NCBI GenBank assembly: GCA_026416815.1
Contig: JAOAEJ010000072.1
Span: forward strand, 62,001-126,000
From: Clostridia bacterium
Lineage (GTDB): Bacteria > Bacillota > Clostridia > Acetivibrionales > DSM-2933
Direction of reading: 5' to 3'
DNA length: 64,000 nt
The notes under the pieces were generated by a model. It saw nothing but the letters and a program-made list of their open reading frames with translations. It did no database searches and was not told the origin of the DNA. Positions 1 through 64,000 of this stretch are shown piece by piece; positions within the stretch are counted from its first letter, which is position 1, and each line of letters opens with the position of its first letter. Both the position numbers and the translations under genes were made by a program.

Positions 1-1236
1 TTGACAGGGATTATAACTATGATTACCTGCTTCATTTATCTGGGTACTTTAAATCTGTACGGTATGATATTTTCTATATTAGTAATTTTGCTCACTGTAG
101 GAATGTTCATGAAGGCTACTAAAACTGCGGAAAAGCATTTTGAGAGGAACAGAGATATTCTGGAACTGTTCTTTAAAAATATAACTGATTTAGTAAATGG
201 CTTTAAAGAGCTTCATATCAATGCCAGAAAGCGTGAAGAATTTAAGGAAGATATGGAGAAAAACTGCGGTTTGTATCGTGATACAAGAATGCAAGGCGAA
301 TATAAATATGTAGGAGTCGGTATTTTTGGGGAGATTATGTACTTCCTTGTAATCGGTATAGCTGTATTTACGTTTCCTATTATATTCTCCAATTTCGAGG
401 GCAGTACCTTAAGAAACTATACTGTTGTGTTCTTATATATGGGCGGTATAGTAAACCAACAGATACATATTATACCAAACCTTGTAAGATTGACAGTAAG
501 CTGGAAGAGGATAAAGCAGTTTATTAGTGAAATTTCGATGATTGAAGATGGCCATGGGCCGGCTACAGATGTGATTGAGGAAATTGCTGCTGCTAAAGAC
601 GGTCAAGAGATTGCAATACAGTTTAAGGATGTTGGATTCCACTATAAAAACAAAGATGGTGATAACTTCGGTATAGGCCCTATAAACTATGAGTTTAAAT
701 CCGGAGAAATTGTGTTTATTTCAGGAGGAAACGGTAGTGGTAAATCTACCCTTGCCAAGCTGCTTACCGGGTTGTATAAGCCTGATGAAGGTGAAATTAG
801 AATAAATGGGCAAGTTGCTGATATGAAAATGTTAGGAAGCAGCTTTACAACTGTCTATAGCAACTTTTATCTTTTTGAAAAGCTATATGGAGTTAATCAT
901 AAAGATAAGCAGAATGAAATACAAAAGTATTTGAAGCTGCTGCAGATTGAGGACAAGGTTCAGATTACAGATGGTAAGTTTAGTACGTTAAAGCTTTCTA
1001 CAGGTCAAAGAAAGAGATTGGCTCTTTTAGTAAGCTACCTTGAAGATAAGCCAGTATGCCTTTTTGACGAGTGGGCTGCAGACCAAGATCCTGAGTTTAG
1101 AAGATTTTTCTATGAGTCCCTGCTGCCTGAATTAAGGAACAGGGGAAAAGCTGTCATTGCTATAACCCATGATGACTACTATTTTAATAGGGCGGACAAG
1201 CATATTAAAATGGATATGGGTAAAATATCAAATTAA
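1..1236 (+). CDS. Cyclic-peptide/siderophore-type ABC exporter, 5' partial
   Basis: The reading frame is open from the first base, so the N-terminus lies outside the window; 411 residues remain, whereas fused exporters of this family usually have about 550. What is left is the end of a membrane domain (hydrophobic stretches near residues 1-35 and 105-155) followed by a nucleotide-binding domain. Walker A is GGNGSGKST at residues 242-250, the signature is LSTGQRKR, and Walker B ends in D356-E357 followed by WAADQDP. That DEWAADQDP form and the DDYYFNRAD tail are typical of the PvdE/SyrD/YojI-like cyclic peptide export family. It probably moves a peptide precursor out of the cytoplasm. It stands just upstream of an exported Ntn-hydrolase and the NRPS/PKS genes, so the product of this cluster is the likely cargo (inference). 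Confidence 0.85.
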   Translation: MTGIITMITCFIYLGTLNLYGMIFSILVILLTVGMFMKATKTAEKHFERNRDILELFFKNITDLVNGFKELHINARKREEFKEDMEKNCGLYRDTRMQGEYKYVGVGIFGEIMYFLVIGIAVFTFPIIFSNFEGSTLRNYTVVFLYMGGIVNQQIHIIPNLVRLTVSWKRIKQFISEISMIEDGHGPATDVIEEIAAAKDGQEIAIQFKDVGFHYKNKDGDNFGIGPINYEFKSGEIVFISGGNGSGKSTLAKLLTGLYKPDEGEIRINGQVADMKMLGSSFTTVYSNFYLFEKLYGVNHKDKQNEIQKYLKLLQIEDKVQITDGKFSTLKLSTGQRKRLALLVSYLEDKPVCLFDEWAADQDPEFRRFFYESLLPELRNRGKAVIAITHDDYYFNRADKHIKMDMGKISN

Positions 1237-1302
1237 TGATGGCGGTATATAAATAATTTAGTAGCATTAAGTAATACATATCTGGAAAAAGGAGATTTAT
1301 TT

Positions 1303-2604
1303 ATGAAAAAGACACTACTTATGGTCTTTTTGGCAATTCTCTTAATACTTCAGTCTGCATGCAACTCTGATGTTGTTGTTATAAAAGGTGAAAGCAATTA
1401 TAAGGCTGATGGTGTGACTATTGTTGATAAGGGCAATTATTTTGAGGTTGTACTTGATTTTAGTACCGGATTGAGTCACCGGCAAATTGGAAAGGCCCTT
1501 GCTGAGGGTATCCTTAAGGTGATTCCTGACTATGAGGCCCTGGTAGATTCATACATAGCTGAAAACCTTCCTAAATATGAATATCCCTATATGTTTTATA
1601 GGGTAGAAGATATAAAACCGCAGGTGAACAAGGAATATATTGAAGAAGTTGAAGGAATGGCTTCTGTTTTTTCAGGCGGTAAAGACAATGTAAGAGGAGA
1701 TAATAAAATCTCTGAAGATGAGTTGTTGTTATTCAATCTGTTCCCGGATGTGGCACGAATTGCTCAATGCAGTATCGTCTCTGTGTTTGGTTCCAGGTCG
1801 GAAACCGGTGAGAATATGGTAGCTCGAAATCTTGATTGGTATGGGGGAAGTAAGAACCAGCTCCCTAGAATTCAGTCAGTAGTTACTTTAAAGTATTCAG
1901 ACAAGAAGGTCTACACTATCGGGTATTTAGGCTATATGGGTGTAATTACCGGATTTAACGATAGTAAAGTATTTGCTGCGATTCTTGATTCAGGTACAGG
2001 GGAAGTGTATTCTTCAACGGGAAAAAGGTCGTATCCGCTTGACATTAGGGCGGCATTAGAAAGTAAAAAGACATTGGATGAGGCAGCAGAGTACATGAAA
2101 GACCCTCAAAAGAATTATGCATACAACCATCTAATTGCCTTTGCTGATGCAAAGGAAACTAAGATTTTAGAAAATAATATTAGTGGGAACGGTTCAGATG
2201 GTAACCGTATCAAGCGTGAACTTAGAACATCTGATTCCAAACTTAATAAAGGAATAGAATGGGGATTTAAAGATGCTATAGGAAGTGTGAACTCCTTCCT
2301 GTTATATGGAAATTACGATAACCATACCGACAATAAAAACAATACCAAAAGATGGAAGAATATGGGAGAACAGTTAGCCAAGGCTGGAGATACGGTGTCT
2401 TTGGAAGAGCTTGAGGCAATTGCGACCTATGATGGAGGATCACCTGGGTCATTCTTAGATAGCGGGGATCTGTATAATAAAATGACACTTTATACAGTAA
2501 TATGGGAACCTAAAACTCTGTCTATGGAATTATACTTCCATCCGAGAGGGGTACTCGAAGTACCAAAAGATCCGACTTTTGAAAAAGTTCATGTACCGCA
2601 ATAA
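1303..2604 (+). CDS. Lipoprotein Ntn-hydrolase, C45/acyltransferase-like
   Basis: The protein (433 aa) starts with a short signal peptide and lipobox (LQSAC, lipidated Cys20), so it should be anchored on the outer face of the membrane. The core has the layout of C45/choloylglycine-type N-terminal nucleophile hydrolases: AQ followed by the candidate nucleophile Cys156, then GENMVARNLDW (residues 169-179), and GYLGYMGVITGFND further on. In this family the proenzyme is cut just before the Cys and the mature enzyme cleaves or transfers acyl groups on amide bonds. The start has an AAGGAG site 8 bases upstream. It lies between an exporter gene and a FAAL-initiated NRPS/PKS, so removal of an acyl group from the exported product is a reasonable guess. 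The substrate cannot be read from sequence; a role in resistance is an alternative. Confidence 0.75.
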   Translation: MKKTLLMVFLAILLILQSACNSDVVVIKGESNYKADGVTIVDKGNYFEVVLDFSTGLSHRQIGKALAEGILKVIPDYEALVDSYIAENLPKYEYPYMFYRVEDIKPQVNKEYIEEVEGMASVFSGGKDNVRGDNKISEDELLLFNLFPDVARIAQCSIVSVFGSRSETGENMVARNLDWYGGSKNQLPRIQSVVTLKYSDKKVYTIGYLGYMGVITGFNDSKVFAAILDSGTGEVYSSTGKRSYPLDIRAALESKKTLDEAAEYMKDPQKNYAYNHLIAFADAKETKILENNISGNGSDGNRIKRELRTSDSKLNKGIEWGFKDAIGSVNSFLLYGNYDNHTDNKNNTKRWKNMGEQLAKAGDTVSLEELEAIATYDGGSPGSFLDSGDLYNKMTLYTVIWEPKTLSMELYFHPRGVLEVPKDPTFEKVHVPQ

Positions 2605-2632
2605 AACCAATACACTATAATGCTTAAGTTAT

Positions 2633-2660
2633 GGAGCAGGGGCAGATAGCCCCCTGTTCC
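2633..2660 (+). terminator. Hairpin after the lipoprotein gene
   Basis: GGAGCAGGGG pairs with CCCCTGTTCC around a short loop, 28 bases after the stop codon. No U-run follows, so intrinsic termination is uncertain; it may instead be an mRNA-stabilising or processing structure. The rest of the 225-base gap (2605-2829) holds no convincing promoter, only an 11-base direct repeat ATAAAGCTTTT near 2677 and 2786. Confidence 0.35.
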
Positions 2661-2829
2661 AAACTAAGTGTGGGTGATAAAGCTTTTCAATAAAGTTATA
2701 TGAGTAACTTTAATTTTATAAAGAATTCATATTATAGTAGTGTTTGGGATATGGGCAATTTAGTTTTAGTCTTTAGATTATGTTAATAAAGCTTTTAGAG
2801 ATTAAGGATTATGAAAGGGGTTAAAGAGT

Positions 2830-5800
2830 ATGACAGCTCATGAGACTTTGACCGACCTGATTGTATCAAGAAAAGAAGAAACGCTTCGTGGGATAACCTT
2901 TATTCTGGACGAATCGGAGGATCGGTTTGTTTCATACAGCGATTTGTATTATACAGCATTAGGCCACCTGTACCATTTACAGGCAGCAGGCTTCAAACCC
3001 GGGGATGAGGTAATATTTCAGATTGAAGATAACAACAATTTTGTTTTCTTTTTTTGGGCATGTGTACTTGGGGGTATGATCCCGGTGCCTGTAACAGCAG
3101 GAGCGAATGATGAACACAAATTGAAGCTCTTTAAGATATGGGAGGTATTAAATAATCCACGTATTATTACTTCCAGAGAATTTATAGACAAGCTTGACAG
3201 CTTCGCAGCGAAAAGTAGCATGTCGGAGCTTGTAGACGATATAAGGAAAAGCACTGTTTACGTTGAAGAAGTAGCCGGCACAGGGAATTATGGAGAGATT
3301 TATAAACCTAAACCGGAAGATATTGCATTTATTCAGTTTTCATCCGGTTCTACCGGTGATCCTAAGGGTGTCATAATAACCCATCAAAATGTATTGACAA
3401 ATTTAAATGCAGTTATTAAATGGACAAATATTGGACCAAATGATGCAGGCTTGAACTGGATGCCTCTAACTCACGATATGGGGCTTATCGGTACACATAT
3501 AAAAGCGCTGCTGGCAGGTATTAACCAGTACAGTATGCAAACTCAACTCTTCATTAGACGACCTACACTATGGATTGAAAAAGCGAGCAAGTATAAAGTC
3601 ACCATTCTATATTCTCCAAATTTCGGATATAAACACTTTCTTAAGTTTGTGCAGCCCGATACCATAAGAGGATGGGATTTGTCTAATGTCAGACTTATAT
3701 TTAACGGTGCAGAGCCCATATCATCGGAGTTGTGTAATGAGTTTCTGAGCAGAATGGAGCAGTACAAGTTAAAAAGGAATGCTATGTATCCTGTTTTCGG
3801 GTTGGCGGAGGGTACAATAGCAGTTACTTTCCCTCACCCTGGAGAGGATTTTTCGATATACAGGCTAGATCGTGATTTTCTAGGAATTGGGGAAGTTATA
3901 AAGGAGGTTTCTGCGGATAGTAAAAATGCGGTAACCTTTGTCGATGTTGGTTATCCGATTTACAATTGCTACATGCGAATTTGTGATGAGAAAAACAACG
4001 ACCTGGGTGAGAACAAAGTAGGCTATATTCAAATAAAAGGTGGAAATGTTACATCAGGGTATTACAATAATAAGGGTGCAACCGAGCAGACCATTACAAG
4101 CGACGGATGGCTCAATACCGGGGATTTGGGATTTATGCGTAACGGTAGGCTGGTTATTACCGGACGTGCAAAGGATATCATCTTCATGGCGGGACAAAAC
4201 TACTATTCCCACGATATCGAGAGAGTTGCGGAAGCAGTTGAAGGTATTGAACTTGGAAAGGTGGCAGCAGTAGGTGCCTTCAACGAAAATAAAAAATGTG
4301 ATGAGCTTATACTTTTTGTTCTGTATAAACCAAAAAGTGTAGATAAATTCTTACCGATCGTATCTAGCCTAAAAAGGATTATAAATCAGCAAATGGGGAT
4401 TGAGGTTTCAGAGGTTATCCCTGTCAGGAGTATTCCAAAGACCACAAGCGGTAAGACACAGCGCTATAAGCTCAGGGAGAGTTACATAAACGGGGAATTT
4501 AGTGAGGTAAAGAATGAAATTCACTCTTTGCTGGATGAAAACTTTATCAGCAGGGAGATTGACTTGCCACAGAATGAAATAGAAGAGAAGCTTTTAGGCC
4601 TTTGGTGTGATGTATTAGGTGCCTCTAAAGTAGGAACACGGGATAATTTCTTTGAACTGGGAGGTGACTCCTTAAAGGCTACCCAGCTCATTTCCCGGAT
4701 AAGGGATGAATTCAATACTCAACTTGATCAGATGGAGCTTTTTGAAAACGCTGATATAGTAAGCCTGGCGGTAGCCCTTGGAAAAGCGGACAGGAAGGGT
4801 GTACAGATACAGCCGATTATTGAAAAAGCAGCTGCAGCAAGTGATAGATTACCTTTATCCTTTTCGCAGCAAAGGCTGTGGTTCCTTGACCGATTAAATG
4901 GACAAAGCGCTCAGTATAACCTTTATACAGCTTTGCAATTAAAAGGAAGCCTAAACATAGAACTGCTTTTAAAGAGCTTCAACGAGGTTATGAAACGCCA
5001 TGAAGTACTCAGAGCATCATTTATAGAAGACGACGGACAACCGGTACAGGTTATCCATCCGGGTATGACGATAGATATACCTCTCGTGGATATGACTGAT
5101 ATTGCGGAGGAGGAAAGGAAGAAGAGGGTTCTTGAGCTGGCAAAGGAAGAGGCGTCACAGCCCTTTACACTAGAGAAAGCACCTCTCATATGCGGTACGC
5201 TGTATCGTATTAAGGAAGAGGAATACATACTGGTGTTGGTAGCTCACCACATAATATTTGACGGTTGGTCCTTCGGGGTGCTGTTAAAGGAGTTAGCTTT
5301 CTACTATGAAGCTCTATCTTCCAATAAGGGAGAGGTTCTGCCGGAGTTGGAAATCCAATATGCAGACTTTGCCCACTGGCAGGTTGAAAGGATTAAAGGC
5401 GGACTCTTGAAGGAACAGTTGGATTACTGGAAGGGACAGCTTGGAGGCAAGCTGACTGTTTTGGATTTGCCTTTGGATAAGCAGAGGCCGGCAATTCAGA
5501 CATACAATGGAGCTAAGCTTACAGGTATCATTCCAAGAGCTCAGGTAGAGGAATTGCAGAGATTGGCAAGAAAAGAAGGCGTTACGCTCTTTATGGTGCT
5601 TTTATCGGCGTTTAAGGCGCTGCTTCACCGGTATACAGGTCAGGAAGACGTTATTGTGGGCTCGCCTATAGCTAACCGAAATCGCAGGGAAGTAGAGGGA
5701 TTGATAGGCTTCTTTACAAATAATGTAGTCCTGCGCACAGGATTTTCAGGAGGCGCAAGCTTCCAGGAGCTTTTAAACCAAGTAAAGAAAGTGACGTTGG

Positions 5801-8800
5801 AGGCATACGCAAACCAGGATGTTCCCTTTGAAAAACTAGTGGAAGAGCTTAATGTAGAGCGTGATATGAGTCGCAATCCTCTGTTCCAGGTGCTCTTTAG
5901 CCTTCAAAATACTCCTACACCTGTTTCGGAGTTTGCCGGTATAAGTATTTCAAGCACTGATTTAGATATAGGTTGTGCGAGGTTTGATCTGGCCCTTGAT
6001 TTATGGGAGACAAAAGAAGGCCTTGCAGCTACTTTTGAATATAATACAGATTTGTTCCACTATGATACTATTTCAAGGATAGCAGGGCACTATACGGAAA
6101 TCCTTGAGGAAATCGCTTTAAGCCCTGAAAAAGAGATTAAAAGGCTTGATATTCTCACCGGGGCGGAGAGAAAGACCTTGTTGGAAGACTGGAACAACAC
6201 CGAGGCGGATTTTGGCGATGTTTTCAGTTGGGTAGAGTTATTTGAGAGCCAGGTAGAGAAGGCTCCTGACGCTGTAGCGGTTGTTGCAGGGAATAACCAA
6301 CTTACCTACAAGGAGTTAAACAGCCGTGCTAACCAATTGGCGCATTATCTGACATCTATAGGTGTAGATACCGAAACTATTGTTGGTGTGTACGTTGAAC
6401 GCTCGGTGGAAATGGTTGTTGGGCTGTTGGGAATCCATAAGGCAGGGGCAGCATACCTACCGATGGACCCTATATTCCCTAAAGACAGGCTGGCATACAT
6501 GGTGGAAGACGCAAATGTACCTGTAATCTTGACCGATAGAGGGATTGCAGGGACTCTGCCCGAGCACAATGCTCGCCTCGTCTACTTAGACGACAAGCAG
6601 GAGTTTGAAGGGTTAAGTGATATTAATCCAGAGAAAAAAGGTAATTCTAAGGATCTGGCTTACGTAATATATACATCCGGCTCTACCGGTAAGCCTAAAG
6701 GCGTACAGATTGAGCAGTTTGCATTGATTAACTTCCTTAAATCAATGGAGAGAGACACTGGGGTCGGTGAAAAGGATTCTTTATTGGCGGTGACTACGCT
6801 GTCCTTTGATATAGCAGGGCTGGAGTTATTTATGCCGCTTATAGCCGGTGCTAAAGTGGTATTGGCAAGCAGAGATGAGGCGATGGACGGAGAACTCCTC
6901 ATTGAAAAGATAAAAGAGTATAACGTGACTATAATGCAGGCTACACCGGCAACATGGAGACTATTGATTGAATCGGGCTGGGCAGGGACACCGGAACTGA
7001 CGGTACTTTGCGGCGGAGAGGCTTTGCCTCGGGACCTGGCAAACAGTTTGCTGGATAGGTGCGGATGCCTCTGGAATGTGTATGGTCCTACCGAGACTAC
7101 TATATGGTCTACAATGGCAAGGGTTGAGTCAAAGACCGGAGCGATTTCCATAGGTAAGCCGATAGCCAATACTCAGATTTATGTTCTTGATACATGCATG
7201 AATCCAGTACCTGTAGGTATTCCCGGGGAACTGTTCATTGGGGGAGATGGAGTTGCGAGAGGCTATTTGAACAGGCCTGAGTTGACTCAGGAGAAGTTTA
7301 TACCCGATCCTTTTTTACAAAAAGAGGGCGCCAGGCTTTACAGAACCGGGGACCTTGTTAAATTTACTCCCGATGGCAGCCTGGAGTTTGTAGGGCGTAT
7401 AGACCATCAAGTAAAAATCCGCGGCTTCCGTATAGAGCTCGGTGAAATTGAGACTATACTTACCGACAACCCTGCAGTACATCAGAGTGTAGTGGTAGCA
7501 AGAGAAATAATAGCGGGAGAAATGTCTCTCGTGGCATATATAATACCGGAGTCAGGGCATGATAGCGGAGCATTGACCGCAGAGAAGCTTCGTGCTTATT
7601 TAAAGGGCAAGCTGCCTGATTATATGGTTCCATCAGCTTTTGTGACTCTCGAAGCTTTCCCTATGACACCTAACGGCAAAATCGACCGTAAGGCACTGCC
7701 GATGCCTGAAGCTTTAAGGCCTAAGCTTGAAGCCAATTATATGGCTCCTGAAAATGAAATTGAAAAGAGCCTTACCGCTATATGGCAGGAGGTTTTAAAG
7801 CTGAGCAGGGTTGGAGTTAACGACAGTTTCTTCGATCTTGGAGGGCATTCACTGCTGTTGGCACAGGTTCGCAGCAAGATAATGAAGGTGTTGAAAAAGG
7901 ATGTATCCATAATGGACCTTTTCAAGTACCCCACAATAAACACCCTGGCGAAGTTCTTGCAGCATGACGGCAAGCTTGAAGTGCAAGGCACTGCTGACAG
8001 CGCAAGGACAATAAAAAACAGGAGTGAGAGCTCGGATATAGCTGTAATAGGCTTGAGCGGGCGTTTCCCTGGTGCAAAAAATGTAGAGGAATTCTGGCAG
8101 AATCTATGCAGCGGTGTAAACTCTATAACCCGTCTGAGCGATGAAGAAATAATAGCAGAAGGGGTAGACCCGGAACTGTTGAAGAACCCCGAGTATGTTA
8201 AGGCATGGGGAGCTTTGGATGGAGTTGATAAATTTGATGCTAAGTTCTTTGGGTATAACCCGAGGGAAGCAGAAATCCTAGACCCACAGCAGCGTATTTT
8301 CCTTGAGGAAGCTTGGAAGGCTCTTGAAAACTCCGGCTATGACTCGGAGAAGTTTGGAAAAGCTGTAGGAGTATTTGCCAGCGTTGGCATGAACGCCTAT
8401 GTGCAAAACCTGTCCGGTGGAGACAAGGACGGGTTGGCAAGCAGCTATCAGATAATGATAAGCAATGATAAAGACTTCCTGGCAACAAGGGTAGCATACA
8501 AGATGAATCTGGAAGGTCCTGCAATCACTGTTCAGACAGCATGTTCATCATCACTGGTAGCAGTCCATCTTGCATGTCAGAGCCTGTTAAATGGTGAATG
8601 TAATATAGCTATTGCGGGCGGTGTAAGTGTAAGGCTGCCTCAGAAAACCGGGTACCTGTATCAAGAAGGGATGATACTTTCACCCGATGGCCACTGCAGA
8701 GCCTTTGATGCAAGCTCCAAGGGTACTGTAGGGGGAAACGGTGCAGGCGTAGTGGTGCTGAAGCGTCTTGAAGATGCAATTGCTGACGGCGATGAAATAA

Positions 8801-11800
8801 GCGCTGTTATCAAAGGTACAGGTATTAATAACGATGGTTCGTTGAAGGTAGGTTATACCGCTCCAAGAATTGACGGGCAGGCTGGAGCAATCTCCGAGGC
8901 CATGGCTAAAGCGGATATAAACCCTGAAACAATAACATATATAGAAGCTCACGGAACCGGAACACCTCTGGGAGACCCTATTGAAATTGAGGCTTTAAAG
9001 CAGGTGTTTACTAGAAAGACCGATAAAAAAGGCTTCTGTGCAGTTGGTTCTGTAAAGACAAACGTAGGACATCTTGATGCAGCAGCAGGAATAACCGGGT
9101 TGATAAAAACCGTGTTATCTCTCAAGAATAAGATGATACCTCCAAGCTTGAATTATGAAAAGCCAAATCCAAAGATAGACTTTGAGAACAGTCCGTTCTT
9201 TGTAAACACAAAGCTGACTGAATGGAGAAGCAGTGCCGGTCCTTTGAGAGCGGGATTAAGCTCTTTCGGTATCGGAGGAACCAATGCCCATGCAGTACTG
9301 GAGGAGGCTCCTGCATTGAATAAAGAGGATACTGGAAAAGAAAGCTGTCTGATGATATTCTCGGCCAAAACAGAAACTGCGCTGGATGCCATGACAGCAA
9401 ACTTTGTGGACTTCTTGAAAAAGAATGTGAATGTGAACATGGCGGATGTTGCATATACCCTCCAAATGGGCAGGAAAGAGTTTGAGTACCGCAGGTACCT
9501 GGTATGTACATCCAGAGAGGACGCTATAGAAGCTCTTGAAAGCATCAATGCTGAGCCAAAGCGTGTATTCAGCGGAATGGTAGAACAAGCAGCGGGTATG
9601 CAAGTTGATGAAAATAGTTTGAAGACAATCTCTCCTGAAGAACTCGGAAAGCTTTGGCTGTCGGGTACAAGGATAGACTGGAGCAAACTGTATGAAGGAC
9701 AGCAGAGAAGGCGTGTTGCACTGCCTAGCTATCCATTTGAAGGACAGTCCTTCTGGGTAAGCAAGCGCAAGGAAAAGGTAGTTGAAAAGGATGAAGCTGC
9801 AAAAAGACAGGATGTTTCCGAGTGGTTCTACAGTCCGGTATGGAAGCAGTCCACGCAGGATGTATGCTTTACACCAGACTTAGTTGAAAGCGGCCCAGTA
9901 GTGCTGGTACTGGCTAAAGCAGGAGATTTTACCGGTAAACTGGTAAGACGTATGGCTGAGTTCAACATAGATGTGATTACAGCAACCGGCGGCAGCGAGT
10001 ATAAAAAAGCGGATAATAATACTTATATATTTAATCCGGATAACAATGAGGATTACGACAAACTAATTCAGGAGCTTGCCGGAATGGGCAAAAAGCCTGG
10101 AAAGGTAGTAAGTCTGTTGGGTGTTGGTGATAACAATGCGGACACAGACAGGCAGTTCTACAGTTTGCTTTATCTTACTCAAGCATTAGGCAAGCAGGCA
10201 TGGAACACGCCGATACATATTAAGGTACTGACAAACAACTCCTATAGGATATTCGGAGAGACGGCTTTAGCTCCTGAGAAGGCACTTATCCAGGGACCTA
10301 TCAGGGTTATACCTAGGGAATACCCGAATATCAAGTGCAACGGCATAGACTTTACCATACCTGAGCCGGGAAGTGAAATTGAGACAGAAATTGTAGACCA
10401 GCTTATAGCTGAGATATATACCGAAACAGAGGAACCTGCGATTGCTTATCGCGGTGTAGAACGTTGGATACAGGATTTTGAAAAGGTAAAACTGGAAAGC
10501 AAGAACGCCCCAGCAGTACCGCTTAAGAATGGAGGGGTTTACCTCATAACCGGAGGAATGGGTGGAATCGGACTTGTACTGGCAGGGTACCTGGCAAAAG
10601 GAAACCAGGTGAAGCTGGCATTGGTCAGCCGCTCGGGATTACCGGAGAGGGAGCAGTGGGACGAGCTTTTGGTGAGCCGTAGTGCTAACCGTAAGACTCT
10701 GCAGATAATTAAGAAGTTAAAGTCCTTTGAGGAACTTGGAGCACAAATTCTTATCTGCAAGGGGGATGTAACTAATCCTGAAGATATGATTAAGGTAAGG
10801 GATCAGGTGGAGCAGAGCTTTGGTAAGGTTGACGGTATTATACATGCAGCGGGAGTTCCTGGTGGAGGTATGATACAGCTCAAGAAAAAAGAGGCTTCAC
10901 AAGATGTTCTTGCTCCTAAGGTTAAGGGTACTATTGCTTTGCATGAAGCGTTTAAGGACAGCAAGCTGGACTTCTTTATCTTGTGTTCTTCGTTAAACGC
11001 CATTACCGGAGGTTTTGGACAGATAGACTACAGCTCGGCAAATGCATTCCTTGATGCCTTTGCTCAGAAATATGATTCCCGCCGCGGAACACGATGTGTC
11101 TCCATCAACTGGGATAGATGGCCCGGCGTGGGGATGGCTGTAGAGCCGGGACGCCAGGGGGAGGCTCAGGAAGAGGTTCATCCGCTGTTAGGAAAACGCG
11201 TGACTGATACACCGGAAAAGATGGTCTACTTGTCAGAGTTAAATCCAGAGAAGGATTGGGCGTTGTCAGAACACCTTGTACTGGGGGTTCCAACCATTGC
11301 GGGGACAACCTATCTCGAAATGGCAAGGGCTGCTATGGCGGATATCGCAGGCTCTGCACCGGTAGAAATAACCGACGTACTGTTCCTTACACCATTGGCA
11401 GTTAAGAATGGGGAGAAGCGTGATGTGTTCACTATTCTTGATAAGGACGGTGAGGGCTATAGGTTCCGCATAGTGAGCAGACTGCGTACAGAAGGAGAAG
11501 GAAAATCCGGCTGGCAGGAGCATTCCCGTGGGAAAGTTGCTGTTTCGAAGGTAGAGCCGGGTAAGGAATTCGACCTGCTCCAACTTGCAGCGACTTGCAA
11601 TGAAAGAGTTATAGATATGTCAAGGCCTGAAGACAAACCGAAAGAGGAGTTCATAAGCTTCGGAGGAAGATGGAGATCATTGAAGAAATTCGGTATGAGG
11701 GGCAGCGAGGCATTGGTAGAAGTGGAACTTGGCAGTGAGTTTGCTTCTGACCTTGCAGAATATAAGCTCCATCCATCTACCCTTGACGTAGCTACCGGCT

Positions 11801-12678
11801 CGGTTAGGCTGGCAAACGGAGGAAACTATCTGCCGTTTTCCTATGCGAGGCTTATTATAAAAGGATATCTGACTCAGAAGGTATATGCTCATATAAGGTA
11901 TAAAAATGGTTATAACTCTGATGTAATAACTGTTGATATAGATATTATAGGTGATAACGGAAGTCACCTTGCGGAGATAAAGGACTTCTCTATGAGGCTG
12001 GTAAGTGAAGCAGCAGCTGCGGATATAAAGGTGAGAACATCGGGAGAGCAGGGACAAGCTGAATTCGCAGGACTTGACAAGCTTTATGCAGATGCGACGG
12101 GCAAGAAGGGCATAAGTGCATTAAGTGAGGGAATTGCTCCTGATGAAGGCATGGAAGCTTTCAAACGCATACTGCAGGGATGCTTTAAGCCTCAGGTTGT
12201 TGTTTCGACTAAGGATATAAAAGTAGCGGTGCAACAGGCTCAATACATAAATCAGCCGGGTATAGGCGGTTCCTTGGATGATGGGGACCAGAACAAAACA
12301 CTACACCCAAGGCCGGATCTTAAGAGCGAATATGTAGCACCCAAGAATGAGGCTGAGAGAAAAATCTCGGATATATGGCAAAGGCTTTTAGGTATAGACA
12401 AAGTGGGAATACATGATGAGTTCTTTGAATTAGGAGGAGACTCGCTGTTGTTGGTACAAATGCACTCTAAGTTAAAGGAGAACTTTGAAACCGAAATAGC
12501 AGCGGTTGACCTTTATAAATACAACACAGTGGCTGCACTTGCAAAATACTTAAGCAGCGACACCGAAGAGAAGCAGCCTGTATTTGAGGATGTAAACAAG
12601 CGTGCCAATAGGCAGATTGAAATGATGAAGCAAAGAAAACAACAAATGATGCAAAGAAGAGGAGTGATTAAGAAGTGA
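2830..12678 (+). CDS. Hybrid NRPS/PKS: FAAL-ACP-C-A(Gly)-PCP-KS-KR(DH)-ACP
   Basis: 3282 aa, the starting protein of the line. Domains: fatty acyl-AMP ligase 1-565 (FSSGSTGDPK at 170-179; NWMPLTHDMGLIG); ACP with Ser614; condensation domain about 672-1110 (HHIIFDG near 803); adenylation about 1130-1640, whose selectivity residues read by eye are D-I-L-Q-L-G-V-I-W-K, one change from a glycine code; PCP with Ser1674; ketosynthase about 1735-2165 with Cys1905, His2041, His2081; no AT; ketoreductase from about 2330; dehydratase about 2785-3060 with His2815 and Asp2986; ACP with Ser3205. The KR C-terminal segment (GIAPDEG at 3101-3107, then PQVVVST) lies after the DH, so the DH appears inserted into the KR. 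The DH motif HxxxGxxxxP has Ala2824 instead of Pro. The FAAL-ACP-C-A(Gly)-PCP-KS start resembles PksJ/BaeJ of bacillaene. AAGGGG precedes the ATG. Confidence 0.92.
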   Translation: MTAHETLTDLIVSRKEETLRGITFILDESEDRFVSYSDLYYTALGHLYHLQAAGFKPGDEVIFQIEDNNNFVFFFWACVLGGMIPVPVTAGANDEHKLKLFKIWEVLNNPRIITSREFIDKLDSFAAKSSMSELVDDIRKSTVYVEEVAGTGNYGEIYKPKPEDIAFIQFSSGSTGDPKGVIITHQNVLTNLNAVIKWTNIGPNDAGLNWMPLTHDMGLIGTHIKALLAGINQYSMQTQLFIRRPTLWIEKASKYKVTILYSPNFGYKHFLKFVQPDTIRGWDLSNVRLIFNGAEPISSELCNEFLSRMEQYKLKRNAMYPVFGLAEGTIAVTFPHPGEDFSIYRLDRDFLGIGEVIKEVSADSKNAVTFVDVGYPIYNCYMRICDEKNNDLGENKVGYIQIKGGNVTSGYYNNKGATEQTITSDGWLNTGDLGFMRNGRLVITGRAKDIIFMAGQNYYSHDIERVAEAVEGIELGKVAAVGAFNENKKCDELILFVLYKPKSVDKFLPIVSSLKRIINQQMGIEVSEVIPVRSIPKTTSGKTQRYKLRESYINGEFSEVKNEIHSLLDENFISREIDLPQNEIEEKLLGLWCDVLGASKVGTRDNFFELGGDSLKATQLISRIRDEFNTQLDQMELFENADIVSLAVALGKADRKGVQIQPIIEKAAAASDRLPLSFSQQRLWFLDRLNGQSAQYNLYTALQLKGSLNIELLLKSFNEVMKRHEVLRASFIEDDGQPVQVIHPGMTIDIPLVDMTDIAEEERKKRVLELAKEEASQPFTLEKAPLICGTLYRIKEEEYILVLVAHHIIFDGWSFGVLLKELAFYYEALSSNKGEVLPELEIQYADFAHWQVERIKGGLLKEQLDYWKGQLGGKLTVLDLPLDKQRPAIQTYNGAKLTGIIPRAQVEELQRLARKEGVTLFMVLLSAFKALLHRYTGQEDVIVGSPIANRNRREVEGLIGFFTNNVVLRTGFSGGASFQELLNQVKKVTLEAYANQDVPFEKLVEELNVERDMSRNPLFQVLFSLQNTPTPVSEFAGISISSTDLDIGCARFDLALDLWETKEGLAATFEYNTDLFHYDTISRIAGHYTEILEEIALSPEKEIKRLDILTGAERKTLLEDWNNTEADFGDVFSWVELFESQVEKAPDAVAVVAGNNQLTYKELNSRANQLAHYLTSIGVDTETIVGVYVERSVEMVVGLLGIHKAGAAYLPMDPIFPKDRLAYMVEDANVPVILTDRGIAGTLPEHNARLVYLDDKQEFEGLSDINPEKKGNSKDLAYVIYTSGSTGKPKGVQIEQFALINFLKSMERDTGVGEKDSLLAVTTLSFDIAGLELFMPLIAGAKVVLASRDEAMDGELLIEKIKEYNVTIMQATPATWRLLIESGWAGTPELTVLCGGEALPRDLANSLLDRCGCLWNVYGPTETTIWSTMARVESKTGAISIGKPIANTQIYVLDTCMNPVPVGIPGELFIGGDGVARGYLNRPELTQEKFIPDPFLQKEGARLYRTGDLVKFTPDGSLEFVGRIDHQVKIRGFRIELGEIETILTDNPAVHQSVVVAREIIAGEMSLVAYIIPESGHDSGALTAEKLRAYLKGKLPDYMVPSAFVTLEAFPMTPNGKIDRKALPMPEALRPKLEANYMAPENEIEKSLTAIWQEVLKLSRVGVNDSFFDLGGHSLLLAQVRSKIMKVLKKDVSIMDLFKYPTINTLAKFLQHDGKLEVQGTADSARTIKNRSESSDIAVIGLSGRFPGAKNVEEFWQNLCSGVNSITRLSDEEIIAEGVDPELLKNPEYVKAWGALDGVDKFDAKFFGYNPREAEILDPQQRIFLEEAWKALENSGYDSEKFGKAVGVFASVGMNAYVQNLSGGDKDGLASSYQIMISNDKDFLATRVAYKMNLEGPAITVQTACSSSLVAVHLACQSLLNGECNIAIAGGVSVRLPQKTGYLYQEGMILSPDGHCRAFDASSKGTVGGNGAGVVVLKRLEDAIADGDEISAVIKGTGINNDGSLKVGYTAPRIDGQAGAISEAMAKADINPETITYIEAHGTGTPLGDPIEIEALKQVFTRKTDKKGFCAVGSVKTNVGHLDAAAGITGLIKTVLSLKNKMIPPSLNYEKPNPKIDFENSPFFVNTKLTEWRSSAGPLRAGLSSFGIGGTNAHAVLEEAPALNKEDTGKESCLMIFSAKTETALDAMTANFVDFLKKNVNVNMADVAYTLQMGRKEFEYRRYLVCTSREDAIEALESINAEPKRVFSGMVEQAAGMQVDENSLKTISPEELGKLWLSGTRIDWSKLYEGQQRRRVALPSYPFEGQSFWVSKRKEKVVEKDEAAKRQDVSEWFYSPVWKQSTQDVCFTPDLVESGPVVLVLAKAGDFTGKLVRRMAEFNIDVITATGGSEYKKADNNTYIFNPDNNEDYDKLIQELAGMGKKPGKVVSLLGVGDNNADTDRQFYSLLYLTQALGKQAWNTPIHIKVLTNNSYRIFGETALAPEKALIQGPIRVIPREYPNIKCNGIDFTIPEPGSEIETEIVDQLIAEIYTETEEPAIAYRGVERWIQDFEKVKLESKNAPAVPLKNGGVYLITGGMGGIGLVLAGYLAKGNQVKLALVSRSGLPEREQWDELLVSRSANRKTLQIIKKLKSFEELGAQILICKGDVTNPEDMIKVRDQVEQSFGKVDGIIHAAGVPGGGMIQLKKKEASQDVLAPKVKGTIALHEAFKDSKLDFFILCSSLNAITGGFGQIDYSSANAFLDAFAQKYDSRRGTRCVSINWDRWPGVGMAVEPGRQGEAQEEVHPLLGKRVTDTPEKMVYLSELNPEKDWALSEHLVLGVPTIAGTTYLEMARAAMADIAGSAPVEITDVLFLTPLAVKNGEKRDVFTILDKDGEGYRFRIVSRLRTEGEGKSGWQEHSRGKVAVSKVEPGKEFDLLQLAATCNERVIDMSRPEDKPKEEFISFGGRWRSLKKFGMRGSEALVEVELGSEFASDLAEYKLHPSTLDVATGSVRLANGGNYLPFSYARLIIKGYLTQKVYAHIRYKNGYNSDVITVDIDIIGDNGSHLAEIKDFSMRLVSEAAAADIKVRTSGEQGQAEFAGLDKLYADATGKKGISALSEGIAPDEGMEAFKRILQGCFKPQVVVSTKDIKVAVQQAQYINQPGIGGSLDDGDQNKTLHPRPDLKSEYVAPKNEAERKISDIWQRLLGIDKVGIHDEFFELGGDSLLLVQMHSKLKENFETEIAAVDLYKYNTVAALAKYLSSDTEEKQPVFEDVNKRANRQIEMMKQRKQQMMQRRGVIKK

Positions 12679-15455
12679 GTAACTTTGAAGAAAGCAACTC
12701 CATGGGAGCCGTAGCTATTATAAGCATGAACGGGCGCTTCCCCGGAGCAAAAAATATTGAGGAGTTCTGGCAAAATCTTTACAACGGTGTGGAGTCGGTA
12801 AAATTCTTTACCCGTGAACAGTTGATTGAGCAGGGCATAGACGAATACCTTCTGGATAACCCAAAGTTTGTAGCGGCCGACGCTATATTGGATGATATGG
12901 ACAAATTTGATGCAGGGTTTTTCGATTACTCTGCAAGGGATGCGGAAATCATGGACCCGCAGCACCGTATGTTTCTTGAGTGTGCGTGGGAGGCTATGGA
13001 GAGCGCAGGGTACAATTCAGACCTATATGACGGCAAAGTTGCCGTCTATGCCGGGTCTGCATTAAGCGGCTATATGATAAGGAATCTCTATTCCAATCCA
13101 GGATTAGTTGAAAATGTAGGTACTTTTAAAATCATGATTGCTAACTCTCAGGACTTCCTTTCAACCAAGGTGTCTTATAAAATGAACCTGACAGGGCCGA
13201 GTGTAAATGTAAATACCCTCTGTTCCTCTTCCTTGGTTGCAGTGGATATGGCATGCAAGAATCTCTTAAGCTATGGATGTGATTTAGCTATAGCCGGAGG
13301 TGTAAGCTTCCAGATTTCAAGGAATGAGTCCTTCTTCTATCAGGAAGGTGGTATAGGCTCATCCGATGGGCACTGCCGTGCTTACGATTCTAAGGCAAAT
13401 GGGACAACAAGCGGAAGCGGACTTGCCCTGGTTGTATTAAAAAGGCTTGAAGACGCGATAGCTGATGGGGATTACATTCATGGAGCTATAATAGGTTCCG
13501 CAGTCAATAACGACGGAGCCTCCAAAAACAGCTTTACCGCTCCAAATGCTGACGGTCAGGCGGAATGTATTGCCGAAGCAATAGCGATGTCCGGTGTAAA
13601 CCCTGAAACCATAACCTATATTGAAGGGCACGGCACAGGCACAAACCTCGGAGACCCTATAGAAATTTCAGGTCTCACAAAGGCTTTCCGCTCCTATACC
13701 GACAAGAAGCAGTTTTGTGCTGTGGGATCGGTTAAGACCAACATAGGCCACCTTGTTACTGCCGGGGGCGTAGCGAGTTTGATTAAGACTGTTTTGTCTA
13801 TGCAAAACAAAATGCTGCCTCCAAGCTTAAACTTTGAAGAGCCTAATCCGAAGATTGATTTTATGAATACTCCGTTTTACGTTAATAATAGATTGTCCAA
13901 ATGGGAGCCGGACGGTTTTCCGATGAGAGCTGGCGTAAGCTCCTTCGGTATCGGCGGTACCAATGCCCACGTAATTGTTGAAGAGGCCCCTGAAATGGAA
14001 CCATCGGGCGAATCCAACAGGCCAAAGCAGCTTGTTGTCATGTCTGCAAAGACATCAACTGCCCTTGATAAAATGACTTCCAACATGATTGAATACATAA
14101 GAAAAAATCCTGAAGCTGATCTGGCAGACATTGCATTTACACTGCACGTAGGGCGCAGAAGCTTCAATCACCGTCGTATGGTTGTATGCAGCGATGTGAG
14201 TGAGTTGGCGGCTAAGCTGGAAGCAGGGGAAGCTCACACACTGTTCCAGAAGCCAAAGGAACAACCTACTGTGTTTGTATTCTCAAGTGAAGAGAATATG
14301 TATAAAAATATGGGACTGGAGATTTACCAGTCAGAGCCGGCTTTTGCAGAGTATGTAGACCAGTGCGCGGATATACTTAAATCCTTGATTAGCCTTGACA
14401 TCCGTCAGGTATTGTATCCTGAGCAGTCAAATGAGGCTTGGGCGGAGCAGCAGCTTAAGCAATACAATATTGCAAGGGCGGCTGCATTCGTTACACAATA
14501 TGCTCTGGCAAAGCTATGGATGGAATGGGAAGTTTCACCTGAGTTCATGGTCGGTGAAGGTGCAGGGGAATATGTAGCTGCGTGTCTGTCTGGAGTAATG
14601 TCGCTGGAAGATGCCCTTATGCTGGTATCTGCAAAGGATGAGATACTACCTCAGAAGGCTGCAGCGGTAAGCTTTAATGCTGTTGAGATTCCATTCATCT
14701 CATGCTTTACAGGGACATGGATCAGCGATTCTGATGCGGGAAGTTCCGACTACTGGGCACGCAGGCAGCGCCAAGGCGTACGTTTCGCTGAAGGCCTGCA
14801 GGAAGTACTGAAGGATGCAGATCAGATATTCGTAGAAATAGGTTATGGGAAAAAGTTAAGCAGTGAAATTGTTAAACTCGGGAGACAAGATGTAAATTAC
14901 ACAATAGTTAGTACAATGACTGATTCAGAAACTTTACTGCTCAGTGCAGGACAGTTCTGGATGGCGGGAGGTAGAATCAATTGGTTCAAATTCTACGCTG
15001 CCGAGAAGCGTCATAGAATTCCGCTTCCAACCTATCCTTTTGAGCGTCAGAGCTATTGGATAGAGCCGGGTAATCGTGGGGCTGGTGTGGCAGAAGGTGC
15101 TGATGGAAAGCTGGGACTCAAAAAGAGACCAAGACCTGAGATGGAGATACCTTATATTGCGCCAAGAAATGAGACGGAAGAAGCAATCGCCACTGTATGG
15201 CAGAACATATTAGGTTTTGACCGTATAGGAATCCACGATGACTTTTTTGAGCTTGGAGGGCACTCGCTGCTGGCTGCTGCCGTTGCTGCAGAATTGAGCA
15301 AGGCACTCCAAATACAGGTGCCTATCCGCAACCTGTTTGAGCTTTCTACAATTGAGAAGGTTGCTGAAATGATTGAAACATACCGCTGGGCTGCGCAGAG
15401 CATGGATGAAGTTGCTGCTGTTGCTGAAGAAGATTTGGAAGGCGGGACTATATAA
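12675..15455 (+). CDS. PKS module: KS - vestigial AT - PCP
   Basis: 926 aa. GTG start overlapping the previous stop by four bases, with GAGGAG upstream, so the two are translationally coupled. KS at about 10-440 keeps Cys183, His319 and His359, although the nucleophile motif is NTLCSSS rather than DTACSSS. Residues about 530-780 align by eye with a cis-acyltransferase (PTVFVFSSEEN; YVAACLSGVMSLEDAL; PFISCFTGTWISD; DYWARRQRQGVRF) but the GHSxGE active site has become GEGAGE (627-632), and the roughly 120-residue small subdomain with the second catalytic His is missing. This AT cannot work. A post-AT linker (YPFERQSYW) and a PCP with Ser864 follow. There is no reducing domain, so a beta-keto intermediate is expected. 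The C-terminus ends in an acidic tail with hydrophobic end (EEDLEGGTI), suited to docking with the next protein. Confidence 0.9.
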   Translation: MSNFEESNSMGAVAIISMNGRFPGAKNIEEFWQNLYNGVESVKFFTREQLIEQGIDEYLLDNPKFVAADAILDDMDKFDAGFFDYSARDAEIMDPQHRMFLECAWEAMESAGYNSDLYDGKVAVYAGSALSGYMIRNLYSNPGLVENVGTFKIMIANSQDFLSTKVSYKMNLTGPSVNVNTLCSSSLVAVDMACKNLLSYGCDLAIAGGVSFQISRNESFFYQEGGIGSSDGHCRAYDSKANGTTSGSGLALVVLKRLEDAIADGDYIHGAIIGSAVNNDGASKNSFTAPNADGQAECIAEAIAMSGVNPETITYIEGHGTGTNLGDPIEISGLTKAFRSYTDKKQFCAVGSVKTNIGHLVTAGGVASLIKTVLSMQNKMLPPSLNFEEPNPKIDFMNTPFYVNNRLSKWEPDGFPMRAGVSSFGIGGTNAHVIVEEAPEMEPSGESNRPKQLVVMSAKTSTALDKMTSNMIEYIRKNPEADLADIAFTLHVGRRSFNHRRMVVCSDVSELAAKLEAGEAHTLFQKPKEQPTVFVFSSEENMYKNMGLEIYQSEPAFAEYVDQCADILKSLISLDIRQVLYPEQSNEAWAEQQLKQYNIARAAAFVTQYALAKLWMEWEVSPEFMVGEGAGEYVAACLSGVMSLEDALMLVSAKDEILPQKAAAVSFNAVEIPFISCFTGTWISDSDAGSSDYWARRQRQGVRFAEGLQEVLKDADQIFVEIGYGKKLSSEIVKLGRQDVNYTIVSTMTDSETLLLSAGQFWMAGGRINWFKFYAAEKRHRIPLPTYPFERQSYWIEPGNRGAGVAEGADGKLGLKKRPRPEMEIPYIAPRNETEEAIATVWQNILGFDRIGIHDDFFELGGHSLLAAAVAAELSKALQIQVPIRNLFELSTIEKVAEMIETYRWAAQSMDEVAAVAEEDLEGGTI

Positions 15456-15515
15456 ATATTAAATATCAAGTCTGACTAAATGAGGAATATCGGGTAGATT
15501 ATAAAGGAGGCAAAT

Positions 15516-18500
15516 ATGTCAGCAGTTACATTTCTATCCCAACTACGTAAGCTGGGTGTAAAGCTTTGGCTTGAAGAGGGTGAATTACGCTTTCAAGCAC
15601 CTAAGGGAGTGATGACTAAAGAGATTATTGCGGAACTTTCCCAAAGGAAAAATGAAATTATATCATTCCTGCGTCAGGTAAGTATGGGGGCAAAAGTAAG
15701 CCAAGACCCTATAATACCGATATCAAGGGAAGCTGGCAGTGGACTGCCTCTTTCCTACTCTCAGCAGTCAATGTGGTTTTATGACCAGCTTATTAAGGGT
15801 AACCCGGCTTTCAATATATCCAGTGCAGTAAAGATAGTGGGGCATCTGGATATAGCCGCTATTAAGAAATCACTTAATAAACTCCTTATACGTCACGAAT
15901 CACTCAGAACGACATTCAAAAACGTTGATGGGGTCCCAATGCAAATTATAAGTAATCCGGCGGAAGTCGAACTGCCCGAGATAAACTTAAGTCATTTAGC
16001 GGAAGAAAAACTTGATATAGCATTGAAAAAGTTGTTGAGGGAAGAATCTCGAAAAAGTTTTAATTTGGAAAGAGGGCCTTTATTCCGTTTCTGTCTTTAC
16101 ATAACCGGAGAAAATGAATATGTGCTTTCAATGACCATACATCACATTATATGTGATGCGTGGTCAAATGGAATTTTCATTGGGGAACTTTTTAAATTAT
16201 ATGGAGCAGATGTAGAAGGACGGACAATAGACCTGCCGCAACTTTCAGTACAGTTTGCGGATTATTCCGCCTGGGAGAGAAACCGCTTAAAAGGAGATTT
16301 ACTTGAAGAGATGGTAGGTTACTGGAGGAAACAGCTCGCAAATCCTACTACGCTTCATCTTCCTATCGATAGGCCTCATTCCAAAAACCAGTCATATGAA
16401 GGTGGAATGGAGCAAATCCATATTCCGGGAGAGTTAAGCGAGAAGCTTAAGGCATTCTGTCTGCGGGAAGGCACAACTTTATTTATGGTGGTTCTTGCTG
16501 CGCTGCAGACTCTTTTATATAGATATTCCGGTCAGGAAGACATATTTACCGGCACGGTTGTGGCAAATCGCAACAGGAAAGAGATAGAGAATGTAACGGG
16601 CTTTTTCATGAACACTTTGGTTTTACGCTCCAATTTTGAAGGAAACCCTAGCTTTCTTGAAGTACTGCGCCAGGTAAAACAAACAACACTTGATGCATAT
16701 ACATACCAGGAGCTGCCTTTTGACAAGCTTCTGGAAGAACTGAAGCCTGAAAGGCAGGGAAACCGGACTCCGTTATTTCAGGTAATGTTTATTCTGCAGA
16801 GCGCACCAAAAGCTGACTTTAAGCTGCCTGGAGCAGAACTGCAGCAAATAGACTTTGATGCAGGACTGTCACCATTTGAGTTAAGATTGCAGCTTACTGA
16901 AATGGAAGATGGGCTAAAAGGTGCATTTGATTACAGCTTGGCACTTTTTGATCCTGATACCATAAGGCGTATGTCTGCCAACTTGATAAGCATACTTGAG
17001 ATTATTGTACAAGAGCCGGATAAAAGGGTAGCTGAGCTGCCGTGTATAGATGAAGCGGAAATGCGGGAGCTGGAGGAAAAACGAAGACGGAACAATAAAA
17101 TTCAAGAGGTGTTGAAGTTAGCCGTAGCAGCTACGTTTACATCCGAACCGATACAACCTTATATAAGCTGGTGGTGCAGGCAGTTCGGCATAGAAACAGA
17201 AGTACACTTCGCACCATACAACCAGGTGTTTCAGGAATTGTTGGACGAGAAAAGCCTTATATCCTCAAATAAGGGTGCAAACATATTGCTTGTGCGTTTT
17301 GAAGACTGGATAAGGGATGACAGGTCTTCAGAGGATGAACAAATAAGAAAGATTGACAGCAGCTTTAATGACTTGGTGAGTATGTTGAAGAGTAAGATAA
17401 AGAAAATACCGTACTTCATCGGTGTGTTTCCCGTTTCTACCCATTTGCAGATAAGTGATGGGGTTAGGGAGTACATTGAGAAGAAGAATGAGGACTGGAA
17501 AAACGTGCTGGAGGGGATGGGCAACGTTTATGCAATAGACTTCAGGGAGCTTGCAAACTTGTATAACATCTATGAGGAGTTTGACAGCCTGAAGGATAGA
17601 GAAGGTCATATGCCTTTTACCGACGAATATTATGCTGCATTAGGTACCGCTGCTGCGAGAAAGATATGTGCTTGGCAAAAGCAGCACTTTAAGGTGATAG
17701 TTCTGGATTGTGACAATACCCTATGGAAGGGTGTATGCGGGGAAGATGGGGCTCAAGGCGTTAAGATTGAGGGACCATATAGAGAGCTACAGGAGTTTAT
17801 ATTAGAACGCAATAAGGAAGGTATGCTGCTGGCCTTATGCAGTAAAAATATCGAGGCAGATGTGTGGGAAGTGTTTGAAAAGAACTCTGCAATGGTATTG
17901 AAAAAAGAGCACTTTATAGGGCACAGAATCAACTGGGAGCCTAAATCTGCCAACATAAAAGAACTGGCTAAGGAACTGAATCTGGGCCTTGATAGCTTTA
18001 TATTTATAGATGACAATGTAGCCGAGTGCGCAGAAGTAATGGCAAACAGCCCGGAAGTCTTAACACTGCAGCTTCCGAACGACGAGTCGCAGGTATCTGC
18101 ATATCTTGGACACGTATGGGCGTTTGATAAGTTAAAGGTTACTGAGGAAGACGCCATGAGGACAAAAATGTACATGGCAGAAAAAATGCGTCAATCAGCT
18201 CAGGAGAGCGGCCCGTCACTAGAGAGCTTCATTAAAGGTCTGGGACTCAAGATGAGCATGAACCTTGTAGAAGATGACCAGTTTGCAAGGGTGGCCCAGC
18301 TTACACAGAGGACAAACCAGTTCAACCTAAGTACTATCAGGCGGACAGAGGAAGATATAAAAGAGTTGGTCGGCATGCCGGGTACAAAATGTTATGCAGT
18401 AGAGGTAAGCGATAGGTTTGGAGATTATGGGCTTGTAGGTGTGGTGATAACCAAGCAGGTACCAAATAAATTGATTATAGATACATTTCTGTTAAGCTGC

Positions 18501-19271
18501 AGAGTTTTGGGCAGGGGAGTAGATGATGCGATACTTGGCGGCCTAAGGAAATTTTGTACCGAGAATGGCATACAAATGCTGGAGGCAGACTTCTATCCGA
18601 CTGAAAAAAATATGCCTTTTATCAAGTTTATCGAAAGAACAGGATGGAACAAGGTGGAGGAAACCGATAGGTACATAAAATATCACTTAAGTATTGAGGC
18701 TATACCATCCGCCATAGACTACATAGAATGCCATTACAATTCCAGGATTGAAGGGCAGGATAAGGGCTTAACAGAAGAAAAGCAAATTCCTGTGCTCCAA
18801 CACACAGCTACTAACCAAAAGGTTGAGAATGGGCATGTAGATAAGGAGAACACATGGGAAGTAAAGCTAGTTAATGAGGAAGGCCTCATACATAGAAGTT
18901 ATTTATTGCCGCTGCAAAACAGTAGGGGACAGCTGTTGTTAAAGCTGCCTGTAAATGAGGGGACAGGCGGAAATGTTTCAAGGGCGGAGTACTTAGCACC
19001 AAGAAATGACATAGAAGAAAAACTTGTTGAGATATGGCAAAGGATATTAGGAATAGAAAGAATAGGGGTTAATGATAACTTCTTTGCCCTAGGGGGTCAG
19101 TCTTTGCTGGCAATCACCTTAATATCAGAGGCTGCGAGAGTATTACACAAGGATATAACTTTGCAAGACCTTTTTGAAAACCCTACAGTTGCACAATTGG
19201 CGGAAAATCTCAATGTAGATACCCAGGATGATACAGAATTCGGTGATGATTACGAAGAGGGATTATTGTAA
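15516..19271 (+). CDS. NRPS-like module: docking - C - FkbH - ACP
   Basis: 1251 aa. Residues 1-57 look like a TubC-type beta-hairpin docking domain (LRKLGVKLWLEEGELRFQAPKG). The condensation domain (about 75-520) has His209-His210 and Asp214, in the form HHIICDA with Ala for the usual Gly. In place of an adenylation domain lies a full FkbH-like unit: its N-terminal SGNH-like half (about 540-720, FAPYNQVFQELL) and its HAD half with DCDNT at 731-735, CSKN, and FIDDN, ending near 1075. FkbH proteins dephosphorylate 1,3-bisphosphoglycerate and load a glyceryl group on a carrier protein. An ACP with Ser1196 follows. The C domain would then join the upstream acyl chain to the glyceryl oxygen, giving an ester (inference); a comparable C-FkbH arrangement is known, as I recall, from vioprolide biosynthesis. 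The acidic C-terminus (DDYEEGLL) may dock with the next protein. AAAGGAGG precedes the ATG. Confidence 0.9.
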   Translation: MSAVTFLSQLRKLGVKLWLEEGELRFQAPKGVMTKEIIAELSQRKNEIISFLRQVSMGAKVSQDPIIPISREAGSGLPLSYSQQSMWFYDQLIKGNPAFNISSAVKIVGHLDIAAIKKSLNKLLIRHESLRTTFKNVDGVPMQIISNPAEVELPEINLSHLAEEKLDIALKKLLREESRKSFNLERGPLFRFCLYITGENEYVLSMTIHHIICDAWSNGIFIGELFKLYGADVEGRTIDLPQLSVQFADYSAWERNRLKGDLLEEMVGYWRKQLANPTTLHLPIDRPHSKNQSYEGGMEQIHIPGELSEKLKAFCLREGTTLFMVVLAALQTLLYRYSGQEDIFTGTVVANRNRKEIENVTGFFMNTLVLRSNFEGNPSFLEVLRQVKQTTLDAYTYQELPFDKLLEELKPERQGNRTPLFQVMFILQSAPKADFKLPGAELQQIDFDAGLSPFELRLQLTEMEDGLKGAFDYSLALFDPDTIRRMSANLISILEIIVQEPDKRVAELPCIDEAEMRELEEKRRRNNKIQEVLKLAVAATFTSEPIQPYISWWCRQFGIETEVHFAPYNQVFQELLDEKSLISSNKGANILLVRFEDWIRDDRSSEDEQIRKIDSSFNDLVSMLKSKIKKIPYFIGVFPVSTHLQISDGVREYIEKKNEDWKNVLEGMGNVYAIDFRELANLYNIYEEFDSLKDREGHMPFTDEYYAALGTAAARKICAWQKQHFKVIVLDCDNTLWKGVCGEDGAQGVKIEGPYRELQEFILERNKEGMLLALCSKNIEADVWEVFEKNSAMVLKKEHFIGHRINWEPKSANIKELAKELNLGLDSFIFIDDNVAECAEVMANSPEVLTLQLPNDESQVSAYLGHVWAFDKLKVTEEDAMRTKMYMAEKMRQSAQESGPSLESFIKGLGLKMSMNLVEDDQFARVAQLTQRTNQFNLSTIRRTEEDIKELVGMPGTKCYAVEVSDRFGDYGLVGVVITKQVPNKLIIDTFLLSCRVLGRGVDDAILGGLRKFCTENGIQMLEADFYPTEKNMPFIKFIERTGWNKVEETDRYIKYHLSIEAIPSAIDYIECHYNSRIEGQDKGLTEEKQIPVLQHTATNQKVENGHVDKENTWEVKLVNEEGLIHRSYLLPLQNSRGQLLLKLPVNEGTGGNVSRAEYLAPRNDIEEKLVEIWQRILGIERIGVNDNFFALGGQSLLAITLISEAARVLHKDITLQDLFENPTVAQLAENLNVDTQDDTEFGDDYEEGLL

Positions 19272-19315
19272 AGATATAACCACGATATAAAAATATTGCA
19301 GGGGGTTAGAGCACA

Positions 19316-22300
19316 ATGGTGGAAAAGACCACAAACGGAGATCATAATCATTCGATAGCTGATTTGGTTTCTGATATTGAAAGTAAAAAAATAAAGCTGT
19401 GGGTTGACGGTGAATTTTTGCGCTACAAAGCTCCCAAGGGAGTTGTCACCAAGGAAATACTACAATGCATCGGGGATAGGAAAGAAGAGATTATCAAATA
19501 TTTGAGTGCAGAGTCTTCCGCAGGAATTTTTTATGAGCCGATTCAACGGGTAGATGAGAAAGAATTCTATCCTATGTCAACAGCACAAAAAAGAATGTTT
19601 ATTTTAAACCAAATGGACAATGAAAGCACTGCATATAACCAGACTCAAGTATTGAAAGTAACAGGAGCAGTAGATAAAGAACGGGTTGAATGGGTAATAA
19701 ACCATATCATTGAAAGACATGAAATATTAAGATCATCTTTTGAAATGATTGATGGTGAGCCTGCCCAAATAGTAAATAAGTCGGTAAACTTTAAAATAGA
19801 TTTCATTGAATGTGAAGAGGCTCAGGTTGAAAATGAGATAAAGAGGTTTATAAGACCTTTTGATTTAAGCAAAGCCCCCCTCATACGGGTAACATTGGTA
19901 AAGGTATCGGATAACAATCATATAGTACTCTTTGATATGGACCACTTAATATCCGATGGCATATCCATGGCAATATTGATACGTGAAATTTCGGAATTGT
20001 ATGAAGGCCGGGAATTAAGCCCATTAAAAATACAGTATAAAGATTTCTCATACTGGCAGAAGCAAATGCTAAACACTGGTATAGTTAAAAAACAGGAAGA
20101 ATACTGGTTAAATGTATTTTCTGGGTCAATACCTGCAATCAGTATGCCTACCGATTATCCCCGCCCACCCGTAAGGAGCTTTGAAGGGGATCGGATAAAC
20201 GTTGTATTGGATGAAGAATTTACTGTAAGATTAAAATCCCTGGCCGACAAAATGGGAGCTACAACATATATGGTATTGCTGGCAGCCTATAATATAATGC
20301 TTCATAAGTATACAGGCCAGGAGGATATAGTTGTTGGGACACCCGTAGGGGGAAGAAGGCATTCCGATTTGCACAGCTTGATAGGGATGTTTGTAAATAC
20401 GATTGCTATGAGAAACTTCCCAGAAGGCAGCAAGACCTTTGAGGAATTCGTGCAGGAAGTGAAAAAAAGCACGTTAAAAGCCTTTGATAATCAGGATTAT
20501 CAATTTGAGGAACTGGTAGATAAATTGAATATCGAAAGGGATACCAGTAGAAACCCAATATTTGACACTATGTTTGTACTACAAAACATGGGGATACCTG
20601 AGATAGAAATTAGTGGTTTAAAATTTAAGCCCTATGAATTTGCGAATAGAATGTCCAAGTTTGACATTACCCTTGAAGCGATAGAAGAAGGCAGTGGTAC
20701 TATTAGGCTCAACCTTGAGTACTGTACTAAGCTGTTTAAAGCTGAGACAGCCAAAAGAATGCTGCTGCACTACACAAATATATTAAAAGAGATGGTAATG
20801 AATCCTTATAGCAGGTTGTGCGACATCAATATGCTGTCTGATGAGGAAGAAAGGCAGATACTGCTTGAGTTCAACGATACCAAGGCTGAATACCCGGCAG
20901 AAAAGACCCTTTACCGTATGCTGGAGGAGCAGGCTGAACGGACGCCTGACAGGGTAGCAGCTGTATTTGAAGGCAGGGAGCTGACCTATGGTGAACTGAA
21001 TGCCAGAGCGAATCAACTTGCAAGAAAGCTTAGGAATATGGGAGTGAGAGCCGACAGCATAGTGGCGGTAATAGTTAAGCGTTCTTTGGAGATGACGATA
21101 GGGATAATGGCTATTCTCAAGGCTGGAGGCGCATACCTCCCTATAGACCCCGATTATCCCGAAGATAGGATAGGGTATATGCTGGAGGACAGCGGAGCTC
21201 GTGTACTTCTTACACAGACCCGTTATATATCAAACTTTGAAGCCAATGAAAGTGGGGCTATAGTAGTAGACCTTGATGACAGCAGCCTATATACAGGTAA
21301 TGACAGCAATCTGGAGCCTATAAACGATTCCAGAAATCTTGCTTATGTAATATATACATCTGGTTCTACAGGAAAGCCTAAAGGTGCTATGATTGAGCAC
21401 TATTCGGTAATTAATAGGATAAACTGGATGCAGAAAATGTATCCTATTGGAGCAAACGACGTTATACTGCAAAAAACACCTTTTACCTTTGACGTATCGG
21501 TATGGGAGTTGTTCTGGTGGTCGTTTGTGGGTGCTAAGGTTTGCTTCCTCGTACCGGGAGGAGAAAAGGATCCTAAAACAATAGTAAGGGCTATTGAAAG
21601 TAACAACATAACTACGATGCACTTTGTACCCTCAATGCTTAATGTATTCTTGGAATACCTGGAAGGGGACAGCACTGATATTGATAGGCTTTCTGGCCTC
21701 AGACAAGTATTTGCAAGTGGAGAGGCACTGAATTTGCAGCAGGTGGAGAGGTTTAACAGCCTACTGTATGGAAAATATGGGACAAAGCTGCACAATCTGT
21801 ACGGACCTACTGAGGCAACGGTAGATGTATCCTACTTTGATTGTTCTACAGGGGAAAAGCTTGAAGTGGTACCTATAGGCAAGCCTATAGATAATATACA
21901 GCTTTATGTAGTAAATAAATACAATAAGCTGCAGCCGATAGGAATAGCCGGAGAACTTTGTATAGCCGGTGATGGGTTGGCAAGAGGGTATCTCAACAGA
22001 CCGGAACTTACAGCTGAAAAGTTTGTGCCCAACCCGTTTACTTACGGTCAAAGAATGTACCGGACAGGAGACCTTGTAAGGTGGATGCCCGACGGCAATA
22101 TAGAATACCTTGGAAGGATAGACCATCAGGTAAAAATAAGAGGTTATAGAATAGAGCTTGGCGAGATAGAGGCAGAAATTCTGAAGTACAATGCTGTAAG
22201 GGAGACAGTGGTGGTTGCAAGACAGGCTTCAGACGGCAGCAAGTACCTGTGCGCTTATCTGGTAACTGATGAAGAAATAACTTCGGGTGAATTAAGAGAG

Positions 22301-25300
22301 CATTTGTTGAAAACACTGCCTGATTACATGGTACCGGCCCATTATGTTAAGCTGAGTAAAATGCCGCTATCGGCTAACGGAAAGGTAGATAGGAAGTCTC
22401 TACCCGAGCCGGATATGGGACTTGACACCGGGAAAGAATATGTGCCTCCTACAAATATATTAGAGGAAAAGCTCGTAAAGATATGGCAGGATATACTGGG
22501 GATTGAAAAGGTTGGCATAAACCATGATTTCTTTGAACTGGGTGGCCACTCGTTAAAAGCTACTACTCTTGTATCAAGGATGCACAAGGAGTTTAATGTA
22601 ACAGTACCATTAAAGGAAATATTCAGGCTGAATACAGTCAAAAGTCTTGCTGAATACCTTAAGGTAGCGAGCAGAAAAGAATACAGTTCTATAAAACTTG
22701 TAGAGGAAAAGGAATATTACCCGCTTTCAGCAGCACAGAGAAGGCTGTATATACTAAGTCAGTTAGAAGGCTTCAGTACAAGCTATAATCTCCCTGCGGT
22801 AATGCAGGTAGAAGGGGTGCTGGACACAGAGCGTCTTAACAAGGCTGTCAAAACCTTGATTGCAAGGCATGAAACATTAAGAACCAGTTTTGAAACAATA
22901 GACGGCATTCCTGTACAGAAGGTACACCAAAATGTAGATTTTGGAATAGACCTCGTGGAAGGCCAGGATGTAGAAAAAGCGGTAAGCAATTTTGTAAGGC
23001 CTTTTAAACTCAATAAAGCTCCTCTTTTGAGAGTAGGACTTGTAAAGCAGGCTCAAGACAAGCACATAATGGTGTTTGATATTCACCACATAGTTTCCGA
23101 TGGAATTTCGTTAGTGGTGTTAATAAATGAACTTGTTAAGCTTTATCAGGGTGGGCAGCCGACTGAACTGAAAATACAATACAAGGATTTTACTGCATGG
23201 CAGAATGACTTCTTCAAAAGCGAAGAAGTTAAAAAGCAGGAGAAATATTGGACCGAGAGATTTAAAGATGAAATCCCTGTACTCAATTTGCCCACCGACT
23301 ATCCAAGACCGGTAATGCAGAGTTATGAGGGAAGCAGGATAAATGCCAGCCTTGACCGGGAACTGGTTGAAGGACTAAAGAAAATTGCCTCAGAAACAGG
23401 AACAACCCTTTATATGGTTCTTCTGGGAACTTATAACACACTGCTTGCAAAATATACGGGGCAGGAGGATATAGTAGTAGGCACACCTGTAATGGGAAGA
23501 TCCCATGTAGACTTGGAAGGTCTAATAGGAATGTTTGTAAATACTCTGGCAATGAGGAATCAACCCAAGGGGGAAAAGACCTTTACCGAGTTTTTGAAGG
23601 AGATTAAAGAAAGTTCTCTTGAAGCCTTTGAAAACCAAGACTATCAGTTTGAGGAACTGGTTGAAAAGCTCAATATACCTAGGGATATGAGCAGAAATCC
23701 TTTATTTGATACTATGTTTGCATTGCAAAACATGGGGATACCTGAAGTAGAAATAAGCGGTTTAAAATTCAAGCCTTATGAGTTTGTAAATAAAGTTTCC
23801 AAATTTGATATAAGCCTTGAGGCATTAGAAGAAAGCAGCGGTACAGTAAGGTTGGAGCTTGAATACTGTACAAAGCTGTTTAAGGCTGAAACAGCCCAAA
23901 GAATGCTGGTTCACTACACAAATATATTAAAAGGGCTGGTAATGAATCCTGATAGCAGATTGTGCAACCTCAATATGCTGTCTGATGAGGAAGAAAGGCA
24001 GATACTGCTTGAGTTCAACGATACTAAGGCTGAATACCCGGCAGAAAAGACCCTTTACCGTATGCTGGAGGAGCAGGCTGAACGGACGCCTGACAGGGTA
24101 GCAGCTGTATTTGAAGGCAGGGAGCTGACCTATGGTGAGCTGAATGCCAGAGCAAATCAACTTGCAAGAAAGATCCGGGATATGGGAGTGACATCCGATA
24201 GCATAGTGGCGGCAGTAGTTAAGCGTTCTATGGAGATGACGATAGGGATAATGGCTATACTCAAGGCAGGAGGCGCATATCTCCCTATAGACCCCGATTA
24301 TCCCGAAGACAGGATAAGCTATATGCTTGAGGACAGCGGAGCTCGTGTACTGCTGACTCAAGAGCGCTATTTCTCAAGGCTTGAGACGAGTGGAAGCGGA
24401 ATAGCTGTAGTGAATCTCGAGGACAGCAGCTTATATACAGGTGATGACAGCAATCTGGAGCCAATAAACGATTCACGCAATCTCGCTTATGTAATATATA
24501 CCTCCGGTTCTACCGGAAAGCCTAAGGGTGCTATGATAGAACACTATTCGGTAATCAACAGGATAAACTGGATGCAGAAAAAGTACCCTATCGGAGGAAA
24601 CGATGTGATACTGCAAAAGACACCTTTTACTTTTGACGTATCGGTATGGGAGCTGTTCTGGTGGTTCTTTGTAGGGGCTAAGGTGTGCTTCCTTGTACCC
24701 GACGGAGAAAAAGACCCTGAGACAATTGTGAGAGCTATTGAAAATAACAATGTGACTACAATGCACTTTGTACCATCAATGCTCAATGCTTTCCTTGAAT
24801 ATATTGACGGTAAGGTTGACTTGCATAGGCTAAAGAGCTTAAGGCAGGTATTTGCAAGCGGAGAGGCTCTCAGTCTCCAACAGGCACAAAGATTTAACAA
24901 GTTGCTTTACAGCCAGTGTGGTACTACACTAAACAATCTATATGGACCTACGGAAGCCACTGTAGACGTATCCTACTTTGATTGCTCTGCAGGCGAAGAG
25001 CTTGAGCGTGTTCCAATAGGTAAGCCCATCGACAATATACAGCTATATATTGTCGATAAGTACAATAAACTTCAACCTGTAGGTGTAGCCGGAGAGTTAT
25101 GTATCGCCGGGGACGGATTGGCAAGGGGCTACTTGAACAGACCTGAACTCAATGAAGAGAAGTTTGTCCCAAATCCCTTTAAGCAGGGTAAAAAGATGTA
25201 CCGGACGGGAGACCTTGCAAGATGGCTGCCTGACGGTAATATAGAATACCTGGGCAGACTTGATTTCCAGGTCAAGATAAGAGGCTTTAGAATAGAACTG

Positions 25301-26437
25301 GGTGAGATAGAGACACAGATACTAAAGCTTGACTGGATAAAAGAAGCTGTAGTAATGGCGAGAGAAGATAAGAGCGGCAACAAATACATATGTGCCTATA
25401 TCGTAGCAGATAAAGAGCTGGTAGTTCCGGAAATAAGAGAGCATTTACTTAAGGAACTTCCTGACTATATGGTGCCGGCATACTTTGTGCAGATAGACAA
25501 CATTCCTTTATCACCAAACGGTAAGGCAGACAGAAAAGCGTTGCCTGAGCCTACAGGCAGGATAAATGCCGGTGAAGAGTATTTGTCTCCCAGAAACGAG
25601 CTGGAAGAAAAGATTCAAGATGTATGGCTCAAGGTATTAGATGCTGAAAAGATAGGTGTTAATGACAACTTCTTCAGCATAGGAGGAAACTCCATATTGC
25701 TTATTCAGGTACACTCACAGCTTGAGAAGCTGTACCCCGGGAAGCTCACAGTTACAGACCTTTTTGCATACACTACAATTTCTAAGTTGGCAGAGTATAT
25801 TGAAAAGACCGATAAAGCTGCAAAAGCTGATCTGCATGTTAAGAAACTGAAGCTGCCGGGAGAATATTTTACCTCAGGCACCATGGCTGGTGAAGCCTCG
25901 GCGATGAGCTTTAATGTTCAGGGAGCGGTGTTTGAAAGGCTTAAAAAAATATCTATGCAATTAAATATTGAAATATATGATATTTTACTGGCTCTGTACG
26001 GGTATCTTCTGGCCGATATAACAGAGTCGGATGCAGTAACGGTGCAAACAGCAGGAACAAAAGGAGATGATGTACTTTCACTGGATATAAATCTGGCGGA
26101 CATCGAAGAATACTCCGATTTGTTCCGTCAGGTAAGCAGCAGTAGGGTAAAGGCGGATATTGAAAATACCTACTCGTTAAAGGACATCATAAAAGGAGTA
26201 CCGGATAAAGGAGAGCATGAAATTTTGCCACTAATGTGCAGGAGAAATTTCCTTAATATTAAAGGCGATATAGATCAGGTATTTGATATTGTTCTTGAAC
26301 TGCACGAGTCAAAAGAAGCTGCAAGCTTCATGTGCGGTTATAATTCCGGCAGGTTCAGAACAGAAAAGGTCAAAGAATTAGTTAATACTTACATAAAGTT
26401 AATTGGGATGCTTATAAATAAATTCAATTTAGAGTAG
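19316..26437 (+). CDS. NRPS: docking - C-A(Ser)-PCP - C-A(Ser)-PCP - half C
   Basis: 2373 aa. A TubC-type docking domain (about 10-65, IKLWVDGEFLRYKAPKG) opens the protein. First C about 80-520, with D209-His210-...-Asp214 (first His of HHxxxDG replaced by Asp, catalytic second His kept); A about 545-1040; PCP Ser1079; second C with His1257-His1258; A about 1593-2088; PCP Ser2126. The selectivity residues of both A domains read D-V-W-H-F-S-L-V-D-K, a serine code, so two consecutive Ser are predicted. No epimerisation domain is present. The last 200 residues (about 2175-2373) match only the C-terminal half of a C domain, starting at an LPxxY motif and lacking HHxxxDG. The two modules share a nearly identical core stretch of DNA. 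Separated by 44 bases from the previous gene; GGGGG precedes the ATG. Confidence 0.92.
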   Translation: MVEKTTNGDHNHSIADLVSDIESKKIKLWVDGEFLRYKAPKGVVTKEILQCIGDRKEEIIKYLSAESSAGIFYEPIQRVDEKEFYPMSTAQKRMFILNQMDNESTAYNQTQVLKVTGAVDKERVEWVINHIIERHEILRSSFEMIDGEPAQIVNKSVNFKIDFIECEEAQVENEIKRFIRPFDLSKAPLIRVTLVKVSDNNHIVLFDMDHLISDGISMAILIREISELYEGRELSPLKIQYKDFSYWQKQMLNTGIVKKQEEYWLNVFSGSIPAISMPTDYPRPPVRSFEGDRINVVLDEEFTVRLKSLADKMGATTYMVLLAAYNIMLHKYTGQEDIVVGTPVGGRRHSDLHSLIGMFVNTIAMRNFPEGSKTFEEFVQEVKKSTLKAFDNQDYQFEELVDKLNIERDTSRNPIFDTMFVLQNMGIPEIEISGLKFKPYEFANRMSKFDITLEAIEEGSGTIRLNLEYCTKLFKAETAKRMLLHYTNILKEMVMNPYSRLCDINMLSDEEERQILLEFNDTKAEYPAEKTLYRMLEEQAERTPDRVAAVFEGRELTYGELNARANQLARKLRNMGVRADSIVAVIVKRSLEMTIGIMAILKAGGAYLPIDPDYPEDRIGYMLEDSGARVLLTQTRYISNFEANESGAIVVDLDDSSLYTGNDSNLEPINDSRNLAYVIYTSGSTGKPKGAMIEHYSVINRINWMQKMYPIGANDVILQKTPFTFDVSVWELFWWSFVGAKVCFLVPGGEKDPKTIVRAIESNNITTMHFVPSMLNVFLEYLEGDSTDIDRLSGLRQVFASGEALNLQQVERFNSLLYGKYGTKLHNLYGPTEATVDVSYFDCSTGEKLEVVPIGKPIDNIQLYVVNKYNKLQPIGIAGELCIAGDGLARGYLNRPELTAEKFVPNPFTYGQRMYRTGDLVRWMPDGNIEYLGRIDHQVKIRGYRIELGEIEAEILKYNAVRETVVVARQASDGSKYLCAYLVTDEEITSGELREHLLKTLPDYMVPAHYVKLSKMPLSANGKVDRKSLPEPDMGLDTGKEYVPPTNILEEKLVKIWQDILGIEKVGINHDFFELGGHSLKATTLVSRMHKEFNVTVPLKEIFRLNTVKSLAEYLKVASRKEYSSIKLVEEKEYYPLSAAQRRLYILSQLEGFSTSYNLPAVMQVEGVLDTERLNKAVKTLIARHETLRTSFETIDGIPVQKVHQNVDFGIDLVEGQDVEKAVSNFVRPFKLNKAPLLRVGLVKQAQDKHIMVFDIHHIVSDGISLVVLINELVKLYQGGQPTELKIQYKDFTAWQNDFFKSEEVKKQEKYWTERFKDEIPVLNLPTDYPRPVMQSYEGSRINASLDRELVEGLKKIASETGTTLYMVLLGTYNTLLAKYTGQEDIVVGTPVMGRSHVDLEGLIGMFVNTLAMRNQPKGEKTFTEFLKEIKESSLEAFENQDYQFEELVEKLNIPRDMSRNPLFDTMFALQNMGIPEVEISGLKFKPYEFVNKVSKFDISLEALEESSGTVRLELEYCTKLFKAETAQRMLVHYTNILKGLVMNPDSRLCNLNMLSDEEERQILLEFNDTKAEYPAEKTLYRMLEEQAERTPDRVAAVFEGRELTYGELNARANQLARKIRDMGVTSDSIVAAVVKRSMEMTIGIMAILKAGGAYLPIDPDYPEDRISYMLEDSGARVLLTQERYFSRLETSGSGIAVVNLEDSSLYTGDDSNLEPINDSRNLAYVIYTSGSTGKPKGAMIEHYSVINRINWMQKKYPIGGNDVILQKTPFTFDVSVWELFWWFFVGAKVCFLVPDGEKDPETIVRAIENNNVTTMHFVPSMLNAFLEYIDGKVDLHRLKSLRQVFASGEALSLQQAQRFNKLLYSQCGTTLNNLYGPTEATVDVSYFDCSAGEELERVPIGKPIDNIQLYIVDKYNKLQPVGVAGELCIAGDGLARGYLNRPELNEEKFVPNPFKQGKKMYRTGDLARWLPDGNIEYLGRLDFQVKIRGFRIELGEIETQILKLDWIKEAVVMAREDKSGNKYICAYIVADKELVVPEIREHLLKELPDYMVPAYFVQIDNIPLSPNGKADRKALPEPTGRINAGEEYLSPRNELEEKIQDVWLKVLDAEKIGVNDNFFSIGGNSILLIQVHSQLEKLYPGKLTVTDLFAYTTISKLAEYIEKTDKAAKADLHVKKLKLPGEYFTSGTMAGEASAMSFNVQGAVFERLKKISMQLNIEIYDILLALYGYLLADITESDAVTVQTAGTKGDDVLSLDINLADIEEYSDLFRQVSSSRVKADIENTYSLKDIIKGVPDKGEHEILPLMCRRNFLNIKGDIDQVFDIVLELHESKEAASFMCGYNSGRFRTEKVKELVNTYIKLIGMLINKFNLE
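20831..21028 (+). repeat. Near-identical NRPS module repeat, copy 1
   Basis: This 198-base stretch, from the end of the C domain into the start of the first Ser A domain, differs by about three bases from 23975-24172, located 3144 bases (1048 codons) downstream in the same frame. This is much closer than the surrounding module DNA and suggests recent duplication or gene conversion. Confidence 0.85.
23975..24172 (+). repeat. Near-identical NRPS module repeat, copy 2
   Basis: Second copy of the block at 20831-21028, at the C-A boundary of the second Ser module. The three differences I count are all silent third-position changes. It marks the spot where module exchange or collapse by recombination would be easiest, and where short-read assemblies may fail. 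Confidence 0.85.
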
Positions 26438-26448
26438 GAGGCAAACAC

Positions 26449-27723
26449 ATGAAAAAACTAGCATTAATATTCCCAGGTCAAGGTTCACAGTATGTAGGAA
26501 TGGGTAAAGCCCTTTGTGATAAGTATGAGGTTGCCAGACAAACCTTCGAAGAAGCAAATGAAGCAGTAGGCTTCGATTTACAGAAATTGTGTTTTGAAGG
26601 AAGTATTGAGGAGCTAACAAAAACGGAGAACACGCAGCCAGCCATATTGACTGCTAGTGTTGCAGCATTCAGGGTTTACATGCAGGAGACTGGGGTGGCT
26701 CCGGTTTATTCAGCAGGACACAGTCTAGGCGAGTTTTCTGCACTTACCTGCGCAGGAGCTATAGCGTTTGCGGATGCTGTAAAAATAGTCAAGCAGAGAG
26801 GCAAATTCATGCAGGAAGCAGTGCCTATCGGACTTGGAGGCATGTCTGCCATAGCTGGTATAGATAAAAGCGTGATAGAAGCAGCATGCCTTGAGGCTTC
26901 TTCAATAGATGAGATTGTAGTGGTTTCAAACTACAATTCTCCTGAACAGATTGTAATATCCGGACATCAGGGTGCTGTAAACAAAGCAGGAGAAATTCTA
27001 AAAGGTAAGGGTGCAAGGGTTATACCACTAAAGGTAAGTGCTCCGTTTCACAGCCCTCTTATGCAGCCGGCAGCAGATAAACTGGAGCAGGAGATGAAGA
27101 AATACACCTATAATCAATTTAAGTGGCCGGTGATTTCCAATGTAACTGCTCTCCCTTACGCAGAACCGGAAAAAATCATAACAAACCTGACCGAGCAGAT
27201 GGTAAAAGGTGTGCAATGGCAGGCTTCAATGGAATATATGGCAAATAACGGTGTAGGTGCTGCCATAGAATTAGGACCGCAGGTAGTGCTCAAAAACCTT
27301 ATGAAGAAGAATGCTCCGTCCATAGTCACATACTCCTACGATAAGGCTGAAGACGTAAAGGCTATAGAACAAGCATTTGAAAAAAAAGCAGAGTCTTCTG
27401 ATACTACAAAATTAGATACCCTAGCGGTAATAACAAGAAGTATGGCTATAGCAGTGTGTACACGCAACCGTAACTGGGACAATGATGAGTACCAGAGTGG
27501 TGTAGTAGAGCCCTACAGAAAGATACAGCAGATGGCGGACGAATTAGAGAGAGAAGGCAAAGAACCTACGATGGAGCAGATGAAAGAAGCTCTAGCTATG
27601 CTGAAGTCTGTATTTACAACAAAGAAAACACCTGTAGAAGAGCAGATTGAAAGGTTTAACCAATTATTTGGCGAAACTGGTACCCGTGAACTTTTTGCAG
27701 ACTTTAAAATGCCAACGGAATAA
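26449..27723 (+). CDS. Free-standing (trans) malonyl-acyltransferase, FabD-like
   Basis: 424 aa. The N-terminal 290 residues are a complete malonyl-CoA:ACP transacylase: PGQGSQYVGMG at 9-19, nucleophile Ser92 in GHSLGE, Arg117 in KQRGK, and APFHSP with His201. Arg117 and the FHS form favour malonyl-CoA. It should load malonyl units on the ACPs of the AT-less PKS modules on both sides, and also on the module whose own AT has decayed (12675-15455). Beyond the FabD core there is a charged, helical C-terminal extension of about 115 residues (from about 310) with no catalytic motif that I recognise; it could bind carrier proteins or another subunit. The gene sits exactly between the two halves of the assembly line; AGGAGG precedes the ATG. 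Confidence 0.93.
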   Translation: MKKLALIFPGQGSQYVGMGKALCDKYEVARQTFEEANEAVGFDLQKLCFEGSIEELTKTENTQPAILTASVAAFRVYMQETGVAPVYSAGHSLGEFSALTCAGAIAFADAVKIVKQRGKFMQEAVPIGLGGMSAIAGIDKSVIEAACLEASSIDEIVVVSNYNSPEQIVISGHQGAVNKAGEILKGKGARVIPLKVSAPFHSPLMQPAADKLEQEMKKYTYNQFKWPVISNVTALPYAEPEKIITNLTEQMVKGVQWQASMEYMANNGVGAAIELGPQVVLKNLMKKNAPSIVTYSYDKAEDVKAIEQAFEKKAESSDTTKLDTLAVITRSMAIAVCTRNRNWDNDEYQSGVVEPYRKIQQMADELEREGKEPTMEQMKEALAMLKSVFTTKKTPVEEQIERFNQLFGETGTRELFADFKMPTE

Positions 27724-27730
27724 AAATCAA

Positions 27731-27775
27731 TTTTCCCGGTTTCCCTTCTCCCGAAATGGGAAGGAAGCCGGGGAA
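27731..27775 (+). other. Hairpin between AT and PKS genes
   Basis: An imperfect inverted repeat (TTCCCGGTTTCCCTTC with GGGAAGGAAGCCGGGGAA around a GAAAT loop) starts 8 bases after the AT stop. The following bases are GAGAC, not a U-run. It may be an mRNA processing or partial attenuation structure that lowers expression of the downstream PKS genes relative to the AT (inference). Confidence 0.5.
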
Positions 27776-27822
27776 GAGACTTAGCAAACATGTAGCGGGA
27801 AGTCTAATGGGGGTTATAAAAA

Positions 27823-30800
27823 ATGCGAAAAAAGCTGTTCGACCTATCAGATGAAATTGTGGTAGATAGCATAGTAAATATTGAGGAGATTCAAGCAAAA
27901 GATATAGCAGTAATAGGAATATCTTTAAAAATGCCTCTTGCGGATAATGTGGATGATTTCTGGAACAACCTTATGCAAGGTGTGGATTGTATAAGAGATT
28001 TTCCTGAAGGTAGGCGTAGGGATGTAATAAATAGCCTTCAATATGTTGGTATGGGAGGGGATAACCCTAGATTTTATGCGGCAGGCTACCTTGAGGAGAT
28101 AGATAAATTTGACTATGGATATTTCCGCTTATCGCCCAAGGAGGCAAGCCTGATGGACCCTACCCAGAGACTGTTTCTACAGACAGCATGGGAAGCCCTT
28201 GAGGATGCAGGATATGGAGGAAATAAATTAGCGGGAAGCAGAACAGGAGTCTATGTCGGTTTTAATGGCTGGCCGATATATGAGCAGCTTATATGGCGCT
28301 TAGAGCCGCAATCAGCTGCCATCGCCACAGCAGGCAACTTACCTTCGGTCATAGCCGGCAGACTATCCTTCCTCATGGATTTTAAAGGACCCAGCATAAT
28401 TGTTGATACGGCTTGCTCATCATCCCTTACAGCTATCCATATAGCCTGCAAGGCTATAAGGAATGGCGAATGCGATCAGGCGGTAGCAGGTGGGGTAAAA
28501 GTGATAATGCTACCTGTAGAGAGGGGCGTAAAGCTAGGAATTGAATCCTCCGATTCTAGAGCAAGAACCTTTGATGACAGCTCTGACGGTACAGGGGAAG
28601 GTGAAGGCGTAGCAGCCATATTGCTAAAGCCGCTAAGCAAAGCAGTGAGAGACGGAGATAACATATATGCTGTTATAAAGGGTAGTGCGGTAAACCAGGA
28701 CGGGAGCTCCATCGGTCTGACTGCTCCTAATGTCGTAGCACAGGAGGATGTTATAGTACGGGCGTGGAAGGATGCGGGAGTTGACCCTGAGACCATTACA
28801 TACATAGAGGCACACGGTACTGGGACAAAGCTCGGTGACCCAATTGAAATTGACGGTATAAGCAGAGCATTTAGGGCTCATACAAATAAAAAGCAGTTTT
28901 GTGCAGTAGGCTCCATAAAAACAAATATAGGACATATTGACTGTGCTGCAGGAATAGCAGGCTTTATAAAAGCAGTTCTGGCAGTAAAGCATGGAGCGGT
29001 TCCTCCAAGTCTTCATTTTATGAGGCCAAACAGGAAAATAAACTTTGAAGACTCGCCGGTATACGTAAATGATAAACCTGCAAAATGGAATAGTGACGCA
29101 TTACCTAGGAGGTGCGGAGTCAGTGCCTTTGGCTTGAGCGGGACAAACTGTCATTTAGTTCTGGAAGAATTTAAAGGACAGGAAAAGTATGAAGGTATAA
29201 AGGACGAAAGGGCGTGCATTCTAGCATTATCGGCAAAGAGTCCTGAAGCCCTGACGGAATTATTAAATAGATATAAGATATATATACGGAAAAATGCCGG
29301 AATCCCTCTCGAAAACATATGCTATACGTCTAATACGGGAAGAGGGCATTATAATTACAGGACAGCAGTGGTTGTGAGCAACTGTGATGAACTGATAGAC
29401 AAACTTGAAAGATTAAGTAAAAACAGATTGTGCAATGTAGAGGAAGAGGCTGTATACTATGGAGAGCATAAAATAATTTCGGTAAATGGCCAAGTAAAAT
29501 CACCAATAGAAATTACAGAACGGGAAAAGAAACAAATCAGTGAAGCAGCAGAAAACAAAATACAAGAACTGAGGACAGCAAGTGGGATAAACAGGAAGGT
29601 TATCCTAAATGAACTGTGCAGCTTATATATAAAGGGTGCAGATTTAGACTGGGAGAGCCTTTACAGGCAAGAGGCAATACAAAAGGTAAGGCTGCCGGTG
29701 TATCCATTTGAGAGGAAAAGATGCTGGCTGGATATGCCCGATGTCCAAGAACAGCCCTTGGAGAAAGACAGCCTTTACTTTAACACTCATTGGATTCCTG
29801 CGGAAGTCCTGGACAAAAAAAGCACACAGATGGAAAAGGGCTGTACGCTAGTGTTTATGGATGAAAAAGGAATAGGGAAGCAAATAGTAAGGAGATTGGA
29901 ACAACAGGGTATAGAAGTTATAGAAGTAGGTTTGGGTAGCAGGTTTGAAAAGACTGGAGAAAATAGTTATCTTATAAGTGGAGGCAGTGAAGACTACTGC
30001 CGTATTATACAAAGTATAGCTGATAAAACATTTACGAGAATTATCCATTTGATGTCTATATCCGTGGATAAAGGCATAGACGATTTGAAAGCTCTGGAAG
30101 AAAGACAGAGGAGAGGCGTATATAGCTTATTCTACCTCACCAAGGCATTACTTAACGCAAACCTAAAGCAAAAAATAGATATAGCACTTGTAGCAGAATG
30201 CGTAAATGAGGTATCAGGCTCCGAGAAAGAATTCAGTCCAGAAAGCTCGGCAATGTTTGGGTTGGGTAAAGTTGTATCACAGGAAAATACCCAGCTTGTG
30301 TGCAGATGTATTGATGTGGATGAAGAATCGGGAGCCGAAGCAATCATTCAAGAGCTTGAAGCTGGGTATACAGCGTACCAAACAGCTTACCGCGGCGGTA
30401 AAAGGTATATTGAGGAACTCAAAAGAGCGAACATGGAAGCTGTAAAGGATAGGGAAGTATCCATCAGACAGGACGGGGTCTATATAATCACCGGAGGAGC
30501 CGGCGGCATAGGCCTTGAAATAGGCAAATACCTGGCAAAAGCCAACAAGGTGAAGCTGGCACTGATAGGGCGTTCCCAAATGCCTGGCCGCGAAAAATGG
30601 GAGTCCATTCTGGAGTCGGAACAAGACACTAAATCCTGCAAAATAATCAAAGCTGTAAGAGAAATGGAAAAGGATGGCGCAGAGGTAGTATACTTCAGTG
30701 CGGATATAACGGACTTTGAGAGTATGGAGTTTATACTTGAAGCGTTAAGGGCTAAATACGGCAGAATAAACGGGGTAATCCACAGTGCGGGAGTAGCTGG

Positions 30801-31728
30801 TGACGGCTTTATCATAAGGAAGGATGACAATACATTTAAAAACGTATTGTCTCCCAAAATCCAGGGAACATGGGTTCTTGAAAAGCTCACAGAGCAGGAC
30901 AAAGTTGACTTCTTTGTAATGTTCTCCTCACTGACAAGCGTTTTAGGCGGAGCCGGGCAGGGCGACTATACTGCTGCAAATTCCTACCTTGACGCGTTTA
31001 CAGCCTATATGAAACGTAAAGGGAGAAAAGCTCTTACAATTAACTGGTCTGCATGGAAAGAGACAGGTATGGCCTTTGACCATAGGGTGAATGACGAAAA
31101 AGGCGTATTTAAGGCAATGCCTACTACACAAGCAATAGCAGCCTTTGATAAAGTATTTAGAAGTAATATGACAAGGGTTGTTATCGGTGAGTTAAATTAT
31201 GACGGTATAACCATCGATGCTTTGCAATACTTACCCTTTAACCTTTCTGAAGATATAAAAGACGATATAAAAGGCAGGATAAAAACAAATTCTGCAAGGG
31301 ATGAGTTAAAACCCAAAAAGCAGATTAAAAATGCAAGGCTAAAAGGCAAGGATGGGGAAAGCTATAGCGAAACCGAAAAGCTAGTAGCCGGAATTTGGAG
31401 AGAAGTACTTGGGTTTGAAGAATTGGATGTAAACGATAACTTCTTTGAAATCGGAGGAGATTCCATACTCATATCTAAGGTACATACACTAATCGAGGAA
31501 AGGCTTCCGGGGAAGGTTACGCTCGTTGACCTTTTTGCCCACCCGACGATAGCCAGGCTGTCAATGCACCTGTGCTCTCTGGATGAGAAGCATGCTGCAA
31601 GAGGTGAAAGTATGGGCAATATGTGTGATGAAGAGATTGAAAACGATATACTGAGGCTTATAAGTGAGGCTAAGGACGGAAACTTATCAATAGATGAGGC
31701 ATTGGAAAAATACGGTTTGATGGGGTGA
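27823..31728 (+). CDS. trans-AT PKS module: KS-KR-ACP
   Basis: 1301 aa. A short N-terminal helix region (1-25) is followed by a ketosynthase of trans-AT style (DIAVIGISLKMPLADNVDDFW) with Cys198 and His331 and the TNIGH motif. A linker (YPFERKRCW) leads to a ketoreductase with split structural half and NADPH motif ITGGAGGIG near 890; the catalytic Tyr is in GQGDYTAAN, and AGDG at the LDD position keeps one Asp. ACP Ser1214. There is no DH and no AT, so malonyl is supplied in trans and the unit should end as a beta-hydroxyl. The C-terminal tail (ILRLISEAKDGNLSIDEAL) resembles the tail of the next PKS and the heads of its partners, so it is probably a docking helix. This is the first PKS module after the Ser-Ser NRPS. 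Confidence 0.93.
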   Translation: MRKKLFDLSDEIVVDSIVNIEEIQAKDIAVIGISLKMPLADNVDDFWNNLMQGVDCIRDFPEGRRRDVINSLQYVGMGGDNPRFYAAGYLEEIDKFDYGYFRLSPKEASLMDPTQRLFLQTAWEALEDAGYGGNKLAGSRTGVYVGFNGWPIYEQLIWRLEPQSAAIATAGNLPSVIAGRLSFLMDFKGPSIIVDTACSSSLTAIHIACKAIRNGECDQAVAGGVKVIMLPVERGVKLGIESSDSRARTFDDSSDGTGEGEGVAAILLKPLSKAVRDGDNIYAVIKGSAVNQDGSSIGLTAPNVVAQEDVIVRAWKDAGVDPETITYIEAHGTGTKLGDPIEIDGISRAFRAHTNKKQFCAVGSIKTNIGHIDCAAGIAGFIKAVLAVKHGAVPPSLHFMRPNRKINFEDSPVYVNDKPAKWNSDALPRRCGVSAFGLSGTNCHLVLEEFKGQEKYEGIKDERACILALSAKSPEALTELLNRYKIYIRKNAGIPLENICYTSNTGRGHYNYRTAVVVSNCDELIDKLERLSKNRLCNVEEEAVYYGEHKIISVNGQVKSPIEITEREKKQISEAAENKIQELRTASGINRKVILNELCSLYIKGADLDWESLYRQEAIQKVRLPVYPFERKRCWLDMPDVQEQPLEKDSLYFNTHWIPAEVLDKKSTQMEKGCTLVFMDEKGIGKQIVRRLEQQGIEVIEVGLGSRFEKTGENSYLISGGSEDYCRIIQSIADKTFTRIIHLMSISVDKGIDDLKALEERQRRGVYSLFYLTKALLNANLKQKIDIALVAECVNEVSGSEKEFSPESSAMFGLGKVVSQENTQLVCRCIDVDEESGAEAIIQELEAGYTAYQTAYRGGKRYIEELKRANMEAVKDREVSIRQDGVYIITGGAGGIGLEIGKYLAKANKVKLALIGRSQMPGREKWESILESEQDTKSCKIIKAVREMEKDGAEVVYFSADITDFESMEFILEALRAKYGRINGVIHSAGVAGDGFIIRKDDNTFKNVLSPKIQGTWVLEKLTEQDKVDFFVMFSSLTSVLGGAGQGDYTAANSYLDAFTAYMKRKGRKALTINWSAWKETGMAFDHRVNDEKGVFKAMPTTQAIAAFDKVFRSNMTRVVIGELNYDGITIDALQYLPFNLSEDIKDDIKGRIKTNSARDELKPKKQIKNARLKGKDGESYSETEKLVAGIWREVLGFEELDVNDNFFEIGGDSILISKVHTLIEERLPGKVTLVDLFAHPTIARLSMHLCSLDEKHAARGESMGNMCDEEIENDILRLISEAKDGNLSIDEALEKYGLMG

Positions 31729-31732
31729 AAAA

Positions 31733-34700
31733 ATGAGTAAAGCTGCTCAGTTGGTGCTGGAAAATACTGTATCAGGAAAAATCGATGTAAAGGTTGGTGC
31801 AGAACTGCTTAAGGTACTGAAACAGGATGACAGCAAAAAGGTGCATGAAGATATAGCAATAATAGGTGTATCGGTAAACTTCCCTATGTCCGGTAGTGTG
31901 GAAGATTTTTGGAATAATTTAAAAACAGGAAGAGATTGTACTGGGGAGTTTCCCGAATCCAGAAAAGAAGACGTGACTCCCTTTCTGGAATACGGAGGTA
32001 TAGACACAAAAGGAGCTGAGTATTCGGGGGGAGGCTATCTTAGTGAAATTGACAAATTCGATTACAGCTTTTTCAAGCTTTCACCAAAAGAAGCAGACCT
32101 CATGGATCCATGCCAGAGGTTGTTTCTTGAAACTGCATGGTCTGCTATCGAAGATTCAGGCTATGGCGGAAATAAGCTGGTGGGAAGTCGTACCGGTGTA
32201 TATGTAGGGTATAATGGTTGGCCTATGTACGGTCAGATAGCTTCAAAGATTGACCCCCTATCAGCATCAATATCCACTGCAGGAAACGTATCTGCTATAA
32301 TACCGAGCAGGATAGCTTACCTCATGGATTTCCATGGACCGAGCATGATAGTTGATACGGCTTGCTCGTCATCACTTCTGGCAGTCCATCTGGCATGCCA
32401 GGGTATAAAAAACGGTGAGTGCGAAACGGCCATAGCCGGGGGTGTAAAAGTAAACCTGGCACCGGTAAAAGGCAGTGGCTCTATAGGAATAGAATCCCCG
32501 GATTACAAGGCGAAAGCCTTTGATGACAGCGCAGACGGTACAGCCTGGGGTGAGGGAGTGGCAGCAATAGTTTTAAAGCCTTTGAGCAAGGCTTTAAAGG
32601 ACAGAGACAATATATACGCTGTAATAAAAGGAAGTGCGGTAAATCAGGACGGAAACTCTATCGGCATTACCGCTCCCAATGTAGCAGCACAAGAGGATGT
32701 AATAGTAAGGGCATGGAAGGATTCAGGTATAGAGCCTGAAACAATAAGCTATATAGAAGCCCACGGCACAGGTACAAAGCTCGGGGATCCTATTGAAGTA
32801 GAAGGTATACAAAGAGCATTCAGGAAGTTTACCGACAAAAAACAGTTTTGTGGCATAGGCTCGGTAAAGAGCAATATAGGGCACCTGGATAATGCAGCTG
32901 GAATATCATCCTTCATTAAGGCTGCCTTGGCATTGAAGCATGGAGAAATACCTCCAAGCATTCACTTTAAGCAGCCTAATCAGAAGATTGATTTTGAAAA
33001 CTCGCCTGTATACGTAAATGCTGAATTAAAAAAGTGGGTAAAAGGAGATTCACCCAGAAGATGTGGGGTAAGCGCCTTTGGACTTAGCGGGACCAACTGC
33101 CATATAGTATTGGAGGAAGCACCCGAAATACATCCGGAGGAAAGGTTGTCAGATGCCAATATCCAGGTTCTTGCACTATCGTCAAAAAGTGAGGAAGCAT
33201 TAGTAAACCTGATTGGAGAATACAGTGAGCTTTTAAACAGAGAGACTGTGCCGACTCTGGAGGATATATGCTATACCGCAAATACGGGTAGAGGGCACTA
33301 TGAATATCGTATAGCATTTTTGATAAAGGATACACAAAGCTTAAAGGATAAACTGGAGAAAATCAGACTAAACGGGCTTAAAAGCATAGATAATGAAGGC
33401 ATTTATTTTTCTGCTCATAAGGTTGTGACAAAGGATAGAAAAGAGAAGGAAAGCGGATATATAACTGAGGAAGAAAAAAGGCAGCTCAGTATAGAAGCAG
33501 CGGCAAAGCTTCAGGAAGCGACAGAAGCTCAGGATGGAAAAAATGAAAGGCTGAATGAACTCTGCTTGCTTTACGTAAAAGGCGCTGAAGTAGAATGGGA
33601 TAGCCTATACGACGGTGAAAAACATAGAAGGGTTAGCTTACCTGCATATCCATTTGAGCGTAAACGCTGCTGGGTCCAGATACAAGACAGCAAGGAAGAG
33701 AAGGATTCTAAAGTACATATTAAAGAAATTAATCATCCACTACTGGATCGTTGTGCGATAAGGTCACTGGAGCAGGATATATATGTGACGGAATTCCAGG
33801 TGGACAGGCACTGGGTTCTCAGCGACCATGTAATTCTGGGCAGCTATACCATACCGGGAACTACCTACCTGGAGATGGCAAGGGAACTGGGAAGCAGAAT
33901 CTACTCCGGAAGCATTGTTGAGTTGAGAAATATACTATATCTATCCCCATTGGTAGTAAATGAGAGTGAAACCAGAGAGGCACACACAATAGTCAAGAAA
34001 AAGAAGGACTACTGCGAATTTATTGTAGCCAGCAGAATGACACGCGAGGAACCGGAAGCCGAGGAAATATGGATAAAGCATGCAGAAGGTGAAATTCACT
34101 GTATTGAAATGGAAGCCCAGCCTCAGTATGACCTGGATCAACTCAAGGCAAAGTGCGAGAGAAAAGGGCTGGAGGAATACGGCGGTATAACAAACCACTC
34201 CATTGAATTTGGCGCTCACTGGACCGAAATAAAGTTAAGCGAATTATACACAGCCTCAAATGAGAGCCTAATAGGCTTTGAGTTTCCGGATAGGTTTGAA
34301 AGTGAGTTAAAGGAGTATGTCCTGCACCCATCACTGATGGATGCTACAGTTACTATAGGGGGTGCATTGACAGGAAATAACCTATACCTCCCGCTGTCCT
34401 ACAGAAAGATACGTACTTATGGGCCTATTCCCAAAAAGCTTTACAGCTATATAAGCGTGAAGGATGTAGTAAAGGAAGGCATGGAAACGGTACCTTTTGA
34501 TGTTTCTCTTTTGGATGAAAACGGCAAAGTAATGGTGGATATTGAGAATTTTGTACTCAAAAGGGTGCATGAAGCACAGCATAAATTCGACCGTCTTTCC
34601 GGGCATAGGGATATCTATTACCATACAAGCTGGAAGCACTATCCTCTCAAAGAGAAGCGTGAGGACTTGCCGGAAGGCAGTGTTCTCATATTTAAAGATG

Positions 34701-36550
34701 AAACGGGAATAGGGCAAGAAATAAAGCTTGCATTGGAAGGCAGGGGTAAGGATGTCATAATAGTAGAATTAGGCACTAGCTATCAAAAGAAGGGTGAAGG
34801 CAGCTATATAGTAGGTGGCAGCGAAGAGGATTACGACAGGCTAATGGCTGATATATCCCAAAAGAAACTTTCACAGGTGCTTCACCTGTGTTCGATAGGT
34901 GGCAGAGAAAATGCGGATAGCTTGGGAGAACTTGAGCAGAGCCTTAAGACAGGGGTATACAGCCTGTTTTACATCACCAGAAGTATTATAAACAATAAAC
35001 TCAAAGGTGATATGGAGATAGTTCTGATATCCGATTATATCTCCGAAGTGACAGGAAAGGAAGGACCACTCATACCCCATAACGCTACGCTGCTAGGCCT
35101 GGGTAAGGTTATAGGCTTTGAATATCCCCAGCTTAAGTGTAGGTGTATAGATATAGACAGTACAACCCAGGCTGCGGAAATTATAAGTGAACTATATGCG
35201 CAGGAGGCTACTTACCAGATAGCTTACAGAAACGGTGAAAGGTATGTGGAAGAATTCGGAGAGCTGGATGTTAGGTCTCTGGATGTAAAGGAAGTAGCTG
35301 TTAAATGCGATGGTGCATACGTGATAACAGGGGGCTTAGGGGGAATCGGTCTCGAAACTGCTAAATACTTGGCGTCAAGGAACAAGGTTAATTTAGCGTT
35401 TATAAACCGTTCCAGGATGCCCGAACGCAGTGAATGGACGGCTATACTGGAAGCTAAAAAAGATGAGAAGCTATGCAAAAAGATAAAAGAAATACAGGAA
35501 ATAGAAGCGGCTGGGGCTCAGATAACCTGCTACAGTGCAGATGTTTCAAGCTATGACGAAATGAAGCAGATACTCAACACAATAAGGCAAACCTACGGCA
35601 GGATTAACGGTATAATACACGGTGCCGGTATTGCCGGTGATGGGTTTATTATAAGAAAAGAAGAGGCTGTGTTCAGAAGCGTAATGCTCCCTAAAGTTCA
35701 GGGAACATGGATACTTGACAGCTTGACAAAGCAAGATGACATGGACTTTATGGTATTATTCTCGTCAGTATCAAGCGTCTTCGGTGTTACAGGACAGGGA
35801 GACTATACAGCTGCAAACTCTTATTTGGATGCGGTAGCCGCATTGAGGAGCAAACGTGGGAAAAGAACACTAGCGATAAACTGGCCTGCATGGAAAGAGA
35901 CTGGCATGGCGGTAGATTACGGAGTTAACCACGACACCGGAATATTCAAAACTATAGCTACAGCACAGGCAATAGGAGCCTTTGATGAGATTATAGGTAG
36001 GGATACGGCACGAGTAATACTTGGAGAGCTAAACTATAAGGTAATAGATTCGATGGACTTTAGCATGCCTGTACACCTTTCCGAAAAGATTAAGAAAGCA
36101 TTAGGCAGGCAGAAACAGCAAGGAAGTAAAGAAGCGACCGTAAGAAACGAGAATAAGGCGAATGAGGTTATATTAAAAGGAAAGTCAGGCGGTGACTATA
36201 ATGACGTGGAAATGACCCTTGGGAGGATATGGGGAGAGATACTTGGTCTGAAGGAAATTGATATATACGATAACTTCTATCACCTAGGAGGAGACTCCAT
36301 TCTCGCAACCCAACTATTGAAAAAGTTGGATGGGGATTTTCCGGGAATGTTGGAAATAGCCGACGTATTTACTTATTCAACCATTAACCGTATGTCGGAA
36401 TATATGCTTAGCAAGACCAAAAAAGTAGTTGAGGTGAAGGAAGAAAACCACGGAAGTGAAGAAGACGACCTGGACAGGCTTTTAGCCCAACTGGAAACTG
36501 GAGAAATATCTGTTGATGAGGCGGAAAAATTAATGTCAAACGGGGGATAA
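31733..36550 (+). CDS. trans-AT PKS module: KS-DH-KR-ACP
   Basis: 1605 aa. N-terminal docking-like helices (residues 1-40), KS with Cys211 and EAHGTGT, dehydratase with the intact motif HVILGSYTIP (His699) and Asp870 in LHPSLMD, ketoreductase with ITGGLGGIG near 1200 and Tyr in GQGDYTAAN, and ACP with Ser1522. No AT, no methyltransferase, no enoylreductase: the unit should give an alpha,beta-unsaturated C2 extension. The acidic C-terminal tail (LDRLLAQLETGEISVDEAE) matches the tail of the preceding PKS. The start lies four bases after the previous stop and depends on translational coupling. KS, DH and KR are close relatives of those in 36555-41219, suggesting module duplication. Confidence 0.93.
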   Translation: MSKAAQLVLENTVSGKIDVKVGAELLKVLKQDDSKKVHEDIAIIGVSVNFPMSGSVEDFWNNLKTGRDCTGEFPESRKEDVTPFLEYGGIDTKGAEYSGGGYLSEIDKFDYSFFKLSPKEADLMDPCQRLFLETAWSAIEDSGYGGNKLVGSRTGVYVGYNGWPMYGQIASKIDPLSASISTAGNVSAIIPSRIAYLMDFHGPSMIVDTACSSSLLAVHLACQGIKNGECETAIAGGVKVNLAPVKGSGSIGIESPDYKAKAFDDSADGTAWGEGVAAIVLKPLSKALKDRDNIYAVIKGSAVNQDGNSIGITAPNVAAQEDVIVRAWKDSGIEPETISYIEAHGTGTKLGDPIEVEGIQRAFRKFTDKKQFCGIGSVKSNIGHLDNAAGISSFIKAALALKHGEIPPSIHFKQPNQKIDFENSPVYVNAELKKWVKGDSPRRCGVSAFGLSGTNCHIVLEEAPEIHPEERLSDANIQVLALSSKSEEALVNLIGEYSELLNRETVPTLEDICYTANTGRGHYEYRIAFLIKDTQSLKDKLEKIRLNGLKSIDNEGIYFSAHKVVTKDRKEKESGYITEEEKRQLSIEAAAKLQEATEAQDGKNERLNELCLLYVKGAEVEWDSLYDGEKHRRVSLPAYPFERKRCWVQIQDSKEEKDSKVHIKEINHPLLDRCAIRSLEQDIYVTEFQVDRHWVLSDHVILGSYTIPGTTYLEMARELGSRIYSGSIVELRNILYLSPLVVNESETREAHTIVKKKKDYCEFIVASRMTREEPEAEEIWIKHAEGEIHCIEMEAQPQYDLDQLKAKCERKGLEEYGGITNHSIEFGAHWTEIKLSELYTASNESLIGFEFPDRFESELKEYVLHPSLMDATVTIGGALTGNNLYLPLSYRKIRTYGPIPKKLYSYISVKDVVKEGMETVPFDVSLLDENGKVMVDIENFVLKRVHEAQHKFDRLSGHRDIYYHTSWKHYPLKEKREDLPEGSVLIFKDETGIGQEIKLALEGRGKDVIIVELGTSYQKKGEGSYIVGGSEEDYDRLMADISQKKLSQVLHLCSIGGRENADSLGELEQSLKTGVYSLFYITRSIINNKLKGDMEIVLISDYISEVTGKEGPLIPHNATLLGLGKVIGFEYPQLKCRCIDIDSTTQAAEIISELYAQEATYQIAYRNGERYVEEFGELDVRSLDVKEVAVKCDGAYVITGGLGGIGLETAKYLASRNKVNLAFINRSRMPERSEWTAILEAKKDEKLCKKIKEIQEIEAAGAQITCYSADVSSYDEMKQILNTIRQTYGRINGIIHGAGIAGDGFIIRKEEAVFRSVMLPKVQGTWILDSLTKQDDMDFMVLFSSVSSVFGVTGQGDYTAANSYLDAVAALRSKRGKRTLAINWPAWKETGMAVDYGVNHDTGIFKTIATAQAIGAFDEIIGRDTARVILGELNYKVIDSMDFSMPVHLSEKIKKALGRQKQQGSKEATVRNENKANEVILKGKSGGDYNDVEMTLGRIWGEILGLKEIDIYDNFYHLGGDSILATQLLKKLDGDFPGMLEIADVFTYSTINRMSEYMLSKTKKVVEVKEENHGSEEDDLDRLLAQLETGEISVDEAEKLMSNGG

Positions 36551-36554
36551 TGAA

Positions 36555-39500
36555 ATGGAATCAGTTAAGAAGTATATTTTTGAACAAGTTGCTTCACAGA
36601 AGCTTTCCAGAAATCAGGCGAAAACGATGTTAAGCGAGCTTGAGGAGCTAAAGACAGGAGCAAACGAGGATATCGCTGTAATAGGAATGGCCGCAAGAGT
36701 ACCCGGAGCAAGAGACCTGGATGAATTCTGGAGTAACCTGGTACAGGGTAAAAACTGTCTTGGCGACTTCCCTGAACAAAGAAAAAAAGACTCCGATATT
36801 TTAGTTGAGATTATGGAAAAGAAAAGATTCGGTGAAGGCGCAAATTGTAACCTTACTTATAGAAAAGCAGGATATATTGATGAGATAGACAAGTTTGATG
36901 CACCCTTTTTCGGGATAACCGATGAGGAGGCAGCATGGATGGACCCCTACCAGAGGCTGTTTCTTGAAACTGCATGGGAAGCAGTTGAGGATGCCGGGCT
37001 AGGAGGAAAAAGACTGTATGGCTCTAAGACAGGAGTATTTGTAGGAAGAGACTTTGCAGCGGAATCAATATATAAAGAACTGGACGAGTCGCGTGAGACC
37101 AATGGTATAGCGGGGCTATATACAGGCATATTGGCAAGCCGCATATCCTATATTTTCAACTTCAGGGGTCCGGCTATGGTAATTGATACAGCCTGCTCCT
37201 CCGCTTTGGTTGCCATGCATGAGGCAAACCTGGCGATGAAAAGCAAACGATGTGATCTTGCCATAGTCGGAGGTATAGCGTTGATGTACCGCCATACCGA
37301 TGATAATGAGGGAGTTTCCTTTGTAGACTCCAAAGACTGTACGGTAAGAACCTTTGATAAAAAGGCTACGGGAACAGTATGGGGAGAGGGTGTAGCGGCA
37401 GTAGTGCTGAAGCCTTTGAGTAAAGCTATTGCCGACAGGGATAATATACATGCAGTAATAAAAGCGTGCGCTCTTAACAACGATGGAGCCTCAAACGGAA
37501 TACTTGCACCCAATGCCGAAGCCCAAGAAGAACTTCTGGTGAGTGCATGGAAGGAAGCCGGGATTAATCCCGAAACAATAACCTACATAGAAGCTCATGG
37601 AACAGGGACTAATCTGGGAGACCCTATTGAAGTAAAGGGTATGACCAACGCGTTTATGCGGTTTACTGATAAAAAGCAATTTTGCGGTATAGGTTCGCTC
37701 AAAACCAACGTAGGCCACCTGCAGCCGCTTTCAGGACTAGCTTCATTGTTTAAAGTCATACTTTCTATGAAGCACGGACAAATACCTGCTACCATCAACT
37801 TTGAACAGCCTAACCCCTACATAAGATTCACAGAATCGCCTGTATACGTAAATGATAGGCTAAGCAAATGGGAGAGAGGTGATACACCGAGGCGAGGAGG
37901 AATAAGCGCTTATGGCTTCAGTGGTACCAATGCCCATGTGGTTGTAGAAGAACCGCCCGCAATAAACGATGTACAGGAGCCTACGGAAAATATTCCACAT
38001 ATCCTGACTATTTCAGCTAAGACTGAGGAAATTTTAAAGGAGCTTGTAGTTAAGTATAAAAACTTTATCAAACGTGAAACAAACTATAAACTCAGAGACA
38101 TTTGCTTTACGGCGAATACCGGAAGAGGCCACCATGAACACAGACTGGCACTGATATTAAAAGATGAAAAAGACTTCAGAGAAAAGATAGAAAAGCTTGC
38201 CGATATGAGGTTTGAGACTCTAAGTGAGCAGGGCATATACTACGGAAGGCATGCCGTTATCCCGGGACGTAAAGCAAAATCCGTAGAATACGAGATAACT
38301 GAAGCAGAGCAAAGAGAATTCAGCGAAGAGGCAAACAAAAGGGTCAGAGAATTCGTTGAGTTGAAAGACAGATTCCAACTCCAAGATATATGCACCCAAT
38401 ATATAAAAGGTGCAACCGTTCAGTGGGATGAAATGTACAGAGCAGTAAAGGCTAGAAGAGTCAGCATACCTGTATATCCTTTTGAACGCAGAAGATACTG
38501 GTTGAAATGGAATAACCGGAGAAAAGATAATGCTGCATATGGTAAACCTGTAGGACATCCGCTGTTAGACAGGTGTATAGCCGAATCGTTGAATCAGGAT
38601 ATATACATGACTAAGTTAAATGTAGCGAATCACTGGGTATTAAAAGACCATAAGGTAGCAGGTACAAATCTGTTACCGGGTACCGGGTACCTCGAAATAG
38701 CAAGAGCAGCAGGAAACAGATACTACAAGGACGAAATTATAGAGCTTCACGGCATGAGCTTTAAATCTCCGCTGGCAGTTCCAGAGGGGATGGATAAGGA
38801 AGTTCAGACTATAATAACAAAAGAAGACGGATTCCTTAGCTTTGCTGTTGCAAGCAAATCCAAAATCGGCAATGATGGAGATGAGGGTAACTGGACTAAA
38901 CACTCGGAAGCTAAGATCTATAAAGCTGAAAGGAAGGAAGTCCCTCAGTATAATATAGACGAAATCAGGGCGAAATGTGAAAAGAGTGATATTACTCTGG
39001 ATTTAAGTACACCGGCGGGAATATTTGAGTTTGGAGCAAGGTGGATAGGAGTCAAGCTTAAGGAAGCATTCTCAAGGCAAAACGAAGTCCTGGGATATCT
39101 GGAGTTTGATGATAAGTTTAAAGAGGATTTAGACAAGTATTACCTGCACCCATCCATCATGGATGTATCTGTAAACGTTACAGGATTAAATTCAGGGGAG
39201 GGAACGTACCTGCCTGCATCCTACAAGTTAATGCGAATTTATGGTCCTACCCCGGCTAAAATTTGGACTTATGGTATACGTAGAGAGAGCAATAATAATG
39301 AAACCCAGACGTTTGATATATTGCTTATGGACGAGACTGGAAAAGTATTCGTTGAAATAGAAGAATACACCCTTAAACGAGTACGTGAGTCTGATCTCAA
39401 GTTCAGGAATATTCCTATTAAAGAAGATGTCTTCTTTAAATCGCAATGGAATGCTGCCGACATTGATGAAACTGTAGATGCTCCGGAAAGAGGAAGTATA

Positions 39501-41219
39501 TTAATCTTAAAGGATGAGAAAGGCGTCGGGGAATCCATAGCTGTAAAATACAGGGAAAAGGGCAGAACTGTTATAGAAGTTTTACCTGGTGCGGCATTTG
39601 AAAAGAACAGTGAAACTTCTTATACTGTAGGCGATTCAGAAGAGGACTACCTGAAGCTGTTAGAAGACATAAAGGCAAGAGGGCTATGCCATATATTCCA
39701 CCTGTTTACTATAAAGAACAAGGTAGAAATAGAATCAATGGAGGAACTTGCTCAAAGCCAAAAGAAAGGCGTTTACAGCCTGTTCTATACAATAAGAAGT
39801 ATAGTAAAGAGCAGAATCAGGGGAGAGGTGAAGGTGACCCTGATATCGGAAAACGTAAATGAAGTGACAAAAGAAGAAGCATATTTGTATCCTTACAGTG
39901 CTGCTTTATTCGGATTAGGCAAGGTAGTAGACCAGGAATACCCGCAGATAATGTGCAGGTGTATTGATATTGATGCTGCTACAACAGCGGATCAGATCCT
40001 TAACGAATTAAGGGCGAAAGACTACACTCATCAGGTAGCATACAGAAATGGAAAAAGGTATATTGAGCATCTTGGAATTATGAATATCAAGGAGCAGCCG
40101 ATTCAAGAGGCAGAAATAAAGAGCGAAGGTGTATATGTTATAACAGGCGGTACAGGCGGAATCGGAGTTGAGATGGCAAAATACATAGCACAAAAGAATA
40201 CTACAAATATAGCTCTAATCAACCGCTCAAGAATGCCTGCCCGTGAAGAGTGGGAAGCAATCCTTGAGAGCGGTGCAGATGAGAGACTTTGCTCCAGGAT
40301 AAAAGCAGTGCAGGATATAGAAGAGTTGGGGGCGAATGTAATCTGTTGCAGTGCTGATGTTTCAAGTTTCGAGGACATGAAGAAAGTATTGGATGACTTA
40401 AGGGCAAACTATGGTAGAATAAACGGTGTACTGCACAGTGCCGGAGTAGCAGGAGATGGTGTGCTCATAAGAAAAGAGGAAGAGGCGTTCAGGAAGGTAA
40501 TGATGCCTAAAGTAGAAGGTACATGGATTCTTGATAGCTTGACCAAGGTGGACAACCCTGATTTCTTTATCCTAAACTCCTCAATAATGAGCGTATTCGG
40601 AGGTCCAGGGCAGGGAGATTATACCGCGGCAAACTCCTTCCTCGATGCATTTGCATTCTTTAGGGCAAAATCCGGGAAGAAAACGATATCGATAAACTGG
40701 CCTGCATGGAAAGAAACAGGTATGGCTGTTGACCACGCTTTTAACGATGAAGCGGGAGTATTTAAAGGAATGGGAACAGAGCAAGCAATGTTTGCTTTCG
40801 ATGCCATACTGAACAGGGATAATACAAGGGTTATAACAGGTGAACTCAACTATGCAAGTGCAATCATAAGTACTGACGTACGGCTACCCTTAAAAGTGTC
40901 GGAAGAACTTCTCGAAAAAATTGAGAAGAATAAGGGACAGCAGCAAGGAGCAGATGCAACCTATTCTGCTGCAGAATATGAGCCTCCTGCAGACGAGACG
41001 GAAGAAAAAATAGCAGAGATATGGTTGAGAGTACTGGGACCTGAGCTTGGACTGAGCAGAATAGGAGTAAACGATGACTTTTTTGCCCTGGGAGGACAGT
41101 CGGTTCTTTCAATAAGACTGGAATCGGAAATGGAGAAGGCGGGTATGCCAATAGAAAGTGCGGACCTTCACAAAAATCCAACTGTAAGGGAACTGGCAAA
41201 TTTCATAAAAAACAGGTAA
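36555..41219 (+). CDS. Terminal trans-AT PKS module: KS-DH-KR-ACP
   Basis: 1554 aa. N-terminal helix pair (1-36; LSRNQAKTMLSELEEL), KS with Cys214 in DTACSSA and EAHGTGT, KTNVGHLQ; DH with HKVAGTNLLP (His699) and Asp870 in LHPSIMD; KR with ITGGTGGIG and Tyr in GQGDYTAAN; ACP with Ser1516. The protein stops about 40 residues after the carrier serine with no thioesterase, reductase or condensation domain, so the chain must be released by another protein. With the previous module it would set a conjugated diene next to the carrier thioester (inference). Four bases separate it from the previous gene. A strong intrinsic terminator follows directly, ending the megasynthase operon. Confidence 0.93.
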   Translation: MESVKKYIFEQVASQKLSRNQAKTMLSELEELKTGANEDIAVIGMAARVPGARDLDEFWSNLVQGKNCLGDFPEQRKKDSDILVEIMEKKRFGEGANCNLTYRKAGYIDEIDKFDAPFFGITDEEAAWMDPYQRLFLETAWEAVEDAGLGGKRLYGSKTGVFVGRDFAAESIYKELDESRETNGIAGLYTGILASRISYIFNFRGPAMVIDTACSSALVAMHEANLAMKSKRCDLAIVGGIALMYRHTDDNEGVSFVDSKDCTVRTFDKKATGTVWGEGVAAVVLKPLSKAIADRDNIHAVIKACALNNDGASNGILAPNAEAQEELLVSAWKEAGINPETITYIEAHGTGTNLGDPIEVKGMTNAFMRFTDKKQFCGIGSLKTNVGHLQPLSGLASLFKVILSMKHGQIPATINFEQPNPYIRFTESPVYVNDRLSKWERGDTPRRGGISAYGFSGTNAHVVVEEPPAINDVQEPTENIPHILTISAKTEEILKELVVKYKNFIKRETNYKLRDICFTANTGRGHHEHRLALILKDEKDFREKIEKLADMRFETLSEQGIYYGRHAVIPGRKAKSVEYEITEAEQREFSEEANKRVREFVELKDRFQLQDICTQYIKGATVQWDEMYRAVKARRVSIPVYPFERRRYWLKWNNRRKDNAAYGKPVGHPLLDRCIAESLNQDIYMTKLNVANHWVLKDHKVAGTNLLPGTGYLEIARAAGNRYYKDEIIELHGMSFKSPLAVPEGMDKEVQTIITKEDGFLSFAVASKSKIGNDGDEGNWTKHSEAKIYKAERKEVPQYNIDEIRAKCEKSDITLDLSTPAGIFEFGARWIGVKLKEAFSRQNEVLGYLEFDDKFKEDLDKYYLHPSIMDVSVNVTGLNSGEGTYLPASYKLMRIYGPTPAKIWTYGIRRESNNNETQTFDILLMDETGKVFVEIEEYTLKRVRESDLKFRNIPIKEDVFFKSQWNAADIDETVDAPERGSILILKDEKGVGESIAVKYREKGRTVIEVLPGAAFEKNSETSYTVGDSEEDYLKLLEDIKARGLCHIFHLFTIKNKVEIESMEELAQSQKKGVYSLFYTIRSIVKSRIRGEVKVTLISENVNEVTKEEAYLYPYSAALFGLGKVVDQEYPQIMCRCIDIDAATTADQILNELRAKDYTHQVAYRNGKRYIEHLGIMNIKEQPIQEAEIKSEGVYVITGGTGGIGVEMAKYIAQKNTTNIALINRSRMPAREEWEAILESGADERLCSRIKAVQDIEELGANVICCSADVSSFEDMKKVLDDLRANYGRINGVLHSAGVAGDGVLIRKEEEAFRKVMMPKVEGTWILDSLTKVDNPDFFILNSSIMSVFGGPGQGDYTAANSFLDAFAFFRAKSGKKTISINWPAWKETGMAVDHAFNDEAGVFKGMGTEQAMFAFDAILNRDNTRVITGELNYASAIISTDVRLPLKVSEELLEKIEKNKGQQQGADATYSAAEYEPPADETEEKIAEIWLRVLGPELGLSRIGVNDDFFALGGQSVLSIRLESEMEKAGMPIESADLHKNPTVRELANFIKNR

Positions 41220-41236
41220 AATTAAATTATAGATAA

Positions 41237-41282
41237 AAAACTGTATTTCCATAGTCCTAAAGGACTATGGAAATACAGTTTT
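41237..41282 (+). terminator. Strong intrinsic terminator after the PKS genes
   Basis: A perfect 22-base-pair inverted repeat (AAAACTGTATTTCCATAG... and its complement) with a two-base centre, ending in TTTT, starts 18 bases after the last PKS stop. Because it is flanked by A and T runs it can work in both directions. Confidence 0.9.
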
Positions 41283-41323
41283 AAAATAATTTTATAAAAA
41301 TAAAGTAAAGTGTAGGTGATAAA

Positions 41324-42418
41324 ATGTCTGGTCAAAAAGCTTTAGACAATATAGGTCCGTTTAATGATATATTCTATAAAATGTGCTACTATAATGCGCT
41401 TTTCTCTGTAGTAAACCATTTAGGCAAAAGTGTCCTTCCCTTTCTGGCGAGTGATGTATATGCCTATAACTACGATACAAATAAAAATATACCAAATATA
41501 GATTTTAAAATATTATCCTTTAAAACCGACGAACAGCTTCTCAAGGAAAGCGGTATAGTAGAAGAAGCCAAGGAACCGGGCTATGACGTTATAGAAGATA
41601 TAATAGAATCTATATCGGCGGACAAGCCTGTAATACTCTTTGTTGACTGCTACTACGAGTCAATCAGGCGCGACGTGTATTTGAAGCATCATTGGCCTCA
41701 TTCTCTATTGATATATGGATACGACGAATCCAAACAGGTATGCAATGTTATAGAGCATAAGTATCGTGATAGTCTTACTTATGACAAATGTACACTAAGC
41801 TATTTGGATACTATTAACGCGCTTAACGGGTATATGACGAACTTTATGCTGGAGGGAGACGATACTTCAGCAGAATACCTTGAAGTGGTAGGTACAGAAA
41901 AAAACAGTATGGCAGACCTTATGCGCTACCTTGAGACATTCCCTGTTAAAGCAAGGACGAAGCCTTACTTTGAATACTCATTAGCACAGGGTGAAGAGAT
42001 ATCCATAAGTGTCGAAGAGTGTATGAAAACTTTTAAAGAAACCTTATACAACAATAGGGAAGTAGTGGATAAAGGGCTGGAAGGCTTGAAGCTGTTTGTT
42101 GAAAATTACAAAGCACTCGCTAATAGTGAGCAGTTTCCTGCACAAACCTTTGAAGATCTAAATAGTAGTACAAATAACATACTGACTATTAAGCAGGTGG
42201 AAAAGTATAAGATGTCTCAACTGCTAAAAGATAGAGCTGATATTATAGGTGTGCTGGACGAAATCATAAGTAACTGGGGAGCTGTTAGAGCTTCGGTAGC
42301 AAAAATGATGTACTCAGGTGCGATAAATGCTAACTCTTTTGTATTTACAGTAGATAAACTTGAAGAAATCTGTCATCTTGAGCAAAAGTACAACGAAATG
42401 ATGTTTTCATCGCTATAG
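41324..42418 (+). CDS. BtrH-like papain-fold acyltransferase, first copy
   Basis: 364 aa, cytoplasmic. The N-terminal 160 residues carry the layout of the butirosin BtrH N-terminal domain family: a candidate nucleophile Cys21 near the start (KMCYYNALFSVV), and HHWPHSLLIYGYD with His126 and Asp133. BtrH moves an acyl group from an acyl carrier protein to an amine, so this protein may take the finished chain, or a side group, from an ACP. The C-terminal 200 residues are helical without a motif that I recognise. It is followed 37 bases later by a free carrier protein and then by a second protein of the same fold, which suggests a three-gene transfer cassette. It could equally hydrolyse thioesters; the acceptor cannot be read from sequence. 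Confidence 0.7.
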   Translation: MSGQKALDNIGPFNDIFYKMCYYNALFSVVNHLGKSVLPFLASDVYAYNYDTNKNIPNIDFKILSFKTDEQLLKESGIVEEAKEPGYDVIEDIIESISADKPVILFVDCYYESIRRDVYLKHHWPHSLLIYGYDESKQVCNVIEHKYRDSLTYDKCTLSYLDTINALNGYMTNFMLEGDDTSAEYLEVVGTEKNSMADLMRYLETFPVKARTKPYFEYSLAQGEEISISVEECMKTFKETLYNNREVVDKGLEGLKLFVENYKALANSEQFPAQTFEDLNSSTNNILTIKQVEKYKMSQLLKDRADIIGVLDEIISNWGAVRASVAKMMYSGAINANSFVFTVDKLEEICHLEQKYNEMMFSSL

Positions 42419-42455
42419 AAGGTTTTAATATAATAACAAAATAGGAGGTGACCCT

Positions 42456-42701
42456 GTGTCAAGCGATATTGAGGCAAGAATTAGAAAAGTATTGGATGCT
42501 GAGATAGGCGATATAGTGCCTGCTGACCAGATAGGGCTTGAAGAAAACCTGGGGGAGTGCGGTCTTACATCCAATAACTATATAAAAGTTATAGTTAAAA
42601 TTGAGAATGAATTCGGGATTGAAGTTGCCGATGAAGACCTGACAATTGATAATTTCATGACCATAAGCAGAATGATAGCTTATATCGAAAAAAAGCTATA
42701 A
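42456..42701 (+). CDS. Free-standing acyl carrier protein
   Basis: 81 aa, size and fold of a discrete ACP. The usual G-x-D-S-L segment is CGLTSNNYIKVIVKIENEFGI, with the expected phosphopantetheine Ser in LTS followed by the helix II pattern of carrier proteins that serve amino-acyl or hydroxy-acyl transfer. GTG start with AGGAGG seven bases upstream. It lies between two BtrH-like genes, so it is probably their acyl donor, or a shuttle between the PKS and these enzymes. No dedicated adenylating enzyme lies next to it. The 199 bases after it (42702-42900) show no clear signal. Confidence 0.85.
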   Translation: MSSDIEARIRKVLDAEIGDIVPADQIGLEENLGECGLTSNNYIKVIVKIENEFGIEVADEDLTIDNFMTISRMIAYIEKKL

Positions 42702-42900
42702 CTAATGTGATGAAGGTTCCGGCTAAGCACTTGCAAACCAGAATATTAACTCAGTCCCAGTAGGTTAATCAGTTTTTTTATAAGGAGTGTGGAGCTTAGT
42801 ACCAAGGGAATGGCTTTTCAACACTTGGGTAATTAGAAATAGGCGTGTTAATAAGCATTAGTTACCGTATTCTACAAACAAAATAAAGGGGGATAAAGCA

Positions 42901-44496
42901 ATGAAACTTGATATAATACCGAAGCATGATGATATAAGAAACTGCTACCAGGATATCATTGCTACAGTATCGGAATGGCGGGGACGGGGCCATGAATTAA
43001 TGTTTGCGGACGCGTGGAATTTCAACTTTTCTCCGTTAGAGTCAGGAAGTGAAGGCGTTATCGGGGAAAGATTGGGAGTGGGCGAACTTGATATTCTGCC
43101 GCTTTTGAAGAGGTATTACGGTATTAGTCTTAATATTCACAACGTAAGCACTTTAGAAGAAATATTGGACATTGTTAGAAAGGAACTTAATAGGGGCTAT
43201 CCGTCTATAATACAGATTGATTCATTCTGGTGTCCCTCCGACCCCGGATATGGTAAACATCATTTTCCACACTACTGCCTTGTAGTAGATATTGATGACC
43301 TAGGGAGTAAGATTTGTTTGGTCGATCCTTTTTACATGAAGAAGGACGTTCATATTACCTTCGAAGAATTTGCGAAAGGCAAGGGTATATGTGCAACCTT
43401 CGAGTTTGATGACAACTTTTCATCGGATGTAGTCTGGAACGAAATTGTTGAAAACGCTGTGGTACGAGTAAAAGGCCTAAACGGAGCTAACAGCATTTTT
43501 GATTCAATGAGGAAGCTGGCTAAGGAAGTACTGGAATCCATGAACCTTGATGCGGAAGTAAAAGGGCATGAAGATGCTCCCCTAAGTGCTACTTTAGTTG
43601 CTCGTATGAATGATGTATGTAGAAGCCGTAAGCAGTTTGCACGGATTCTGTCATATTTAGCAACCCGGTATGATATAGGAGAACTGGTAGAACTGACAGG
43701 AAAGCTTGAGCATGCAGCTTTAAGGTGGAGTTCAATACAGGGAATGCTAGTTAAGGCCTTCTATACTCAAGAACGTACAAATATAATCAAAAGGATAGCT
43801 GCTAAAATCGAAGAGGCCGCCTGTGATGAAGAAAGCATTGCTGATGAACTTCTTAGGATAAGCAGCGAAGGTTCTAGAGTGAGTCTATCGGGTTTATGCG
43901 GTGAAGAGACAGAAGACATTAACAGGGCTGAGAAAGAAATTATATTTGCTGATTTGTCGCAATATGTGAATAACAAAGGATTTGGAAAACATGAGGGTAA
44001 TGGGCCGGAGGTAGGATTGTCCTCCGGATATGAAAAAGGATTCTTCCTTACCGATGGGCTCCGAAACGAAAAGGTGTGGGAAGTAGGAGAGATGAAATTT
44101 AACTTCTGCTATCCGTCAGAGAGTATGAATGACAATATTTCATGTGCCGGCCAGGTAATAAATATCCAAGAGGGCTCTTACACAGGGATTATGCTATTGG
44201 GATGTTCGGAATTCGGTAACCATTCTGAGTCCGTTACTATTGGCTATGCTGATGGCAGTACGGAAAAAGTGCCTCTTGAATTTACCGATTGGGCAGCGGA
44301 AAGGCCTCTGTTCAAAGAGGAAATAGCCTGGGTAGGAAAGGGTGCAGTGCAAAAGCAGACTGGAGTAGAAATTTTTTCAGATAGCGTTAAGTTGTTTGCA
44401 AAGTATAGAGCTCTAAAGTGCAAAGGTTCAATGGTAAGTATTACACTGCCTGATTGCGGAAACATACATGTATTTGCACTTTCTCTCTTAAAGTGA
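42901..44496 (+). CDS. BtrH-like papain-fold protein with C-terminal beta-sandwich
   Basis: 531 aa. The N-terminal half repeats the pattern of the gene at 41324: Cys15 (IRNCYQDIIATV), HHFPHYCLVVDID with His124, and a further Asp in LVDPFY. The middle (about 180-330) is helical. The last 180 residues look like an all-beta carbohydrate-esterase/glycosidase-associated sandwich (IGYADGSTEKVPLEFTDW; ITLPDCGNIHVFALSL), a fold often seen as a ligand-binding appendage on sugar-active enzymes. The combination suggests an acyl transfer or release enzyme with an added binding module; a sugar acceptor is possible but unproven. No signal peptide. The start has AAAGGGGG upstream. The three genes 41324-44496 are spaced as a cassette. 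Confidence 0.65.
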   Translation: MKLDIIPKHDDIRNCYQDIIATVSEWRGRGHELMFADAWNFNFSPLESGSEGVIGERLGVGELDILPLLKRYYGISLNIHNVSTLEEILDIVRKELNRGYPSIIQIDSFWCPSDPGYGKHHFPHYCLVVDIDDLGSKICLVDPFYMKKDVHITFEEFAKGKGICATFEFDDNFSSDVVWNEIVENAVVRVKGLNGANSIFDSMRKLAKEVLESMNLDAEVKGHEDAPLSATLVARMNDVCRSRKQFARILSYLATRYDIGELVELTGKLEHAALRWSSIQGMLVKAFYTQERTNIIKRIAAKIEEAACDEESIADELLRISSEGSRVSLSGLCGEETEDINRAEKEIIFADLSQYVNNKGFGKHEGNGPEVGLSSGYEKGFFLTDGLRNEKVWEVGEMKFNFCYPSESMNDNISCAGQVINIQEGSYTGIMLLGCSEFGNHSESVTIGYADGSTEKVPLEFTDWAAERPLFKEEIAWVGKGAVQKQTGVEIFSDSVKLFAKYRALKCKGSMVSITLPDCGNIHVFALSLLK

Positions 44497-44617
44497 ATAA
44501 AAGCTGTTGAGAACTTCCTTTGAGGAGTTAGACAGTGGCACAAATCTCAAACAAATAGAATAATACAGTATACGATACACCATTTATTTTATAGTAGTAA
44601 CTTTAAAAAACTAAAAA

Positions 44618-44660
44618 TTGGGCCAGTAGGAGGGGTTAGCCAGCCCTCTTGCTGGCCCAA
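44618..44660 (+). terminator. GC-rich hairpin after the second BtrH-like gene
   Basis: TTGGGCCAG pairs perfectly with CTGGCCCAA, extended by GAGGG/CCCTC inside, 120 bases after the stop. No U-run follows, so it may be a weak terminator or an RNA processing element. The 557-base gap 44497-45053 otherwise holds two different palindromic repeats (44732-44855 and 44866-44973) and no gene. Confidence 0.5.
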
Positions 44661-44731
44661 AGTATTGTAACCAAATAAAAGCTTGCTTGCCTACGGCGCA
44701 GGGGCAAAGCATCTTTAAATCTAACGTTTGA

Positions 44732-44855
44732 TATATAAATTGCGATAATGATATTATAAGCAAAAATTTGGTTATCGCAATAAAACTTAAGGTAACAAAT
44801 TGCAAAAAAGATTTAGGGAGAACTTTGTTGTAGATTCTTTTCTGCAATTTATATA
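44732..44855 (+). repeat. MITE-like repeat family 2, copy A
   Basis: 124 bases with 12-base terminal inverted repeats TATATAAATTGC / GCAATTTATATA. Inside, TTGCGATAA pairs with TTATCGCAA and AAATTGCA..AAAAGA pairs with the right end, so the RNA would form two hairpins. A second copy in the same orientation, about four-fifths identical, lies at 48626-48748. No coding capacity. Confidence 0.8.
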
Positions 44856-44865
44856 GTAGCGATAG

Positions 44866-44973
44866 TTATGGATAACCAAAGTTAAACTTAGTGATTTCCA
44901 GCTAGGGAAACACCTGTGATAAGTGGTGATTTCCTAGCTGGATAAAATCACTTTTAAGTTTGGTTATCTATAA
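44866..44973 (+). repeat. Palindromic repeat family 1, copy 1
   Basis: A 108-base near-palindrome: TTATGGATAACCAAA at the left matches TTTGGTTATCTATAA at the right, and inner arms AGTGATTT / AAATCACT and CAGCTAGG / CCTAGCTG pair as well. The inverted second copy is at 58903-59009. It starts 10 bases after repeat family 2 copy A and ends about 100 bases before the hydrolase gene. Confidence 0.8.
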
Positions 44974-45080
44974 TGTTTTTTGTCAAAAAAGGTTGTGGAT
45001 TTTCGTAGGATGTATATGGTAAAATGGGAGAGTGATGTACAAAATAGGATTTAATGGAAAGGTTTTGGGTGAGGTTAATA

Positions 45081-47735
45081 ATGGAAAGTATGGATAACTA
45101 TTTGAAAGATCTAATTACAAACTGTCGCGATTTCATACTGTTTTCGGGCGATAAGCCATGCTATCTTGACAGATGGCTGATAAAGAGCGAATTAGCGGAC
45201 GACAACAAGCTCCCAGGAGTAGATCCTTATATCAGTAAAACCGAGAGAATACTGTCTGTGGATGAAATCAACAGCCTTCCAAAAGAAGAAGCGGAAAGAA
45301 ACTGGAGATACTTCGACGGTAGTGGAACAGAGAATTCCAATACGCCGGAGGGAAAAATTTTTACAGGAAGAGTAGACCGCTATATATACTGTTTGAGTAA
45401 TATATTTTGTAAAAAGCAACAGGATAACTTATTATTTATAAGTACTTTCATGCCCATTAGGATTTGGGTAAACGGGCAGATGGTATTTACAAGCAGCTTC
45501 TATTATCACGGAAAACCCAGTACTGTGGTAGTCAGGTTTAATGAAGGTGAGAACAGTTTGCTGGTAGAAAAGATTTCATTATCAAAAAGCAGACTCATAC
45601 CTATGGATATAAGGTATTTTACCATAGCAATAAAACCGGTTAACTATTTATTAGACAGCAGATTAGAGCATGAAGAATTTTTTGATGAGAAGCTTTTAGA
45701 CTATATGGACAGCACATACAACATATTACCGGAAAGGGCAGTGTATCTACCCGAACAGGAAATAGGCCTAGTGGTGCTTCCAAATTATTTTAAAGGCAGT
45801 ACTCGGGAGAAAATTAAGATTAGAGTATTCAATGCTAAAGGTAAAGAAGTACAAAATATTTATGCCTCAACCTCCAGCCGGATTGTTTTAGATATACCAG
45901 AAGAAGAAAAAGGAGCACTGAATATAAAGGTAGAGGGCGTGGAGAGTGGAAGATGTTCAGATGCCTTTATATTCAGAGGAAATTTTGTTGAACATAGAAA
46001 TAGCTTAATTAATCGTGCACGAGAAAGAGATGCCTGCAGTGAAAAAATTATAGAATCCATTAAAGGGACTACCGATATTTTGGAGGTGGAAACAGGCTTT
46101 ATTAACGGAACCACTGAAATTACAAATAGAATGCTATATGGCTATATACTTGAAAATCTTTTTGAGTTTGAGAAATATCTCTATATCTCCGAGTCCAGCT
46201 TGAATAGCAAAAAATCATTGATAGACATTTTTAAGCGGAGGTTCATAGGCTTTAGAAAGAGTGAAATTGATGGAGACGCTATAGCTTATAATATACACCT
46301 TCCTGACAACTATGATCCCAATACAAAATATCCCCTTGTAGTATACATAATGTATGGGTATGGCTCTTCGAAATACCCTGCAAACCCTGGGTTCATACTT
46401 AATAGACAATTTGGAGATGTTATTGTGGCAGGTATATGCGGTAGAGGAGAGCTGGTGGGAGAATATATAGACGAGACCAACTCTATCAAGATTATCACAG
46501 ATATCATAGAAAGCCTAAATGTAGACAGAGATAGAGTATACTTGATAGGTACATGTGCGGGAGCGGTAAGAGGGATGACCCTAGCTACCAAAATGCCGGG
46601 GGCATTTACAGCCCTGGCAACTGTAGCAGGAGGGGTAATGATGCACATTATAGATTACGATTATCTAAAGAATCTGGATAATACGCCAGTATACCAACTG
46701 CTCAATATAGAAGACCATGTATGGAATATTTCCACCACACTTAAAGTCGCAAAGCAGATAAGTAAAGGAAAGACCTGGAGTTACTACAATTTCTCTCATG
46801 AGGAGTTTGACGAAACTTTTAACACAAATAAACTTCTAAAAGCTCTTTTAAAGGAGAAAAAGAATAAATTTCCAAAACAAGTACAGTATGCTACTTTTGA
46901 GCCGGTGTATTGTAAGGCTCATTGGTTGAAAATAGATTGTATGGATATGATAGGCCTTAAAGCAATAATAAACGCTGAAGTTAAGGATACGGATTTGATA
47001 GCCGTAAACACACAAAACATTAGAAAGTTTAGTATGCTTCTAGACAAAGAGGCTATGGGGCTCAGCGATAGTATAGCAGTAGAAATAAACGGACATAAAT
47101 GGAATGTTAATATTCACAAATACTCGAAAGTATCAGTGTCTGTATATGGCGGGGAGGGAGCAGTTGAAGTAATAGAGTTGACTGAAGATGCCCTAAACAC
47201 ACTATATTATGATTGGCATATTGATGAGAGCCGTATGGGTATTAAACAAATTTATGCCTCAGCATGTACAGTAGTTATGCATGATGCTAGCGATCAGGAT
47301 AAAAAAATCCTAACGGACAAGCTGCTAGCGATACTTAGGCAGCCACTTAGGGAGAGAGTGAGAAATTACAGATACAGCGCTTCCTATGAAAGCAAGCTCA
47401 AACCTGAGCTTTTAAGCAAGGGAAATCTTGTATACGCTATTGACGCTAGAAATATAAGCGAGCTGCAACAAGATATTCTCAATAAGGTAGGATTGAAGGT
47501 TGAGGCAAACACTCTAAATTATGACGGTAAAGAATTTTGCGGAGAATACTTTGCGTTGATAAAAAGAAGCAACCCCTTCAATAACCAATGTAATGCACTT
47601 ATTATAGCGTATAATAATGACGCTTTACTGGAGGAGTTGAGTAACCTTTTTAACTACTTTGGTATGAATCCAATGCTATTTAACGATGAAATTGTGTATA
47701 ATAACGGTGAATATAAATGGCTTTTCAAAAACTGA
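45081..47735 (+). CDS. Alpha/beta hydrolase with Cys nucleophile and N-terminal beta domain
   Basis: 884 aa from the chosen ATG, which has GGGTGAGG six bases upstream; an in-frame ATG at 45054 has no good site. The N-terminal 300 residues are mainly beta strands (IRIWVNGQMVFTS; STVVVRFNEGENSLLVEK) like the sugar-binding jelly-roll attached to glycosidases. The middle (about 405-610) is an alpha/beta hydrolase of the esterase/peptidase type (YPLVVYIMYGYG); its nucleophile elbow is GTCAG, with Cys492 where Ser is usual, and Asp545 and His573 are candidates for the triad. The C-terminal 270 residues are unrecognised. Cys thioesterases occur in NRPS systems where lactams or amides are made, so this may release or cyclise the chain. 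No signal peptide is seen. It lies between the BtrH cassette and the PPTase gene. Confidence 0.7.
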   Translation: MESMDNYLKDLITNCRDFILFSGDKPCYLDRWLIKSELADDNKLPGVDPYISKTERILSVDEINSLPKEEAERNWRYFDGSGTENSNTPEGKIFTGRVDRYIYCLSNIFCKKQQDNLLFISTFMPIRIWVNGQMVFTSSFYYHGKPSTVVVRFNEGENSLLVEKISLSKSRLIPMDIRYFTIAIKPVNYLLDSRLEHEEFFDEKLLDYMDSTYNILPERAVYLPEQEIGLVVLPNYFKGSTREKIKIRVFNAKGKEVQNIYASTSSRIVLDIPEEEKGALNIKVEGVESGRCSDAFIFRGNFVEHRNSLINRARERDACSEKIIESIKGTTDILEVETGFINGTTEITNRMLYGYILENLFEFEKYLYISESSLNSKKSLIDIFKRRFIGFRKSEIDGDAIAYNIHLPDNYDPNTKYPLVVYIMYGYGSSKYPANPGFILNRQFGDVIVAGICGRGELVGEYIDETNSIKIITDIIESLNVDRDRVYLIGTCAGAVRGMTLATKMPGAFTALATVAGGVMMHIIDYDYLKNLDNTPVYQLLNIEDHVWNISTTLKVAKQISKGKTWSYYNFSHEEFDETFNTNKLLKALLKEKKNKFPKQVQYATFEPVYCKAHWLKIDCMDMIGLKAIINAEVKDTDLIAVNTQNIRKFSMLLDKEAMGLSDSIAVEINGHKWNVNIHKYSKVSVSVYGGEGAVEVIELTEDALNTLYYDWHIDESRMGIKQIYASACTVVMHDASDQDKKILTDKLLAILRQPLRERVRNYRYSASYESKLKPELLSKGNLVYAIDARNISELQQDILNKVGLKVEANTLNYDGKEFCGEYFALIKRSNPFNNQCNALIIAYNNDALLEELSNLFNYFGMNPMLFNDEIVYNNGEYKWLFKN

Positions 47736-47771
47736 TTAAATTATTCTAGTATCTAAAATCGATGAGAAGTG

Positions 47772-47798
47772 TTGTATTCATGAGGAGTATGCTATAAT
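47772..47798 (+). promoter_or_regulatory. Extended -10 promoter before the PPTase gene
   Basis: TGCTATAAT (47790-47798) is a consensus extended -10 element, with TTGTAT at 47772-47777 as a -35 at a short 15-base spacing. It lies about 90 bases upstream of the PPTase start. Confidence 0.55.
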
Positions 47799-47818
47799 AT
47801 AAGAGGTTATTAGCAAGA

Positions 47819-47847
47819 TTTAGTAGAGAAATTTATTATCTACTAAA
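47819..47847 (+). promoter_or_regulatory. Perfect inverted repeat in the PPTase leader
   Basis: TTTAGTAGA and TCTACTAAA form a 9-base-pair inverted repeat with an 11-base centre, some 20 bases downstream of the predicted promoter. It may be an operator or a leader hairpin; 40 bases separate it from the start codon. Confidence 0.45.
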
Positions 47848-47887
47848 ACATATATAAAAATCAATTTGCAAAAAGGTAGTTTTTATT

Positions 47888-48580
47888 ATGGAAATATATG
47901 CAGTAAAGGTTACAGGTAGAATTGAGTCATGGGTGTTTGATAAGCTTCTCTCCTATTTGCCCCAAGAAAGAATAAACAAAATTAACAGGTTTTTGCGCAG
48001 GGAAGATGCCCAACGGGCTTTAATGGGGGATATTCTGGCAAGGACTGCTATTTGCAGAGGACTTAATATACGAAACAGTGAAATTCTTTTAGCTTCAAAT
48101 GATTATGGAAAACCTTTTTTAAAAAGTATTGATAACTTTTACTTCAATGTCTCCCATGCAGGTGAATGGGTAGTATGTGCTGCAGGCGATGCGCGGCTAG
48201 GCATAGACGTAGAGGAAATAAAGCCTATTGATTTCGACATAGCTGAAAGATTTTTCTCGAGAGAGGAATGCAGTGATCTCTTTATGAGGAGTGAGGCTGA
48301 GAGGCTGGGTTACTTTTTCGATCTTTGGACTTTGAAGGAGAGCTATATAAAAGCAGAAGGTAGAGGGCTTTCCATACCGCTCGATTCGTTCACTTTTAAA
48401 ATACAAGGTGACGATATTAGAATCACTACAAATAATGAATTCAGAGATTGCTTCTTCAAGCAATATGATATAGGCCGGAATTACAAGCTTGCGGTGTGTT
48501 CTACCGACAGGGGATTCCCTGAGGATATAAGAATAAAAAGCTATATGGTGCTTTATGAAGAGTTTTTGCAGGTAGTTTAA
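47888..48580 (+). CDS. Sfp-type 4'-phosphopantetheinyl transferase
   Basis: 230 aa, normal length for the Sfp group. It shows FNVSHAGEWVVCA, the magnesium-binding LGIDVEEI, and the C-terminal WTLKESYIKAEGRGLS. The enzyme transfers phosphopantetheine from CoA to the serine of carrier domains; here the ten carrier domains embedded in the megasynthases plus the free ACP are the obvious substrates. The final helix region is complete. It has its own promoter, so it may be expressed apart from the megasynthase genes. The window does not show whether the host has another Sfp enzyme. Confidence 0.95.
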   Translation: MEIYAVKVTGRIESWVFDKLLSYLPQERINKINRFLRREDAQRALMGDILARTAICRGLNIRNSEILLASNDYGKPFLKSIDNFYFNVSHAGEWVVCAAGDARLGIDVEEIKPIDFDIAERFFSREECSDLFMRSEAERLGYFFDLWTLKESYIKAEGRGLSIPLDSFTFKIQGDDIRITTNNEFRDCFFKQYDIGRNYKLAVCSTDRGFPEDIRIKSYMVLYEEFLQVV

Positions 48581-48625
48581 TTATAAGTCTATATAAGTTT
48601 TTACTAAAGATAGTTTACAGAAAGC

Positions 48626-48748
48626 TATATAAGTTGCGATAATGATATTACAAGGAAAAATTAGATTATCTCAATATAACTAAAGGTAACAAATTGAAGA
48701 AAAGACTTAGGAAGAACTTTGTTGTAAATTCTTTTTGCAATTTATATA
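48626..48748 (+). repeat. MITE-like repeat family 2, copy B
   Basis: 123 bases, same orientation as copy A at 44732-44855, with ends TATATAAGTTGC / GCAATTTATATA. It fills most of the gap between the PPTase and the type II thioesterase and ends 26 bases before the thioesterase start, so the leader of that gene derives partly from the repeat. Confidence 0.8.
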
Positions 48749-48774
48749 TCTATAAGAGTTAAGGGAGTGTTGGA

Positions 48775-49485
48775 ATGTCAAAAATAAAGTTGTTTTGTTT
48801 ACCTTATGCAGGTGGATCGGCTATGGTATACAGTAAGTGGAAACGTTTTTTACATAATTCCATAGAATTATGCCCTATAGAATTGGCAGGTAGGGGCAAA
48901 CGGTTTAATGAACCTTTTTATGAAAGCTTTGGCAGCGCAGTTGAAGATGTATACAATCTGGTAAAGAGCCAAATAGATGACTCCAAATATGCTATATTTG
49001 GACACAGCATGGGAAGCTGGCTCGCTTACGAACTGATTCTCAAGCTCAAAGAATCCAATTATCCTGAACCGGTACATGCATTCTTCTCAGGAAGATATCC
49101 CCCACATATTAAGCATAGGGAAGAGAAAATACATATGCTGCCCGATGACGAGTTTATGAGTAAAATCTTAAAGTACGGCGGTACGCCCAAAGAGCTTGCG
49201 GAGAATAAAGAGCTTCTGGCTATATTTATCCCTATATTAAGGGCTGATTATAGAATCCTGGAGACAAATGATGAACGTCCTGAGATATGCCAGTTAGGGT
49301 ATGGGATAAGTGTTTTAAACGGTATAGAGGATGCAGAAGTAACGCAGAATGACCTTGATGAGTGGGAAAAGTATGCAGGGGAATCCTTCAACTTATACGA
49401 GTTTGACGGGGGGCATTTCTTTATAAATGACCATACACAAAAGATTGTAGATATAATAAACCGTACACTGTTAGGAGCAATGTAG
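48775..49485 (+). CDS. Type II thioesterase
   Basis: 236 aa alpha/beta hydrolase of the editing thioesterase family found with NRPS and PKS clusters. It has LFCLPYAGGSA at 6-15, ELAGRGKRF at 36-44, nucleophile Ser78 in FGHSMG, and the catalytic His in FDGGHFF near the C-terminus. Its job is to remove wrong or stalled acyl groups from carrier domains, such as acetyl groups left by misprimed pantetheine or by decarboxylation. It is not a chain-terminating domain, but a role in release cannot be excluded because the last PKS has no thioesterase. GGGAG precedes the ATG; an intrinsic terminator follows. Confidence 0.95.
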   Translation: MSKIKLFCLPYAGGSAMVYSKWKRFLHNSIELCPIELAGRGKRFNEPFYESFGSAVEDVYNLVKSQIDDSKYAIFGHSMGSWLAYELILKLKESNYPEPVHAFFSGRYPPHIKHREEKIHMLPDDEFMSKILKYGGTPKELAENKELLAIFIPILRADYRILETNDERPEICQLGYGISVLNGIEDAEVTQNDLDEWEKYAGESFNLYEFDGGHFFINDHTQKIVDIINRTLLGAM

Positions 49486-49509
49486 TAAAAATAAATATTA
49501 TAGAAGAGC

Positions 49510-49537
49510 AAGAGCTCCTTTAAGTAGGGGCTCTTTT
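49510..49537 (+). terminator. Intrinsic terminator after the type II thioesterase
   Basis: AAGAGCTCCT pairs with AGGGGCTCTT around TTAAGT and is followed by TT AGC TTTT, 24 bases after the stop codon. It separates the biosynthetic genes from the export operon. Confidence 0.8.
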
Positions 49538-49733
49538 AGCTTTTAGCCCGGTTTATAGTAAAGAAAATACAATCAGATGAACCTACTCCGAAAAAACAAC
49601 ACCTATTACCCGAAGAATAACTACTTTAAATACAATGCTAAAAAATATAGTATAGTAGGTAAGAAAATAAAATTAGACAGCAGGGCCTAAAGGAGATAAA
49701 ATTATACAGTATCTATAAACAAACTTCTTTTTA

Positions 49734-49766
49734 AAGATAATTTACTGTAAACTCTTAAATTATCTT
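49734..49766 (+). promoter_or_regulatory. AT-rich palindrome upstream of the export operon
   Basis: AAGATAATTT and AAATTATCTT form a perfect 10-base inverted repeat with a 13-base centre, about 45 bases before the -35 element. It could be an operator; no function is shown. The 474 bases 49538-50011 contain no gene. Confidence 0.35.
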
Positions 49767-49807
49767 ACTCTAGGCGTCTTTATTTAATATTCTATAAACA
49801 CATTTAA

Positions 49808-49836
49808 TTGTATTTGTATTTACAAATTGCTATAAT
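49808..49836 (+). promoter_or_regulatory. Promoter of the export operon
   Basis: TTGTAT (49808-49813), a 17-base spacer and TATAAT (49831-49836) make a good vegetative promoter. It would give a leader of about 170 bases before the adaptor gene, containing the palindrome GTAGTACTAC at 49894-49903. Confidence 0.65.
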
Positions 49837-49893
49837 AATCAAATACAATGCGTTTACATAAATCTTGAAAAATGTTAATAAACACATCTCTTT

Positions 49894-49903
49894 GTAGTAC
49901 TAC
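49894..49903. promoter_or_regulatory. TAGTACTA palindrome, site 1
   Basis: GTAGTACTAC is a perfect palindrome in the leader of the export operon. The same TAGTACTA core occurs upstream of the histidine kinase (55886-55893) and of the response regulator (57793-57800). A shared binding site for the adjacent response regulator is a guess. Confidence 0.4.
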
Positions 49904-50011
49904 TGAATACTTCTTTGTCTTAAAGTGCCTTATAAACACTTGCTAAGGCAGTAGAGGTAGACAGTTGCTTTAAAATATCAAATCTTAATTTCAAGTATGG
50001 GAGGGTTACTG

Positions 50012-51172
50012 GTGGGTAACAAGAACAGGTTAAAAGTATTAGGAGTAGCTGGAGTATTAACTTTTGCCATCGGTTTGAGTGGGTGCGGACTAATGCCGGA
50101 GGAAGAAGAAGCATTGGCACCTCCACTTGCACAGCCTAAGAGACAGCAGTACGATTTGTATAAAACCGAGAAAAAATCTATAGTTAAGCGTTCCAATGGT
50201 ACAGGGGAACTGGTATCTTCGAAACCGATTTCGCTACACTTCAAGGAGTCAGGCAAGAGAATTAAGAGTATTGATATTAAGTACGGACAGCAGGTCAAAA
50301 AAGGCGATGTACTGATACGAATGGATGTAGGCAATATGGAAAGCAGGATTAAACTCCAGGAGTATGGAGTCAATAAGGCACAGGTACAGTTGGAGCAGAT
50401 AGAAAAACAGGAAGACGTTTCACGTCTGGATGTTAGGAACTTACAGGATAGTATTAGCACCTTGCAGCAGCAATATAAAAAGTCTAATCAATCAAATAGT
50501 GAGTTGAAAGATCGTATTAAAGCTCAGGAATATTCATTAAGTAAGGCTCAAATTGTCCTTGAACAGGTAATAAAGCAAAAAGAGTCAGCTCGACTTGATG
50601 TGCTAAGTGCGAAAATTATGTTAGAAGATCTTAAAGCGGAATATCTACAATCAGTATTGGTTGCACCTATGGACGGCCAGGTGGTTTTCCTCGAAAACCT
50701 GAAGGAGGGCGACATGGTAGAAGCCTTTAAGGAAATAATCAGAATCGCTGATACTGGAGAAGTGCAGGTTTTCTTCAAGCCCGACTCTGATGTGGATGAA
50801 ATTAAGACCGGTATGAAGGCTGAGATAAAATACAATGGAACAGCTTATGAAGGTGAAGTTGTACTTTCTCCCGACAATGTACCTAATGATGCCAGTGAGG
50901 CTTATAAAAATGCTGTTATCATAAAAGTAAAAAGCTTACCTGAAGGGGCAAAACTGGGTGAAGCAGTAAGTGTATCCATTCCGGTAAAGAGCAAGGATAA
51001 TGCTGTGGTAATACCCAGAAAGGCTTTAAAGGAGCTGCCCGATAAAAAATATGTTCAGGTGATGGAAGGAACAAGCAAGAGGGAATTGGACGTAGAAGTA
51101 GGAATAGTAACACCTCTCGAAGCTGAAATAGTAGCAGGATTAAATGAAGGACAGATGGTTATCCTGAATTAA
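50012..51172 (+). CDS. Lipoprotein membrane-fusion/adaptor protein (HlyD-like)
   Basis: 386 aa from GTG at 50012, chosen because GGGAGG ends seven bases upstream of it; an upstream in-frame ATG at 49997 overlaps that site. A signal sequence ends in a lipobox (IGLSGC), so it is anchored outside the membrane. The rest has the adaptor layout: a beta-barrel and lipoyl start (GTGELVSSKPISLHF; IDIKYGQQVKKGDVL), a long coiled-coil hairpin at about 100-205 rich in Gln, Lys and Glu, then VLVAPMDGQVVFLENLKEGDMV and a C-terminal barrel. In Gram-positive bacteria such adaptors work with MacB-like permeases to export peptides. It is the first gene of a four-gene operon with the permease and two ATPases and is probably an exporter or immunity system for the product. 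Confidence 0.88.
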   Translation: MGNKNRLKVLGVAGVLTFAIGLSGCGLMPEEEEALAPPLAQPKRQQYDLYKTEKKSIVKRSNGTGELVSSKPISLHFKESGKRIKSIDIKYGQQVKKGDVLIRMDVGNMESRIKLQEYGVNKAQVQLEQIEKQEDVSRLDVRNLQDSISTLQQQYKKSNQSNSELKDRIKAQEYSLSKAQIVLEQVIKQKESARLDVLSAKIMLEDLKAEYLQSVLVAPMDGQVVFLENLKEGDMVEAFKEIIRIADTGEVQVFFKPDSDVDEIKTGMKAEIKYNGTAYEGEVVLSPDNVPNDASEAYKNAVIIKVKSLPEGAKLGEAVSVSIPVKSKDNAVVIPRKALKELPDKKYVQVMEGTSKRELDVEVGIVTPLEAEIVAGLNEGQMVILN

Positions 51173-51183
51173 GGAGGATTAGA

Positions 51184-54114
51184 ATGGCTTTACTTGGTAT
51201 GGTTTTTCGGAAAATGGTAAAAAACATATGGCTTGTTTGCTGTCTCCTCCTTGGGTTAATAATTTGTGTTTCTCTGGTGAGCAGTATACCCATATACATA
51301 GAAGGATCGTTGCAAAAGTTACTGGTAAAAGACCTTGAAAACTTCCAGAAAGAAAATAAGACATACCCTGGATTGTACAGAGTCTTCGTTTCAATGGATG
51401 AAGCTCCTATTTCCCAGAGGGTAAGGGAGCTAAAGAGACAAAGTCAATCAGTAATCAAAGATGAAACAATTAAGGAGTTTTATAAAAACCAGCTTACGTC
51501 AATTAAAAAGCTGGACGGATATGCCTCCAACGGGCTAAAAGATAGCACCGGCCTGCCTCTATTGAGCAAATTAATCAGCTACTCTACCGATATAAGGCGC
51601 ATGGAATCGGAAAATCCCGATAAGGCGAGTTTTACCGGTAAGGTCAGATACGCAAAGATAGAGTCAATGAGCGAGCTGGAGAAGCATATTACACTGGTAG
51701 ACGGAAAAGCTCCTGCAAGTACTCCGGTTAATGGAGTATACGAGACTCTCGTTTCAGAGGATGCTTTAAGAAATCTCGGAATGGTGTTGGGGGAGGTATT
51801 TACTCTTACCGATACCAGATATAATGAGCTGGAACCGGTTAGAGTCAAGCCGGTAGGGGTATTTGCCGTTAAAAACCCTGAGGATATGTACTGGACACTC
51901 GCAGGGCCTGATACATTCAACAGAAGCTTTTTCATTAATGAGGATTTAATGAGGAAGGATTTCATAGAAAAAGAGTTTACCCTCTTTAAAGAGGCAAGAT
52001 GGTACTATGCTTTTGACTATCAGGCAATGAGTATCAATAATATAGGCGGATTTGTAGGAGGGTACAAGAGTTTTGTTAAAGAAGTAAGAAGTATTGCAGG
52101 CAATAACGATTTAACAATTGAGGCTCCAAGTATGGAGATAATAAGCTCCTACACAAAAAAAGAGAGCCAGCTTAAGACAATGCTTCTGGCCTTGAACGTA
52201 CCGGTAATTATAATGCTCCTATTATACTTATTTATGGTATCAAAGCTGATTATAGAACGTGAGAAGAATGAGATAGCATTGCTGGCAAGCCGTGGGGCAA
52301 ACCGCTTCCAGATTGTACTGGGATACTGTATTGAAGGCTTGGTACTGGGATTGATTGCGTTTGCAATAGGACCATGGATAGGAATGCTGATAAGCAAAAT
52401 GCTGGGAGCTTCAAGTGGATTCCTTCAGTTTGCAAAAAGGAAGGCATTACCCTTATCGGTAAATGAATACTCATATATGTATGCAGCCTTAACCGTAGGG
52501 TTGTCTATGCTTACCATTCTCATTCCCGCTTACGTTGCCAGCAAAACAAGCATTGTAAGCCATAAGAGAAGCATGTCCAGAAAAAATGGAGCCGCTATAT
52601 GGAAAAAGTTCTTCTTTGACGTGGTACTTATTGCTATATCATTATACGGATACTATTCCTTTACCCAAAGGCAAAATATTATTAAAGCTACCGGGGCTTC
52701 TGCTCTTGAAGTACAGGTTGATCCATTGCTGTTCTTTGTACCCGCCCTCTTCATTCTAGGTGTAGGACTTTTTGCTTTGAGGCTTTATCCATGGTTAGTA
52801 AAAGGCATTTATGCACTGGGGAAAAAGATATGGTCACCTTCGGTTTATGCCACTCTGATACAGGTAGGACGGTCACTGGAGGGTTATCACTTCTTAATGA
52901 TATTCCTCGTAATGACGCTTTCAATAGGACTTTTCAGTTCTACCGCTGCCAGAACTATAAACCGTAATGCAGAGGAAAAAATCAGCTACAAAATTGGTAG
53001 TGACATGGTGATAAAGCCTATGTGGGAAACCGATGCAGAAGCACCAAACCCATACCAATCGGATGCAAATAAGCAAAAGGCCAAGGTGCGTATATATGAG
53101 CCTCCATTTACACCTTATACCCAGCTTAGTGGAGTAGAACATGCTGCCAAAGTTTTCGTAAAGGATGACGTAAATATATCCTCAAACGGACAGAATGCAG
53201 GAATTTCGAAGCTAATGGGGATAGAGCCCTATGACTTCGGAAAGGTTGCATGGTTTAGGAGCGGGCTGCTGCCCCACCATATCAACCAGTATCTAAACCT
53301 TATGTCAGACGAGCCCAGTGCATGCTTGATTTCCAGCTCAATAAGCAAGGCGTACAAAATTAAAACCGGTGACTCCATTACTATACAGTGGGGGGAGACA
53401 GCTAAAGTCACCTTCACAGTTTACGGAATTATAGACTATTGGCCTTCATGGAATCCAAACATAGACCCTATGCGTAAGGAACAGGGTGAGCCAAACTTAG
53501 TAGTGGCCAACCTGCAATATGTTCAAGACCATCTTGCTCTTGAACCCTACGATGTATGGCTTAAGATGAAACCCGAAGCTACCAGCAAACAGCTATATGA
53601 CAGCCTTAAGGAGAAAAAGATTGATTTCTCAAGCCTGACCGATTCGAGACAGGAGTTAATAAAATTAAAAAACAATCCATTCCAGCTTGCGATAAACGGA
53701 GCGCTGACATTAGGATTTGTTATAAGTGGGCTGGTATGCTTCCTGGGCTTCCTACTCTACTGGGTACTGTCCATTAATTCCAGGACTCTACAGTTTGGTA
53801 TATTCAGAGCCATAGGCTTATCGGTAAGACGCCTTAACTCCATGATGATATGGGAGCAGGCACTGACATCGGGTGCGGCTATGATCATGGGGTTAGTGAT
53901 AGGGCTTGTAGCAAGCAGACTGTTTGTACCTTTCTTCCAGGTAGCTTTCGATGCCGCTTCACAGGTGCCGCCATTTAGGGTTATATCCTATGCGAGCGAC
54001 AGGATGAACATATACATATTGACCGGGATTACCTTGATATTGGGGCTTTTGACACTATGGTTCCTGTTATCCCGTATCAAAATAAATCAAGCTATTAAGC
54101 TAGGGGAGGAATAA
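51184..54114 (+). CDS. FtsX/MacB-type ABC transporter permease
   Basis: 976 aa membrane protein. A first membrane segment near 15-40 is followed by a large extracellular domain (about 45-335). Then come a group of membrane helices (about 335-465), a charged loop (SKTSIVSHKRSMSRKNG), two more helices near 485-545, another helix near 575-595, a second extracellular domain (about 600-830) and three terminal helices (about 845-965), as in duplicated FtsX-like permeases. Proteins of this type couple ATP use in the cytoplasm to movement of a substrate handled outside the membrane rather than forming a simple channel. It follows the adaptor by 11 bases with AAGGAGG before its ATG, and precedes the first ATPase by two bases. 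Probable task: export of, or protection from, the cluster product. Confidence 0.9.
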   Translation: MALLGMVFRKMVKNIWLVCCLLLGLIICVSLVSSIPIYIEGSLQKLLVKDLENFQKENKTYPGLYRVFVSMDEAPISQRVRELKRQSQSVIKDETIKEFYKNQLTSIKKLDGYASNGLKDSTGLPLLSKLISYSTDIRRMESENPDKASFTGKVRYAKIESMSELEKHITLVDGKAPASTPVNGVYETLVSEDALRNLGMVLGEVFTLTDTRYNELEPVRVKPVGVFAVKNPEDMYWTLAGPDTFNRSFFINEDLMRKDFIEKEFTLFKEARWYYAFDYQAMSINNIGGFVGGYKSFVKEVRSIAGNNDLTIEAPSMEIISSYTKKESQLKTMLLALNVPVIIMLLLYLFMVSKLIIEREKNEIALLASRGANRFQIVLGYCIEGLVLGLIAFAIGPWIGMLISKMLGASSGFLQFAKRKALPLSVNEYSYMYAALTVGLSMLTILIPAYVASKTSIVSHKRSMSRKNGAAIWKKFFFDVVLIAISLYGYYSFTQRQNIIKATGASALEVQVDPLLFFVPALFILGVGLFALRLYPWLVKGIYALGKKIWSPSVYATLIQVGRSLEGYHFLMIFLVMTLSIGLFSSTAARTINRNAEEKISYKIGSDMVIKPMWETDAEAPNPYQSDANKQKAKVRIYEPPFTPYTQLSGVEHAAKVFVKDDVNISSNGQNAGISKLMGIEPYDFGKVAWFRSGLLPHHINQYLNLMSDEPSACLISSSISKAYKIKTGDSITIQWGETAKVTFTVYGIIDYWPSWNPNIDPMRKEQGEPNLVVANLQYVQDHLALEPYDVWLKMKPEATSKQLYDSLKEKKIDFSSLTDSRQELIKLKNNPFQLAINGALTLGFVISGLVCFLGFLLYWVLSINSRTLQFGIFRAIGLSVRRLNSMMIWEQALTSGAAMIMGLVIGLVASRLFVPFFQVAFDAASQVPPFRVISYASDRMNIYILTGITLILGLLTLWFLLSRIKINQAIKLGEE

Positions 54115-54116
54115 AC

Positions 54117-54794
54117 TTGAAACCTATTATCAGAACAGAAGGCGTCAACCGCTACTTCCAGACCGGAAGAGAAACGCTTCATGCTTTGAAGGATATAAAT
54201 GTTACAATCAATCCCGGTACCCTGACGGTTTTAAAAGGCCGTTCAGGTTCGGGGAAGACCACCCTGCTTAATCTGCTTGGAGCTCTCGATAAACCGAACA
54301 CCGGGAAAATCCTTCTCAACGACCGGGATATAGCCGCAATGCCCGAGAGGGGCAGAGACGAGCTGAGGAGGACAGAAATGGGATTTATATTCCAGGCTGT
54401 TGCTCTTATATCACTCATGTCGGCCTATGAAAATGTAGAATTCGGACTTAGAGTGGCAGGGTATAACTCAAAGGATAGAAAAAGAAGAGCGGAAGAGTGT
54501 CTATCCTTTGTAGGCCTACAAAAGCGTATGCACCACCGCCCCCATGAGCTTTCGGGTGGTGAGCAGCAGCGTGTAGCTATTGCAAGAGCCATAGCCCACA
54601 AACCTGGGATAATCTTTGCCGACGAGCCTACCGCCGAGCTGGATACCCATATGGGCATCCAGGTAATGAAGGTCTTAAGAGACCTGGTAGAAAAAGAGGG
54701 AATTACAATAGTAATGACCTCCCACGACCCAAATATAATGGAGCTGGCAGATCAGGTATTTGCACTGCAGGATGGCCAGGTAATAGTTGAGTGA
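54117..54794 (+). CDS. ABC transporter ATPase 1 (MacB/LolD-like)
   Basis: 225 aa, the usual length for the ATPase partner of FtsX-type permeases. Walker A is GRSGSGKTT, the signature ELSGGEQQR, Walker B IIFADEPTAELD, and the H-loop TSHDP. TTG start, with GGGGAGGA seven bases upstream, two bases after the permease stop. The Q-loop reads FIFQAVALISLMSAYENV, as in the LolD/MacB group. It should power the permease at 51184. A second ATPase follows in the same operon, so the working transporter may contain a pair of unlike ATPases. Confidence 0.92.
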   Translation: MKPIIRTEGVNRYFQTGRETLHALKDINVTINPGTLTVLKGRSGSGKTTLLNLLGALDKPNTGKILLNDRDIAAMPERGRDELRRTEMGFIFQAVALISLMSAYENVEFGLRVAGYNSKDRKRRAEECLSFVGLQKRMHHRPHELSGGEQQRVAIARAIAHKPGIIFADEPTAELDTHMGIQVMKVLRDLVEKEGITIVMTSHDPNIMELADQVFALQDGQVIVE

Positions 54795-54827
54795 TAAAGG
54801 GCCCGAAAGGATAAAGGAGGCTTTAGC

Positions 54828-55730
54828 GTGATAGTATGTGAAAACCTTGTTAAAATATATAAAACTGCGGATATTGAAGTAGTAGCCCTCCAAGGGCTTG
54901 ATCTCACGGTTGAGTCGGGCGAGCTGATGGGAATTATAGGAAACAGTGGAAGCGGTAAATCAACACTTCTAAATATGTTGGGAGGCTTAGATAAACCATC
55001 TGCCGGGAAGCTTTTGGTTGATGGGAAGGACATGTTTAAGTTTACTAACTCCCAGTTAGTTAAATACAAGAGGGAGACGGTAGGCTTCGTATGGCAAAAC
55101 AATGCCCGAAATCTCATACCCTATCTAACTACACTGGAAAATGTTGAACTGCCTATGCTTATAGCCGGTAAGGCTAAAAGGGAAAGAGCAAAGCAGCTGT
55201 TAGAAATGGTGGGACTGTCTCATCGGCTCAATAGCAAGCTCTACCAACTTTCGGGCGGCGAGCAGCAGCGTACAGCACTAGCCATAGCTCTGGCAAACAA
55301 CCCGAAGCTGCTATTGGCCGATGAGCCAACAGGTGCGGTGGATACAAAGACCTCCGCAATGATTTTGGATTTGTTCAGAGAGTTAAACAGGACTATGGGA
55401 CTCACAATCGTCATAGTTACCCACGACAGGCAGCTGGCTAAGAAGGTTGACAGAGTTGTAGCAATCCGTGATGGGCGTACCAGCAGCGAATTTATCAGGA
55501 AAAAATCCTATGCCGAGGAGATAGCTGAGATAGATGCAGGTGCTGCGGTGCAGGCTGAAGAGGAGTCCCATGTAGAGCTGGCAGTTATAGATAAAGCAGG
55601 CCGCCTGCAAATCCCAAGAGAGTACTTGGAGTCATTGGGACTGAAGAATAGGAATAAAATCAAGGTGGAGCTTGAAGATGGGCGTATCATACTGCTTCCA
55701 CCTGATGAAGCAGAGGAAAAAGGTGCTTAA
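54828..55730 (+). CDS. ABC transporter ATPase 2 with AbrB-like C-terminal domain
   Basis: 300 aa. The first 225 residues are a complete ATPase: Walker A GNSGSGKST, Q-loop FVWQNNARNLIPYL, signature LSGGEQQR, Walker B LLLADEPTGAVD, and THD. After it comes a linker and a small C-terminal domain (about 248-295; LAVIDKAGRLQIPREYLESLGL ending in ELEDGRIILLP) that looks like the swapped-hairpin AbrB/MazE DNA-binding or dimerisation fold. This makes it longer than its partner by about 75 residues. The domain may hold the ATPase dimer together or link transport to gene control; the sequence does not decide. GTG start with AAAGGAGG seven bases upstream. A strong terminator follows. Confidence 0.85.
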   Translation: MIVCENLVKIYKTADIEVVALQGLDLTVESGELMGIIGNSGSGKSTLLNMLGGLDKPSAGKLLVDGKDMFKFTNSQLVKYKRETVGFVWQNNARNLIPYLTTLENVELPMLIAGKAKRERAKQLLEMVGLSHRLNSKLYQLSGGEQQRTALAIALANNPKLLLADEPTGAVDTKTSAMILDLFRELNRTMGLTIVIVTHDRQLAKKVDRVVAIRDGRTSSEFIRKKSYAEEIAEIDAGAAVQAEEESHVELAVIDKAGRLQIPREYLESLGLKNRNKIKVELEDGRIILLPPDEAEEKGA

Positions 55731-55745
55731 GTAAATATATAATGA

Positions 55746-55791
55746 AAAAGTAAGCCGGTAGTGTAAATTTTACACTACCGGCTTACTTTTT
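55746..55791 (+). terminator. Intrinsic terminator of the export operon
   Basis: A perfect 22-base-pair inverted repeat (AAAAGTAAGCCGGTAGTGTA and complement) with a minimal centre, ending in a run of T, starts 15 bases after the second ATPase. Confidence 0.92.
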
Positions 55792-55800
55792 ACGACGGTG

Positions 55801-55835
55801 ATTGACTATTTTCTATTTTGATTGTGTTGTATAAT
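55801..55835 (+). promoter_or_regulatory. Conserved promoter-like element before the kinase gene
   Basis: ATTGACTATTTTCTATTTT, then TATAAT at 55830-55835. A closely similar arrangement (ATTGATTTTTTTCTATTTT, then TATAAT) stands before the response regulator near 57708-57743. The -35-like TTGAC to -10 distance is 22 bases, too long for an ordinary sigma factor promoter, so part of the element may be a protein-binding site. Confidence 0.4.
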
Positions 55836-55885
55836 TAGTATTAATTAATAATGTGTTAGTATATCAAAAATTGCTACGTTTGTAG

Positions 55886-55893
55886 TAGTACTA
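55886..55893. promoter_or_regulatory. TAGTACTA palindrome, site 2
   Basis: TAGTACTA, 50 bases downstream of the TATAAT element and about 160 bases before the kinase start. See also 49894-49903 and 57793-57800. Confidence 0.35.
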
Positions 55894-56055
55894 GCGTTAA
55901 TATACGGATAGAGGTGCCAGTAAGGGAAAACGTGGTACTATATAAAAGAGTTATATCCAATTGGTAGTATTATTGGACAAGGCAAACTGCCATTACGTTA
56001 TAGGATAAAAAGCGGATTGTATATTCATACTGTGAAGTGTAGAGGAGTGAGTCAG

Positions 56056-57570
56056 GTGCAAGAAAGCATTTTAATACTTAATTGGTGTGTTGGTCTTCTG
56101 TTTATTCTATCATTCATAGGACTCGTTCCAACTACAGTGTTTTTTGAAAAGAAAGAAAGGAATATAATATTTTCTCTAGCAGTATTTATATTGCTTGTAG
56201 GGGTACTTTTCATATCAGAGTCATTTCCCTTAGCAAACAAGTATATCTACCACAATACAATACTTTGGGTGTACGCAGATAATATAGCGGCTAATTTTCT
56301 TCCGGGAGCATTAGCTCATTTTTATGAGCAAACTTTTGGTGCAGGTTATAAGAAGATAGTGGTAAGGTTAAAACGAATACTAATAGTCTATGCAATCATA
56401 TATACAATACTGCTGTTAAATGTTATAACCCCATATAACTGGGAGTTTTTTTGGAACTTAAGCATAGTGAAAGTTCCATTGATAGTATTCAGAGTAATTA
56501 TAGGTTGTGGACTTATAATCTTGAGCACTCTCTCTGTTATATATTCTATAAAAGGCAATATAGAAGCAAAGATTTTCACTGCAGGATTTATCCTTTCCAT
56601 GATACTAACTTTATTCGGGTTCTACACATACAATATGCATATTTTAAGGTGGTCAATACCGATTTTCGTCCTATCCCTTGTATTGTTAACAGGAAGACGC
56701 TTTGCCCATAATTATTACAATGTGAAATTTTATTCAAAGGAGCTGGAACATAGGAATAATCAATTGAATCAAGCGTGGCAGGAAGTAAAAGAGTCTCGAG
56801 ATGAAGTTGCAAAATGGAATAAAACGTTGGAGAAACGCGTAGATGAGAGAACAGAAGAGTTGAGGCAAATGAATGAAGAGCTAATAGCTTTAAACGAACA
56901 GCTCAGGGACTATGCCGATACAGTGGAGGAACTAGCTGTTTCTAAAGAGCGGAATCGTGTTGCCAGAGATATACATGATACATTAGGGCATACCCTTACA
57001 ATGCTCATAAAAAAATTAGAGGTAAGTGCTATAATATGCAAGACTGACACCGATAAAACCGAGTTGGAGCTGCTTGAAGCAGCCGACGTTGCAAGGGAAG
57101 GGCTTAAAGAAGTCCGGCGTTCTATCTCAGGGCTTGTGCCTGAAAAGCTAGAACGTGACAATATTATTACCTCCTTAAAGAGCTTAATTTCTGAATTCAA
57201 GCAGACTTCCGGGATAGACATACATTTTTCATCGGAAGGAATGGATAAAGCTATCAGCCCTACCTACCGCGAAGCAATATATAGGACATGCCAGGAGGCT
57301 ATGACCAATGCGGTACGCCATGGTAAGGCAACACGAGTAGTTATATTGCTAAGGCATTCCGACGATAAAATAAGGCTATCAATATTTGATAACGGCATAG
57401 GGTGCAAAGATGTACATAAGGGCTTTGGATTAACCGGTATGGAAGAGCGGATAGCTGCCCTGGAAGGAAACATAGTGTACGGAGCTGCCGATGAAGACGG
57501 CGGGTTTAATATACATATAGAGATACCGGTGAGAGGAGATACTGATAACGCTCAAGATAATAATGGCTAA
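56056..57570 (+). CDS. Membrane histidine kinase, NarL-family type (HisKA_3)
   Basis: 504 aa from GTG at 56056, preceded by AGAGGAG at nine bases; an earlier in-frame TTG at 56017 has no binding site. About seven membrane segments fill residues 5-220 without a large outside domain, so the signal is probably sensed in the membrane. A coiled coil (about 225-290, rich in Glu, Gln, Leu) leads to the HisKA_3 helix ARDIHDTLGHTLTML with phosphorylated His307, and a HATPase domain with EAMTNAVRHGKA and FDNGIG. It should phosphorylate the response regulator at 57926. The neighbouring export operon and its TAGTACTA site suggest control of transport or of the biosynthetic genes (inference). A second kinase copy without the membrane part lies at 59036. 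Confidence 0.92.
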   Translation: MQESILILNWCVGLLFILSFIGLVPTTVFFEKKERNIIFSLAVFILLVGVLFISESFPLANKYIYHNTILWVYADNIAANFLPGALAHFYEQTFGAGYKKIVVRLKRILIVYAIIYTILLLNVITPYNWEFFWNLSIVKVPLIVFRVIIGCGLIILSTLSVIYSIKGNIEAKIFTAGFILSMILTLFGFYTYNMHILRWSIPIFVLSLVLLTGRRFAHNYYNVKFYSKELEHRNNQLNQAWQEVKESRDEVAKWNKTLEKRVDERTEELRQMNEELIALNEQLRDYADTVEELAVSKERNRVARDIHDTLGHTLTMLIKKLEVSAIICKTDTDKTELELLEAADVAREGLKEVRRSISGLVPEKLERDNIITSLKSLISEFKQTSGIDIHFSSEGMDKAISPTYREAIYRTCQEAMTNAVRHGKATRVVILLRHSDDKIRLSIFDNGIGCKDVHKGFGLTGMEERIAALEGNIVYGAADEDGGFNIHIEIPVRGDTDNAQDNNG

Positions 57571-57792
57571 TATATAGACATTAACAGGGGTAGAATTGAA
57601 TTCCGATGTAAAGACGGAAAGAAAATATGATATTTAGTCACTGTGCATAGATTAAAATACAAATATAAGGTATAATTTTATATTACTTATTGCTTTTTTC
57701 GACAAAGATTGATTTTTTTCTATTTTAGAAATAGTGTATAATCACATATAGATGTGCTTGCTTTGGCAGCGTATGTGGCGAGTATGTACGGT

Positions 57793-57800
57793 TAGTACTA
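57793..57800. promoter_or_regulatory. TAGTACTA palindrome, site 3
   Basis: TAGTACTA about 50 bases downstream of the TATAAT (57738-57743) preceding the response regulator, the same relative position as site 2. The 355-base gap 57571-57925 contains this and the promoter-like element and no gene. Confidence 0.35.
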
Positions 57801-57925
57801 CTTTTGTTATGTACCTTAATTATGGCAAATTCCAAAATGACAAAGTAGTATTAGATTATCTATATATTGCCAAGACAGAGGATTTAAAATACAGATAGAG
57901 ATACTAATGGGGGGAGCGGTTGATA

Positions 57926-58579
57926 ATGCTTAAAATAGTAATAGTTGACGACCAGGTAATTTTTAGAGAGAGCCTTAAGTTCATAGTAGAACAGGACAGT
58001 GAAATGAAGGTAATGGGCTGCGGTGGAAACGGCAAAGAGGCTTTGCGGCTGTGTGACCAATATAGGCCCGATTTAGTACTGATGGATATAATGATGCCCG
58101 AGTACAACGGAGTTGAAGGGACAAGGCTTATTAAGGAGAAATATAAGGACATAAAGATAGTAATATTGACCACCTTTAATGACGAAGAAAACGTATCCCA
58201 GGCGTTAAAATACGGAGCTGATGGTTATATACTGAAGGATATAAAGCCTGAGGAACTTATACTGACTATAAAGGGTGTAGCCAGCGGTCTTAACATTATA
58301 CATAAAAGTACCTTCGATAATGTGGTAAAACAGTTTAACGAAACAGAGCCGACGGCAGCTTCAGTAGGAACAGAAAACAGTGTAATAGCCGAATTTACAG
58401 AAAGAGAAATCGAGATGATACGCCTTATAGCTGCTGGTAAGAGTAACAAAGAAATAGCTGCAAAGCTGTTTCTTACCGAAGGTAGTGTTAAAAACATAAT
58501 TACAACTATGCTTAGAAAACTTAACCTTGAAGATCGTATACAATTGGTAGTTCTGGCCGTCAAGATGGGCCTGGTATAA
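57926..58579 (+). CDS. LuxR/NarL-family response regulator
   Basis: 217 aa from the ATG at 57926, with GGGGGGAG nine bases upstream; a TTG at 57920 is also in frame. The receiver domain begins MLKIVIVDDQ, with phosphorylated Asp54 in LVLMDIMMP, Thr in ILTTFN and Lys in YILKDI. The C-terminal helix-turn-helix is of LuxR type (FTEREIEMIRLIAAGKSNKEIAAKLFLTEGSVKNI). Partner kinases lie on both sides (56056 and 59036). It is the only transcription regulator in the window with a clear DNA-binding domain, so it is the best candidate to control the cluster; its own promoter region carries the TAGTACTA palindrome. Confidence 0.95.
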   Translation: MLKIVIVDDQVIFRESLKFIVEQDSEMKVMGCGGNGKEALRLCDQYRPDLVLMDIMMPEYNGVEGTRLIKEKYKDIKIVILTTFNDEENVSQALKYGADGYILKDIKPEELILTIKGVASGLNIIHKSTFDNVVKQFNETEPTAASVGTENSVIAEFTEREIEMIRLIAAGKSNKEIAAKLFLTEGSVKNIITTMLRKLNLEDRIQLVVLAVKMGLV

Positions 58580-58646
58580 AGCACCTTAAGGTTTAGAGCC
58601 ACTATCTATAGGTGCCGTTGTAAGGGGTTTTATGATTAAGCCTAGA

Positions 58647-58695
58647 GTGCATATACACACATTTTAAATAAGCATAAGAATGCGTGTATGTGTAC
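58647..58695 (+). terminator. Hairpin downstream of the response regulator
   Basis: GTGCATATACACACATT pairs with AATGCGTGTATGTGTAC (one mismatch, two G-U pairs) around 15 bases, followed by TTTT. A probable weak terminator. The 456-base gap 58580-59035 otherwise holds AT-rich DNA and the repeat at 58903-59009. Confidence 0.4.
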
Positions 58696-58902
58696 TTTTG
58701 CATATATCCTATAATTTAATTGCAGTATAAAGATGTTAGAACATGGAGTGCTAATTTTTTAACAAAAAGTGACCTTGGGTTTGTAAATTTAACAAAAATA
58801 TGACTAATAGGGCTAATATTATGACTAAACGCACATTGCTGGAAAATGAATAGTATTTTATAATTAAAGAAGGGAAAATAGTTTTATATATACTATTGTA
58901 TG

Positions 58903-59009
58903 TATAGATAGTTTAGGTTGAAAGTGATTTTATCCAGCCAGGCAAACCGCACTTGTCACAGCTCGTTGCCTAACTGAAAATCACTAAGTTCAACCTGAAT
59001 TATCTATAA
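58903..59009 (-). repeat. Palindromic repeat family 1, copy 2 (inverted)
   Basis: 107 bases. Its reverse complement aligns over its whole length with 44866-44973, sharing ends TTAT(A/G)GATAA, the AACTTAGTGATTT block and the GGCTGGATAAAATCACTTT block (about 70 % identical by eye). Arms AGTGATTTT / AAAATCACT and GGCAA / TTGCC pair. It ends 26 bases before the second kinase. Confidence 0.8.
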
Positions 59010-59035
59010 GTGAAAGAATTGAAGGGTTGACAAAT

Positions 59036-59713
59036 ATGAATGACGAGTTTGCCGAACTAAATCAGCAGTTGAATAATTATTGCGATATTATAGAGGAGCT
59101 AACAACAGCTATAGAAAAAAACCAGTTTGCAAGGGAAATCCATGATACCCTGGGGCATACATTGACAATGCTTATAAAAAAGCTGGAGGTCGGCATTATA
59201 ACCTGCAAGACCGATGCCGATAAAACCGAGAAAGAGCTGCTTGAGGCTGTAGATATTGCAAGAGGTGGATTAAAGGAAGTAATGCGCTCCATTGGAGGAC
59301 TTGCGCCTAAAAAGTTGGAGAAAAGGGGCGCCGTAGCTGCCATAAATAGTTTGATTGCAGGATTTAGGCAAACATCGGGTATAGAGATTCACTTTTCAGA
59401 GGATGGAGCTAACGAAAATATCACTCATACCTATCAAGAGGTCATATATACGGTATGTAAGGAGGCGATAACCAACTCTGTGCGGTATGGGAAGGCGACA
59501 CGTGTGGTTATTATATTGAGGCTTGAGGAGGATAAAATAAAGCTTTGCATATTTGATAACGGTATGGGTTGTAATGCTATAAGTAAGGATTTTGGACTAA
59601 CAACTATGGAAGAGAAAATTAGAACGCTGAATGGAAATATCAAATATGGATCTACAGATGAAGACAGTGGGTTCAATGTGCAGATAGAATTACCTTTAGT
59701 AAAAAACTTATAA
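59036..59713 (+). CDS. Soluble histidine kinase, truncated paralogue
   Basis: 225 aa from ATG at 59036 with GAAGGG nine bases upstream (TTG at 59027 is an alternative). It has only a short coiled coil, the HisKA_3 helix AREIHDTLGHTLTMLIKKLEV and the HATPase domain (EAITNSVRYGKA, FDNGMG). It aligns over its length with the C-terminal half of the kinase at 56056 and lacks all seven membrane segments. The sequence motifs are intact, so it may be an active cytoplasmic kinase or a competitor that forms mixed dimers with the full kinase. It probably arose by duplication; a palindromic repeat lies directly upstream where the sensor part would begin. Confidence 0.85.
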   Translation: MNDEFAELNQQLNNYCDIIEELTTAIEKNQFAREIHDTLGHTLTMLIKKLEVGIITCKTDADKTEKELLEAVDIARGGLKEVMRSIGGLAPKKLEKRGAVAAINSLIAGFRQTSGIEIHFSEDGANENITHTYQEVIYTVCKEAITNSVRYGKATRVVIILRLEEDKIKLCIFDNGMGCNAISKDFGLTTMEEKIRTLNGNIKYGSTDEDSGFNVQIELPLVKNL

Positions 59714-59804
59714 AATAAGGTGGACTTCAAAAAATCTAATGTTTATATAACTGGTAACTAATCCTTCCGGCATAAATATAATAGTATGAAGGAGTGATGC
59801 CAGA

Positions 59805-61190
59805 ATGTTTGATGTAAATGACAGGCAGTACATAGTAAAGCTGTCTTCCGGCAAAATTACAAACATTTTTTATAAGGATGGTGCCGGCGCATACTTAAGG
59901 TCGCTAGATAAAGGGGATACATGGCTTACCCCTGTACATATAACAAAGGATATAATGCCTAACTTTGATGTGTGTGTAGACAGCACCGATAATATACATA
60001 TCCTCTATCAGAATACCAAGGGAAATATAGGATACCTTCTAAACAACAATGGAAGCTGGTCTGTGAAATCTGTTCTAAAAAGCAAAAATTCCAGTATCTA
60101 TAATAAATATCTTACGATAATACACAATGGACAAACAATAATACTTTTCTATGTATTGAAATACTCCGGTAGAAATCTACTTGCATATCAGATTATGGAT
60201 AGTCAGCAGGATATTTCAGAGCCCAAAGTAATAGATTATATTACAGATAGCAAAACACCTTACATTGTATTGGAGGACAAAAAAGGAGAGACTTATATAT
60301 TCTATAGATATCTAGATGTAAAATATGATTGCATCGGGTGTAAGAAGTATATTCCCTCAAGACGGCAATGGAGCGATTTTACGCCCATTACAGAATACGA
60401 TGGAGAGAGTGAAGTGCTGGGAGCAGGAGTAGACTCAAACAACAACATCTACATATGTTGGCAGAAAATACTGCAAAGCAGATATGAGCTTATGTACTCA
60501 GTGAGATATTGGGGTAATGAACACTGGGAAAAAGAGAAAACGCTAACATCATCTCCAAGAGCATTTTCAAATTGTTCAATAGCTATAGTCAATAGCAAGA
60601 TAGTTCTATACTGGGTAGAGGGAGACGATATATATTATTTTGTATCCAACGATAAAGGCAGAACCTGGAGCAAGCAGGATAAATATACATCTTTTGATGG
60701 AAAGCCTTTACATTGCATATCCTATAAATCAAATATAGCAGATGAGCGTGAGAATTGGCATGTCGAAAAACTTCCCGGAAACCTCGTGGGTTCATGCAAT
60801 CTTGCCTTTATAAACGAGACTAAAGAAAAGAAGCAGGAGGAAAACACCGACGATTTACGCGCCTTACTAGTCAGCGCCTTAAACTCCCTAACGGAAAGTG
60901 TAGACCAAATTAAACAGTCCATGAGGGAAACTACAGAAAAGCTTGAGGCGCTAGATGATAAACAAAAACAAATTGAAGGGGAAATTCTCAAATTAAGTGC
61001 AAGGGCAGATACAGTAGATTCTGAGCCACCAAATATAAAGGCCGAAGAGAATCTGACTAAGGAAGAGGAAATCAATAATAACGAAAATAAGGACGATACA
61101 ACAGGTATAGAGGATGATATACCTGTAATGCCTGGGGTGGGCTTTAGGGGCATTACGACCGATTATCTTAGAAAGCTGCAAAGAAAATGA
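59805..61190 (+). CDS. Sialidase-like beta-propeller protein with coiled-coil tail
   Basis: 461 aa, not assignable to a known function. Residues 1-345 are repeated beta units with two clear Asp-box (BNR) motifs, SLDKGDTW near 33 and SNDKGRTW near 284, and blade-like phrases such as VDSTDNIHILYQ and VDSNNNIYICWQ. A sialidase-type propeller is likely, but the catalytic Arg triad of sialidases was not found. Residues about 350-405 form a coiled coil (LTESVDQIKQSMRETTEKLEALDDKQKQIEGEILKL is interrupted by charged residues only), followed by an acidic low-complexity part and a short basic end. No signal peptide, so it appears cytoplasmic. GGAGTGATG precedes the start and a terminator follows. Its link to the cluster is unknown. 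Confidence 0.65.
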   Translation: MFDVNDRQYIVKLSSGKITNIFYKDGAGAYLRSLDKGDTWLTPVHITKDIMPNFDVCVDSTDNIHILYQNTKGNIGYLLNNNGSWSVKSVLKSKNSSIYNKYLTIIHNGQTIILFYVLKYSGRNLLAYQIMDSQQDISEPKVIDYITDSKTPYIVLEDKKGETYIFYRYLDVKYDCIGCKKYIPSRRQWSDFTPITEYDGESEVLGAGVDSNNNIYICWQKILQSRYELMYSVRYWGNEHWEKEKTLTSSPRAFSNCSIAIVNSKIVLYWVEGDDIYYFVSNDKGRTWSKQDKYTSFDGKPLHCISYKSNIADERENWHVEKLPGNLVGSCNLAFINETKEKKQEENTDDLRALLVSALNSLTESVDQIKQSMRETTEKLEALDDKQKQIEGEILKLSARADTVDSEPPNIKAEENLTKEEEINNNENKDDTTGIEDDIPVMPGVGFRGITTDYLRKLQRK

Positions 61191-61248
61191 CGCGTTAAAC
61201 AGTAACAGGAGCATGTGTGCTATAAAACATATATAGTTTTAAAAACAA

Positions 61249-61290
61249 TCCCTGTCGGAGTTAATATGATCATGTTAATTCCGACAGGGA
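61249..61290. terminator. Bidirectional-type terminator
   Basis: TCCCTGTCGGAGTTAA and TTAATTCCGACAGGGA form a strong stem; CTTTT follows on the + strand and an A-rich stretch precedes it, so it could also end minus-strand transcripts from 61334. Confidence 0.85.
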
Positions 61291-61333
61291 CTTTTAATGC
61301 GATTGGCGAGATAATTAACTACCTATATTACAT

Positions 61334-61819
61334 CTATTTACCGAAAAAGTAAGAGTACAATCTTGGGATAAATGCGGAACTCTTAAAATCCATAGGCTCA
61401 TTATCGGGAAACAGAGCAATCATTCTTATTATCCAAACTGCGACAAGCAGTGCAGTCAGTGCATACCAAAAGCTGTCGTTTTTATAAAGCAAGCTAAAAT
61501 ACTTAAACTTTTTAAAAGCCAAAACTACGGATGTTATTACCGGGATGACGAACAGAGGGTGGTAATAAAGAGCCTCGGATATATGCCCCTGAGATAGATG
61601 GACAAAAGCCCTTGTCATACCACATGCAGGACAAGGAATTCCGTATATATTCTTTATAACACAGACCGTATCATTCCCAACAATAACCACCACAAAATAA
61701 AAAACAGCTATGTAAGCAAAGGGAACGGCAATTATTTTAAAATGCCGGAATGCCTTAAAAGCTGCTTTATATATAAAAGTTATAAGTCTATTCTTGATTG
61801 AAACTAAAAAATGTTTCAT
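61334..61819 (-). CDS. DUF2752 family membrane protein
   Basis: 161 aa with three or four membrane segments. The family mark is the cysteine-rich block IYGIPCPACGMTRAFVHL at about residues 57-74, between the first and second hydrophobic segments. Function is unknown in the family. It lies downstream of a DUF4234 gene on the same strand, 58 bases apart, and the two probably form a small operon. It ends against the terminator at 61249-61290, facing the propeller gene. Nothing ties it to natural product synthesis, and I treat it as chromosomal background. Confidence 0.8.
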   Translation of the reverse strand: MKHFLVSIKNRLITFIYKAAFKAFRHFKIIAVPFAYIAVFYFVVVIVGNDTVCVIKNIYGIPCPACGMTRAFVHLSQGHISEALYYHPLFVIPVITSVVLAFKKFKYFSLLYKNDSFWYALTALLVAVWIIRMIALFPDNEPMDFKSSAFIPRLYSYFFGK

Positions 61820-61877
61820 CGCAAATTCACCGATTTACCTAAATTAAATAAAGTTAAACTTTCTTGCTATATATTTA

Positions 61878-62231
61878 TTACGCTTGAGCCCAAAGTTTGT
61901 TCATGCTAGCCTGCATAATTGCTGTGTTAACAATTGAAAGCCCGAATATTGCCAATACAAGATAAAGAATTGAATTGTCTTCCGGTGTCATTCCAACCTG
62001 AGCCTGAGCTTGTGCGATAATCTTGCCATATTTGTAGAACCAATAGATAGTATACAGTCCACAAGTAATTATACTTAGTAATAATTCCATTCCTGGATTT
62101 ATACCTGGGTCATCATTGAATGATTTCATTTCATCAGAAACCTTGTAAATCCAGTAAAAGAAGTAAATACCGCAGGTGACAAGCCCTAAGATTACTACCA
62201 ACGCCGGTGACCTGAAAGTCCCTTTTGGCAT
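61878..62231 (-). CDS. DUF4234 family small membrane protein
   Basis: 117 aa with three hydrophobic segments. It shows the typical repeated phrase LVTCGIYFFYWIYKVSDEM and IITCGLYTIYWFYKYGK of DUF4234 proteins, which suggests an internal duplication. Function is not known. ATG start with GAGGGGG upstream on the minus strand. The 440 bases between it and the tRNA genes (62232-62671) are AT-rich; they contain the 12-base palindrome GTAGGTACCTAC at 62374-62385 and the tRNA promoter, and no gene. Confidence 0.85.
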   Translation of the reverse strand: MPKGTFRSPALVVILGLVTCGIYFFYWIYKVSDEMKSFNDDPGINPGMELLLSIITCGLYTIYWFYKYGKIIAQAQAQVGMTPEDNSILYLVLAIFGLSIVNTAIMQASMNKLWAQA

Positions 62232-62604
62232 AATTAAATCCCCCTCTTTTTAATACATTAATATATTTATATATTTGACTGGAATAAAAAATGACAGGGT
62301 AGTAAACAAAACTATTTTAAACGATGAAATATCCAATAGGATAAGCCTTAAGATAGTCCAAAGTCTAAAAATAGTAGGTACCTACCAAGTTTCCAATCAA
62401 TCAATATTTTATCAAAATACCGACATATAAACAACGTTTATTTTATATTTTGCAATTATATTGCGGTGTATAGTCGAAAAAAGTAGATAATAAAATAAAT
62501 ATGGATTATTTATGTAGTAGATTATATACATAATTAATTGCAACATGATTAATATTATTAATAGAAATGCATTAAATAATTTTAAAATTATCTTAAAATA
62601 CCAA

Positions 62605-62634
62605 TTGACTTTTTAAATAAAGTAGTGCTATAAT
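62605..62634 (+). promoter_or_regulatory. tRNA operon promoter
   Basis: TTGACT, an 18-base spacer and TATAAT (62629-62634) with an extended -10 TGC. A short leader hairpin follows (TGCGGT / ACCGCA, 62641-62660) just before the first tRNA. Confidence 0.8.
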
Positions 62635-62671
62635 AAGTCCTGCGGTTGCAAATTACCGCAAGTTATTGTGG

Positions 62672-62747
62672 GGGCGCTTAGCTCAGCTGGGGGAGCACCT
62701 GCCTTACAAGCAGGGGGTCATAGGTTCGAGCCCTATAGTGCCCACCA
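62672..62747 (+). tRNA. tRNA-Val (anticodon TAC)
   Basis: 76 bases. Acceptor arms GGGCGCT / AGTGCCC, anticodon stem CCTGC / GCAGG with loop CTTACAA (anticodon TAC), T-loop GGTTCGAGCC, encoded CCA. Confidence 0.96.
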
Positions 62748-62764
62748 AAAACTAAATAATACAC

Positions 62765-62840
62765 GCTGGTGTAGCTCAGCAGGTAGAGCAGCTGACTTGT
62801 AATCAGCAGGTCGGGGGTTCGATTCCGTCCACCAGCTCCA
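62765..62840 (+). tRNA. tRNA-Thr (anticodon TGT)
   Basis: 76 bases. Acceptor arms GCTGGTG / CACCAGC, anticodon stem GCTGA / TCAGC with loop CTTGTAA (anticodon TGT), T-loop GGTTCGATTCC, encoded CCA. 17 bases after the tRNA-Val gene, same transcript. Confidence 0.96.
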
Positions 62841-62868
62841 AAAAAAGTCCATAATCATGGACTTTTTT
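62841..62868 (+). terminator. Terminator of the tRNA operon
   Basis: AAAAAAGTCCAT pairs with ATGGACTTTTTT around AATC, directly after the tRNA-Thr CCA. The A and T flanks allow it to serve the convergent HD-GYP gene as well. Confidence 0.9.
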
Positions 62869-62887
62869 ACTTTATAAAAATAAAGTT

Positions 62888-63880
62888 TCAGATCTTACCT
62901 GAGGACAGTTTGTCCAAGAATAATTCCAGGATTTTGGGGTCAAACTGCGTTCCCGAACACCTTTTTAGCTCACGAATAATATCTTCTCGCTGCAGTGCTT
63001 TTCTATACGGCCTATCCGATGACATGGCTTCATAGGAGTCTGCTACAGCAATAATACGGGCACCAAGAGGTATATTCTCACCTTCAAGACCGTCAGGGTA
63101 TCCCTTGCCGTCAAAACGCTCATGGTGGTGACGTACATACTTCATTACATTTACAAAGCTACTTATCTTTGAAAGGATTTTCTCACCTATGACGGGGTGG
63201 CTTTTTATTACTTCATACTCATGCTGAAGAAGAGCACCGCATTTATTGATAATGGTATCGCTGACACCTACTTTTCCTATATCGTGCAGACTTGCTGCAA
63301 TCATAATTTCCTTCTTTTGAGCATCAGATAACTCCATTGCTTCAGCTATAGCAACACTTATTTCCTTTACATTTTCTGAGTGATTGGCGGTATATACATC
63401 CTTAACTTCAATTATTGAAGCAAGCATATCGAGGACCTTATAGAAATCATCTTCCAATTGTTTGTGAAGGGCTACTTCATCAGTGCGATCTATTACTATT
63501 TCCAATATCTTTTCGACTTTTCCGGATTTAAAGGAGAGAGGAACTGCCAGTACTTCTACATATTTGGTATTACCATGCTTGTCCTTCTCGCACTTCAAAA
63601 AACTCTCTTTTTTTGATGAGTTCAAGCACTTGAGTGCAGCACATTGGGGACAAATATTGCCGTCTCCGAAAATGGTAAAGCATTTTTTGTTTAAAATTTC
63701 AGTCTCACTATACCCTGTAATGGAATGCACATACTCATTTGAAAACAGTATATTAAAGCTCCTGTCCAAAACAACAAAAGCCGCCGGAGTGCTTTCAATA
63801 ATTTGATTAACAAGCTCGCTACGTTTAACTATCTGAGATAACCTTTTCGAAGTAGTATTATTAGAACAATCTTTATCCAC
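62888..63880 (-). CDS. PAS - HD-GYP protein (c-di-GMP phosphodiesterase type)
   Basis: 330 aa. A PAS domain (about 25-135; ESTPAAFVVLDRSFNILFSNEYV) contains CPQCAALKC, a pair of closely spaced cysteines that could bind a metal or respond to redox. A helical linker leads to an HD-GYP domain with HDIGKVG, HHERFDGKGYPDGL and ADSYEAM, all the usual metal and substrate residues. Such proteins hydrolyse cyclic di-GMP. No membrane segment, so it should act in the cytoplasm. The start is GTG at 63880 with GGGGTG upstream; the last 120 bases of the window hold its leader and nothing else I can identify. Not obviously part of the biosynthetic cluster. Confidence 0.92.
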   Translation of the reverse strand: MDKDCSNNTTSKRLSQIVKRSELVNQIIESTPAAFVVLDRSFNILFSNEYVHSITGYSETEILNKKCFTIFGDGNICPQCAALKCLNSSKKESFLKCEKDKHGNTKYVEVLAVPLSFKSGKVEKILEIVIDRTDEVALHKQLEDDFYKVLDMLASIIEVKDVYTANHSENVKEISVAIAEAMELSDAQKKEIMIAASLHDIGKVGVSDTIINKCGALLQHEYEVIKSHPVIGEKILSKISSFVNVMKYVRHHHERFDGKGYPDGLEGENIPLGARIIAVADSYEAMSSDRPYRKALQREDIIRELKRCSGTQFDPKILELFLDKLSSGKI

Positions 63881-64000
63881 ATTAACACCCCGGAAACCCA
63901 GTATAAAAAGATTATATCATGAGTTGGATAGGTTTTCAATTCGCCAATAGTCCTGATATAAAAGTATGCTATGGTATTAGTGCATTGGAAGATGGCAGAT

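Follow-up and report, generated by a model that had tools for sequence, protein, structure and literature searches.

The window analysed here, a stretch of 64,000 nucleotides from a clostridial contig (JAOAEJ010000072.1), encodes an assembly line with one unusual protein, in which a ketosynthase (KS), a truncated acyltransferase (tAT) core and a carrier protein (PCP) are joined. The genes of the assembly line and the domains of this protein are as follows.

2830..12678, + strand: upstream protein, FAAL-ACP-C-A-PCP-KS-KR-DH-PCP; KS module without an AT, its KS grouping with those of intact KS-AT modules
12675..15455, + strand: KS - linker - truncated AT core - post-AT linker - PCP protein, 926 aa, GTG start
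12708..13994, + strand: KS domain; catalytic Cys183, His319 and His359 all present
14028..14225, + strand: KS-AT linker domain (CurL-like_PKS_C / RhiE-like_linker)
14265..14654, + strand: N-terminal part of the AT large subdomain, kept (Pfam PF00698 positions 1-117; predicted model)
14553..14570, + strand: former nucleophile elbow GHSxGE, here GEGAGE, with Gly629 at the Ser position
14643..14672, + strand: deletion junction; relative to ZmaA-AT, the small subdomain, the lid loop and the catalytic His are absent, about 85-95 residues in all
14673..14924, + strand: C-terminal part of the AT large subdomain, kept (ZmaA-AT alignment, model)
14925..15074, + strand: post-AT linker, its C-terminal end being LPTYPFERQSYW
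15183..15374, + strand: carrier protein domain; Ser of LGGHS present
15516..19271, + strand: next protein, TubC-C-FkbH-PCP, with an FkbH domain where an adenylation domain is expected
19316..26437, + strand: NRPS protein containing TubC plus two A and two PCP domains; Pfam gives three condensation stretches, BLAST two full C domains
26449..27723, + strand: discrete FabD-type AT (424 aa) in which GHSLGE and SAPFHS are both intact; the proposed source of malonyl
27823..31728, + strand: KS-KR-ACP module without an AT; KS among the AT-less KSs of the same genome
31733..36550, + strand: KS-DH-KR-ACP module without an AT; KS likewise among own-genome AT-less KSs
36555..41219, + strand: KS-DH-KR-PCP module without an AT; KS again among own-genome AT-less KSs

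The AT core proper spans about 14265-14924, and the LPTYPF motif of the linker lies at 15024-15041. The initial annotation had placed an AT remnant at 14200-15020; the remnant is indeed present, but its proposed start falls within the KS-AT linker. Judged from sequence, the AT resemblance of this region is not a chance one. Acyl_transf_1 of Pfam matches it with 60.2 bits (cut-off 32.7), although only over positions 1-117 of 319, and the four AT motifs quoted earlier are all in frame (PTVFVFSSEEN at residues 531-541, YVAACLSGVMSLEDAL at 633-648, PFISCFTGTWISD at 673-685 and DYWARRQRQGVRF at 692-704). The reported change of GHSxGE into GEGAGE is likewise seen, the motif beginning at residue 627 with Gly629 as the Ser equivalent. 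Both the Gln of GQGSQ and the Arg after the elbow have recognised roles in ATs; this Gln, too, is absent from the window tAT, which has FSSEEN in its place.

Among ATs with solved structures, the closest in both sequence and structure is the zwittermicin acyltransferase ZmaA-AT (PDB 4qbu; E 8e-51), whose alignment breaks into two blocks and passes over the stretch of the small subdomain. According to its structural description (PMC4207774), ZmaA-AT is an active enzyme with Ser192, a small subdomain (A226-I292) and then a lid carrying the catalytic His, and it uses hydroxymalonyl-ACP. A226-I292 and the lid are the very stretch skipped in the window protein; alignment and model both show that the small subdomain, along with the catalytic His, has been cleanly lost, as had been suggested. 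The predicted model of residues 440-806 (pLDDT 90.8, pTM 0.90) finds ZmaA-AT as its best match (Z 42.4, 1.7 A, 341 of 367 residues, against a 436-residue chain) and superposes as an AT core without the small subdomain, bearing in mind that the AlphaFold alignments included intact ATs and may bias the model towards the AT fold. A complete AT active site hidden elsewhere in the region was also considered, structure prediction having been set beforehand as the test; neither Pfam nor the model shows one. In the model of KS and tAT together, the two domains are still placed as in a KS-AT pair (aligned to ClbI over 754 residues, Z 58.7, rmsd 3.1), and the top structure match is OzmN KS2 (47% identity). 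What is kept in frame is a dead, truncated AT domain, as originally claimed. With Gly629 in the elbow and the His region deleted, the protein does not have the integrated AT with Ser-His catalytic residues that characterizes cis-AT modules; like trans-AT modules, it has no functional integrated AT. Sequence and model show that the His-bearing small subdomain has been lost and that Gly replaces the nucleophile Ser, so the module should be unable to load itself.

To see this truncation in a broader context, 60 relatives were searched and loci were scanned with a tAT profile; the best 80 of 567 loci were considered, and class frequencies are therefore not natural ones. At least 15 further genomes within the order share this truncation, and among these best 80 loci it also occurs in other phyla. 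We read 37 truncated ATs from Clostridia, Cyanobacteria, Myxococcota and Chloroflexota. The catalytic His is absent from all 37, and Gly replaces Ser in 33 of them, whereas both catalytic residues are kept in 48/48 intact ATs, a sample that served for both the AT tree and the tally. Residue by residue, 29 truncated ATs compare with the 48 intact ones as follows: Ser in 1 versus 48, Gly in 27 versus 0, the FHS His in 0 versus 48 and the GQG Gln in 1 versus 46. Eight additional truncated ATs all miss the His and have Gly (6) or Lys (2), never Ser, at the nucleophile position. The final Gly of the elbow is retained in 29/29. Locus L101 was excluded from trees and tallies, as it comes from the same genome as L113. 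For 126 of 140 modules, the spacing between the KS and LPTYPF could be assigned to a class, and these classes are separate; the other 14 have no recognisable LPTYPF, and 11 of them have no AT elbow. With a looser motif, the KSs of the window's own genome give spacings of 156-176 plus 250 and 258, the latter two lying between classes.

The history of the module was approached through phylogeny. In a quick KS tree (80 rows, including 36 of 87 intact-AT modules), the window KS groups with the KSs of intact KS-AT modules (SH-aLRT 100), apart from the own-genome AT-less KSs and the named BGC11 KS3; OzmN KS2 and OzmQ KS1, from a trans-AT line, are on its side, and two own-genome cis-AT reference KSs are on the opposite side, on long branches. 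The assembly line appears to be a hybrid: modules 1 and 2 have KSs that cluster with those of intact KS-AT modules, and the last three modules have KSs that fall among AT-less ones. It also has discrete ATs of its own, as trans-AT systems do. The one at 26449-27723 scores 336.5 bits with TIGR00128 fabD (cut-off 260.9), and a second, just upstream of the window (G000:C57:59947-61221), is 67% identical to it with motifs intact. As for the number of times that truncated ATs arose, a single origin is rejected by the KS tree (29 rows, lnL difference 488), with the proviso that KS and AT histories may differ. In the AT-core tree (77 rows), starred branches force only two changes and the tAT branches are very long, so that we are unsure of the number of origins, which could be anywhere from 2 to 9.

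The initial annotation had described a cis-AT module caught in transition to trans-AT supply. The grouping of the KS and the intact discrete ATs support part of this proposal, but the notion of a gene caught midway is not supported. The truncation recurs in the genomes and phyla named above. In close relatives of one genus, the only one in which it could be measured, the tAT is under purifying selection: its dN/dS is 0.14-0.23, and that of the KS 0.013-0.054, in nine pairs, which share sequences, from seven genomes (of 14 pairs run, the five wider ones, window pairs included, were saturated in dS and gave no tAT value). Finally, one relative, G040, has a tAT beside an intact cis-AT, and its whole genome yielded no PKS-type discrete AT in a search with three matches, all of them listed; at the whole-genome level such an absence is firm for G040 only. 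As G040 combines these features, truncation does not require a discrete AT and probably preceded its gain. What changed from cis to trans supply was the assembly line as a whole, with the remnant as the stable product of this change.

Recurrence in many bacteria, mostly with the same residue swap, makes the tAT look like a kept structural part, a stable non-catalytic scaffold rather than a gene in mid-decay. We consider it reasonably probable that the catalytically dead large-subdomain core is a structural component of a working KS-PCP module. With catalytic residues of KS and PCP kept, such a module would extend the chain by one unreduced malonyl, the PCP most likely being malonylated by the FabD-type AT at 26449, its upstream copy or both. 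The core would hold the KS-AT and post-AT linkers in the shape of a KS-AT didomain and hence maintain the geometry of the carrier protein; we propose that it is kept because the linkers, and so this geometry, depend on it. Replacement of Ser by Gly would fit the relief of a strained nucleophile elbow after catalysis was lost. Several points speak against a scaffold. AT-less modules with a short linker alone function in trans-AT lines generally, and the core is therefore not strictly needed; some tATs are in modules that may not elongate; and, with none found in the G040 genome or inside nine other tAT loci, a discrete AT does not supply every such module.

The supply side has its own alternative, which we regard as possible, though well short of probable: in cis-AT lines, the tAT module receives its extender unit from the intact AT of the neighbouring module, which a discrete AT later replaced in the clostridial line. 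This is compatible with a scaffold role of the core. Both G040 and L031 have an intact AT in module 1 and a tAT in module 2, and their KSs are sisters of the clostridial module 1 (SH-aLRT 89) and module 2 (98, starred) KSs; in L033, L083, L034 and L035, tAT modules adjoin intact KS-AT or AT-KR modules. Such transfer between modules is hypothetical, and a FabD-size AT, which is present in G040, could supply the module as well.

That the core serves as a docking surface recruiting a trans-acting discrete AT seems unlikely to us. In its favour, 13 of the 14 clostridial relatives examined (all but G040) encode a discrete AT no more than about 28 kb from the tAT module, with 61-70% identity to the discrete AT of the window across the AT part, and a discrete AT shares the locus with the tAT in L029, L030, L032 and L102 (the L102 copy is cut by the locus end). 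Truncated ATs of a Bacillus cluster have been proposed as trans-AT binding sites (PMC5964695). On the other hand, besides the G040 genome, no discrete AT was found inside L031, L033, L034, L035, L036, L037, L041, L083 or L090 among frames below 700 aa, without a KS and away from locus ends (the L041 genome has, among the matches listed, one AT elsewhere, in a 482-residue frame). Moreover, the discrete ATs that would supply the tAT module presumably also load those modules of the window that have no core.

Slightly less likely still is a functionless core that is simply being lost. The tAT does evolve several times faster than the KS by the dN/dS values above, and the window copy is only 33-58% identical to the tATs of 14 relatives, against 77-80% for the KS in the 12 relatives, apart from G040 (61%), that have a full-length KS. 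Yet dN/dS is well under 1 wherever measurable, no stop occurs within the tAT matches listed for the window and 14 relatives, the Ser position holds Gly rather than random residues, the last elbow Gly is preserved, and the spacing falls into distinct classes. A non-elongating module that requires no extender unit is improbable: the KS catalytic His is changed in 7/37 tAT modules (to Gln in L090, L151 and the second tAT modules of L112 and L113, to Phe in L144, and the second His to Asn in L146 and L148), but Cys and both His are kept in the window KS and 29 others, the window PCP retains its Ser, and in the tally of 29, window included, Cys, Lys and the second His are invariant and the first His is present in 26.

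With respect to the extender unit, the FkbH domain of the 15516-19271 protein is well defined (TIGR01686, 315.8 bits, curated cut-off 146.65), and FkbH matches occur in 4 of 14 tAT loci versus 3 of 66 others (best 80 of 567 loci; Fisher p 0.016), an association that is suggestive only, the loci being non-independent and unequal in length. As a source of hydroxymalonyl for the tAT module FkbH was rejected, since no 3-hydroxyacyl-CoA or acyl-CoA dehydrogenase was found among the window proteins scanned (all but frames 59027, 61334 and 62888), making malonyl the more likely extender. In contrast, L029, L030, L032 and L102 do have such dehydrogenases.

It is tempting to speculate, though with less than even confidence, that PKS modules repeatedly reach, under selection, an end state in which the AT has lost both its small subdomain and its nucleophile, Ser mostly being replaced by Gly. 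Such a non-catalytic AT scaffold would have several independent origins in unrelated phyla and could precede the gain of a discrete AT, the module being fed by a neighbour's AT or by a dedicated discrete AT, which in cyanobacteria and Anaerolineaceae would deliver an ACP-bound extender from an FkbH cassette. How cis-AT lines are converted into trans-AT lines is an open question in natural-product biosynthesis. Related lines display intact, core-only and AT-less modules side by side, which offers a testable order of events, with truncation before both complete AT loss and the discrete AT. For PKS engineers, this is a natural example of how an AT can be silenced while the module keeps its architecture, namely by removing the small subdomain and placing Gly in the elbow.

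Few relevant papers were found in the literature on truncated, vestigial, inactive or pseudo ATs. In pepstatin biosynthesis, PepC is described as a PKS gene with a truncated AT domain (PMC12081711), a parallel to the window tAT by description. The KS-linker-AT-linker order of the window protein is common to ClbI (PDB 8xju) and CurL (4mz0), and ClbI also shares the downstream carrier domain. Unlike the window tAT, both of their ATs have the small subdomain, and ClbI 6-878 pairs with model residues 11-797. Closer parallels are proteins in which the KS is likewise followed by an incomplete AT. OzmQ KS1 of oxazolomycin (PDB 4oqj), in which the structure's authors reportedly describe a partial AT, has an AT fragment without an active site and matches the window protein in structure (Z 58.5, rmsd 3.0, 664 residues) and sequence (E 2.3e-170). 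Only its first AT stretch aligns, and since 81 residues lie between the aligned blocks versus 184 in the window, its AT core is far more eroded. ClbC and ClbK of colibactin (PDB 8xbl and 8cjh), which are served by a trans AT, have a shortened AT region; window model residues 6-799 align to ClbC 4-749 and residues 9-800 to ClbK 4-696. By these ranges, ClbC and ClbK are about 50 and 100 residues shorter than the window protein and would have lost more of the core; in sequence, ClbK matches the window query in the linker only. The window protein is, like these, a KS with an AT fragment that lacks the active site and keeps its linkers, that is, a partial-AT KS. It differs from OzmQ KS1 and ClbC, whose chains are shorter, in the extent of AT loss, retaining the whole large subdomain. 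Partial ATs as such are thus already known, from OzmQ KS1 and, by size, from ClbC and ClbK, and the window tAT is a less eroded variant of them.

The protein that follows the upstream KS module (module 1, in the 2830-12678 protein) constitutes module 2, and its acyltransferase is reduced to a truncated form (tAT):

12675-15455: KS, KS-AT linker, AT remnant, post-AT linker and PCP, 926 residues

Re-reading of this protein bore out the positions of the AT motifs quoted in the initial annotation and of Gly629, placed there at the former Ser position. The Pfam acyltransferase model scores above its cut-off, yet matches at positions 1-117 of 319 only. The nearest solved relative of the remnant is the zwittermicin ZmaA AT, to which it aligns in two blocks: the first pairs query position 148 with ZmaA 230, and the next begins at ZmaA 302. 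Since the ZmaA small subdomain spans A226-I292 and is followed by a lid loop with the catalytic His, according to the ZmaA paper (PMC4207774), the deletion takes out the small subdomain and little else. The AT catalytic residues are lost in this protein; those of the KS and PCP are intact.

With the remnant as query against 60 relatives, near full-length matches (32-58% identity, no internal stops) were present in 14 relatives among the matches listed. The deletion is common to all 15 rows of the resulting alignment (the window and 14 relatives), and the elbow reads GxGxGE in every row except L023, a locus of relative G040. Eight weaker full-span matches fetched later are all truncated, with a spacing of 348-361 and no FHS motif, and one of them represents a fifteenth genome, G053. 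In a scan of named genomes (best 80 of 567 loci), truncated forms appeared under the cyanobacterial names Brasilonema, Cyanomargarita, Nostoc and Aphanothece, as well as in Ardenticatenaceae, Myxococcus, Pyxidicoccus, Sorangium, a Clostridiaceae MAG, Acetivibrio straminisolvens and an Anaerolineaceae MAG. Measured in 140 KS modules, the spacing between the end of the KS and LPTYPF forms three classes, 129-162 (n=12), 305-372 (n=30) and 416-462 (n=84), with 14 modules unclassed; the modules came from loci picked by AT region, and class counts are not frequencies.

Residues were compared between 29 truncated and 48 intact ATs, to which eight truncated ones were added later (37 truncated in total). 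The nucleophile is Ser in 48/48 intact ATs; the truncated ones have Gly in 27 cases, Ser in one (L029) and neither in one (G040, with an aberrant elbow). The FHS His is missing in 29/29 truncated and kept in 48/48 intact ATs, the GQG Gln is found in 1/29 versus 46/48, the Arg in 6/29 versus 48/48 and the last elbow Gly in 29/29 versus 47/48. The later eight all lack the His and have Gly (six) or Lys (two) at the Ser position, so the Gly swap is frequent, not universal. From the known geometry of the nucleophile elbow we infer that Gly at this position would ease elbow strain. The sole Ser keeper among the 37, Brasilonema L029 8393-13630, reads GYSTGE (cf. GYSFG in ZmaA) and lacks the small subdomain and His despite its nucleophile; judged by sequence, it is a possible intermediate.

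Selection was assessed by Nei-Gojobori dN/dS in nine pairs, which share sequences, drawn from seven genomes of a single genus (g6). The tAT gave values of 0.14-0.23, compared with 0.013-0.054 in the KS and 0-0.105 in the PCP; the KS-AT linker ranged over 0.11-0.36. In that one genus, the tAT core is under constraint, to roughly the same degree as the linker and more weakly than the enzymes. Pairs at greater distance, those with the window included, are saturated and yield no tAT value. As for the KSs, the 29 tAT modules in the tree have Cys, Lys and the second His in 29/29 and the first His in 26/29, and among the eight later ones the first His is changed in two and the second in two. Thus, 30 of 37, including that of the window, look condensation-competent and seven may not be. 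The changed His (to Gln, Phe or Asn) suggests that the following tAT modules are non-elongating:

L112 11638-17880: tAT module, KS catalytic His changed
L113 13160-17287: the same
L090 8438-12013: the same
L144: the same
L146: the same
L148: the same
L151: the same

In the KS tree (110 rows, quick search, SH-aLRT support only), the KSs of window modules 1 and 2 are placed among those of intact KS-AT modules, and a fully supported branch separates them from the AT-less KSs of their own genome, with which the KSs of 27823, 31733 and 36555 group. Two cis-AT reference KSs of the same genome lie on the AT-less side on long branches. Of the named KSs added, BGC11 KS3 joins the AT-less KSs, and OzmN KS2 and OzmQ KS1, from a trans-AT line, fall on the window's side. 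A KS group common to cis- and trans-AT lines is known from the literature. Given the stray references and Ozm KSs, the split therefore represents KS types and not a clean cis/trans divide. The tAT rows require nine changes on this tree, seven of them forced by starred branches, and a single clade is rejected; the AT-core tree forces only two. Because regain of the subdomain is taken as implausible, truncation would have had at least two origins, perhaps more, or have spread between modules via recombination.

The clostridial line has FAAL-ACP-C-A-PCP-KS-KR-DH-PCP, then KS-tAT-PCP, followed by a C-FkbH protein in the window, L119, L120, L122 and L123, by a C-A protein in L110, L112-L118 and L121 (with the AT gene intervening in L118), and by neither in G040. 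A discrete AT like that of the window (26449-27723), 61-70% identical over the AT part, is near the tAT module in 13 of 14 relatives examined, as the next gene in G003 and up to ~27 kb away in G037; that of G056 is in two frames. In G040, the module 1 AT is intact and that of module 2 truncated, and beyond these, AT matches in the genome are limited to a FabD-size protein and another PKS. An intact AT followed by a truncated one is also seen in L031 (Ardenticatenaceae), and the KSs of L031 and G040 together are sisters of the clostridial module KSs. Based on these two pairs, and by parsimony over few taxa, it is plausible that module 2 truncation came first and that the gain of the discrete AT and complete loss of the module 1 AT followed. 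Twelve of the 14 relatives (L110, L112-L117, L119-L123) have ~60-90 additional residues between post-AT linker and PCP, which are missing in the window, G003 (L118) and G040 (L124). In Acetivibrio straminisolvens (L113/L101), the cluster's PKS genes are broken into several overlapping open frames, probably through sequencing errors or decay.

Several neighbouring genes deserve mention. The 15516-19271 NRPS protein is TubC-C-FkbH-PCP; FkbH (TIGR01686, 315.8 bits) occupies the usual adenylation-domain place, as in L119, L120, L122 and L123, and hence the unit joined by the C domain may be of the glyceryl type. Directly upstream of the window lies a second discrete AT (G000:C57:59947-61221; L109 17947-19221), 67% identical to that at 26449, and both extend C-terminally ~130 residues past the AT fold. 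The predicted lipoprotein at 1303-2604 has no Pfam match, and a 54% identical copy adjoins PKS genes in G029 (L117). By eye we take it to be like C45/NAAA-type amide hydrolases, and it may be an enzyme for acyl cleavage of a pro-drug. An 893-residue protein with no Pfam match at E 1e-4 is encoded at 45054-47735, flanked by the PKS genes on one side and the phosphopantetheinyl transferase at 47888 on the other. The genome itself (G000) is unusually PKS-rich, with 55 KS matches in 4.8 Mb, many within very long frames on contig C84.

The tAT loci L029, L030, L032 and L102 also carry a 3-hydroxyacyl-CoA dehydrogenase, a free carrier protein and FkbH, and the first three an acyl-CoA dehydrogenase. 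Such a set constitutes the known hydroxymalonyl-/methoxymalonyl-ACP route. Discrete ATs with their own KS-AT linker occur in L030 and L032, and the L029 version adds a carrier domain; the L102 locus starts within an AT, for which a whole-genome search gave a 509-residue frame. Neither dehydrogenase was found among the window proteins scanned (all but frames 59027, 61334 and 62888), and the window's discrete AT is of FabD type, so malonyl is the expected extender, as far as gene content tells. Discrete ATs are present and the core is constrained in one genus. We propose that the discrete AT would load malonyl onto the PCP in trans, the KS would take over and extend the chain carried by the upstream PCP, and the beta-keto chain would pass to the C domain of 15516-19271, with the dead AT core presumably serving as a scaffold that holds the linkers and didomain shape.

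An AlphaFold2 model of residues 440-806, based on 44 aligned sequences (window and scan loci, truncated and intact ATs mixed), had a mean pLDDT of 90.8 and pTM of 0.90, and its top VIA-align match was ZmaA-AT (Z 42.4, rmsd 1.7, 341 aligned, chain length 436). The KS-AT arrangement is preserved in a second model (residues 1-802, 31 sequences, mean pLDDT 88.9), which matched OzmN KS2 (Z 60.5, 564 aligned), ClbI (Z 58.7, 754) and OzmQ KS1 (Z 58.5, 664). Among the structures compared, OzmQ KS1, ClbC and ClbK are partial ATs already known, the first reportedly described as such in its own paper. A truncated AT has also been described in PepC (PMC12081711), and truncated ATs of Bacillus have been put forward as AT binding sites (PMC5964695). 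The partial AT as such is thus known; a core-only AT recurring across phyla was not found described in the literature searched, which covered few subscription papers. The chain ranges opposite nearly the whole 1-802 model vary stepwise: 6-878 in ClbI, with its intact AT, 4-749 in ClbC, 15-705 in OzmQ KS1, 4-696 in ClbK and 15-599 in OzmN KS2, too short to hold an AT, compared to ~790 for the window. By this measure, the modelled window protein is the least eroded partial AT among these structures.

Follow-up and report, generated by a model that had tools for sequence, protein, structure and literature searches.

A TubC_N-docked condensation–FkbH–carrier module predicted to add a glyceryl unit mid-chain in a clostridial assembly line

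Results

Organization of the Module and Its Assembly Line

The window, the whole stretch of 64,000 nucleotides that was analysed, encodes an assembly line in which one protein combines a TubC_N docking domain, a condensation (C) domain, an FkbH region, and a carrier protein (Table 1). The open reading frame has exactly the limits and the reading frame proposed in an initial annotation of this DNA. FkbH was identified with NCBIfam (TIGR01686, residues 725–1044, 316 bits with the cut-off at 147; HAD-IIIC was also matched), and neither Pfam nor NCBIfam detected an adenylation (A) domain in the 1251-residue protein. Both collections thus bear out the annotated arrangement of a C domain and an ACP flanking FkbH in place of an A domain; the C domain, FkbH, and ACP had been listed correctly, and the N-terminal TubC_N domain had been overlooked. 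The serine of the carrier protein is kept. An FkbH placed between C domain and carrier, with no A domain, is the layout of C-FkbH-T modules of the vioprolide and cystomanamide kind.

The surrounding genes form a line that begins with a FAAL (Table 1). From signatures judged by eye against specificity codes, the A domain of the first protein is probably specific for Gly and both A domains of the protein following the module are probably specific for Ser; the signatures suggest Ser in the orthologues as well. In the upstream donor module, the Cys and both His residues of the KS are kept in five species. Its AT is a remnant with GEGAGE in place of GHSxGE, the serine being lost in all five species compared. 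A discrete AT is encoded downstream, and three PKS proteins come after it in the line.

Several further features were observed around these genes. The downstream C domain meant to accept the glyceryl thioester (19562–20863) reads DHLISDG, the first His being replaced by Asp and the second kept. At the end of the same protein, 25808–26434 apparently corresponds to the latter half of a C-like domain; in the Ruminiclostridium orthologues, a fuller C-like copy with HHLLCDG ends the protein at the same place. Before the FAAL gene, positions 1–2604 encode a cyclic-peptide-type ABC exporter (TIGR01194) and a C45 Ntn acylase/acyltransferase, and C45 is present in all four orthologous clusters. By analogy, the exporter and C45 look like an acylated-precursor (prodrug) scheme of the kind proposed for corramycin. 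No thioesterase is fused to the line. Two BtrH_N-domain proteins (41324–42418 and 42901–44496) are encoded after the last PKS gene, and release of the product by acyl transfer is a possible role for them. An 893-residue open reading frame adjoining the cluster (45054–47735) has no Pfam match.

Table 1. Features of the module protein and neighboring genes in the window
Feature	Positions	Strand	Length or evidence
FAAL-ACP-C-A(Gly predicted)-PCP-KS-KR-DH-ACP, line start	2830–12678	+	
Upstream donor module, KS–inactive AT remnant–ACP	12675–15455	+	
C-terminal docking tail EEDLEGGTI of donor KS-ACP protein	15426–15452	+	
Whole module protein, TubC_N–C–FkbH (SGNH/HAD/GNAT)–ACP	15516–19271	+	1251 aa
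TubC_N β-hairpin docking domain, residues 5–54	15528–15677	+	Pfam PF18563, 77 bits
Condensation domain, residues 77–519, LCL-like	15744–17072	+	Pfam Condensation, 350 bits; HHIICDAWS; tree and AU test
FkbH N-terminal extension, SGNH/GDSL fold, residues ~531–722	17106–17681	+	Predicted fold; identity step at ~531
FkbH HAD-IIIC phosphatase subdomain, residues ~723–874	17682–18137	+	TIGR01686/TIGR01681; alignment; 3slr
DCDNT motif within HAD subdomain, residues 731–735	17706–17720	+	Sequence
FkbH GNAT-fold acyltransferase subdomain, residues ~910–1062	18243–18701	+	Predicted fold; alignment
Carrier protein, residues 1168–1230, GGQSL serine	19017–19205	+	Pfam PP-binding, 56.5 bits
Acidic C-terminal tail DDYEEGLL of module protein	19245–19268	+	Sequence
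Next protein, TubC_N-C-A(Ser predicted)-PCP-C-A(Ser predicted)-PCP plus C-terminal C remnant	19316–26437	+	
Discrete trans-acting malonyl AT	26449–27723	+	TIGR00128 fabD, 336 bits

The FkbH Region Has Three Subdomains

Structure prediction for FkbH used 11 modular sequences (mean pLDDT 80.5, pTM 0.44); local confidence is high, and the pTM value makes the relative placement of the subdomains uncertain. In the predicted structure, model residues 8–200 align to SGNH/GDSL esterases (Z 16), this extension together with the next ∼150 residues, the HAD part, matches BF1531 (3slr; Z 29.5), and model residues 388–540 match GNAT acyltransferases (Z 17). The two-part FkbH first proposed, an SGNH-like half plus a HAD half, was rejected in favor of three predicted folds: an SGNH/GDSL extension, a HAD subdomain, and a GNAT subdomain. 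Alignment of the 11 modular relatives showed conservation of the HAD motifs LDCDNTLWKG, CSKN, an invariant Lys (K810), and IDD (DD832–833), with DCDNT at residues 731–735 as had been annotated. Among modular FkbHs, the GNAT half has a conserved Cys995 in LLSCRVLGRG and the motif DRFGDYG. Loss of FkbH catalytic residues, named at the outset as evidence that would speak against a glyceryl-loading module, was looked for by alignment; the motifs are intact.

The Condensation Domain Is LCL-like

The active-site motif of the C domain, HHIICDAWS, keeps HHxxxD, and the catalytic second His is therefore present. The nearest solved structures are Txo2 and Txo1, with 297 bits for Txo2 versus 132 bits for SgcC5 (4znm). 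In a tree of 121 C domains, 22 FkbH-linked C domains form one dedicated clade (SH-aLRT 99), which takes in the second C-FkbH copy of this genome, on contig C48. The window C domain and its four orthologues lie outside this clade, among LCL-like domains, in a 100%-supported group of nine that also holds the Ruminiclostridium C domain from the C-A module next in line. Joining this group to the dedicated clade was rejected by the AU test with p = 1.4e-5, a value that is indicative because the group was picked after the tree had been seen. Placement in such a tree had been suggested as a check for an ester-forming or starter-type domain. A starter type was rejected from the nearest structures (Txo2/Txo1), the motif DxWS, and the tree position; the domain is LCL-like and belongs to neither the starter type nor the dedicated FkbH-linked clade.

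The FkbH tree places the window FkbH (98%) among clostridial FkbHs, most of which have dedicated-type C domains. Identity to the modules with dedicated C domains is 26%–30% in the C domain and 45%–57% from residue 531 onward. The simplest reading of these origins would be a recombination at the border between C domain and FkbH. On the C-domain tree the acceptor label (A or FkbH) switches at least nine times, which indicates that FkbH has been paired with C domains repeatedly.

Docking Motifs and Orthologues Place the Module Mid-chain

The same cluster is found in four Ruminiclostridium genomes of the same taxonomic order, one of them R. hungatei, with FkbH 63%–64% identical. It comprises a C45 hydrolase, a FAAL-C-A-KS-KR-DH protein, a KS-ACP protein, a TubC_N-C-FkbH-ACP-C-A-ACP-C′ protein, and an AT. 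In all four genomes the C-FkbH-ACP unit carries TubC_N and forms one protein with the C-A(Ser)-ACP that follows, with the KS-ACP gene before it. The KS-ACP protein ends in EE[DE][ML]EGGTI (once QEEMEGGTI) in five species, and EGGTI is identical throughout. TubC_N-type β-hairpin docking domains are bound by a short linear motif (SLiM), of which the last five residues make contact (PMC9113145). The KS-ACP tail, as read from its sequence, fits such a SLiM, and DDYEEGLL at the end of the module protein is likely a short linear docking motif for the TubC_N domain of the next protein. Judged by the conserved tail/TubC_N pairs and the fused orthologues, the module is internal, which supports the mid-chain position given in the initial annotation.

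Distribution of Modular FkbH Domains

A scan of bacterial and archaeal genomes with an 11-sequence alignment gave 390 confirmed relatives. The 80 that were examined include R. hungatei but not the other Ruminiclostridium orthologues, and the figures that follow are a survey, not a count. By automatic domain calls in these 80 relatives and a local set, at least 47 C domains stand before FkbH; the element preceding these 47 is a PKS module (13), an A-domain module (13), TubC_N (8), a FAAL (3), another FkbH module (2), or something other or unknown (8). Internal C-FkbH modules occur in several phyla, among them in Paenibacillus, Cohnella, Aminicenantes, Chitinophaga, Pedobacter, Thiotrichaceae, and cyanobacteria. 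An FkbH this close (E ≤ 1e-150) was found in only six of 391 sampled genomes of the same class.

Some of these relatives have unusual architectures. Tandem C-FkbH-ACP-C-FkbH-ACP proteins were seen at L051/L052 (G034:C1:1043891-1056661) and at L058:7374-16391; the G034 protein has two almost identical FkbH domains and a BtrH_N-like domain at its end. A tandem of this kind is predicted to form a glyceryl-glyceryl ester. In Paludifilum and Paenibacillus (L062:5600-12112 and L074:5510-12163), the FkbH-linked C domain has MHN and not MHH, and the catalytic second His is lost. The second C-FkbH of the present genome belongs to a one-protein line, FAAL-ACP-C-FkbH-ACP-TE (G000:C48:12838-19110, also L010:12838-19110), that adjoins two B12-type radical SAM enzymes and a lipase (including L010:8205-12778). 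The product of this very small assembly line would be an acylated, perhaps methylated glycerate.

Discussion

Predicted Reaction and Alternatives

The module is best explained, with a probability of roughly 0.8, as an elongation module inside the line, one that extends the chain by a glyceryl (D-glycerate) unit. FkbH, through its HAD and GNAT parts, would dephosphorylate D-1,3-bisphosphoglycerate and load glyceryl onto the carrier of the same module. The KS-(dead AT)-ACP protein upstream would dock by its C-terminal tail to TubC_N and present a fatty-acyl-Gly-polyketide chain, with which the C domain would acylate a glyceryl hydroxyl to form an ester. The resulting glyceryl thioester would then pass, by way of the DDYEEGLL tail, to the TubC_N-C-A(Ser) protein that follows. 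From the observed domains, active-site residues, gene order, and conservation we infer the loading, the ester formation, and the hydroxyl used. Glycerate has no amine, so the C domain could only form an ester with it, and FkbH in place of an A domain in an internal module makes a glyceryl unit with an ester the best prediction. The initial annotation arrived at the same unit and linkage, and to that extent it stands; glyceryl in preference to lactyl, like the ester itself, is the probable outcome of this reasoning. The LCL-like character of the C domain, in place of the dedicated FkbH-linked type, counts against the glyceryl ester. The prediction is open to testing in the Ruminiclostridium strains with this conserved orphan cluster.

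In bryostatin, lactyl is loaded by FkbH-type domains. It is unlikely, though the likeliest of the alternatives, that the window FkbH likewise loads another three-carbon unit, or that glyceryl is modified before or after coupling, as in corramycin, where C-methylation of glycerate by a radical SAM enzyme was proposed (PMC10099666). The module, however, has neither a methyltransferase nor a dehydrogenase domain, and the Pfam-scanned window proteins include no radical SAM enzyme and no dehydrogenase beyond the PKS KR domains. Slightly less probable again is that the line skips the module or uses it optionally, with the KS-ACP tail docking to either TubC_N protein and glyceryl missing from part or all of the products. 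The two TubC_N domains of the window resemble each other, as do the two tails; a single SLiM is able to recruit several β-hairpin domains, and docking pairs can be promiscuous (PMC9113145), so that the KS-ACP protein might dock straight to the next TubC_N protein and bypass the glyceryl module. In Ruminiclostridium, however, a single TubC_N protein follows, C-FkbH-ACP being fused to C-A-ACP, which leaves no alternative docking partner there; the catalytic residues of FkbH and the C domain are also kept. It is very improbable that the module loads a second chain, with glyceryl starting the Ser-Ser part and the C domain silent: FkbH modules without a C domain have been assigned a loading function in suomilide and dysinosin, and the two FkbH-linked C domains at L062 and L074 lack the active His, but the window C domain keeps HHxxxD, and a loading module would have no need of N-terminal docking to a conserved partner tail.

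A broader proposal, to which we give somewhat less than an even chance, concerns how the glyceryl-adding module arose. In cellulolytic clostridia and their relatives, domain swapping may have placed an FkbH unit after an amide-type LCL C domain belonging to the same line, creating an ester-forming polyketide-glycerate junction; together with the tandem C-FkbH-ACP-C-FkbH-ACP proteins, such modules would make up a class of lines building hydrolysable polyketide-glycerate and glycerate-glycerate esters. If this is true, an ordinary amide-type C domain became ester-forming by facing a different loading domain, separately from the dedicated clade, and the module offers a natural test case for whether the C domain or the carrier-bound unit determines the acceptor chemistry.

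Comparison with Known Systems

The novelty implied by the initial annotation does not hold, as a mid-chain C-FkbH-PCP is known from cystomanamide and a C-FkbH-T following a FAAL from vioprolide and corramycin. Module 4 of the cystomanamide synthetase of Cystobacter fuscus is an internal C-fkbH-PCP that places glyceric acid in the chain (PMC9581180). Its likeness to the window module is one of published description. The cystomanamide module has a peptidyl donor and sits between amino-acid modules, whereas the window module would receive a polyketide from a KS-(dead AT)-ACP donor and is carried by a separate protein, where it follows a TubC_N docking domain.

Vioprolide VioA and corramycin ComK have the order FAAL-ACP-C-FkbH-T (PMC8949500, PMC10099666), and in vioprolide the C domain attaches the acyl group to the hydroxyl of the FkbH-loaded glycerate, giving an ester (PMC8949500). 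Compared with the window module through their published descriptions, they share its C-FkbH-carrier core, but a fatty acid serves as their donor and the module comes second in the line, a plan matched by the C48 copy and not by the window copy. In malleicyprol BurF (C-NEX-T-Red), an LCL-grouped C domain esterifies a polyketide chain with a carrier-bound hydroxy acid (PMC12304814). Like the window module, BurF has an LCL C domain beside an FkbH-type N-terminal extension (PMC12304814); BurF differs in having neither a HAD nor a GNAT part, in not loading glycerate, and in its terminal reductase. The discrete FkbH glyceryl transferases of tetronate and methoxymalonyl-ACP pathways, such as tetromadurin Mad7/Mad14, convert 1,3-bisphosphoglycerate to glyceryl-ACP (PMC7489565). 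They belong to the same domain family as the window FkbH but stand alone, with a separate ACP and without a C domain.

A 2012 survey of clostridial PKS genes listed hybrid clusters of R. cellulolyticum without mention of FkbH (PMC3250452), and in the collection of papers searched, the single one naming both FkbH and Clostridium is unrelated. Given cystomanamide, vioprolide, corramycin, and BurF, precedent exists for this type of module, for its position within the chain, and for the ester chemistry. What is new is that an FkbH-loaded acceptor is paired with a polyketide donor, along with the arrangement of the docking elements and the swapped LCL C domain.
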